Shown: positions 1 to 35,947 of the stretch, piece after piece
Numbering within the stretch: the stretch's first letter is position 1
Layout: each line of letters starts with the position of its first letter
From: an uncultured Granulosicoccaceae bacterium
GTDB lineage: Bacteria; Pseudomonadota; Gammaproteobacteria; Granulosicoccales; Granulosicoccaceae
Direction: 5' to 3'
Length of the DNA stretch: 35,947 bases
Assembly (NCBI GenBank): GCA_937931165.1
Contig: CALHCI010000161.1
Span: forward strand, 1 to 35,947
The notes under the pieces: generated by a model
The model's input: the letters and a program-made list of their open reading frames with translations, nothing else
The model's database searches: none
Told to the model about the DNA's origin: nothing
Made by a program: the position numbers and the translations under genes

Positions 1-2
1 CA

Positions 3-146
3 GAAATACGAATGATAGAAACAATCAACACTGGAAAACCTGCAACAGAGTTTATGAAGTATGGCAGTAAAGTACGCATTGAAATGCTAAATGCAGAAGG
101 CAAAACGATTTTTGGTGCGATTGAACAGGAAGTAAGCAGCACATAA
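3..146 (+). CDS. C-terminal end of a fumarylacetoacetate hydrolase (FAH) family protein, partial
   Basis: The window opens inside a reading frame that runs 47 codons to a TAA stop. The visible tail has the usual end of the FAH fold: a stretch like GSKVRIEM (a 'GD-x-VR-x-E' strand), then a glycine turn, FGAIEQEV and the stop. FAH-family enzymes use a divalent metal to cleave or decarboxylate beta-diketo acids, for example in aromatic or tyrosine breakdown. The substrate cannot be told from this fragment. The N-terminus, metal ligands and start lie outside the window. Assignment rests on the short C-terminal pattern only. Confidence 0.6.
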   Translation, partial: EIRMIETINTGKPATEFMKYGSKVRIEMLNAEGKTIFGAIEQEVSST

Positions 147-164
147 GATTCAAAAAAACCTCAT

Positions 165-197
165 CTGCGAACGGTAAACCGTGATAACCGTTTGCAG
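165..197. terminator. Hairpin after the FAH-family gene, possible terminator
   Basis: An 11-bp stem (one G-T pair) at 165-175 and 187-197 encloses an 11-nt loop, 18 nt after the stop codon. There is no U-run after it on the plus strand; an A-run at 152-158 would give a U-run for transcripts on the minus strand. It could be a weak or factor-assisted terminator. Confidence 0.35.
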
Positions 198-368
198 CTC
201 ATGTCACAGCACCTCGACATTTGGCAAAGCGGAAGCTTACGGCTGGTCAGAAGACAAGGCACGCCAGTACAAGGAAATTCAACGTGCTGACTTCGGCGCA
301 TTTATCAGAGCGAAGGGATTTTCACTGGAATAGCTTCCACCGGCAAACCCTGATGCTATCATCGAGAC

Positions 369-1169
369 ATGATTCACTATCAAACAAGTGGCACTGGCAC
401 TAACTGGCTTGTTTTTGTACATGGCCTTTCCTGTGACAGCTCAGACTGGTCGTTACAACTTAAAGCGTTTCAAAGTGACTATCAATGCCTGACTGTTGAT
501 CTGCGAGGGCATGGCCAGTCCGGCAATCTTCATGGCCCGCTGGATATTGAAACACATGCATCCGACATCAATCATGTGTTGCGATCACTGAATATTTCAA
601 AGGCTATGCTGATCGGCCACAGTATGGGTACCCGCGTGATCGCCTCTGCATCAATCCAGGCACCTGAGTGTACAGCCGGACTGGCGTTTATCGACGGCAG
701 TATTCAAGGCAGGGGCAACCCGTTGCAAGCCGCTGAAGATATTGTCGCGGCCATTGCTAAAGAGAAATCGGTACAGGTTTTTACAGAAAAAATGTTCGAT
801 ATGATGTTTACCCCGCAGAGCAATAGCGCACAGAGGGAACATATCATAAAACGCGCAACTCGAATGAACACTGAAAAACTGGTAGAACAACTTCGCCTGA
901 TGATGATGTGGGATGCAGGAAGAGCCGAAGCCGTTCTGTCTCAAATTGATGTGCCGTTAACCTTGCTGCAAAGCACCACTGTTGGTGCCGATAAAAAACG
1001 CACAGTACTCAGAGAAGGAGATCGTCCGGCCTATCTCGATACCGTGTCAGGTCTGGTGCCACATGCACAGACCCACATCATTCCAAATTGTGGCCACTTT
1101 ACTCAACTGGAAGCGGCCGACCGGACCAACCAGGCAATCGGAGCCTTCGCCCGGCACGTGTTTAGTTAA
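369..1169 (+). CDS. Alpha/beta hydrolase
   Basis: A 266-residue cytoplasmic protein with the alpha/beta hydrolase fold and no signal peptide. Seen: the oxyanion-hole strand FVHGLSCDSSDW near residues 16-27, DLRGHGQS near 44-51, the nucleophile elbow GHSMG with Ser85, and the catalytic His243 in NCGHFTQLE. The acid residue is not obvious by eye. The family includes esterases, thioesterases and C-C bond hydrolases, so the reaction is not assigned. It starts at an ATG with only a weak purine stretch upstream and ends about 25 bp before a convergent gene. A longer overlapping reading frame begins upstream but has no family pattern. Confidence 0.85.
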   Translation: MIHYQTSGTGTNWLVFVHGLSCDSSDWSLQLKAFQSDYQCLTVDLRGHGQSGNLHGPLDIETHASDINHVLRSLNISKAMLIGHSMGTRVIASASIQAPECTAGLAFIDGSIQGRGNPLQAAEDIVAAIAKEKSVQVFTEKMFDMMFTPQSNSAQREHIIKRATRMNTEKLVEQLRLMMMWDAGRAEAVLSQIDVPLTLLQSTTVGADKKRTVLREGDRPAYLDTVSGLVPHAQTHIIPNCGHFTQLEAADRTNQAIGAFARHVFS

Positions 1170-1193
1170 CCCGAACCGGACGTGCACCGCCGC

Positions 1194-1955
1194 TTACCTT
1201 AAGAAGTCACTGATTAACGGATAGAATTCTGCGTTGTGTTGCAGGTCGTTGTGTCCGGTATCTGCCAGGACAGCTACCGGAATATGGCGATCAAAAGCTT
1301 CGATCAATCGATGTGAATTCTGTGCCGGAATGACCGAATCATTCTGCGCGAGTATCACCAGCACAGGAACGTTGATCGCAGCGGCATAATCTACTGAGCG
1401 GTACTGATCTTTGAGCAGATACTCAACAGGGAAAACAGGGTACGCACTTTTAGCAATATTCAGAATACTGTCGTAAGGGGTTATCAGCACCAGGTTGCTT
1501 ACCGGTCTGAGTGTCGCCAGGCGACAGGCCACACCACTTCCCAGGCTTCTGCCAATCACAGACACTTTAGTATGATTTTTAGAAACAAAATCATACACAA
1601 CCTGTGCATCTTGAATCAGAGCCTCCTCGGTTGGCTGCCCTTCACTTTTTCCATAGCCACGATAATTAACCATGTAGATCGCTTTATCAGATAAGGCTTC
1701 TGCATACTCTGCAACAGAGCCCGCCACTGCTTCAGCGTTTCCACCAAAATAGATTACCGCCTCACGCTTAGACTCATTTGCAACAATAAGATTTAGTCTA
1801 ATACCCTCTCCAGCTTCTACATTTTTTTCTGTGAAGGAATGCATGACAATTGGAGACGGGAAATATATAAAACTGCGTTGCAATAAAAGCAATGCCAACG
1901 CAGTAAACAGATACAGCAGCAATCCAAGCCCGACAATAAAAGCGACAACTTTCAT
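1194..1955 (-). CDS. Bem46/YfhR-like membrane-anchored alpha/beta hydrolase
   Basis: A 253-residue protein with an N-terminal hydrophobic anchor (about residues 3-26), then a serine hydrolase domain likely facing the periplasm. The triad is readable: Ser137 in GRSLGS, Asp206 in LAQNDSVIP and His235 in TGHNDLQ. The NYRGYGKSEGQPTE stretch (97-110) is typical of the Bem46/YfhR group, whose substrates are largely unknown. It is the last gene of a minus-strand run but is separated from the next gene by 70 bp, so co-transcription is uncertain. ATG start. Confidence 0.85.
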   Translation of the reverse strand: MKVVAFIVGLGLLLYLFTALALLLLQRSFIYFPSPIVMHSFTEKNVEAGEGIRLNLIVANESKREAVIYFGGNAEAVAGSVAEYAEALSDKAIYMVNYRGYGKSEGQPTEEALIQDAQVVYDFVSKNHTKVSVIGRSLGSGVACRLATLRPVSNLVLITPYDSILNIAKSAYPVFPVEYLLKDQYRSVDYAAAINVPVLVILAQNDSVIPAQNSHRLIEAFDRHIPVAVLADTGHNDLQHNAEFYPLISDFLR

Positions 1956-2025
1956 TGGATTGTGTGATCACCAACCCGCACAGGTTTCCAATACCTGGGC
2001 GAACAGCAGATTTCTCGCCGAATAT

Positions 2026-2454
2026 TCAAATTGAATCGTTTCGACAAGTGCCGTAGTAGGTGATATCAGCTAAGGACGAATTTTCATTGCTGGTTTGAAT
2101 GGTGAGATTACCATCATCAAAAACCGTCACGCGGAAAAACAAACTGGCATCAGCAGTTGCCGAACCAAGTAGCGTCTGCCTGCCGTTGTGAGTGACCATG
2201 CCAATGACTCCTTTAGCCGTGATATCTGTTGGCAGAAAAAACACTGCTACTCCTGCCTCCGGATTGTTCTCAATGAGTGTCTTACCCCTGAAAGGCTCGC
2301 ACGGCTCGCCAATAATACATTGTTTTAGCACCACGCAATTCAGTGCCAGCTGCCCCGGTGGTTTCCATTCGAGATTTTGTGCGAGCAATAGGCCCGGTAC
2401 GCCAGGAAACGCTACAGACAACAATTTGGACAACAATATAAGACTTTTACGCAT
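2026..2454 (-). CDS. Small secreted protein of unknown function
   Basis: I do not recognise a family. The preferred start is the ATG at 2454, giving 142 residues that begin with a signal peptide (MRKSLILLSKLLSVAFPG onward, probable cleavage near LLLAQ). A GGAG motif lies about 10 nt upstream on the coding strand. A start 17 codons further upstream would put a polar extension before the signal and is less likely. The mature part holds four cysteines (three clustered near the mature N-terminus, one near the C-terminus), compatible with two disulfides in the periplasm, and is rich in beta-prone segments. It follows rlmG on the same strand with a gap of 54 bp. Confidence 0.6.
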   Translation of the reverse strand: MRKSLILLSKLLSVAFPGVPGLLLAQNLEWKPPGQLALNCVVLKQCIIGEPCEPFRGKTLIENNPEAGVAVFFLPTDITAKGVIGMVTHNGRQTLLGSATADASLFFRVTVFDDGNLTIQTSNENSSLADITYYGTCRNDSI

Positions 2455-2508
2455 GCTCCATTTTACTCCGTGGCGTACAGGCAGACCATCACTACCAGCA
2501 AGCACTTA

Positions 2509-3663
2509 TTATCGTTTGACCACTTTTAAAACACGAAACTTGTTATTGGTTGCAATTGAGGTGCAATTGCCAAACATCCTCTTAAGCGGCGCGGCATAAT
2601 CAAGATGACGGTTAGCGACAATCCACAGTTGCCCGCCCTTGCACAACACTCGCTTACTATCAGCAAACATCGACAATGCAACCTGTTGCCCGACCACATG
2701 CTGCTGATGAAACGGTGGATTACACAGGATTAGATCGATCGACTCATCTGCCTGCCCTTCCAACCCGCAAGCAGCGATGAATGTGGCCTCAGAATATTTC
2801 TGATCATTTGGGTCAAACAATCGTTGATGGTTGCGCTGTGCACTGGCTACCGCAGCATAAGACTCGTCGATAAAAGTGACCACCGAATTAGCTCTGTCTT
2901 TTTGCCAATAGATGCCGAGCACACCGTTACCACAACCTAAATCAACTACCCGCTTTACATCCGGTAACTTAGAAAACTGAGACATGAAAAAACGCGCACC
3001 GTGATCCAGCCTGTCTTGTGAAAAAACATTTGGCAGATTTTCAAGCGCGAAGCCGAGATCCGGGTCTGTGTAGGTAATTGAAGTGACAGGTGGCATTACC
3101 TCCAGAGATTCATTGAACTTTGGAAATACCAGCCGCGCCTTTTTCACAGCCAGCGAGGTTGTGACTGACCCTATATAAGTTTCCAGGGCTACAAATGCGG
3201 ATTTTTGCAAATGCTTGACCATACCCGCCGCAACAATCCGGGTATCAGCGTGAACCAATTGACGCAACTTTGCCAGCTGATCATTCAGCAAGGATGTAGT
3301 TTTGGGGATTCTAATCAGCACCAGATCGTAAGTGCCCAGGGGTGCTTCAGTTGAGGGCACAGTAACCGGTGCAGAATCGATCTGATTGCGCTTACAATTT
3401 TCAACCAGTGCACGAAAGCTCACAGCAGAATCGCTCCAGCTCACCGGTTGCCATGCATGCAACGCCGTTGATAACGCACCATGGACATCATTGACCACCA
3501 GCACCCTGCAGGCGGTATGCACCTGTTCTGACACATGCTTAAGTAAATACTCATCGGCCGCATCCCACGCTCTGAGCTTATCATTGACTGACTCAGGCCA
3601 CCGCTGCAGTAGAAATTTACCGAATGGGCACTCAAGGACAGCATTCGGTTCAGTATCTCTCAT
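2509..3663 (-). CDS. rlmG: 23S rRNA (guanine-N2) methyltransferase RlmG
   Basis: At 384 residues it matches the usual RlmG length (about 380). RlmG transfers a methyl group from S-adenosylmethionine to N2 of G1835 in 23S rRNA. The N-terminal half keeps the RlmG-like LRAWDAADEYLL stretch (30-41) and a degenerate methyltransferase-like domain. The C-terminal half has motif I VVDLGCGNGVLG (239-250) and the catalytic NPPFH (315-319) shared by RlmG and RsmC. RsmC is the main alternative, but the AWDAADEYLL start favours RlmG. ATG start with no strong Shine-Dalgarno sequence. Confidence 0.85.
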   Translation of the reverse strand: MRDTEPNAVLECPFGKFLLQRWPESVNDKLRAWDAADEYLLKHVSEQVHTACRVLVVNDVHGALSTALHAWQPVSWSDSAVSFRALVENCKRNQIDSAPVTVPSTEAPLGTYDLVLIRIPKTTSLLNDQLAKLRQLVHADTRIVAAGMVKHLQKSAFVALETYIGSVTTSLAVKKARLVFPKFNESLEVMPPVTSITYTDPDLGFALENLPNVFSQDRLDHGARFFMSQFSKLPDVKRVVDLGCGNGVLGIYWQKDRANSVVTFIDESYAAVASAQRNHQRLFDPNDQKYSEATFIAACGLEGQADESIDLILCNPPFHQQHVVGQQVALSMFADSKRVLCKGGQLWIVANRHLDYAAPLKRMFGNCTSIATNNKFRVLKVVKR

Positions 3664-3742
3664 ATCGGACCCGACGATTAAAGCGCAATTGTAGCAAACC
3701 GATCACAATGGCAATACCGTCGTATTTAATTCGGTACACCTA

Positions 3743-4432
3743 TCAGTTGAGCGTAAAACAGATGCCCGAGTGATCTGTCAGTCGCACATTCTGCCGATCT
3801 GATTTCGGGATAATTTCTATGGCACTCACCGTGAGACCAGATGACACTGCGACGTGATCTATTAACAACTTTTCGTCCTCGTCCAATAAACCAGCGGTGG
3901 CAATCGAATATCGGGAAAACGATTTTTTCAGCGCCTCGTATACGACTTTCGGCTGACGCTCCCCTGGTACTCGTTGATTGAAATCTCCCAGAATACAGAT
4001 TGGCTCTTTGTTAACGTTGTAGCCACTCAGTATTTTCTGTAATCCTTCAATGTAAGCAAGATGATCTTGCCATCGGCGGCGATTACGTAAGCCGCTACTG
4101 ACATGAGCACCGCTCCACGGGATACAAATTCCAACAAAACGCACTCCTCGAGTGACCCCACTAACAAACCGCCCGCCAGGCAGCGCTTCCGAGCCAAACG
4201 TATCGACCTGTGACCAGGCGGTTCGACTAAACAAAGATACTTTTCGCCGGTCTGTTTCACCATAGCCATAGTCTGCACCCGGTTCAATGATGTGCTCCAT
4301 GGCAACCAGCCCCTGACGGCACTCGGTCAAACACAATACATCCGCAGACAGACTGGTTATCTTCTCGCGGATTCTGGCACCACGTTCACGGCCGGGCGGA
4401 GCCCATTCAACATTCCAGTTTATACATTTCAT
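3743..4432 (-). CDS. Endonuclease/exonuclease/phosphatase (EEP) family protein
   Basis: With the ATG at 4432 the protein is 229 residues and begins directly with the family's first strand (MKCINWNVEW). The metal-dependent phosphodiesterase motifs are all present: Asn7, Glu37 in LTECR, Asp150 and Asn152 in GDFN, Asp192-His193 in LIDHV, and Asp220-His221 in TDHSG. Members cleave nucleic acids, phosphoinositides or other phosphodiesters, and the substrate is not predictable here. A start 18 codons upstream (4486) would add a hydrophobic stretch that could act as a signal, so a periplasmic location cannot be excluded. It precedes rlmG on the same strand with a gap of 79 bp. Confidence 0.8.
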   Translation of the reverse strand: MKCINWNVEWAPPGRERGARIREKITSLSADVLCLTECRQGLVAMEHIIEPGADYGYGETDRRKVSLFSRTAWSQVDTFGSEALPGGRFVSGVTRGVRFVGICIPWSGAHVSSGLRNRRRWQDHLAYIEGLQKILSGYNVNKEPICILGDFNQRVPGERQPKVVYEALKKSFSRYSIATAGLLDEDEKLLIDHVAVSSGLTVSAIEIIPKSDRQNVRLTDHSGICFTLN

Positions 4433-4852
4433 CAGAATGACCACACAACTTGTAAATGCAAAGCAATGAACCCGAGCAGATTTCATGCGAGGTTACGCTT
4501 TAATTGGCAGTAAAAAAAATCTCACCTGCACAACAACAAGCAAATCGATTGAGCAAACTGAAAAAAGGCTCAACCCGATTGCATTCCAGAGCCGACTGAT
4601 ATTCGTTGAGCTGAGCCAGTTAGCTGTCGATTTCAGGAGGTGCATACCCGTTTACGATAACTCCGTTAACGCATTTTTAATAACAGTTATTCAAATAGAT
4701 CTAACGCAAATCTAACAAATCTATAACAACGATTCTTTTATCGACTTCGGTAACACACTGCGGAGAATCTCGTTTGAATTTTATCCAGTGTGAATTCAAT
4801 AAAACGACTGTATTTTCACTCTTGAATACAAACCATTCACTCGGACATTAGA

Positions 4853-4858
4853 TATAAT
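4853..4858 (+). promoter_or_regulatory. Perfect -10 box in the AT-rich region before the CHRD lipoprotein
   Basis: The 578-bp gap 4433-5010 has no convincing gene. Its right half is very AT-rich and holds a consensus TATAAT at 4853-4858. No good -35 sits at the ideal spacing (TTGAAT at 4822-4827 is 25 nt away), so activator dependence is possible. A transcript from here would carry a leader of about 145 nt containing a 7-bp inverted repeat (4876-4882 / 4902-4908) and a second hairpin. Confidence 0.4.
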
Positions 4859-4933
4859 AAAATGGGTTTAATAAATTAGTTCTATTTTTTCTAATTACAC
4901 TGAACTAAAGAACTGGTTAGCAATCACAAACAC

Positions 4934-4955
4934 TGCAGTATGAAAACATACTGCA
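4934..4955 (+). promoter_or_regulatory. Leader hairpin upstream of the CHRD lipoprotein gene
   Basis: A perfect 9-bp stem closes on an AAAA tetraloop, 55 nt before the ATG. An A-rich tract follows instead of a U-run, so it is not a standard terminator. It may stabilise the mRNA or act as an attenuation or protein-binding element in the 5' leader. Confidence 0.45.
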
Positions 4956-5010
4956 CAATAAAAAGTTAACGCCCTTGTGTGATTACTAAACCAATATAGA
5001 GCTATCCAAT

Positions 5011-6231
5011 ATGAAACTCCCGATCAACAATATAGAACAGCGTCCTTTCAGTTTAATCAAAGGACTTGCCAGTGCGGCCGTGATTATGTCACTAACTGCA
5101 TGTGGTGCAGACTCCATCAACAGCATTCAAGGCGAACTTGAAAATGGCGAAACCGTTAACGTCGGTCTTTCACTTAATGAAGACGGTGATCTGGTAGTCA
5201 GCCTCAATGACGACGATGACACCAACACGCCGGATGTTGGGAATGTAGAAACAGTTAATTTCGGTTTAAGCAGCGACATTACCGTTCCCCCTGCCAATGT
5301 TGACGGCGCGACAGGTGATGCACACATTGCTGTCGATACCGATACCGGCGCTATCTCAGGATCAGTTAGCGTGTCCGGGCTAACCGGAAATCCAACCGCA
5401 GCACACATCCACTCAGGCGCACCGGGTGAAGCCGGTCCGGTGGTTGTTGGCCTGGAAAGCAATGAAGATGGAACCGTCTGGTCGGTGCCTGAGGGCGCCG
5501 CGCTTGATGCTGACGGTATCGCACAATTCAGCGCGGGCTACCTGTACGTTAATGTCCATACCGAAGCCAACCCTGCCGGTGAAATTCGTGGACAACTGGC
5601 GAATGACAGCATACCCGCTCCAGGCAGCCTGACAATCACCATGACCAACACGTCTGTGTACCAGCCAATGACCCCGCCGGTAGTTGTGTTGCACAACGCG
5701 CCTGACACTGACAACGGCATGAGACTGTTCTACCCGGGTCAGCCTGCCACAGAGCAGGTTATCGCTATTGCAGAAAATGGCGACAATTCACTGCTGGTAA
5801 ACACGCTTGGCTATTTGCAGGATCAGGGCCGTGCAAGCACGTTTGGTGTCGGATTTGCAGATCCCGCCAACCCTGGTCCTCTGCTACCCGGCATGACAGC
5901 GACTCTTGATCTTGACCTTGCCTCCGAAGACCAGGTGTTGTCTCTGGTAAGCATGGTGGTATGCACTAATGACGGCTTCAGTGGTGTTAATGCTCATACA
6001 TTGTCAGCAGATGCATCAGAAACCTTCATGGTACCAATCTATGATGCCGGTTCAGAGACAAACGTACTTGCACTGGATTACTGGGTACCGCCTTGTGGCA
6101 CTGACTCAAACATAACAGACGATGAAAATGGCGCTGTCATGTTGCACCCTGGTCAGTCTGGTTCAGAAAACCCGGTCTTCGACTTTGCACCTGACACTCG
6201 CCTGCTCGAAGTCACCATCACTAGAAACTAG
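5011..6231 (+). CDS. CHRD and Spondin_N domain lipoprotein
   Basis: A 406-residue exported lipoprotein. The lipobox SLTAC puts the lipidated Cys at residue 31. An acidic low-complexity linker follows (DDDDTNTPD near 66-74). A CHRD domain spans about 82-198, marked by AHIHSGAPGEAGPVV and the closing NPAGEIRGQL. A Spondin_N-like domain spans about 205-405, marked by MTNTSVYQPMTPPVVVLHN and the characteristic SMVVCTNDGFSG. CHRD and spondin domains are animal extracellular-matrix modules that also occur in bacterial surface proteins; their bacterial role is mostly unknown, with adhesion or matrix contact as a guess. It appears monocistronic: long leader upstream, strong terminator downstream. The ATG at 5011 lacks a strong ribosome site. 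Confidence 0.85.
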   Translation: MKLPINNIEQRPFSLIKGLASAAVIMSLTACGADSINSIQGELENGETVNVGLSLNEDGDLVVSLNDDDDTNTPDVGNVETVNFGLSSDITVPPANVDGATGDAHIAVDTDTGAISGSVSVSGLTGNPTAAHIHSGAPGEAGPVVVGLESNEDGTVWSVPEGAALDADGIAQFSAGYLYVNVHTEANPAGEIRGQLANDSIPAPGSLTITMTNTSVYQPMTPPVVVLHNAPDTDNGMRLFYPGQPATEQVIAIAENGDNSLLVNTLGYLQDQGRASTFGVGFADPANPGPLLPGMTATLDLDLASEDQVLSLVSMVVCTNDGFSGVNAHTLSADASETFMVPIYDAGSETNVLALDYWVPPCGTDSNITDDENGAVMLHPGQSGSENPVFDFAPDTRLLEVTITRN

Positions 6232-6324
6232 TTGTTCATTTGATCAGATCGGCAACCGGATCATAACCGAAGGCTACGGTCCGGAGCCGACTTATCAAAA
6301 CCCTCCCGAGCTGTTGCATCCATT

Positions 6325-6356
6325 GCGCTGCCGCCCTCCAGGGCAGCGCTTTTTTA
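6325..6356 (+). terminator. Rho-independent terminator of the CHRD lipoprotein gene
   Basis: A perfect 8-bp GC-rich stem (6325-6332 with 6342-6349) is followed directly by six T residues. This is the clearest intrinsic terminator in the window. Confidence 0.9.
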
Positions 6357-6660
6357 TAACGCACTATATCGAACACTCTCTCCGCTGAACCACTCATCAG
6401 CCAAAGCGTTTCTTCTCAGATCCCACGATAAGCTCAGCCAATTGTCAACGATCAGGAGATCTGTTTGGACGCAAGTGTAAAATTGTTCACTTTTCATTCT
6501 TTCAAGGTTGTCTTTAGTATCCATCGGCCAGATTGCAATTGATTCATATCTGGCACTGACTTCAGGTTCCCATTGGCAAACAACTGTCTCCCCATCACGG
6601 ATAGCGGTGCAAAGGGTACTGCGATGCTTTATATTACGCGCGACTTATAAAGGACATGCA
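6357..6660. other. Gene-free stretch before the serine hydrolase
   Basis: I see no gene here. A reading frame is open in phase with the following gene from 6508, but its extra 51 residues have no signal or family pattern and would bury the Tat signal, so it is treated as non-coding. A ribosome site AAAGGA at 6649-6654 sits 6 nt before the ATG at 6661 and decides the start. An AT-rich TATATT stands near 6631, without a clear -35. Confidence 0.5.
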
Positions 6661-7683
6661 ATGCCCCGCTTAAACCGACGTAAATTCCTGAGTAGTGCGG
6701 TTGCCTTTGCCGCCTGCCCGGCATCCGCGCAAACATCAGTACAAACCAATGACTGGCAATCAATCGTCGATGAAGCCCGTGCGCTGAATCAATGCCGTGC
6801 TATTGTGTTGTATCGTGAAGGTGCCGAGATTCTAGCTGAACGTTTTCGTGGCCCCGACCTTGATCAACTGGTACCTATCAAATCAGTATCTAAAACCATT
6901 GTTGCTGCATTGGCAGGTGTAGCAGTAGATCGTGGCGAAATTCCTTCTATGGAATCTACCCTCGGTGAACTGATTCCCAACCTCATCCCACGCGGTGCCG
7001 ACCCTAAAGTTGCAACCATCACCTTCAAAAATCTCGTTACCATGCAAGCCGGGCTCGAACGAACCTCAGGCCCCGGTTACAACAAATGGGTCACCAGCAA
7101 TAACTGGGTCGAAAACGCTTTGTTACGTCCGATGGTGGCAGAGCCTGGCACCAATATGCTTTATTCCACAGCCTCTTATCATATCATTGGTGCCATTTTG
7201 TCAGAGGTCAGCGGCACAAGCCTGCTCACACTGGCCCGGTACCGCCTGGGAAGACCACTCAATATTGCAATACCCGGATGGACGCGTGATCCGCAAGGCC
7301 GTTATCTGGGCGGCAACGAAATGGCACTGACGGTTACCGGAATGCTGCGCTTCGGCGAAATGTACCGCAACGGAGGTATGGTTGGTCACACACGTGTGCT
7401 GAGTGAAGATTGGGTATCTGAGTCACAACAACCCGCCACACGATCAATGTTTTCCGGACTTGCTTATGGCTATGGCTGGTTTCTTGGACAAAGCCGTGGC
7501 ACTTCCTACGCACTGGCTCGCGGGTATGGCGGACAGGTCATCTGCTTTGTCCCTGAACTTGCGCTCACGTTTGTGATTACCTCAGACCCGTCACGCCCGG
7601 CACGCAGCGCTGGCTATTTCGGTGACCTAATGCGATTAATCGAGGCGACCATTATTCCTGTCGCCAAAGCAAATCAAGCGTAG
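6661..7683 (+). CDS. Tat-exported serine hydrolase, beta-lactamase class C / EstB-like family
   Basis: A 340-residue protein whose chosen start (ATG 6661 with AAAGGA 6 nt upstream) exposes a twin-arginine signal, NRRKFLSS at residues 5-12, with probable cleavage after PASAQ near 24. It should fold in the cytoplasm and act in the periplasm. The serine beta-lactamase fold is shown by SVSK (Ser75, Lys78), the second motif at Tyr168 (YST, where the family usually has YxN), and a C-terminal RGYGGQ in the place of the KTG strand. These proteins include esterases, D-amino peptidases and penicillin-binding-protein-like enzymes; the YxN change makes a true beta-lactamase unlikely. Convergent with the next gene, 32 bp apart. 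Confidence 0.8.
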   Translation: MPRLNRRKFLSSAVAFAACPASAQTSVQTNDWQSIVDEARALNQCRAIVLYREGAEILAERFRGPDLDQLVPIKSVSKTIVAALAGVAVDRGEIPSMESTLGELIPNLIPRGADPKVATITFKNLVTMQAGLERTSGPGYNKWVTSNNWVENALLRPMVAEPGTNMLYSTASYHIIGAILSEVSGTSLLTLARYRLGRPLNIAIPGWTRDPQGRYLGGNEMALTVTGMLRFGEMYRNGGMVGHTRVLSEDWVSESQQPATRSMFSGLAYGYGWFLGQSRGTSYALARGYGGQVICFVPELALTFVITSDPSRPARSAGYFGDLMRLIEATIIPVAKANQA

Positions 7684-7715
7684 ATTCACCAGGGCCGGCA
7701 ACAGGTAGAACTCGC

Positions 7716-9791
7716 TTACTTACGAAGGGTTGAATAACGTCGCTGAATTTCACCATGCCGTACACCGGTGAGTGAATAACCGATCACAGAGCGGCTCCCG
7801 GACTGTTCCCTTACCCCGATTTCAGTAGAATCATCACCCAACGTTTGTGCTATCGCCCGCGCTTGTTCAACAGGAGAATCCGCAGAATCAATATCAGCCA
7901 GTACGCGCTCAAAATACCTGACTGTGTCGTCTCTGCTTTTCCCTGAGCCAATGGCCTGCGGTACCAGATCCTGCCGTACCAGCCAGCTCACGAATTGACA
8001 CAACTCGTCAACGGAAGGGTTGCGCCTTCTTTTTTCACTAACACAGGCAAGTAACACAAACAAAAACAGGGAACCGACATGTTCTCTGTCCGGACTTATG
8101 GTCAACGACTCTATGCGGTTTTTTTGAATTTGCTCTGGCGCGGGATTCCAGCCACTGCCAACCGGCATTTTACTCACCCACGCTGTCTGCTGGTCCATAT
8201 CGAAATAAACAACAAATCTGGGCTTATAGATTTCTTCAGGACACTCGAGGTTATTGCCAACGATAACTGAGTGTGAAATGAAACCGGCCCTGTCGACCGC
8301 AGACAGCTGTTCAAGTATCCGGCTATATAAACAAGGGTGCACCACGTAGTACGCCGCATCCGGAAACTGGTTTTGATTGCCTGTTCTGGATATTTTAAGA
8401 AAAGATTGCGAACCCGCATTGGCATAACCAAGTAACCCGCAACTGTATAAATAACGAATGGGGCACTTGCCAAGAGCCTGGCTATATCGGGCGCTTATTT
8501 CATCTACCTGCTCTTTGCTCAAAACGCAATGAATCAGGCTACTAAACACTGTCTCTACCGAGGTATCCCACGGTGGTACCATTTCAGCAAGATAATCGTT
8601 GAGAATTTCATTGGCAGTTTCGTTGATAGTTAAAGACATTGTCTTGCGATGACCACGTCTTGCCGGAGGAATATTTTCCCCAATCCGCCTGCCATGCCAT
8701 ACCAGTTCACGCGGAGACCCGAAAGTATGCCTGACCAGCCATTGCACAACGGGCTCGGAAGTTCGTGGCACATTAACATTTCTGAATTCGGTAACGCCGA
8801 TATACCTTTCCGTGTGAGACGGCGCATCCGGCCTGGCAAGATCCCCACGGTCAGTCAGCTTTACATTGAGGTTAAAAATTTCCCGTAATAATTCATTGTC
8901 ATAATTGAGTTCAACGCAATAGCTGGAGACCTGCGCCTTGTTCTGTTTCCCATGCAGTGAGTACTTGCGATAGGCCTCTGAACGTATTGCCGCATAAATA
9001 CGAAAGCTGCCGGCACCGATATCCTGCATCTCTCCAATGGCATCGACAAGACCGGTCTGAACGGCCTCCCATACGGATAGTACGCCGTCTGTTAAATCAC
9101 TCTGTCTGTCGTGATACCGACGAAACGCCTGATCTACCTGATCAAGAATTATCGTGTAATACTCACCTTCCGTTACTTTTAACCTGGGCTGAACAAACTC
9201 ACCCAGCCATAAGTAAATCTGGCTCTGAGTAAAATTACGACGCAAAAATATATCGATAATCGGTGTGATGTAGTCTTGTCTATTGGCAATGCAATCCTGA
9301 TATTTGGCACCGATTTTTTTAAAAACATCCCACTCTGACTTATTGACCGCACAGCCCAGCACCTGATGCAGCCCCTGCTTACTGATGGCTTCTTTGTTAA
9401 TCTCGAGCACCAGTACGGTGGAAATCACCATTTTCCACATCACCGACCAGTAACTGTGCTCCCTGAACTTCGAATATTCGTCTTCATGAATATCGACGTT
9501 GATCTCTTGAAGCAACACAATATAGGGGTGGTACATCGGGACGATTCGATAACCGTCGTTTTTAAGCTGTACCGCTTTTCTGGCCAAACCCGTTGACTTG
9601 CCAAGCCCCTTGCTGCCCACCAGTATACGGCCCAGGTCATCGACATCACTTAAAAACTCTCTAAACGATTTGTGCCCGACCAGCGGTAGTTTGTTCGCAT
9701 CTACCTGGGCCTTACCACCTGTGTGAAAATACTTACTGACTTCAGTTTCCCACGCCCTGACTCCCGACGAACTGTCACTGAATTTGATCAA
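7716..9791 (-). CDS. Large orphan P-loop ATPase
   Basis: A 691-residue protein with one readable NTPase domain near the N-terminus: Walker A GSKGLGKST (59-67) and a Walker B-like IILDQVDQ (214-221), followed by IYAAIRSEAYRKY, which could be a sensor region. The arrangement recalls large AAA/STAND-like ATPases such as the 'Sll1717' type, but the remaining 400 residues match nothing I recognise. No transmembrane segment is obvious. It is a single gene: the downstream neighbour is convergent, the upstream one divergent. The start codon is TTG, chosen because a strong GGAGGA lies 6 nt before it. Solitary ATPases of this size sometimes turn out to be anti-phage factors; that is inference only. Confidence 0.7.
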   Translation of the reverse strand: MIKFSDSSSGVRAWETEVSKYFHTGGKAQVDANKLPLVGHKSFREFLSDVDDLGRILVGSKGLGKSTGLARKAVQLKNDGYRIVPMYHPYIVLLQEINVDIHEDEYSKFREHSYWSVMWKMVISTVLVLEINKEAISKQGLHQVLGCAVNKSEWDVFKKIGAKYQDCIANRQDYITPIIDIFLRRNFTQSQIYLWLGEFVQPRLKVTEGEYYTIILDQVDQAFRRYHDRQSDLTDGVLSVWEAVQTGLVDAIGEMQDIGAGSFRIYAAIRSEAYRKYSLHGKQNKAQVSSYCVELNYDNELLREIFNLNVKLTDRGDLARPDAPSHTERYIGVTEFRNVNVPRTSEPVVQWLVRHTFGSPRELVWHGRRIGENIPPARRGHRKTMSLTINETANEILNDYLAEMVPPWDTSVETVFSSLIHCVLSKEQVDEISARYSQALGKCPIRYLYSCGLLGYANAGSQSFLKISRTGNQNQFPDAAYYVVHPCLYSRILEQLSAVDRAGFISHSVIVGNNLECPEEIYKPRFVVYFDMDQQTAWVSKMPVGSGWNPAPEQIQKNRIESLTISPDREHVGSLFLFVLLACVSEKRRRNPSVDELCQFVSWLVRQDLVPQAIGSGKSRDDTVRYFERVLADIDSADSPVEQARAIAQTLGDDSTEIGVREQSGSRSVIGYSLTGVRHGEIQRRYSTLRK

Positions 9792-9797
9792 ACTGAT

Positions 9798-9803
9798 TCC
9801 TCC
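9798..9803 (-). promoter_or_regulatory. Strong ribosome binding site deciding a TTG start
   Basis: On the coding strand GGAGGA lies 6 nt before the TTG at 9789-9791, inside a longer purine run (9798-9810). It supports TTG as the true start of the P-loop ATPase. Confidence 0.65.
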
Positions 9804-9970
9804 TCTCCTTGATCACATCAACTCCAAAATTACCAACTAAAATTACCAAATTGATGAGAGCGCTACGATACCTCATTTATCGTTCGATTTTTATTACTGT
9901 TACCAGCCCCCAAAAAAGCACTGCCCCGATCATTAAAGGCAACTACCGACACTTATGACAGACCAAAAAC

Positions 9971-10016
9971 ATACCATCTACATCTACATGCGTAGCACAG
10001 AATGATTAGATGGTAT
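9971..10016. promoter_or_regulatory. 10-bp inverted repeat overlapping a -10 box; candidate operator
   Basis: The arms ATACCATCTA (9971-9980) and its exact reverse complement (10007-10016) are 26 nt apart. The right arm runs into TATACT (10014-10019), a good -10 box for the outer-membrane protein gene that starts at 10119. The site lies in the 327-bp divergent gap 9792-10118, which otherwise holds only a short direct repeat (AAATTACCAA twice near 9828-9850) and no gene I would defend. Confidence 0.45.
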
Positions 10017-10118
10017 ACTACTGACTCTGTACGACAGTGTTACTGAACCACAGTGACTCATCATTCGTACTGCATCGTACGAGTGTTTCCACGGCAAACT
10101 TCAGGACACCCCGATCTC

Positions 10119-10877
10119 ATGTATCGCCCCCCGTTTATCGTTGCAGTTTTTATTATTTTCAGTGTGCTTTTTCCAACGCTATTGCTCGCCACAGATGACC
10201 ACATTGATATTAAATTACTCACCGGCAGCAGTTGGCAGGTAAAAAATGACGTGCAAATTCCCAACACAGATGCCGGCACACGATTCTCACTTGCCGATAC
10301 CGTAGGTGAAGGTCCTGTCACAGCAGCACGGCTGGAAATAAACTGGAAGCTTAACGACAAACACGGAGTTCGTTTTCTATTCGCACCGCTGTCTTACGAA
10401 GAGCCGATTGAATTTACCGATCCGGTAAATTTCAATGGCGAAAGCTTTGCAGCAAACACACCGACAACAGCCGGCTACCGCTTTAACTCGTGGCGAGTTG
10501 GCTACCACTACACGTTAATAAACAATGCAACAAACACGCTTCGTATTGGCGGTACCTTAAAAATTCGAGATGCTGAAATCCGGCTTGAGCAAAACGGTAT
10601 TGAGACTGCTGACGATGATCTGGGCGTGGTGCCTCTGCTGCACCTGGCCACAGAACGGCGCCTCAGCAACCACTGGTTTGTCGGCGCAGATATTGACGCG
10701 CTCGCCGGTGGCCCCGGACGTGCGATTGATGCCGGTATAACAGTCGGCAGATCGGCTGGAAATATATGGCGAATCGGGGCTGAACTTCGGGTTCTGGAGG
10801 GCGGTGCAGATATCGAGAGTGTTTACAACTTTGCACAGTTTAACTCCGTATCGCTTTTCGCTGGAGCTCGCTTCTAA
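10119..10877 (+). CDS. Small outer-membrane beta-barrel protein
   Basis: A 252-residue protein with a signal peptide (MYRPPFIVAVFIIFSVLFPT onward, probable cleavage at LLLA/TDD). Amphipathic beta-strands alternate through the mature part, and it ends in a terminal Phe (SVSLFAGARF), the usual recognition signal for barrel insertion by the Bam machinery. Length suits an 8- to 10-stranded barrel. The start at ATG 10119 places the signal at the very N-terminus; an upstream GTG at 10053 would add 22 polar residues and is less likely. Specific function unknown. Confidence 0.7.
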   Translation: MYRPPFIVAVFIIFSVLFPTLLLATDDHIDIKLLTGSSWQVKNDVQIPNTDAGTRFSLADTVGEGPVTAARLEINWKLNDKHGVRFLFAPLSYEEPIEFTDPVNFNGESFAANTPTTAGYRFNSWRVGYHYTLINNATNTLRIGGTLKIRDAEIRLEQNGIETADDDLGVVPLLHLATERRLSNHWFVGADIDALAGGPGRAIDAGITVGRSAGNIWRIGAELRVLEGGADIESVYNFAQFNSVSLFAGARF

Positions 10878-10915
10878 AACGGATTCGCGACAAACCAGGC
10901 TTCACGCTCAGGCAC

Positions 10916-11548
10916 TCAAGTTGAACGACTGCTCGCGACAATAAAACTGCTTTCAACACTCTTGCCGTGAAACCATTCGTTCTCAATATCAAATCCGGAG
11001 CTGACTATTTCTTCTTTCAGTTCAGCTCTGGTAAACACATAAAACTCTGGCATCAGCCCTACCCACCTGGCCAGCGGCGCTATCAGCTTGATAAAACGCA
11101 CTGGAGAACCACCCATACAAGCTGTGCTACTGATAAACAGACCGCCGGGCTTTAGTATACGTTTCACTTTAGCGATAGCTGCTTTACGATCGTCAATCAA
11201 ATGAAGAATATTTAACCCCAGCACCACATCTATGCTGGCATCCTTTACTGAAACCTCTGCTAACGTGCTGCTGGTAAAGGTGATATTACTCACCCCGGCA
11301 TCAGCGGCTTTTTCACGCGCAATCTGAATCATATTGTCAGACAGGTCTGTCGCATGAATGTGTTTTACGTAAGGCGCATGGCGAATTGCCGTTGAACCGG
11401 TACCGCAGCCAAACTCAAACATCATCATTTCCGGATTCAGCTGCTGCTGAGTTTCCGCAATCTTCCTTTCATAGGAAGCCACATCCGATATTTTACTGTC
11501 CGAATACTTTCTGGCAGTTTTATCCCAGAATTTTTTCGATGTTACCAC
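10916..11548 (-). CDS. Class I SAM-dependent methyltransferase
   Basis: A 210-residue soluble protein of the small-molecule methyltransferase type. Motif I is MFEFGCGTGSTAI (43-55), an acidic post-I residue follows at HATDLSDNM, and the motif IV/post-IV region VVLGLNILHLI and LKPGGLFI are typical. Substrate is not predictable. The start is GTG at 11548, supported by an excellent AAGGAGGG ribosome site at 11554-11561. Its 3' end faces the outer-membrane protein gene with 38 bp between. Confidence 0.85.
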   Translation of the reverse strand: MVTSKKFWDKTARKYSDSKISDVASYERKIAETQQQLNPEMMMFEFGCGTGSTAIRHAPYVKHIHATDLSDNMIQIAREKAADAGVSNITFTSSTLAEVSVKDASIDVVLGLNILHLIDDRKAAIAKVKRILKPGGLFISSTACMGGSPVRFIKLIAPLARWVGLMPEFYVFTRAELKEEIVSSGFDIENEWFHGKSVESSFIVASSRST

Positions 11549-11738
11549 TTACTCCCTCCTTAGTCCGTTGGCATTCCAGTGGATCATTCTCAGTGTAAAC
11601 AAACCATAGCCCTGAATACTCAACAACAGGCTACCCTTGATCGTTGATACTGTAAAACGCTCTGCCACCTTTGTTGCACCCATACCCGGTCACGACGGCA
11701 CGACCCTCACCCACCACTTTACAAGCACGCTGGCCCGG

Positions 11739-12587
11739 TCAAGGCACAGCAAAAGTAAGGGATGCCCATAATGTTTCCCACTCAACCGATTTCTCTTCTG
11801 CCAATGCCGGTGACGGTTCTCGCAGAACCACCATATCTACCAGGTAACTGTGTGCAGGTTTGACTGGCAGTAACACCAGACCATGATCATCAGTACGGTG
11901 CAAAGTCACATCGACTTCACCTGCTGGTGACTTCTCAAACAGCTCAATCTGTGCATTTGCCCGTGGTTCATTTTGATAGTAAGCCTTTAGCTGAATTCCA
12001 TCACTAACATCATCGATATACGGGTTTTGCATAGCCACCAGCTCTATTTCAAGACCGGTTACCTGATCATTTCCGGAACCATCACCCACTGCGATCAAAG
12101 ACTTTGAATACCGTGTATAGGCCTCCCGGAACTTGCTCTCCGGAAGTGAGCGTGCACGGTGGCGCGCCAGCATATCAGGGAAATCCTTATGATCTGCAAA
12201 ACGCTGGAATTTCTCCCAGTTAGTGTACGAAATAACCGATGGAACATTTTGATGCACCACAATATTCAAACCGGCTTGCAGCGGTCGCATTTTTAATGCA
12301 GGGTTATCCCCCAGCCGGGCAACCACCGGATCGACACGACCCCGGGTAATCAAATCAAAGCGTGGAGTCCGCGGAGTGATATATGCGCTCGGTGAGCCAT
12401 CAAAGTTTTCACCATTACGCAGGTAGGCGACGAGCTCAGCGTTATCCTTTATCTGGTACTGAGTCGGCTCTATCCAGAATTCATGAGCAATTGCAGGACA
12501 CGTTATCAGTATCGCCAGCCAGACACCTGACAACCACCGGACATTAACAACCCTTAAAAGAACAACCCTTGAAAGCAATAAGTACAT
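11739..12587 (-). CDS. DUF4198-family periplasmic protein
   Basis: A 282-residue exported protein. After a signal peptide (about residues 1-34, cleavage near PAIA) the mature protein begins HEFWIEP, the hallmark of DUF4198, a family related to the periplasmic part of nickel/cobalt uptake systems. The C-terminal half looks like an Ig-like beta domain (ALLPVKPAHSYLVD-type strands). The chosen ATG at 12587 overlaps the divergent start codon of the HupE-like gene by two bases; an ATG 21 codons upstream exists but buries the signal. The pairing suggests a shared role in metal handling at the inner membrane, which is inference. Confidence 0.75.
   Translation of the reverse strand: MYLLLSRVVLLRVVNVRWLSGVWLAILITCPAIAHEFWIEPTQYQIKDNAELVAYLRNGENFDGSPSAYITPRTPRFDLITRGRVDPVVARLGDNPALKMRPLQAGLNIVVHQNVPSVISYTNWEKFQRFADHKDFPDMLARHRARSLPESKFREAYTRYSKSLIAVGDGSGNDQVTGLEIELVAMQNPYIDDVSDGIQLKAYYQNEPRANAQIELFEKSPAGEVDVTLHRTDDHGLVLLPVKPAHSYLVDMVVLREPSPALAEEKSVEWETLWASLTFAVP
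12546..12575. repeat. 15-bp tandem duplication in the DUF4198 signal-peptide region
   Basis: Two adjacent 15-bp units (12546-12560 and 12561-12575) differ at one base. They are in frame and encode two copies of a five-residue block (LSRVV / LLRVV) at the start of the signal peptide. Confidence 0.8.
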
Positions 12588-13746
12588 GACAGCGTCTCTA
12601 TTCAAATTTCGAACTAAACAGAAGATTTTACAGCGTCTGGCAATCACCATAGCATTTCTGGTCGCATTGCTACCTGTGAGCAGGTTAAATGCTCATGAGG
12701 TATCTCCGACCGTCAGTAATCTGGTTATCAACGATGATCAAGTCAACATCGATATAGGTCTGAATATCGAAGCGTTTGTTGCGCGAATCAATCTTGAAAC
12801 ATTAACCAACACAGACGACTCTGAAGGCTCTGTAAATTATGACGAATTTCGGGCCATGACGCCTGAAAATCTGGAGATCGCGTTTCGTGAATTCTGGCCC
12901 GACATGTCAGACAGGTTTTCAATCAATGCGCCTGACCCACTGGCACTTACGTTAGGCGAGATCACCATTCCTGAAGCCGGCAATGTAGACCTGCCCCGTG
13001 AATCACAGATCGAAATAACGGCAACGCTGCCACCCGGGTCTCCCGGTGTGACCGTGCGCTGGCCCGCCGAATATGGCATGCTGGTTATCAGACAACAAAG
13101 TGTTGACAATCCCTTCACCGGCCTCATCACAAACGGCGGAATCAGTGAATTAATAACCGCTAATGGCACCACACAAAAAACCGCATGGCAGACCTTTGTA
13201 GGGTACATTCCGGTAGGCTTTGATCACATCATACCGAAAGGCCTCGACCACATCCTGTTTGTACTTGGCTTGTTCTTTCTGACCACTCGTTTAATGCCAC
13301 TACTGTGGCAGATCAGCGTTTTCACACTGGCCCATACCGTGACTCTTGCACTGGGGTCACTAGGCTGGATATCCATACCCGCCACTATTGTCGAGCCACT
13401 TATTGCAGCCTCCATTATTTATGTTGCAATAGAAAACCTGTTCACCGATTCACTGCGCCCATCACGCACGTTAATCGTGTTTCTTTTTGGCCTGTTGCAC
13501 GGACTGGGATTTGCGAGCGTACTCGGGGAGTTTGGACTTCCTGCAAATAGTTTCGTACCCGCGTTGGTGGGCTTTAACCTGGGTGTAGAGTTCGGACAAT
13601 TGGCCGTAGTGGCAATCGCATTCTTTGCAATAGCCGTTTGGTGCCGCAACCATCCGGACTATCGAAAATGGATCACAATTCCTGCATCATTGATTATCGG
13701 TCTCATTGGTACCTGGTGGTTTATTGAACGAGTATTCCTGGCTTAG
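12586..13746 (+). CDS. HupE/UreJ-like membrane protein
   Basis: A 386-residue protein with a signal peptide (residues 1-36, cleavage near LNA/HEV), a beta-rich periplasmic domain to about residue 200, and a C-terminal membrane domain of six or seven helices. Motifs GFDHIIPKGLDHILFV, FTLAHTVTLAL and FGLLHGLGFAS carry conserved histidines and match the HupE/UreJ_2 group, putative nickel or cobalt permeases. The substrate here is inferred only from the family. The ATG at 12586 is the only reasonable start; it overlaps the divergent DUF4198 start, so each promoter must lie inside the other gene's 5' coding region. Confidence 0.85.
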   Translation: MTASLFKFRTKQKILQRLAITIAFLVALLPVSRLNAHEVSPTVSNLVINDDQVNIDIGLNIEAFVARINLETLTNTDDSEGSVNYDEFRAMTPENLEIAFREFWPDMSDRFSINAPDPLALTLGEITIPEAGNVDLPRESQIEITATLPPGSPGVTVRWPAEYGMLVIRQQSVDNPFTGLITNGGISELITANGTTQKTAWQTFVGYIPVGFDHIIPKGLDHILFVLGLFFLTTRLMPLLWQISVFTLAHTVTLALGSLGWISIPATIVEPLIAASIIYVAIENLFTDSLRPSRTLIVFLFGLLHGLGFASVLGEFGLPANSFVPALVGFNLGVEFGQLAVVAIAFFAIAVWCRNHPDYRKWITIPASLIIGLIGTWWFIERVFLA

Positions 13747-13943
13747 CGCGCAAAAATCATCCAGTGTTCGTTCGAGATAGATTTGTTACAAACAAGGGCA
13801 GCGCAGACCTCAAGGTATGGAGAATCTAACAGCCAGATAACATTTCCCTAACATTGTGCCGCCCACCACGTCACAACATGAACCAAAAGATGCAGTTGCA
13901 CTCATACCATGTACAAACTTGCTAACGTATGGGAAACAACACA

Positions 13944-14222
13944 ATGCCTAAAATTGACGTATACACAAAGCCCTGGTGTCGCTACAGCGGTTATGCCATC
14001 AACATGCTGAATAGACGAGGTTTACCGTATAACGAGATTAACATCACTGCTGATCCATCCCGAGAGAACGAAATGAAAAACCGCTCTGGCAGGGAAACGG
14101 TACCGCAGATATTCTTCGGCCATGTCCACATTGGGGGTAGTGACGATTTACTACTGGCGGATAGATCCGGCATGCTTGACAAGCTGATTGAGAAGCTGCG
14201 CAATAACACCCCGGGAAAGTAG
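13944..14222 (+). CDS. Glutaredoxin of the GrxC type with a CRYS active site
   Basis: A 92-residue thioredoxin-fold protein. The active site is WCRYS instead of the usual CPYC, so only the N-terminal Cys remains (monothiol chemistry). The cis-proline loop ETVPQIFF and the glutathione-binding GGSDDL are intact. Such proteins reduce glutathione mixed disulfides or bind an Fe-S cluster. I prefer ATG 13944, since the family begins directly with the MPKIDVYTK strand; an ATG five codons earlier is possible. Single gene. Confidence 0.85.
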   Translation: MPKIDVYTKPWCRYSGYAINMLNRRGLPYNEINITADPSRENEMKNRSGRETVPQIFFGHVHIGGSDDLLLADRSGMLDKLIEKLRNNTPGK

Positions 14223-14473
14223 AACACCCTTGCTTTCACCTTGCGTTTAGCACCTTGCTTAACGAGAACTCAATTGCCAAAGTGTACGCATCTCACTCAG
14301 CGAACATGGACTAGCCGCACGGGCATGCCGCACAAGAGTCGTGACATCAACTGCGCTTAGGCGAACTACCAACTTAGGTATCGTGCAGACATTATTCAGG
14401 TAGCGTTACTCATGTTCTAATTGCACTGCTCATCGACAATAGCTGCTTACCACTGCACGGATAGGCAGCTGTC

Positions 14474-15112
14474 ATGAGTAATTCTCTGGATACCCTGAAC
14501 CACGAAGCAACGAATGCCAGGTTATTAGCCGGCTTAGCAGGCCCGGTACTACTCGGGCTCGGCTCTGGCATATCGGTTTCTGCCGGATTTGGTGCGTTCG
14601 GATTTTCAGTTCTACTGGATGGAATCTATGCCAGCACTGATTGTCCACTCTGGGTCTCGCAGGCGCTCATCACCCTTTTATTTTATGCGATTGCTGGCGG
14701 CTGGGCAGGCATTCCTTTGGGCGCAGGCACATTACCCTGCCTTTTACTCATTGGACCGGCAATCAGCTACGGCGCTACCGTGACACCCGACAATCTGGCT
14801 TTTATCGGGCATCTGGCCGCCTTTGCAATCGGACTGTTCATGTTTGCTTTCGGAATCTCACTTGCTGCCGCAGCCGCTCTGGGCCCGGATGGCATCACCG
14901 CGCTGTCACTCGCTGCAGAGAAGAAATCCAGCCTGAGCATACCCCAAACAAATTTTCTATTAAATTTTGCAGCAATTCTTACCGGCACCCTGCTCGGCGG
15001 AAGATTCGGTATGGCCACTATCGCAGGCTTATTAATCGTGCCTGTGTTAATCAGCCACATGCTGCCTTTGCTAAGACATAAGTTAAGCCTGCAACCGGGA
15101 CTTGCAGCATGA
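14474..15112 (+). CDS. YczE/YyaS/YitT-type integral membrane protein
   Basis: A 212-residue protein with about five or six hydrophobic helices. The first glycine-rich helix pair (GLGSGISVSAGFGAFGFSVL) and the LGPDGITALSLA motif recall the YczE group of bacterial membrane proteins with no settled function. There is no signal sequence and cytoplasmic charged loops are short. The 250 bp upstream hold no gene I can see. Start at ATG 14474. Confidence 0.7.
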   Translation: MSNSLDTLNHEATNARLLAGLAGPVLLGLGSGISVSAGFGAFGFSVLLDGIYASTDCPLWVSQALITLLFYAIAGGWAGIPLGAGTLPCLLLIGPAISYGATVTPDNLAFIGHLAAFAIGLFMFAFGISLAAAAALGPDGITALSLAAEKKSSLSIPQTNFLLNFAAILTGTLLGGRFGMATIAGLLIVPVLISHMLPLLRHKLSLQPGLAA

Positions 15113-15137
15113 GTTTTTGTGTCGGAGCCCGCTTACG

Positions 15138-15272
15138 TTATGGAAGAGGTAGCTGATTGGCCCTCAACCACTCAGCCATCAAATCTATAAAAGCGCGCAG
15201 CTTCGATGAAACAACGCGCCCCGCAAGATGAAAGAAATGTACCGGATGCGGTGTGGTTTCATAATTTTCATG
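15138..15272 (-). pseudogene. Remnant of a LysR-family regulator, C-terminal end only
   Basis: On the minus strand a frame ending at the TAA 15138-15140 reads PHPVHFFHLAGRVVSSKLRA followed by FIDLMAEWL, the typical end of a LysR effector-binding domain. Only about 45 codons survive. The frame has no start and runs into a stop at 15303-15305, by which point it reads the neighbouring remnant. The DNA-binding domain is absent. Confidence 0.7.
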
Positions 15273-15433
15273 GCCATCCGGGGAAAACAGGATCCGTTTT
15301 TTCTACCCGCCGGCGCCGAGGCTTTTAGCAAGGATGTCCCGAATGCTGTAGTAGAATTGATTGACACTGGCCACTGGAACCCCACCTTGACGAAGTGGCG
15401 ACGCGGATTCCTGCCTTCTTAAGCGCACTATAG
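15273..15433 (+). pseudogene. Remnant of an alpha/beta hydrolase, C-terminal end with a frameshift
   Basis: On the plus strand the frame reads RGKQDPFFLPAGAEAFSKDV, then VELIDTGHW, the acid-and-histidine end of alpha/beta hydrolases. After DTGHW the expected ending continues in another frame as HLDEVATRIPAFLSAL to a TAG at 15431-15433. A short deletion of about 7 bp near 15374-15382 explains the shift. The nucleophile half of the enzyme is missing. Confidence 0.75.
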
Positions 15434-15540
15434 AGTTCAGATAGTGAAAGAATACGGTTAACCTCGCAATAGCAACTCAGATATGTTGCTATTTAAAATG
15501 ACCGGTTTCCAGGTATTATTGCCTCTAACCGGTTATTATC

Positions 15541-15816
15541 ATGGCAACACAATACAAAAAACTGTATATGGACAAACTCTTACTGGTAATTAGCGTTGTA
15601 CTAATGGTGCTTGCGATAAAAGCACATGCCATCACTCAGATTCATGTAAAGCAAAAGGTAGAGAGAGCATGGTTTGAGCGACTATTCACCGGCAGCAGAC
15701 CTGCCACAGATAACCTGACAGAAGAGGGGTTAAAATACCGCAGACAATCGAATATCTATGCAGTTGCCGGTTTCACCGTGCTGGGTATCTATGTATTTCT
15801 GAACGCAACAACATAA
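15541..15816 (+). CDS. Small two-helix membrane protein, unknown function
   Basis: A 91-residue protein with hydrophobic helices at about 12-30 and 71-88 and a basic loop between (KVERAWFERLFTGSRPATD). I recognise no family. The two AACCGGT-type boxes just upstream (near 15501 and 15529) are partly palindromic. The ATG at 15541 has no strong ribosome site; ATG 15568 is an alternative. Confidence 0.55.
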   Translation: MATQYKKLYMDKLLLVISVVLMVLAIKAHAITQIHVKQKVERAWFERLFTGSRPATDNLTEEGLKYRRQSNIYAVAGFTVLGIYVFLNATT

Positions 15817-15826
15817 CACTCCCCGC

Positions 15827-16246
15827 TCAACCGCCAGCTTTAGCCAGTATGCCATCAAGCGTGGCTCGCAGTGATTGCTCGGTAACCCGATTATCTAGCA
15901 GCTGTAGCCTTTGACCATCAGAGCCGAATATCACCAGACTTATTGAACCGACACGCTGATCGCGAACAAAACCCTGTCCCACCGGTGTCACAACATCTAC
16001 CGCAAGAAACTGCACTTTACCTTCATAGTCGGATCGTACCTTGTTCATCACTTCCATCATACGGGTACTGTCCAGCAGGTTTTTATCGTGGGTTAATACA
16101 ACACTGACTGAACCTTGCCCGATTAACGAAAGATCATCTTTGAAACCCTTGGGTAACATTAAAAACATCAATACCAACAAAGCTAATATTGCCGTGATGA
16201 CGCCAATCTTTACTGCCGGATTGTTCTTTTTTTGTTGACTATTCAT
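15827..16246 (-). CDS. Membrane-anchored thioredoxin-fold-like protein lacking cysteines
   Basis: A 139-residue protein with one N-terminal membrane helix (12-32) and a soluble domain on the periplasmic side. The alternation of strand and helix (VSVVLTHD, VMNKVRSDYEGKVQFLAVDV, SISLVIFGSDGQRL) resembles a thioredoxin fold. There is no cysteine, so it cannot do redox chemistry; a binding or scaffolding role is possible. The fold call is by eye. It converges with the small membrane protein gene, 10 bp apart. Confidence 0.5.
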   Translation of the reverse strand: MNSQQKKNNPAVKIGVITAILALLVLMFLMLPKGFKDDLSLIGQGSVSVVLTHDKNLLDSTRMMEVMNKVRSDYEGKVQFLAVDVVTPVGQGFVRDQRVGSISLVIFGSDGQRLQLLDNRVTEQSLRATLDGILAKAGG

Positions 16247-16481
16247 TTCTTAAAACCATTGTTTTAGTAACAACCGGTATTTACGATCATAAGCAACTGG
16301 CTGCCCCGGAATATGTACTGAATACAGACCCGGTTCCATTGCAGTTCGACAGGCTGCACTCTATTGCGTTCACACCATTTACCAGATCCCCGGAACAATG
16401 ACGAATCAGTTCACAAGCCGGTTAGCGTAAACGTGACATCTGCCATCTCACACGCGCCCTGACAGCGCAGAGATTATGTCT

Positions 16482-17768
16482 CTACCCGGGGTTGTTAATG
16501 TAAATATGAAACGCTTCACGGCGACGGGACTCCTCCGGCAAAGGAACACTGTCGTCGATAGACAGACCGGTGACCAGCAGATCTTCCGTGCCATCTCCAT
16601 TGATATCTGCAAACGTACATGCACCCGCGGCTGATCCGTGAATTACTCCATCGCTAATCGTCATAGAGTCTGCATCTCTTTGGTTGAGCACCAATCTGCT
16701 CTCCGGCAGATAATCCCCGATGTAGATACTCGCCGGATAATGGAAATCGCCAAAAGCGACAAGATCCAGTGTCTGGTTTTGATCAACATCCGAGACACAG
16801 AAAAACGCACTTTTTGTCGGCAAGGATATATGCTGCAACTCACCGAAGCTAGCCCCCCCATCATTGACTAAAACACCAGATGAACCTGCCCAGTGCCTGA
16901 AGGAAGTGGCATTTTGCACCACTACCATGTCAGCGTCATTGTCATTGTCGAAGTCAGCCAGTTTAAAACTACTGGATCCCTCAGAGAGAATTCCATTAGC
17001 TACATTGCGCGTCGCCTCTTTAGTAAAACCACCAACACCGTTGTTTTTGTACATACGCAACTGATACCGATACTGCGCTGAGTAATACAGCGCGACAATG
17101 TCCAGGTCACCGTCGTGGTCAATGTCTCCTGGTTGAGCGCTGTGACGGTACTGCCCCGGGTGGCTTTGAGTATCAACAGAAACCAATGAGAACTGACCAA
17201 AGCCGTCATTCAAAAACACCTGCACCAGATACTCGGAATCAGCATACCCGGCGATCACCAGATCACCTGTCGAGTTACCATCAAAATCACCAATAGCGAC
17301 TGAAGGAAATGCCAGTGGCTCAATAGTGCTAGCGCTGCCGCTCTCAAAAATACCGCTACCATTATTAAAGTAAACATGGGCGACTGGTGCAGAGTCATTT
17401 ACCCCCAGTAAAACGATATCAAGATCCGAATCCTGATCAAGGTCTCCCACGGCCACAGCAGAATTCTCAACATTTGCCAGATCGTTTACACTCTTAATAA
17501 ATTTACCGGTGCCATCGTTGAGGTAAATTTCTGATGAAGGTCCGGTCGCCGAAAGCCCGGAAACAATCAAATCATTATCGCCATCTCCATCAAAATCACC
17601 CGCTTCAATATCTCCATTGTAAATCGGCGTAATTGAATCTGACGAAACCAGACTAAACAGACCCGACTCCGATGCCGCAGCGTCAGGCTCCGGGTGGTCT
17701 CCGGAAGAACAGGATATAAGTAGGGGGAAAATCAGCAGTAGCGAGCAATAGATTTTGGAGCAGTACAT
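16482..17768 (-). CDS. FG-GAP/VCBS-repeat surface lipoprotein with seven repeats
   Basis: A 428-residue protein from ATG 17768 (a GTG three codons earlier is possible). The lipobox LLISC gives a lipidated Cys at residue 20. Seven calcium-loop repeats follow at regular spacing: GDFDGDGDNDL, GDLDQDSDLDI, GDFDGNSTGDL, GDIDHDGDLDI, ADFDNDNDADM, SDVDQNQTLDL and ADINGDGTEDL. Seven is the number needed for a complete integrin-like beta-propeller. It should sit on the periplasmic or outer face of the outer membrane and bind ligands in a calcium-dependent manner. No partner gene is apparent. Confidence 0.85.
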   Translation of the reverse strand: MYCSKIYCSLLLIFPLLISCSSGDHPEPDAAASESGLFSLVSSDSITPIYNGDIEAGDFDGDGDNDLIVSGLSATGPSSEIYLNDGTGKFIKSVNDLANVENSAVAVGDLDQDSDLDIVLLGVNDSAPVAHVYFNNGSGIFESGSASTIEPLAFPSVAIGDFDGNSTGDLVIAGYADSEYLVQVFLNDGFGQFSLVSVDTQSHPGQYRHSAQPGDIDHDGDLDIVALYYSAQYRYQLRMYKNNGVGGFTKEATRNVANGILSEGSSSFKLADFDNDNDADMVVVQNATSFRHWAGSSGVLVNDGGASFGELQHISLPTKSAFFCVSDVDQNQTLDLVAFGDFHYPASIYIGDYLPESRLVLNQRDADSMTISDGVIHGSAAGACTFADINGDGTEDLLVTGLSIDDSVPLPEESRRREAFHIYINNPG

Positions 17769-18041
17769 TTTCAACACATCAGCAAACTAAAGATGCCTGG
17801 CACACTGAGCAAGTTGTTGCGTTTTATCGACAAAGTGTCGAGCCTGTGACCCCGGAAGAACCGGTACAGAGGTTATCGCAAATTTCACACCGCCAACACC
17901 ATGAGAAACAGGGCGGTCTACTGCCTGGCCTCAGCCACGTGGCACAATTACCGACACGCACTAATGCCTCTTAGCACCAGTACCGACGATGAGCATCAAG
18001 ATAAGATATGATCTATTGCAACTCATTATCCGGACGCAGAC

Positions 18042-18815
18042 ATGGCGGCAAAAATTGAATCACTGACCAGGTTTCCAGTCAAAGGCCTGAGTGGAGAGTC
18101 ACTGGATAGCGTCGAGCTCCAGGCCGGCCATGGATTCCCGTGTGACCGTCGATTCGGGTTTGCGAGACCGAACAGTGGATTTGACCCGGACAATCCCAAA
18201 CCACTACCAAAAACCAGATTTTACATGCTGGCTCGGGATGCAACCCTGGCCCTCCTTAAAACCGGGTTTAACGAAGACAGCGGGCTACTATCCATCACAG
18301 CTCCTGACAACAGCGGTCAGTTTGCGATTACCACAAAAGTGGGAAAGCAGCAGGCCAGTGATTTTATTAAGTCGTACCTGAAACTCACAGATGATGAAAC
18401 CCCTGAACTATTCGAAGCGTCACCCCACAGATTTACCGATGTATCTGTTGACTCCACCGAGATGATGAACGCGGTATCAATCATTAACCTGGATAGTGTC
18501 AATGAATTTTCGAAGGATATCGACTATGAGGTCGACCCCAAAAGGTTTCGTGGCAATATACACATCACGGGACTTACCGCCTTTACAGAACTGGACATGG
18601 TCGGTAAGCAAATCACCATTGGTGCATCACGACTTAAAATCGTACGACGGACGAAACGCTGCCCTGCCACTGAAGTAGATTTAAATAGCGGCGTGCGCAA
18701 TTTAAAAACACCAAAACTCCTGTTAGAAAACTACGGACATATGGACATGGGCGTATACGCTGAAGTGATAGTGGGCGGCACCATTTCACCTGGCGATGAG
18801 GTAGCGGTGCTCTGA
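18042..18815 (+). CDS. MOSC-domain protein
   Basis: A 257-residue protein with the MOSC N-terminal beta-barrel (IESLTRFPVKGLSGESLDSV, 5-24) and the MOSC domain carrying the conserved Cys207 in TKRCPATEV. MOSC domains bind molybdenum cofactor and deliver or use its sulfur, as in mARC/YcbX and molybdenum cofactor sulfurase. It lacks the ferredoxin domain of YcbX, so an external electron donor would be needed. Start ATG 18042. A hairpin lies between this gene and the convergent caspase-like gene. Confidence 0.85.
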   Translation: MAAKIESLTRFPVKGLSGESLDSVELQAGHGFPCDRRFGFARPNSGFDPDNPKPLPKTRFYMLARDATLALLKTGFNEDSGLLSITAPDNSGQFAITTKVGKQQASDFIKSYLKLTDDETPELFEASPHRFTDVSVDSTEMMNAVSIINLDSVNEFSKDIDYEVDPKRFRGNIHITGLTAFTELDMVGKQITIGASRLKIVRRTKRCPATEVDLNSGVRNLKTPKLLLENYGHMDMGVYAEVIVGGTISPGDEVAVL

Positions 18816-18851
18816 ATCATTCACCAGCACATTACACAAAGAAGGAAAGCA

Positions 18852-18870
18852 CCCTCTGAAAACCAGAGGG
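18852..18870 (-). terminator. Hairpin between convergent genes, probable terminator of the caspase/kinase run
   Basis: A perfect 7-bp stem (18852-18858 / 18864-18870) closes a 5-nt loop, 15 bp past the caspase-like gene's stop. Downstream on the minus strand the sequence is pyrimidine- and T-rich, which suits that direction better than the plus strand. Confidence 0.5.
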
Positions 18871-18885
18871 CTAATCGCAATCGCG

Positions 18886-21800
18886 CTATGCTTCAGGAAT
18901 GAAAAAATACTCACTGATTTCATGACCGGCATTTTTAATCGGCGAATACTGCGGGCTTTGCTGCACATTAAACTGACCTGCCTCAAACTCCACCTTTTGT
19001 TGTACCGCACGGAACAATTGATTGCCTGACAACGCTCCGGCGTTATTCTTAAGCTCATCAATTACCGCTTTTGCAAACACAGAATTCTGCGAATTGCCAA
19101 GTGCATCGAAGACCGGCTTAACACCGCCAGATGTCATCACCACCCTCGCCTTCAGCGAGGCATTCAGCTTAAACCAGTCTGGCGTCAACTGTTGTTCAAC
19201 AAAATCGAGGCCGCCTCTTATAGAGGTTTTAGTCAAAGTTCCTGAGTAGCAAGAGTCCGCAACCACCATAACGTGGCGTGCTTTCATCGCGCTGATTATA
19301 TCGGTGATAACCTCGTTTGAAATCCAGTTTGAACTGTCGTTGGGAAGCGCGTCTACCGGGAGCCAAAAGCCCTTATTGCCAGATTCATCAAGCTCGCCGT
19401 GACCGGCATAATAGATCAACAGATTATCCTTACTGGTCAGCGATTCGTATTGTCGATTAAGGCTTAGCAGCAGTTCTTCACGTGTGGCATTTAACAATAG
19501 CTCAGTAGAGTAGCCGTATCTTGTCCGGAGCAACTTCTCAATCGACACAACATCGTTCTCTACGGTAGACAAAGGTGACCGGTGCTCATAGTCAAAGTTG
19601 CCGATAATCAACGCATGGTATTTCCCGAAGTCTGCAGATCTCGCTGCTGACAGGTAACGCGTGTTATCGAGCGGCTGGTCCGGCTGGCGCAGAGTGGTGG
19701 CTGTACGTGTTGGCCGTGGTGACACATTTAGCTCTACCAGATTACGCTGGGCATCATTATCGACAGCGATCATTGAGATGGTGGTACCGGCACTCAAATT
19801 ATGTGCATATTTAAACAGCCCCGCCGAGTTAAACGAGACCGGGGAGTTATTGATATTAAGACTAAAAATATCCTGAGCAGGTGACACCTTTCCGGTGATC
19901 TCTAACTGATTACTTCCAGCCGGATGCGGCAAAGTAACCTTGCCACGTGTTACCAGTTGCTGTGGTGCAATAATCTCAATGGCAGGGCCAACTGCGACCA
20001 CCGTTTGGTTGCGTGTATCGGCATTGCTGTCCAGCTTGACACGCAACGAGGCAACATCTGTCTCCAACTGTGATACTTCCGCCTCTTTTTTCGCCAGCAA
20101 CTGCGACTTAATGGCGAGTTGCTCTTCACTCTCGCTAAGCTTGCCAATCGTTTGCTTGAGTTTTTGACTGGAGGCTAATTGAACCTTGAGCAATTTTGCA
20201 CTGAGACGCTTCTGTTCCCCTTTTGCAATTTCAACGGCCTTTTGATTTTGCACAAGTCTGGCTCGCAGTTCGTCGCGCTCTTCATTGTTAGCTGCAATGC
20301 TAATAGCGTCGTTAAGTCGCACTACCTCCTGTTCAAGTGAGACAATGCTGCGCTGCTGTTGCTCTACTATTTCGGATCTTTCGTCAGCCAGAGCGGCAAA
20401 GCGATCTGCACGACCCTCGGCATCTTCAAGCTGCTCAGATAAGGTAAGTTTTAGATCAAGCAGTTTATCTAACAAACCACGCTGCTCCTGCCGCGAAATC
20501 TCAAGCGCTTTTTCACTGGCATCGAGCGCATCTGCCAGTGCCCCCGAACTATCACCAGTTTGCTCGACTTGTTGTCGATAGCTGGCTACCTGTTTTTCAA
20601 GTAAGCTGATCTGCTGTTGTTGCGACGCAACCAGAGCTTCTCGCTCTTGTATTCCGGCTTCTAGTTCCCCGGTGTTTGAACGGTTCCGGGCGAGTGTCAG
20701 TTCACTGGAAATCAGCTTGGTCGACAATCGTCTTTGCTCAGATTGAGCATTTTGCAGTTTTTGTTCAGATTCAAACAACTGACGCTGTAACTGTGCAACA
20801 TCGGTGGCGGCCTGTGCGGACTCAATTGAGCGGGACAGCCTGTTTTGAAGAATATCGCGCTCGGCAGCAGTTTGCTTGAGCGTCTGCTGGCTCTGGTTCA
20901 ACGCCATCTCAAGCTGTTCGCGCTCAGTCATTATTTCATCAAGCTTCGACGCACTGAGTTGTTCACTCTGCTGGCTGTCCTGCAAGTTGGCAGTAAGCAC
21001 AGTGATACGTTCCAGGTATCCGGACTCCAGTGTTTCAAGTTGTCGTTGCAGATCTCCGATGGTTGCATTTCGGTTGGCCAGTTCGGATTTCAGCTGATTT
21101 TCCACCGCGAGCGCCTGCGCAAGTTTGTTGTTATCCGAGCTGCCTGTATCTATATTCAGTGTGTCTATTTCACGACGCAGTGATCCAGCCTGTAGTTTTT
21201 CTGTATTGAGCTCGGATGCAAGCTCTGACCGACTGTTCGGATTATCAGAGATCTGCTGCTCAAGAAAAGCAATCCGATTTTCTTTACGCCGCAAACTCTC
21301 GCTGAGTTCGTCTACAACTGACTGACTGGCTACAGACTCTTTTCTCGCTTCAGATGTGAGTCTTTGCTGCTGAGCGATCTTGCGTGTCAGCCTTGCCTGC
21401 TCCTCGCGTGCTATTTCAAGTTGCTGTCGGTACGTTGCGATTTGATCCGCCTCGGGATCAGCAGTCAACGTCGATTGTCTTTCCTGCTGTACCTGCTTTT
21501 CTAACTGCTGTAACGCTTTGCGGTCACTTTGCAGCTCGGCTTGTTTTGCACCAAGCTGATCGGTCAGTGCAGCAACCTGTGAATTTAACTCGGCAATTGT
21601 GTCCTCACTGAGTTTTTTGCTGGCTTCACGCCGCGCATACTCTGCTGTTGAAACATACTCAAGCTCACCATCCGTAATACCGGACGCTTCACGATAGTAA
21701 TTCATCGCCAGTGCAAGGTCCTGTTCCACGCCAAGACCTGTTTCATACAGATACCCTAGATTAATCAGTGCGCGGCTATAACCACTTTTTGCAGCCCGGC

Positions 21801-22221
21801 GATACCATGCAGCGGCCACTGCATAGTCGGCTTGCTGTCCAAGCCCTTTCTCGAAAATCTCGCCGACATAGGTTTGTGCCTCTGCATCACCCTGTTCAGC
21901 CTGTTCCAGCCAGACTTTCAGTGAGGTGGCAAAGTTCGCTCGATCATAGCTCACATAATCCCCTCCGCGGATAGCACACTCACTAGCTGGCAATTTAGCC
22001 GGACGCTGCGGAGTCAGGTAGGTGAACTTTAAACCAAGACGACGCACTTGACTGGGTAATAGACAATCAACTATTAATAAGTCATCGGCATTGCGTGAAG
22101 CCTGTGTTGCCTGTGTCTGCGAATCTGTTGGAGGCGTCGAGGTGCACCCGACTATCACTGTTAATACCAGCGCTGCCAATCCATAGCACCGTTGCCCTGT
22201 ATTCAATCTTGTAGCTTTCAT
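18886..22221 (-). CDS. Caspase-like (C14) lipoprotein with Sel1 repeats and long coiled coil
   Basis: A 1111-residue exported lipoprotein. The signal ends in the lipobox VIVGC, so Cys26 is lipidated. Two Sel1 repeats lie at about 111-147 and 148-184 (AEAQTYVGEIFEKGLG and ALINLGYLYETGLGV). A very long Gln/Glu-rich coiled coil covers about 205-740. A beta-rich Ig-like segment spans about 755-840. The C-terminal caspase-like domain (864-1111) has His941 in YYAGHGE and Cys991 in VADSCYSG, the catalytic pair of caspases and orthocaspases. These proteases cut after basic residues in many bacteria. The coiled coil could span the periplasm. It lies downstream of the Ser/Thr kinase gene on the same strand (61 bp), so co-expression is likely. 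Target unknown. Confidence 0.85.
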   Translation of the reverse strand: MKATRLNTGQRCYGLAALVLTVIVGCTSTPPTDSQTQATQASRNADDLLIVDCLLPSQVRRLGLKFTYLTPQRPAKLPASECAIRGGDYVSYDRANFATSLKVWLEQAEQGDAEAQTYVGEIFEKGLGQQADYAVAAAWYRRAAKSGYSRALINLGYLYETGLGVEQDLALAMNYYREASGITDGELEYVSTAEYARREASKKLSEDTIAELNSQVAALTDQLGAKQAELQSDRKALQQLEKQVQQERQSTLTADPEADQIATYRQQLEIAREEQARLTRKIAQQQRLTSEARKESVASQSVVDELSESLRRKENRIAFLEQQISDNPNSRSELASELNTEKLQAGSLRREIDTLNIDTGSSDNNKLAQALAVENQLKSELANRNATIGDLQRQLETLESGYLERITVLTANLQDSQQSEQLSASKLDEIMTEREQLEMALNQSQQTLKQTAAERDILQNRLSRSIESAQAATDVAQLQRQLFESEQKLQNAQSEQRRLSTKLISSELTLARNRSNTGELEAGIQEREALVASQQQQISLLEKQVASYRQQVEQTGDSSGALADALDASEKALEISRQEQRGLLDKLLDLKLTLSEQLEDAEGRADRFAALADERSEIVEQQQRSIVSLEQEVVRLNDAISIAANNEERDELRARLVQNQKAVEIAKGEQKRLSAKLLKVQLASSQKLKQTIGKLSESEEQLAIKSQLLAKKEAEVSQLETDVASLRVKLDSNADTRNQTVVAVGPAIEIIAPQQLVTRGKVTLPHPAGSNQLEITGKVSPAQDIFSLNINNSPVSFNSAGLFKYAHNLSAGTTISMIAVDNDAQRNLVELNVSPRPTRTATTLRQPDQPLDNTRYLSAARSADFGKYHALIIGNFDYEHRSPLSTVENDVVSIEKLLRTRYGYSTELLLNATREELLLSLNRQYESLTSKDNLLIYYAGHGELDESGNKGFWLPVDALPNDSSNWISNEVITDIISAMKARHVMVVADSCYSGTLTKTSIRGGLDFVEQQLTPDWFKLNASLKARVVMTSGGVKPVFDALGNSQNSVFAKAVIDELKNNAGALSGNQLFRAVQQKVEFEAGQFNVQQSPQYSPIKNAGHEISEYFFIPEA

Positions 22222-22282
22222 TGCACTGACCTTTCTCCTTGTGCGCTGATCTCTATTGTATCGACTATAAGTTATTTGCGGG

Positions 22283-23443
22283 TTACGGATTCCCTATTCG
22301 TTCCAGAGAAGCCTGGGCACACTGGTTTCCGGGGTCGTAACCCAACACAACCTCATAGGCTTCTTTTGCGTTGGCACCCGCCGGCATTGTCACTCTTCCA
22401 ACTGCCTCGTGGGATTGCGCCATTTTCAACAGCAGATTCACGGTAGCATTTTCTTCTGACGATAGTTGCTGTGATTTATACGGTAATTCACAGACATCTC
22501 CGCCCAACGGAAACTGCTTATAGGCAACGTATAGTGCACCGCACAATGCAATCGCCCCCACCGATAGTACTAAACCACGATTTGCATGCTTAGGGGCTTC
22601 CGCATTATCGAGTGTTTTTTGCGACGGAAAGAGTTCATTTAAATGAGAAAGCAATTGTTCGGCATTGGCGTACCGATCATCCGGGTTTCTTGTCAATAAC
22701 CGGTCTACAACCGGCTGCCATTTTTCATGCTTTTGCTCGAGTTTCAGCGTATCGCTTTTCAGGCGCTGCGCCAGGATCTGGCTAAAGTCGCTGTCCTGTG
22801 TTTTGAACGGATGTTTACCGGTAAGCATTTCAACCAGTACAACACCAAGCGCGTACAAATCTGAACGCGCATCAAGTTCGGAACCAAAAAACTGTTCCGG
22901 TGCCATGTACTCCATGGTGCCAACCACCACATTGGCTTGCGTCAGTGTGAGATCGGTCTTGTCACTGCGCTTCGCGATACCAAAATCTGTTAATACCGGT
23001 TTTCCGGCATCGCTAAAGACTATATTTGACGGCTTGATATCACGGTGAACAATACCGGCTTCATGCGCGTAAGCAAGTGCTGAGGCCAGTGACCGTAATA
23101 CCTCAATAACGGGTTGTTGCAGATCACCTGCATTAAGCACCTCCCGGAGTGTGTTGCCCCCCAGGTACTCCATTGCCATGTAATAAAATTTACCGCTCTT
23201 CGCGATATCATGAACTGTAACGATGGAGTCGTGGTTTCTTAGCTTTGCCAGTGTCCTGGCTTCACGTATGAAGCGCTCACAATTAGCAACGTCCCTGGCA
23301 AGCTTCGGATACATGATTTTAAGCGCGACATTTTCGCCGAGCATTTCATGCTGCGCCAAATACACTTTGGCGAATCCACCTTCGCCAATTTGCTGCAATA
23401 TACGGTAACCGGGAATTGGCTGCTGATTTGACTCTTCAGTCAC
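22283..23443 (-). CDS. Transmembrane Ser/Thr protein kinase (PknB-like)
   Basis: A 386-residue kinase. All catalytic features are readable: glycine loop GEGGFAKV (20-27), Lys42 in VALKIM, catalytic loop HRDIKPSN (133-140, Asp135), DFG (153-155), activation-loop threonines at 164-169 and APEQ (181-184). One membrane helix lies at about 290-310, followed by a periplasmic tail of about 75 residues that looks TPR-like and could sense a signal. GTG start. It stands upstream of the caspase-like gene and downstream of the autotransporter gene on the same strand. The membrane FHA protein encoded 5.4 kb away is the natural candidate reader of its phosphothreonines (inference). Confidence 0.9.
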   Translation of the reverse strand: MTEESNQQPIPGYRILQQIGEGGFAKVYLAQHEMLGENVALKIMYPKLARDVANCERFIREARTLAKLRNHDSIVTVHDIAKSGKFYYMAMEYLGGNTLREVLNAGDLQQPVIEVLRSLASALAYAHEAGIVHRDIKPSNIVFSDAGKPVLTDFGIAKRSDKTDLTLTQANVVVGTMEYMAPEQFFGSELDARSDLYALGVVLVEMLTGKHPFKTQDSDFSQILAQRLKSDTLKLEQKHEKWQPVVDRLLTRNPDDRYANAEQLLSHLNELFPSQKTLDNAEAPKHANRGLVLSVGAIALCGALYVAYKQFPLGGDVCELPYKSQQLSSEENATVNLLLKMAQSHEAVGRVTMPAGANAKEAYEVVLGYDPGNQCAQASLERIGNP

Positions 23444-23506
23444 CCACCGTTCCAGTTGTCTATCAAAACGACATCACACTCCTGCTGTAAATTCTTTGCA
23501 GTAAAA

Positions 23507-25135
23507 TTAGAACTTCATTCGATAACCGGCCTGTATACCCGAATAGCTGATATTGTTAAGACCAACAAGAGCACTATAGGTGACATAGGCAGACCGACCG
23601 TTAGAAAATGCACCGGTAATGTCAAACGCTATTGAACCATAGTCAAGATCAGTCTCTTCAGTCCGCAATGTAAAAGGCTGTGCGAGTGGATCATTAATGT
23701 AGGCTGCCTGGATAACGCGGGTGGTATCTGACAACTCACGAAAATAGTCAAGCCGGTACTGGCCGGATAACAACCCCCAATCCATACTGCGAGTTACTGC
23801 TGCATGAAACCCCACTCTGGCTTTAGATGATTCGATATCCTGATCGGCGTAGTCAAGCCCAAGGCCACGACCAATCCCCTCAGGGTTGGACATTGACTCG
23901 GTATATCCGTCAATCTGCTGATTGGTATAACTCAGTCCGACGCTCGGCCCGTAAACCCAGTTGTTGTGAATAAACTCGCGACCAAAATCAACCACAACCG
24001 ATGCCTGGGTACCGTCGGTTTCACCTCTGGCGGTTTGGTCCACAGTCACCGTGTTGCCGGTAACATCTACCACACAGCAGCCACCGCTGGTTTCATCCAG
24101 TGTGTAGTTTAACCTTCTGTCGCTACTGTGAGTTGACGGGGAAATATTGCCAAATCCGCTAAAATAGAAGCCGTTGTTAACGTAGCGTGATCCATAAACA
24201 GACAAGCCGATGACACTGCTTTCAAGGTCACCACCACTGTTGGCCATATCCATCGCAGTATCGTTATAACTGAACGCCACACCAATAAAACCGTTTTCAC
24301 TTACCTGATAGTCGATACCGGTGGTTAAAGAAAGGTTCTGGTAATCAAATCCTGCTTCGCGTCCGCTGGCATCTTTTTCACCACCACTGACAGTGCCACT
24401 AAGAAAAAATCCAATTTTACTTGGGCCTAACCCGTCCGGATCATCGGACGGCAACAGCGACGCAGACAATATTTTTGCGCCATCACGCATAGCGACCTGC
24501 GTTCCACCCTGCGGTGCGAGCCCACCTTGCAATGCTCTGATGCGTGCAGAAATACTGTTTTGTTGCGTGTTTACCGCATCGGTGGAGACTGTGCCATAGG
24601 CGGCTATTTCATCGGGACCAATTTGATCGAGCGCTCTGATAGCGGCCCGGTTGTCATCAGCGTCTGCCGGGTTTGCCGCCAGTCCGGAACCGGCTGACTG
24701 AATAACATCTGCACACCTTCGAAGGAGGTCTACCCCATCAGCACCTAACGCTGCCTGCTGTGCCTGCTGTTGTTCCTGAGTACTAAGATCAGCACCGCCA
24801 AAGCCCTGAAATCCGTCCTGCCCCGGCAATAATCCAGGATCTGTGATCGAGCTGTGTGAGGCCTGGTTCATACCAACGCAGACCTCCCAAACACCTATGG
24901 ATGACGGGATATCCTTAAACTGTGAGATATCGACACCAAGCAATTCAAGCCCGCGCGTGCCGTGCACCGCAAACTGCGTGTCAGAGAGTTGTTGACTGGT
25001 ATCCGGGTTGCCATTAACGATGGCGTTGCTGTTCTGTGCAATGGCCGAACTAACTATCGTTACGTTGAGCACTACGCTAAAAGCGATAACAGCTGGACGC
25101 GCCAAAACCGGCGCCAAGGTGTGTGTTACGTTCAT
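23507..25135 (-). CDS. Autotransporter with C-terminal outer-membrane beta-barrel
   Basis: A 542-residue protein with a signal peptide (1-34, cleavage near AIA/Q) and a 12-strand-type autotransporter barrel over roughly 255-542, ending in the terminal YRMKF. The passenger is short (about 220 residues), Gln/Ala-rich, with four cysteines at most and a segment (IRALDQIGPDEIAAYGTVST) seen before the barrel in several gammaproteobacterial autotransporters. No protease triad or adhesin repeats are visible. It heads the minus-strand run toward the kinase (63 bp gap) and is divergent from the vWA-like gene. Confidence 0.8.
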   Translation of the reverse strand: MNVTHTLAPVLARPAVIAFSVVLNVTIVSSAIAQNSNAIVNGNPDTSQQLSDTQFAVHGTRGLELLGVDISQFKDIPSSIGVWEVCVGMNQASHSSITDPGLLPGQDGFQGFGGADLSTQEQQQAQQAALGADGVDLLRRCADVIQSAGSGLAANPADADDNRAAIRALDQIGPDEIAAYGTVSTDAVNTQQNSISARIRALQGGLAPQGGTQVAMRDGAKILSASLLPSDDPDGLGPSKIGFFLSGTVSGGEKDASGREAGFDYQNLSLTTGIDYQVSENGFIGVAFSYNDTAMDMANSGGDLESSVIGLSVYGSRYVNNGFYFSGFGNISPSTHSSDRRLNYTLDETSGGCCVVDVTGNTVTVDQTARGETDGTQASVVVDFGREFIHNNWVYGPSVGLSYTNQQIDGYTESMSNPEGIGRGLGLDYADQDIESSKARVGFHAAVTRSMDWGLLSGQYRLDYFRELSDTTRVIQAAYINDPLAQPFTLRTEETDLDYGSIAFDITGAFSNGRSAYVTYSALVGLNNISYSGIQAGYRMKF

Positions 25136-25290
25136 CTGATTCTAATCCATGATCTGACTGAAAGTACTTGTGCAGCCCGCAGCCTGCGAGCATCCCCCGC
25201 TACTATATTCCTTCAGAAAAATATAAAGTTCAAGAAGAAAATACCATACGCATGATATAAATCGACCACCTGCTGCAAAGGAAAGTACTA
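25136..25290. promoter_or_regulatory. Divergent intergenic region between autotransporter and vWA-like genes
   Basis: This 155-bp gap must hold promoters for both directions. It contains a direct repeat GAAAGTACT near each end (25160-25168 and 25281-25289) and an AT-rich core (about 25201-25260). No clear -35/-10 pair was found. AAAGGA just before 25291 is the ribosome site of the vWA-like gene. Confidence 0.35.
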
Positions 25291-26859
25291 ATGAAACGGA
25301 AAATCAACGGAGCATCGTGTGCAGTCCTGCTACTTGTTTTTGTGCTCTGCAGCAACCCGGTAACAAGGCTACTTGCCTCTGTGGGCCCCACCACTATCGT
25401 GGTTGTTGATCTGGGGATTTCAGAACCTTCAATAGCGCGTGCTACGGCTCTGATGAAAGACCTGGCAAGCGCCGCACCGGTCGAGACATCCATTGGCATG
25501 GTAGCTTCCAGTGATATAGTCATCGGCGTTATTGAGCCAGTGGAGTCAGGTGATTTTCTGGTTCAGCTGGAAGCACAAAAACCGCTACTTGAACACAGTG
25601 ACAAACAGGCATTTCCAGTTGCTGTAGAACGGGCACTGGATATGTTTGACGAAAACGGAGGTTCACTGGCTCTCATTACCAATGGCAACATTGACACAGC
25701 CAACGCTGAATATGACCAACAGTTTCATGACTGGTTTGAACTGCAAAAAGAAATGGCAGCACTGGGTAACGTTAAATTACTCGCACTGTCACCGGAGACT
25801 CCAACGGATTGGTTTATTAGGCATTTCAACGGAGAATCTGTGCTCGAAATGCCGGCAATAGACACGTCCCCCGTAGCGGTAATTGCAGACATTCTGGGAG
25901 TTGAAGCTGCAATACTCGCAAAAACCGATCTCTCCCCTGCGAATACAGAAACAGTGCTTTCAGACACGGATACACCATCGAAAGCGAGCACTGCAGACAG
26001 CACTGACAATAATACGCCTGGCACCGATACAACTGTTGCATTAGAGGTTACTCAATCACAGCCGAACATAGCGGATACTGAAACCACTGTATTGTCCGTG
26101 CAATCAGACTCTGACGGAGGTCAATCCGGCGCTGGTACCGCAGCAACAGTCAACGACATAATTACCGAGCCCAAAGCGGCCATTACAAACATTACAGTGA
26201 GTGATGCAAACGAACCACTGACCATCGCATCAAACAATACAACACTGAACGATGAGGCACTATCGGATAATTCAGGCAGCTCACTAACCAACAATACCTT
26301 ACCCAAAGCAGACGATCAGGTGACCGCACTGACAACGCCACAGGGAAAGGCAGATCCGGCAACTACACCGAAACAGACAGCCAATACGCAGAGTGCCGAT
26401 GCACAAGTAATAGACCCACCTGCTGTTAACAGCGGCACTAAAATAAACGATATAAAAACGGCGTCAAGTAATATTGACCGCCTGGCGTGGTCAGCTGCTG
26501 CTGGTGTCTTAGCCGGCCTGCTGTTATTACTATTGGCAATTAGATTGTTGCGTCGAAAAGGAACAGTTGGAATAACACAAACAGCAACCACTGAACACCC
26601 GTTGCAGAAAACTAAAGCACATCAGCAAGTACAAAACGATGCAACTGTCGCTCGGCCCTTACTACCACCCGAAGATGACAACACGTTTTCGTCTACCGCG
26701 TTGCACTCACTGATTGACAACGAAAATGAAAAGGCACTGGTCAATGATGCGCCGGAGGACGCTACGCGTCCCCACGCTATCAGGGCTGATACGAGCGATG
26801 CGACTGACGAGTTTGATGTGATAGACAAGTCGATTGACAGTAAGCGCAAAACAGACTGA
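25291..26859 (+). CDS. vWA-like membrane protein
   Basis: A 522-residue protein with an N-terminal signal or anchor (about 8-28), a von Willebrand A-like domain (about 34-190), a Thr/Asn/Ser-rich linker (about 215-390), one membrane helix (about 398-419) and a 100-residue hydrophilic cytoplasmic tail rich in acidic residues. The vWA pattern is readable in TIVVVDLGIS and SLALITNG, but the metal-site DxSxS is reduced to D-L-G-I-S, so metal binding is doubtful. The topology, with the vWA domain outside and the tail inside, suits a sensor or scaffold. AAAGGA precedes the ATG. It is the first gene on the plus-strand side of the island. Confidence 0.65.
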   Translation: MKRKINGASCAVLLLVFVLCSNPVTRLLASVGPTTIVVVDLGISEPSIARATALMKDLASAAPVETSIGMVASSDIVIGVIEPVESGDFLVQLEAQKPLLEHSDKQAFPVAVERALDMFDENGGSLALITNGNIDTANAEYDQQFHDWFELQKEMAALGNVKLLALSPETPTDWFIRHFNGESVLEMPAIDTSPVAVIADILGVEAAILAKTDLSPANTETVLSDTDTPSKASTADSTDNNTPGTDTTVALEVTQSQPNIADTETTVLSVQSDSDGGQSGAGTAATVNDIITEPKAAITNITVSDANEPLTIASNNTTLNDEALSDNSGSSLTNNTLPKADDQVTALTTPQGKADPATTPKQTANTQSADAQVIDPPAVNSGTKINDIKTASSNIDRLAWSAAAGVLAGLLLLLLAIRLLRRKGTVGITQTATTEHPLQKTKAHQQVQNDATVARPLLPPEDDNTFSSTALHSLIDNENEKALVNDAPEDATRPHAIRADTSDATDEFDVIDKSIDSKRKTD

Positions 26860-27022
26860 ATCCACCAGCCTAAGGTGCAGCAATCAGGATACTAAAAACT
26901 ATTTTTGTGTGTCTTTAATGGATACTTAAATAGAGAAACAAGCTGACCTCAATGCAGAGCTAAACTCCCATGAAAACTCTATCTAATTGTTTTCATTAGT
27001 TTTTTACATTTTTTAAAAACCC

Positions 27023-27051
27023 TGGCACGTATCTTTCCAGTATTTACGTGC
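27023..27051 (+). promoter_or_regulatory. Candidate sigma-54-like promoter with overlapping inverted repeat
   Basis: TGGCAC at 27023-27028, then 5 nt, then TTTC. This matches the -24 element of a sigma-54 promoter exactly and misses one base of the -12 element (TTGC). A 7-bp inverted repeat GCACGTA/TACGTGC (27025-27031 / 27045-27051) overlaps it. The start of the small peptide gene is 53 nt downstream. The rest of the gap 26860-27022 is AT-rich with no gene I can see. Confidence 0.35.
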
Positions 27052-27103
27052 AGCGACAAGCTGCAAATGACCAGATTTCACCTACATAAAGGACTAAGCA
27101 ATC

Positions 27104-27271
27104 ATGAAAATTGAAGATCTCAGCCACAATGCAAGCCTGGACAGAACGGCAATGGATGATGTCTCGGGCGGCATGAAATTCACCTGGAGACGAGTAAAAA
27201 AAATCAGGTACGTATTCGGTGTGAAGGTGGTCTGCTACGTTTGGAAACTGACACCCGTTTACTGCAACTAA
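27104..27271 (+). CDS. Double-glycine-leader cationic peptide precursor (bacteriocin/microcin-like)
   Basis: A 55-codon gene with AAAGGA at 27088-27093 upstream. The 23-residue acidic leader ends LDRTAMDDVSGG; counting back from the Gly-Gly, hydrophobic residues stand at -12 (Leu), -7 (Met) and -4 (Val), as in leaders cut by C39 peptidases. The 32-residue core starts at Met24 and carries five Lys and three Arg with no acidic residue (about +8), seven aromatic residues, and two Cys (44 and 54) able to form a disulfide ring. Downstream within 8 kb stand a C39 ABC exporter, an HlyD adaptor and an outer-membrane factor, the full export route. No modification enzyme or obvious immunity gene is adjacent. 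A signalling peptide instead of a toxin is possible. Confidence 0.8.
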   Translation: MKIEDLSHNASLDRTAMDDVSGGMKFTWRRVKKIRYVFGVKVVCYVWKLTPVYCN

Positions 27272-27295
27272 CCAACATACCCCGGTAACAGTGAC

Positions 27296-27335
27296 CAGGA
27301 TTGCCACTAACAGCAAACCAGGCTCAGGATTGCCA
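27296..27335. repeat. Direct repeat CAGGATTGCCA after the peptide gene
   Basis: Two identical 11-bp copies (27296-27306 and 27325-27335) lie in the 194-bp gap between the peptide gene and the outer-membrane factor gene. Spacing is 29 bp, close to three helical turns, so a regulator site is possible. No terminator hairpin with a U-run is visible, so read-through into the exporter operon is likely. Confidence 0.4.
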
Positions 27336-27465
27336 ATACCGGAATTGATAATGGATTCGAACGGCAAGTTGAGGTAGTTTGCCTTTGAGTATTGGTCACG
27401 AAAAGTAGAAGCGGAGTTTTACTGGTGAGCAACGACAGGGACTTTATTTTCAGGGATAGAATGCT

Positions 27466-28875
27466 GTGGAGTTAATTCCAGACCATAAATTTTTTTCCGG
27501 AGTGTTGATCGCAGCCCTGGTGACTACAGGCTGCGCTTCAAAGACGGTAAAGGAGTATGAGCGGCCGGAAACGCCGGAAAAAGCAGCGTTTGCAGCCGCC
27601 CCTGAATCGAGCGTGAATGCGCTGGAGGTAATTCGACCGGAGTGGTGGCAGGGTTTTAATGACCAAAAACTCAGCGAGCTTATAAAACTCGCTACCGACA
27701 ATAACCTTGATCTTGCAAACCTCCTGTTGGATATCGAAAAAGCCGGTATCACCCTGCAGGGTGCAAAGGTCGACCCGTTCCTGCCCAGCCAATCCATTAG
27801 CTTAGGGCAAAATGACTCTAACGATTCAAACAACCCAAGTTCAAAAAATGCCTCCTTGAACTTTGGGTGGGAATTCGACTTTATTGGCGGATTGCAAAAA
27901 CAAAAAACAGGAGTAAAGGCAAGCTACGCACGATTTCTTGGTGCAGAAGCTAACAAAAGAGCATTTTTTCTCACGCTGGTGAGTAACATTGGTAACCGTT
28001 ACTTTCAATTACTGTCTCTCGATGACAGCCTCGCTCTATTAAGCTCGGAGATTGAAAATCTTCGAAAGATAATCAGTGTTGAGGAATTGAAATTTAAAGA
28101 AGGGTTACTGGCAGAATCTGCAGTGAATCAACGCAGGATTCAACTCAGTGATGTCGAGAACAGAAAGATCACTTTACAACAGCAGCGAGATACGGAAGAA
28201 CTTGAGCTCACTTTGCTATTGGGAATGGTGCCAGGTGAATACCCCATAGAAAAAGGCCCTACTGTCTACCAAATAAAGCCGATTGAAATACCCGCTACTG
28301 CACCGGCATACATTATTGAGAACCGCCCGGACATCATTGCCGCAGAACAAGCTTTGCTGGCTGCACATGAGCAGGTTAACCTGGCCAGACTTGATCGATT
28401 ACCCTCATTAACATTGAGTCTTTCAGTGACACAAAACCTGCGCCAAAGTATGGCGGCTATGTTGTCGACTCTCACCAGAAGCCTGGCGGCAAACTTGACA
28501 ATAATCCCTTTTGATTCACGTAAAAAACGTGCACTTGAAAGCCGCACTATTGAGCAAAAGCAAGCCGCTAATACCTACCGGCAAACGATTTTACGGGCAT
28601 TTAAAGAGGTGGAACAAGCACTGCTGCTATACGACAGCCTGCAAAGACAGGATGTAACACTAAGACAAAAACACATGTTTCTTGAAAAGGCACTCGACAC
28701 GACAAATACAAGGTTAAATGCTGGACTGGTATCCCGCTTTGAAGTTATCGAAACGGAAAACCGTCTACTCGCAGCAAAGCAGGCACTGTATCAAAATCAC
28801 TTGCAAATTCTCAACGCCTCAATCGGAATCTATAAAGCATTCGGGGGCGGCTGGAGCTCCAAAGTGTCGAGTTAG
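27466..28875 (+). CDS. TolC/NodT-type outer-membrane factor lipoprotein
   Basis: A 469-residue outer-membrane channel of the OprM/CusC/NodT kind. The signal ends in a lipobox with Cys23 (LVTTGC). Two tandem repeats of barrel strands and long helices follow, with typical motifs DNNLDLANLLLDIEKA near the start of the first repeat and IENRPDIIAAEQAL near the start of the second. Three copies would form the outer-membrane exit duct. GTG start at 27466, preceded by AGGGA. It is the first gene of a tight four-gene operon; the next gene follows after 3 nt. Confidence 0.85.
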   Translation: MELIPDHKFFSGVLIAALVTTGCASKTVKEYERPETPEKAAFAAAPESSVNALEVIRPEWWQGFNDQKLSELIKLATDNNLDLANLLLDIEKAGITLQGAKVDPFLPSQSISLGQNDSNDSNNPSSKNASLNFGWEFDFIGGLQKQKTGVKASYARFLGAEANKRAFFLTLVSNIGNRYFQLLSLDDSLALLSSEIENLRKIISVEELKFKEGLLAESAVNQRRIQLSDVENRKITLQQQRDTEELELTLLLGMVPGEYPIEKGPTVYQIKPIEIPATAPAYIIENRPDIIAAEQALLAAHEQVNLARLDRLPSLTLSLSVTQNLRQSMAAMLSTLTRSLAANLTIIPFDSRKKRALESRTIEQKQAANTYRQTILRAFKEVEQALLLYDSLQRQDVTLRQKHMFLEKALDTTNTRLNAGLVSRFEVIETENRLLAAKQALYQNHLQILNASIGIYKAFGGGWSSKVSS

Positions 28876-28878
28876 ACT

Positions 28879-30909
28879 GTGCTATCAATTAACAATAAGA
28901 AAAACGCAATAAAGTTAATCCTGACACCGACAGACCAACACAGCGGTCTTCAGCCCATTGCTGTAACTACACCGGTATTCGAGATTGGCAAAAATGCACC
29001 CTTTATCAGCCAGTATTCCGATTCTCATGCAGAAGAAGTCAGCTGCCTCTCCCGAAGGCACGCTGCCATTCACTTTGAAAAAAACCAATATGTGCTTCAT
29101 GACCACGGCAGTACCAACGGTACGTTAAAAAACGATGCCATAGTCACCCAGGATAATCCTGCCCCTCTGCAAGATGGCGACACAGTTATCTTTGGCAATC
29201 GACTGTTCAGTTACCGGATAAAACTCGAAGCACCGGTAAAGCAAAAACAAACGAAGAAAAGGAAAGTACCGCCACCCCCACAATGTCCAGACCCCGGGCC
29301 GGCTACCGCCTACATTGGCAAAAGTTCTGTCGATGACATCATTGAAAAAATTATTAGCGATGAATCCGGCTCTTCACTGGAAATAGAAGATCTTGATAAA
29401 AAAAGCACAGAGAAAATTACCGAATCTCCAATCAAAAGGTTCGCATTGCCGCTGTTAGGCGGATTTGCGCTTCTTTTGATCGGAATCAGCCTACTGTCGT
29501 TTCTTTACTTCAGCAGAAACAGTGAAACCAATCTTATCGAAACAATGCTGGCGGACCGACAATACGATGCCGCGTTACAACTATCTACCCAGAACCTTCT
29601 CACGATACCATCCGGCTCGTCGATGGTTACCCGATTCGAAAACTATGCACAGGAGGCATTTATCGGCCTGGTAACTTCACCGTGGCTGGAACTGGTAAAC
29701 GATAATGATTTTACAACCGCAAGAGCTCAGCCTCAGCAGGCACTAACCCAAAGACAGCAGACTGGCGCTCCACACCTGACCACCATTAGCAACCTGTTGA
29801 CGTGGATAGCTAATCTGTTTCACGAACAGCAGCAGGGTGTTAGCGCATCTGTTTATCAATCAAATACCAGCGTCATGGAAATTGTGCGTCAGTGGCAGCA
29901 GAACAAAGAAGCCTATCTGGCAATGATGCGCCGAATTGAAACCCGCAACCCGCAGTTTGAACCAATACATCGCAAAGTAGTTAGCACACTCAGGGAATTA
30001 CAGGTTCAGCTGGACCAGGTCCGCCACAGCCGGCAAAATATTTTCGACACCGCAACAAAATATCTAAATCAGCCTGACACAGCACTACTCACTGCGCTGC
30101 AGAAAATCGCTAGTGACAATCCCGAACTACGCGAAACCAGCCGGCTAAATACAGAACTGGAGCGTTATGCTGCCACATTCAATGATGACAGGAGAGGCTG
30201 CTTTGGGCTGGCACTGGCTTTCAGTGGCAGTTCATTTGAACATCCGTTGATTCTGAATAAGCTCGAAACTCTACAAAACCGCGTGTTTGATTCACCGGAA
30301 GATCTCACCCAGACTCAGCGCGCACTCATTGAATGGCGACAAGGCGAATTTACTAACGCGCGCGACCTGCTATTGACCGCACGATGCAACCCGATTGATG
30401 GTCGTGATCCTGCAGCCGAGATAGATCGGATGAGTTCTATAGTTACTTTGCTTGAACAAGATAGCGACGAGAGCATGCTGGGCGCATACCAGCTATTTGA
30501 TGAACAGTACGACACCTATTACCTGGAACGACACCGCGATCGAATAGCCAACACACGACAAAAAGCGCTGACTGCTGCGCAGACCCTGGCAGCCGATGCT
30601 ATTGGAGCGTTTTCAACATATCAGGCCAATGGAGGTATTAGCGCATCCATGCGGATATCCACGCAATTAACAGACAGCTTTCAATCACAGGCATCAGCAC
30701 TTACCAATGCGTTACAGGCAGGCATCAGTGCTGAAAACATAGCGCGGGTAATTAACGTTGATCTGCAGTCGGAGCAAATCAATGCGTTTAGCGCTATACG
30801 AGACGAGGCTGACAACCAGATCGGATTCCTCGAGGAACTCCGCGGCAGCTTTTCTGACCGCGCGTTACTTGATCAAAAAATAGCTCTGCTAAAAGTGCGC
30901 AACGAGTAG
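28879..30909 (+). CDS. Membrane-anchored FHA-domain protein encoded in the exporter operon
   Basis: A 676-residue protein. An N-terminal FHA domain (about 11-113) keeps the phosphothreonine-binding Ser58 and His61 (SRRH) and Asn80 (DHGSTNGT); the first motif is GK (37-38) where GR is usual. A basic Pro-rich linker follows, then one membrane helix at about 189-211, and about 460 residues of mostly helical sequence on the periplasmic side without a recognised family. FHA domains bind phosphothreonine peptides, so the cytoplasmic end can read Ser/Thr kinase signals. Start is GTG, 3 nt after the outer-membrane factor's stop and 4 nt before the adaptor's start, so it is co-translated with the exporter. 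Confidence 0.85.
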   Translation: MLSINNKKNAIKLILTPTDQHSGLQPIAVTTPVFEIGKNAPFISQYSDSHAEEVSCLSRRHAAIHFEKNQYVLHDHGSTNGTLKNDAIVTQDNPAPLQDGDTVIFGNRLFSYRIKLEAPVKQKQTKKRKVPPPPQCPDPGPATAYIGKSSVDDIIEKIISDESGSSLEIEDLDKKSTEKITESPIKRFALPLLGGFALLLIGISLLSFLYFSRNSETNLIETMLADRQYDAALQLSTQNLLTIPSGSSMVTRFENYAQEAFIGLVTSPWLELVNDNDFTTARAQPQQALTQRQQTGAPHLTTISNLLTWIANLFHEQQQGVSASVYQSNTSVMEIVRQWQQNKEAYLAMMRRIETRNPQFEPIHRKVVSTLRELQVQLDQVRHSRQNIFDTATKYLNQPDTALLTALQKIASDNPELRETSRLNTELERYAATFNDDRRGCFGLALAFSGSSFEHPLILNKLETLQNRVFDSPEDLTQTQRALIEWRQGEFTNARDLLLTARCNPIDGRDPAAEIDRMSSIVTLLEQDSDESMLGAYQLFDEQYDTYYLERHRDRIANTRQKALTAAQTLAADAIGAFSTYQANGGISASMRISTQLTDSFQSQASALTNALQAGISAENIARVINVDLQSEQINAFSAIRDEADNQIGFLEELRGSFSDRALLDQKIALLKVRNE

Positions 30910-30913
30910 GATA

Positions 30914-32281
30914 ATGGACAAGAACTTACTGGAGGAAATACAGGCTCACCGATACAGCGACTTTGAAGTGCTCAATGGTGAACCTGCACGCTTCGCACGT
31001 TACTCTGTATATTTGATGATGTTGATGCTCTCGGCACTGCTGGTCTGGTCAGTACTAGCCAAGGCTCCAGTGGTGGTCAAGGCTAATGGCACACTAAAAC
31101 CGAAAAGTGATATTAAACGAATCTACACTCCAGTCGGGGGATATGTCAGTGAAATTCTGCTGTCAGTCGGGCAACCGGTAAAGGCCAACGATATTGTGAT
31201 GCGCATTAGATCAAACGATGTGTTTGAGCGCAGCAAGAACTATGAACAGGCACGGCTCAAATATGAGAGCACGTTACAGCGCAGAGAACGCAATCGCGAA
31301 GAAAGACCGACACTGCTGTCACAAATTGAACGGACAGAAAAGAGCATTGCCGATATTGATGAAGAACTCCAGCGCCAGCAACGTGATCGAAAATTTCGCC
31401 TGAGCCAGATACAACAACTACGACTTGATAGAATTAATGAAAACATAAAGAGTACCGCCCAGGCGAAGAGCAAAGCACTGGAAACATTCAGGAGTCTTGA
31501 GCGATTATTTAAGGAAGGTGCTGTTTCAGAGCGTGAACTCAACGAAGGACGCTCGCAGTATAACCAGCGCAAACAACAACACGACACAGCCAAAAATTCA
31601 CTACTAGAATACGAATTAAACCTTTCATCCGAGTCACGACAGGAACGCGAAGCGTTACGAAGTCTTGGTGATCGGCTCGACGTAAAAAACCGTGAGCGCG
31701 ACGAACTCTACGCCAAACAACGCGAAATGGACCGGGTTGATCGCAATATCGAGTCAGAGATCAGACTGGCGAAACTCGAATTAGACGTAGCAGCTCAAAT
31801 CTCATTTGATGATATCGACAGTAATGGACTGCTACTTATACGCTCGCCAATAGATGGCGTGATTTCAAGCAATAGCGTGACCCAGTCCGGCCAGCTGGTC
31901 GATGCAACACGCCACCTGGCAGAAGTAGCTCCGGTGGACAGTGAAAAAGTTTTATCGGTACTCATTCCCGAGAAAGACCGATTGTTTTTGCGTGAAGGTA
32001 TGTCTGTTCGTGTGAAATTTAATGCCATGGACTATCGCCGGTTTGGCGTCGCAGATGGATTACTACGATATATCTCCCCCATCACCCAGAGACCCGCGCA
32101 GGGCAATTCCAACAACACACCCACCTATAGTGGCGTCGTTGAAATTCAGCGCGAAGGCCTAACACTTGGCGAGAACTTCTATGCGTTGCAGTACGGCATG
32201 CAAGCCACTGCCGAAGTCATTGTTCGGAACCGAAGAGTGATCGATATTGCGCTGGACCCGTTAAGGAAAGTTGTGTATTAA
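30914..32281 (+). CDS. HlyD-type membrane fusion (adaptor) protein
   Basis: A 455-residue periplasmic adaptor with one N-terminal membrane helix (31-49). The lipoyl half-motif (about 64-98, PVGGYVSEILLSVGQPVKAN) and its partner half (about 306-340, IRSPIDGVISSNSVTQSGQL) flank a long coiled coil (about 103-300), followed by a beta-barrel domain. It links the ABC exporter in the inner membrane to the outer-membrane factor and sits between their genes. Length and order match type I secretion adaptors. ATG 4 nt after the FHA gene. Confidence 0.9.
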   Translation: MDKNLLEEIQAHRYSDFEVLNGEPARFARYSVYLMMLMLSALLVWSVLAKAPVVVKANGTLKPKSDIKRIYTPVGGYVSEILLSVGQPVKANDIVMRIRSNDVFERSKNYEQARLKYESTLQRRERNREERPTLLSQIERTEKSIADIDEELQRQQRDRKFRLSQIQQLRLDRINENIKSTAQAKSKALETFRSLERLFKEGAVSERELNEGRSQYNQRKQQHDTAKNSLLEYELNLSSESRQEREALRSLGDRLDVKNRERDELYAKQREMDRVDRNIESEIRLAKLELDVAAQISFDDIDSNGLLLIRSPIDGVISSNSVTQSGQLVDATRHLAEVAPVDSEKVLSVLIPEKDRLFLREGMSVRVKFNAMDYRRFGVADGLLRYISPITQRPAQGNSNNTPTYSGVVEIQREGLTLGENFYALQYGMQATAEVIVRNRRVIDIALDPLRKVVY

Positions 32282-32334
32282 AAAGCCGGCAGCGGCAAGG
32301 AGCCATTCTGTGCAATTTGAAGGACTAGCACGCC

Positions 32335-35300
32335 ATGTCTGATCTAAAGCTACTACAGAATAACCCGCTGTTTTCGGGGTTTTCTGACGACGAGCTCACT
32401 TGGCTGCTTGAAGCCGGTGAGACAAGGCAGTTCGGCTTCGGTGACATACTTTGCACAGCCGGAGAGAAACCCGGCGGGCTTATTTTTGTCATGGAGGGGG
32501 CAGTTCGCCTTTTTCGTGGCCTTGCAGGTGGCGGGGAAATAAACCTCGGGGTTAAGAAGAAAGGAGAGTGCCTTGCAGAGTTTGGCGCTATTGCCAATGT
32601 CACTATTGACTATTCTGCACGTTCTTCCGGCAAAACCAGAGTCCTGCTGATAGACCGCAACTCAATCAATACACTGTTTGCACAAAGCGTAGATGCACAG
32701 CGAACCGAGACATTTAAAAAGAGTGTACTGCTCGCTGCTATGGGTGGTCTGGTTGCCACTATGTTTGGCTTTAAACCCGGCGTCTCGGATATCAACACAG
32801 GTCTGGTTCAGTCAATAGGTGTTAAGTCAGTGAAAGCTGGCGAACATATTGTGCATCAGGGTGATGCTGCTGACCGGAGGCTCTATGTGGTTCGCAAAGG
32901 CCGTGTCTTATTACAACTTGAGAACGCCACTGAGACACCGGTAAATATTTCAAAGGTTGGAGAGGGAGAAACGTTCGGCGAACACAGCTGCATTAATAAA
33001 TCCCCCCAGCCTGCCAGCGCAATTGCTGAAACTGATGTTGTCCTGCTGATTATCCCTCACCGTACTGTTGGTGAAATTATCCACCTGAACCTTGATCTGC
33101 GTGAGGTACTCGATCAGCGGGCACAGCGATTGATTAAAGATATCAGCCTGCAAAAAGATCTCATTGAACAAGGCAAAAAAAGCAAAGGCAGTCTGTTTCT
33201 TGGCGGTAAATCTATTGCCGGTCAACGTGTTCTCAAACGTTTCAGCCTGATTGAGCAGGCAGAACAAATGGATTGTGGTGCGACCTGCCTTGCAATGATC
33301 TGCAAACACTACGGGCTGTCAATCAGCCGTGGCAAGCTGCGAGAGATGGTTAACACCACCCTCGAAGGTGCAACACTTGACAGCCTTGCAAAGGTTGGAG
33401 AAAGCCTGGGATTCAACGTACAGGGCGTGCGCTGCTCTTTTGATGTGTTAAGTGATTTTGAGCTGCCGTTTATTGCTCACTGGGAGGGCTATCACTACGT
33501 TGTTGTTCATGGAATATCCAAGAATCGGGTGTGGGTTGCGGACCCTTCACTGGGTTTTGTTGAATACACACGGGAGGAATTTGAAAAAGGCTGGGAAGGG
33601 ATTTGCCTTCAGTTTTCATTTAATGCTGAGCAACTGGAAAAGAAAAAATCAGAGCACAGCACCACCAGCCCCTGGACGCATTTTCTAAAGCTGCTGGTTC
33701 CGCAGCGCAAGACACTGCTCCTGGTATTACTGGTCACGTTTCTAATAGAACTTTTAAGCCTGGTTCCGCCGATGGTGGTACAGCAGATACTTGATACGGT
33801 GCTCGTCTATGAGAGCTCGCAGCTACTGTTCTTTTTAATTGGTGCATTAGTGGCGACACATTTTTTATCTCAGATCACCACATTGCTACGTGCCTACTTT
33901 TTCAATTTTATTATTCGCAAACTCGACTACGCGATGGTGTCCGGTTTCTATCGACACGCATTCGCACTACCACTCAGCTATTTTATTACACGACGTACGG
34001 GCGATATTGTTGCCCGCTTTCAGGAAAACGAGAAAATAAGAAGCTTCCTGACCGACTCAACCATTACGACTATTCTGAACGTGTTAATGCTGTTTATTTA
34101 TCTGGCCGTACTTATCGGCTACAGCATGAAATTAACGCTGCTACTACTGGCGACGGTCGTGCCGCTGGTGGCGCTCACTCTTTTGGTAACGCCTAAGTTC
34201 AAGAAATATTCGCGTGAACAATTCGCCACTGAAACTGAGGCGGAATCACTATTGATCGAGACACTGTCTGGTGCAGAAACAGTTAAGGCGATGGGTATTG
34301 AAAGACCTCAGCGCATGAAATGGGAGCGCAAGTACCTTAAAGCACTTGGGGTTCGTTACCGATCAGCGCAGTTCGAAGCCTATGTGGAGTTTTTTAGCGG
34401 GTTGTTTAACGCAATATCATCCATCATCGTACTGGCTGTCGGGTCGAAGATGGTGATTGACCAGCAATTGTCTATTGGCCAACTCATGGCGTTTAACATG
34501 CTCTCCGGGCAGGTTATGCAGAGAATGATGGAACTGGTTGGCATGTGGGATGAAATTCATGACGCCGGAGTTTCGATGGAGCGGCTGCGAGATGTGCTGG
34601 ATCTGGAGCCGGAACAATCACCACAGGAACTGGAAACACTTATACAGTTGCCTGATATGCAGGGCAGCATTCAGGTAGAGAATGTGGGCTTTCGATACCC
34701 CGGGGACAGTCACGCACCCGCGGTTCTGCACAACGTGAGCTTTAACGTCGAGGCTGGCGAATCGATCGCTATTGTCGGGCAAAGCGGGTCAGGCAAAACC
34801 ACTTTGGCAAAACTGTTGATTGGATTTTTCGAACCGCAAGATGGCGGTACCATTAAAGTTGACGGGTACGATTTACAACGCATAGACATGGGCACCTTAC
34901 GGAAAAAGGTTGGCTATGTGATGCAAAGCAATCTGTTATTTTCGGGTAGTATTGCAGAAAATATTTCGCTTGGGTCTGATACTCAGGATATGGGCCGCAT
35001 TGTGGAAGTGGCTAAACTTGCCGATGCGCATCACTTTATCGACAAACTGCCAAACGGCTATGAACAGGTGGTCGGTGAACGCGGGGTAGGATTATCCGGG
35101 GGACAAGTGCAACGGCTGTGCATCGCCAGGGCACTATACCGTGATCCTCGCATATTGATCTTTGACGAAGCCACTTCGGCGCTGGATACTCAATCAGAGG
35201 GGAATATAGTAAAGAACCTTCAGGAAGTACTACAGGGTCGCACCAGCATCGTCATAGCCCATCGCCTGAGTACTATTAGAAATGCAGATCGGATAATTGT

Positions 35301-35433
35301 GATGTACGCGGGAGGGATAGCAGAGATGGGCAGCCATGACGAGCTAATTGAAACCCGGGGAATGTACTATCAGCTGATAAAAAATCAGCTAAGCCCGGAC
35401 GCAGTAGCCGAGGAAACCGAGGAAACCGCTTAA
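32335..35433 (+). CDS. Peptidase-containing ABC exporter with two cNMP-binding-like domains
   Basis: A 1032-residue fusion. Two cyclic-nucleotide-binding-like domains (about 8-118 and 152-262; the second keeps GEHIVHQGDAADRRLYVVRKG and GETFGEHS) precede a C39 peptidase (about 300-428) with oxyanion Gln308, catalytic Cys314 in MDCGATC, His387 in YHYVVVHG and Asp403 in ADPSLG. A six-helix ABC membrane domain (about 445-740) and the ATPase follow: Walker A GQSGSGKTT (815-823), signature LSGGQ (920-924), Walker B ILIFDEATSALD near 940-951, H-loop IAHRLS. It should cut Gly-Gly leaders and export the core peptide. Usual C39 exporters are about 700 residues; the extra N-terminus accounts for the difference. 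Last gene of the operon; gap of 53 nt before it. Confidence 0.92.
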   Translation: MSDLKLLQNNPLFSGFSDDELTWLLEAGETRQFGFGDILCTAGEKPGGLIFVMEGAVRLFRGLAGGGEINLGVKKKGECLAEFGAIANVTIDYSARSSGKTRVLLIDRNSINTLFAQSVDAQRTETFKKSVLLAAMGGLVATMFGFKPGVSDINTGLVQSIGVKSVKAGEHIVHQGDAADRRLYVVRKGRVLLQLENATETPVNISKVGEGETFGEHSCINKSPQPASAIAETDVVLLIIPHRTVGEIIHLNLDLREVLDQRAQRLIKDISLQKDLIEQGKKSKGSLFLGGKSIAGQRVLKRFSLIEQAEQMDCGATCLAMICKHYGLSISRGKLREMVNTTLEGATLDSLAKVGESLGFNVQGVRCSFDVLSDFELPFIAHWEGYHYVVVHGISKNRVWVADPSLGFVEYTREEFEKGWEGICLQFSFNAEQLEKKKSEHSTTSPWTHFLKLLVPQRKTLLLVLLVTFLIELLSLVPPMVVQQILDTVLVYESSQLLFFLIGALVATHFLSQITTLLRAYFFNFIIRKLDYAMVSGFYRHAFALPLSYFITRRTGDIVARFQENEKIRSFLTDSTITTILNVLMLFIYLAVLIGYSMKLTLLLLATVVPLVALTLLVTPKFKKYSREQFATETEAESLLIETLSGAETVKAMGIERPQRMKWERKYLKALGVRYRSAQFEAYVEFFSGLFNAISSIIVLAVGSKMVIDQQLSIGQLMAFNMLSGQVMQRMMELVGMWDEIHDAGVSMERLRDVLDLEPEQSPQELETLIQLPDMQGSIQVENVGFRYPGDSHAPAVLHNVSFNVEAGESIAIVGQSGSGKTTLAKLLIGFFEPQDGGTIKVDGYDLQRIDMGTLRKKVGYVMQSNLLFSGSIAENISLGSDTQDMGRIVEVAKLADAHHFIDKLPNGYEQVVGERGVGLSGGQVQRLCIARALYRDPRILIFDEATSALDTQSEGNIVKNLQEVLQGRTSIVIAHRLSTIRNADRIIVMYAGGIAEMGSHDELIETRGMYYQLIKNQLSPDAVAEETEETA

Positions 35434-35446
35434 CGCTATTAATTAC

Positions 35447-35472
35447 GCGTTTCTGTCATTAGACAGGAACGC
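35447..35472. terminator. Strong hairpin after the ABC exporter operon
   Basis: An 11-bp stem with one G-T pair (35447-35457 / 35462-35472) closes an ATTA tetraloop, 13 nt after the operon's stop codon. There is no long U-run, so termination may be imperfect or factor-assisted. Confidence 0.55.
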
Positions 35473-35734
35473 TTATCCAACGCGACAACACCTCATACAG
35501 AACCACCACGTACAGGTACCACCCATCCGATGTTAAGGGACGGTTACCGGAATCTGAAAACAGATTGTTCATTAGACACATGGAAGCAACATTGCCCGGT
35601 GAATCAGGCAATAACGGCACACAGTAATTTGTTGCGCTTTCAGAAATAACTCCACTCCAGAACAAAGCCCGGAGCAAGCCCGCGGGTGATAAACCACCAC
35701 CTCCCTCTCCTATCAGATTGTTCTGACTCATCAT
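35459..35734 (-). CDS. Doubtful small open frame facing the exporter operon
   Basis: A minus-strand frame of about 91 codons from ATG 35734 with AGGA upstream at a distance of about 14 nt. It contains an odd GEGGGG run near the start and an aromatic C-terminus. I recognise no family, and the stop lies inside the loop of the exporter operon's hairpin. Composition is not clearly coding. The Gly run is not preceded by a convincing leader pattern. Confidence 0.2.
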   Translation of the reverse strand: MMSQNNLIGEGGGGLSPAGLLRALFWSGVISESATNYCVPLLPDSPGNVASMCLMNNLFSDSGNRPLTSDGWYLYVVVLYEVLSRWISVPV

Positions 35735-35761
35735 TGACAAAAAAATCCTGATGCAGCTCAT

Positions 35762-35904
35762 TCCACAGATGTAGAGACTGACGGTTAAGAACCAACCGTC
35801 TTCACCCGGAGGCGGCGCATGTTGTCACCTGATTGCTTGATGGGATTGTTGCTGAGTAAAGGTGGCGAGCCAGCAACTACCTGAAGTGACCAAATCAAGC
35901 ACAC
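35762..35904. other. Gap near the window end: small hairpin and mini-ORF
   Basis: No confident gene. A 7-bp hairpin lies at 35780-35800. A 21-codon frame (35819-35884, plus strand) has a good GGAGG 8 nt upstream, but is too short to assign. Confidence 0.25.
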
Positions 35905-35936
35905 AAAAGATACATTACTATTTTTAAGTATCTTTT
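35905..35936. terminator. AT-rich inverted repeat at the window end, possible bidirectional terminator
   Basis: A perfect 9-bp inverted repeat AAAAGATAC/GTATCTTTT (35905-35913 / 35928-35936) with a 14-nt loop; T-rich on both strands after the stem. What it terminates lies outside the window or is unclear. Confidence 0.4.
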
Positions 35937-35947
35937 TATTAGTACTA

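Follow-up and report, generated by a model that had tools for sequence, protein, structure and literature searches.

The short frame at 27104-27271 of the window (the whole stretch of 35,947 nt analysed here) was identified by sequence comparison as a real gene for a double-glycine-leader precursor, and its product is very probably exported as the cargo of the C39 exporter encoded just downstream. The identification as a gene was based on 18 relatives with acid-free cores and on an independent leader profile, and the cargo reading was supported by the leader family, its conserved place beside related exporters, and the same relatives. The preliminary description, which was made from the letters of the window, had proposed both a hidden true gene and a cargo of this exporter; both proposals were strengthened, with export itself being a prediction. 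The features are listed in Table 1.

Table 1. Precursor gene, export operon and neighbouring features in the window
Feature	Position	Strand	Basis
Sel1-repeat and caspase-like (C14) protein	18886..22221	-	domain matches
Ser/Thr protein kinase	22283..23443	-	domain match
Sigma-54-type (-24/-12) promoter-like site	27022..27038	+	11/13 consensus letters
Precursor peptide gene	27104..27271	+	55 codons and stop; 18 relatives
Gly-Gly leader, 23 residues	27104..27172	+	leader profile; helix 7-20 predicted, low confidence
Cationic, aromatic core, 32 residues	27173..27268	+	predicted beta-hairpin, strands 24-37 and 40-53; P0017 likewise
Outer-membrane factor (OEP; NodT type below cut-off)	27466..28875	+	domain matches
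FHA-domain protein	28879..30909	+	domain match; not in the preliminary description
HlyD-type periplasmic adaptor	30914..32281	+	domain matches
Exporter: cNMP-binding (x2), C39 peptidase, ABC membrane domain and ATPase	32335..35433	+	domain matches, PCAT1 alignment

Precursor gene and relatives of the peptide

The translation of the 55-codon gene and its stop codon fell exactly where they had been placed. A leader ending in VSGG with hydrophobic residues at -12, -7 and -4 had been described, and in the translation VSGG occupied residues 20 to 23 while the hydrophobic positions were L12 (-12), M17 (-7) and V20 (-4). Hydrophobic residues at -4, -7 and -12 are the general pattern of Gly-Gly leaders, and the leader carried this feature of C39 (PCAT) cargos. 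A recount of the 32-residue core agreed with the earlier figures of eight basic (K/R), zero acidic (D/E), seven aromatic (F/W/Y) and two cysteine residues, and the ribosome site was found as AAGGA 10 nt upstream of the ATG.

Relatives of the peptide were sought in about 5.8 billion proteins. The first search detected two; a three-sequence profile raised the number to 10 and an eleven-sequence profile to 18, of which the weakest was at E 3.8e-13. Some of them were near copies or differed only in their start. The peptide family, window peptide included, comprised 19 protein clusters, and the 18 relatives were compared as protein sequences. All 19 cores were strongly cationic and free of acidic residues, which was computed for 11 of them and established by reading for 8. 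The alignment of 16 of the 19 showed L6, N9, L12, D13, GG, W28, G39 and L49, among others, to be invariant. The two cysteines of the window peptide were missing in P0002 and P0003 and were not conserved in the aligned family.

A chance ORF without product was judged a negligible explanation. It would agree with the shortness of the frame, the absence of a Pfam or NCBIfam family at cut-off (P0001), the lack of a sigma-70-type promoter in the scan, and the codon usage, which on its own lent the frame little support (a score of 0.0, with -2.3 to -29.9 for the remaining frames). It was ruled out by the 18 relatives at E <= 3.8e-13, the leader profile and the conserved place of the gene. No terminator-like site was detected on the + strand between 26800 and 27700, and one antisense ORF of 107 aa overlapped the peptide gene.

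Modification of the core before export, as in a RiPP precursor, was considered very improbable. The ATP-grasp-target RiPP model did match P0001 and P0003, at 15.5 and 16.8 bits against a cut-off of 32, but no ATP-grasp, radical SAM or lanthionine-synthetase family (Pfam) was present in the 24 other window proteins scanned, and no Ser, Thr or Cys of the core was conserved in the alignment of 16 of the 19 clusters. Two methyltransferases were encoded in the window, at least 15 kb from the peptide.

Among the 48 genomes from the source organism's family, a set identical to that for the order, only its own contained the peptide. A genus search with the peptide gave matches at E <= 1 in 5/14 genomes, four of which, besides its own, were at 0.23 or worse and thus at chance level. 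The phylum draw with profile A4 gave matches in 4/398 genomes, convincing only in its own; the other three were weak (E 0.0018 to 0.0054). One weak A4 match, L028, came from a Burkholderiaceae-group genome and was a leader gene whose core differs. No relative was found in viral contigs, in plasmids searched with P0004, or in the order of G209 (0/5 genomes). For the exporter, a full-length match was obtained in its own and one other of the 48 genomes, the latter at 33% identity, and three more genomes of the family matched only the C39-ABC or ABC part. The 33% match (L021 and L022, G047:C6) belonged to another genus of the family, and a leader-motif scan of these two loci found no leader gene. 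One distant partial match, in Emticicia (28% over 217 residues), came from the exporter search of the genome contig set. Since the peptide occurred in its own genome only and the full-length exporter in its own and one other, the spread of both within the source family was consistent with acquisition from outside.

The leader family beside cNMP-C39 exporters

The best matches of the exporter in plasmid records were in Caballeronia and Burkholderia; for four of these, identity was about 50-51% with 98% of the length covered. Three of these plasmid loci were inspected, and short genes with the same leader were seen in 3/3. Profile A3 was built from 6 Burkholderiaceae leaders with the window leader excluded. 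When it was run against the 4.86-Mb genome of the source organism, the window ORF was the best of 4 places with E 3.2e-4 and the next was at 0.61. The window gene scored 22.9 bits, and the highest score in 50 versions of the window shuffled in 2-base blocks was 12.1.

The exporter was matched at E <= 1e-200 in 56/200 genomes drawn from the family of G649, which was taken as Burkholderiaceae because the exporter region of L081 (G862) was identical to that of the Caballeronia M1242 plasmid. One TGA lay inside the match in 7/56 cases and those genomes were left out; 46 of the 56 exporter loci were analysed. Together with L013, L014, L015, L019, L020 and the window they formed a set of 52 loci. 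L013 and L081 stand for a single replicon (M1242), so that the 49 Burkholderiaceae loci represent 48 distinct ones. Profile A3 was applied to the 14,584 open segments (35-320 aa) of the 52 loci and 126 leader genes were obtained at a line of 6.75 bits, which was drawn post hoc after viewing the list; it keeps two type B genes in the right place at 7.0 (L063) and 6.8 (L064), and the best other segment scored 6.7. Each of the 126 belonged either to the stretch upstream of the outer-membrane factor, on the exporter strand, or to another array on the downstream side of the exporter.

At least one leader gene was present in 50/52 loci. The preliminary description had suggested a search of related genomes for short frames with the same leader beside the exporter genes. 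Leader genes stood beside a related exporter (cNMP x2, C39, ABC), about 50-53% identical to that of the window, in 49/49 Burkholderiaceae loci; in 42 of these one sat directly before the outer-membrane factor, where the window gene is, and in the other 7 they lay downstream only. The gap between the end of the peptide gene and the start of the outer-membrane factor was 194 nt in the window, and the corresponding gap after the last upstream leader gene was 206 nt in L013. In L019 and L020, from other families of the same class (exporters 51-52% identical), the visible sequence upstream of the outer-membrane factor contained no leader gene; on the downstream side these loci stop at contig ends. 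The outer-membrane factor, FHA domain, adaptor and exporter were matched in 50/50 other loci. The PPIase gene of the sister loci was absent from the window, whose contig ends 514 bases past the exporter. No description of the leader family or the peptide was found in the open-licence literature, which was covered mostly at title and abstract level. A screen for double-glycine peptides was reportedly performed by Dirix et al. in 2004.

The Burkholderiaceae cores were sorted, by our own scheme, into type A (62 genes, mean charge -0.7), type B (44 genes, -0.9), type C (12 genes, +4.6) and type D (7 genes, -0.3). Types A, B and D averaged 21% N/Q. The mean core length was 46-72 residues by type, and most sister cargos were longer than the window peptide, whose core had a charge of +8 and 3% N/Q. 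The cargos of this exporter family vary, with the window peptide as a chemical outlier among them. Because types A, B and D were near-neutral and N/Q-rich, the exporter family was not specific to cationic peptides, and the varied sister cores weigh against reading the whole leader family as antimicrobial. In L013 at 4898-5500 (+) and 17139-17429 (-), with equivalents in L063-L108, unnamed proteins with a Gly-Gly leader and an N/Q-rich core were encoded in arrays that have sigma-54-type promoters; two L013 leader proteins that were scanned had no Pfam match. Type C (e.g. L014 18782-19000 (-)), with 12/126 leader genes, was a basic and shorter Gly-Gly cargo that has TLLR or TLFR at its end.

Export operon, regulation and comparison with known systems

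The operon had been described as a C39-ABC exporter with an adaptor and an outer-membrane factor, which domain matches on the same strand and the alignment of catalytic residues confirmed. The FHA protein, the sigma-54-type site and the pair of cNMP domains were not part of that description. The exporter was 1032 residues long. In its C39 domain, at about residues 300-435, the Cys, His and Asp as well as the Gln preceding the Cys aligned with those of PCAT1; these are the catalytic residues. An adjacent exporter with such residues is a feature of PCAT cargos. The cNMP region stood N-terminal to C39 and ABC, a HetC-type layout, with two cNMP stretches.

Sigma-54 promoters follow a -24/-12 consensus, and the window site was situated 65 nt upstream of the start codon, the GC of its -12 element reading TC. 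Its score was reached at 341/23,826 window positions (1.4%). At the sister loci, with M1242 counted twice, at least 10/13 letters were found upstream of 87/98 first leader genes and 0/27 later genes, against a random background of 826/10,000 positions at this level; 'first of array' was our own term for a gene with no leader-gene end in the 600 nt upstream of it. Type C genes were mostly without such a site (present in 1/12). A sigma-54 activator gene was matched just after the exporter in 50/50 other loci. It was absent at this usual place from the 514 bases remaining on the window contig, and the N-terminal domain of the activator was not found in the source genome (best E 0.40).

The kinase at 22283-23443 is possibly a partner of the FHA protein. 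Several other genes of the region were noted. Caspase-like (Peptidase_C14) genes near the cNMP-C39 exporter also occurred in L020 at 12476-15238 (-) and in L013 at 1659-3551 (-), combined with Sel1 in the window and L020 and with FGE-sulfatase in L013; the L013 C14 protein had a tblastn match in 46/50 loci, L013 itself counted. Upstream of the peptide, at 25291-26859 (+), a 522-residue protein without Pfam or NCBIfam match looked secreted or membrane-anchored by reading, and between it and the kinase an autotransporter-barrel protein was encoded at 23507-25135 (-); neither had a tblastn match in the 50 other loci. Far from the peptide, at 6508-7683 (+), there was a serine hydrolase-like protein of the beta-lactamase family (PF00144), a family that also covers esterases.

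It was regarded as quite improbable that the peptide serves as a pheromone, an exported signal that the producer or its kin would sense. The cNMP domains, FHA protein and kinase point to an output under regulation, and Gram-positive C39 exporters also export pheromones (PMC10986499). Against this, no histidine kinase or other evident receptor family was found in the 24 other window proteins scanned, and the charge and aromatic content of the peptide were judged high for a signal.

Class II microcins of the MccV type resemble the present system in their Gly-Gly precursor, C39-ABC exporter, membrane-fusion protein and outer-membrane factor. They have a leader of 15-18 residues, an adjacent immunity gene, a C39-ABC exporter, an adaptor and TolC (PMC10233263). 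Here, by contrast, the leader had 23 residues, the exporter had two cNMP domains, an extra FHA gene was present, and no immunity-type gene was adjacent: besides the peptide, no + strand ORF of 51-216 aa was found at 26860-27466. Membership in this class was therefore rejected on leader length and the immunity gene. The missing immunity gene leaves killing possible, since Gly-Gly bacteriocins without an immunity protein exist in Bacteroides (PMC10233263).

HetC of Nostoc PCC 7120 is a cNMP-C39-ABC exporter that binds ppGpp in vitro (PMC10986499). Going by this published description, it is like the window exporter in its N-terminal cNMP region followed by C39 and ABC, with the catalytic Cys and His. 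According to that paper, no cargo of HetC is known and no Gly-Gly gene lies near it, and its substrate is named as an open question (PMC10986499). The window differs in that a cargo gene precedes the exporter operon and in having two cNMP stretches. The Burkholderiaceae cNMP-C39 loci share the leader profile, the gene place in 42/49 loci and a related exporter, but differ in their mostly near-neutral, N/Q-rich cores and in the PPIase and sigma-54 activator genes present there.

Core structure and proposed function

The AlphaFold2 model of the window peptide (11 sequences) contained a leader helix at residues 7-20 with a pLDDT of about 45-53, and two strands, at 24-37 and 40-53. The pLDDT was about 80-81 over residues 31-50 and 60-66 at the ends of the core, and the overall values were a mean pLDDT of 64.6 and a pTM of 0.33. 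The distant relative P0017 (16 sequences) was modelled with the same layout, with pLDDT 80-88 over residues 31-60, a leader helix at 6-24 at pLDDT 40-57, a mean of 66.5 and a pTM of 0.32. The core is thus likely a beta-hairpin, at the modest confidence of these models. A Foldseek comparison with solved structures gave no match better than E 1.0. A disulfide hairpin was ruled out as a family feature because the two cysteines were not conserved. Beta-hairpin antimicrobial peptides such as protegrin and tachyplesin, which are defined by intramolecular disulfides (PMC13001179), are likewise short, cationic and single-hairpin (the last predicted here), but the present family differs in its cysteines and in having a C39-type leader.

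Based on these features, the following course was proposed. The C39 domain of the neighbouring cNMP-C39-ABC exporter would recognise the leader and cut after G23, releasing a 32-residue cationic, aromatic and likely beta-hairpin peptide, and the mature peptide would leave via the HlyD adaptor and the outer-membrane factor. Nucleotide on the cNMP domains may gate the release, as may phospho-signalling via the FHA protein and the kinase at 22283-23443. Once outside, the peptide would act on membranes of competing cells, an action consistent with its charge, its aromatic residues and the modelled hairpin. Taken as a whole, the reading of a C39-cut, exported cationic hairpin acting on competitors' membranes was considered on balance probable, and for antimicrobial or other membrane activity of the peptide the case was evenly poised. 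Antimicrobial action would be just one among several candidate functions, since no immunity gene was found, the cysteines were not conserved, and the sister peptides are mostly longer, near-neutral and N/Q-rich, which brings them closer to matrix proteins.

By the same export route, the peptide might instead be a structural or biofilm-matrix component self-assembling as a beta-sheet, like EbfG of Synechococcus, which we regard as rather unlikely. EbfG1-4 of Synechococcus elongatus are double-glycine proteins whose efficient secretion depends on the C39 exporter PteB; they serve biofilms, and EbfG1-3 form amyloid (PMC4997328, PMC9981879). By description, the likeness is that a Gram-negative bacterium secretes small Gly-Gly proteins by means of a C39 transporter, and the difference lies in the role shown for EbfG, which is biofilm, and in the amyloid of EbfG1-3. 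Matrix building would be consistent, by analogy, with the EbfG precedent and the mostly N/Q-rich sister cargos, and the strand-rich core predicted for both the window peptide and P0017 and the lack of an immunity gene point in the same direction. The strongly cationic, acid-free nature of all 19 cores and the N/Q content of just 3% in the window core argue against it.

Our work paired a cNMP-C39 exporter with a cargo gene family that is recognisable by its leader in two lineages, so that gating of export by a nucleotide can be put to the test on a defined substrate. The peptide is conserved and free of acidic residues in its core, a candidate hairpin that lacks conserved cysteines and lies outside the Pfam and NCBIfam families at cut-off. 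We tentatively suggest, as somewhat short of probable, that it may represent a new class of secreted bacterial peptides, cationic aromatic beta-hairpins free of disulfides that a nucleotide-gated, phospho-regulated C39 system would export on demand, with a leader family that would mark the cargos of cNMP-C39 exporters and would be sigma-54-driven in the Burkholderiaceae branch.
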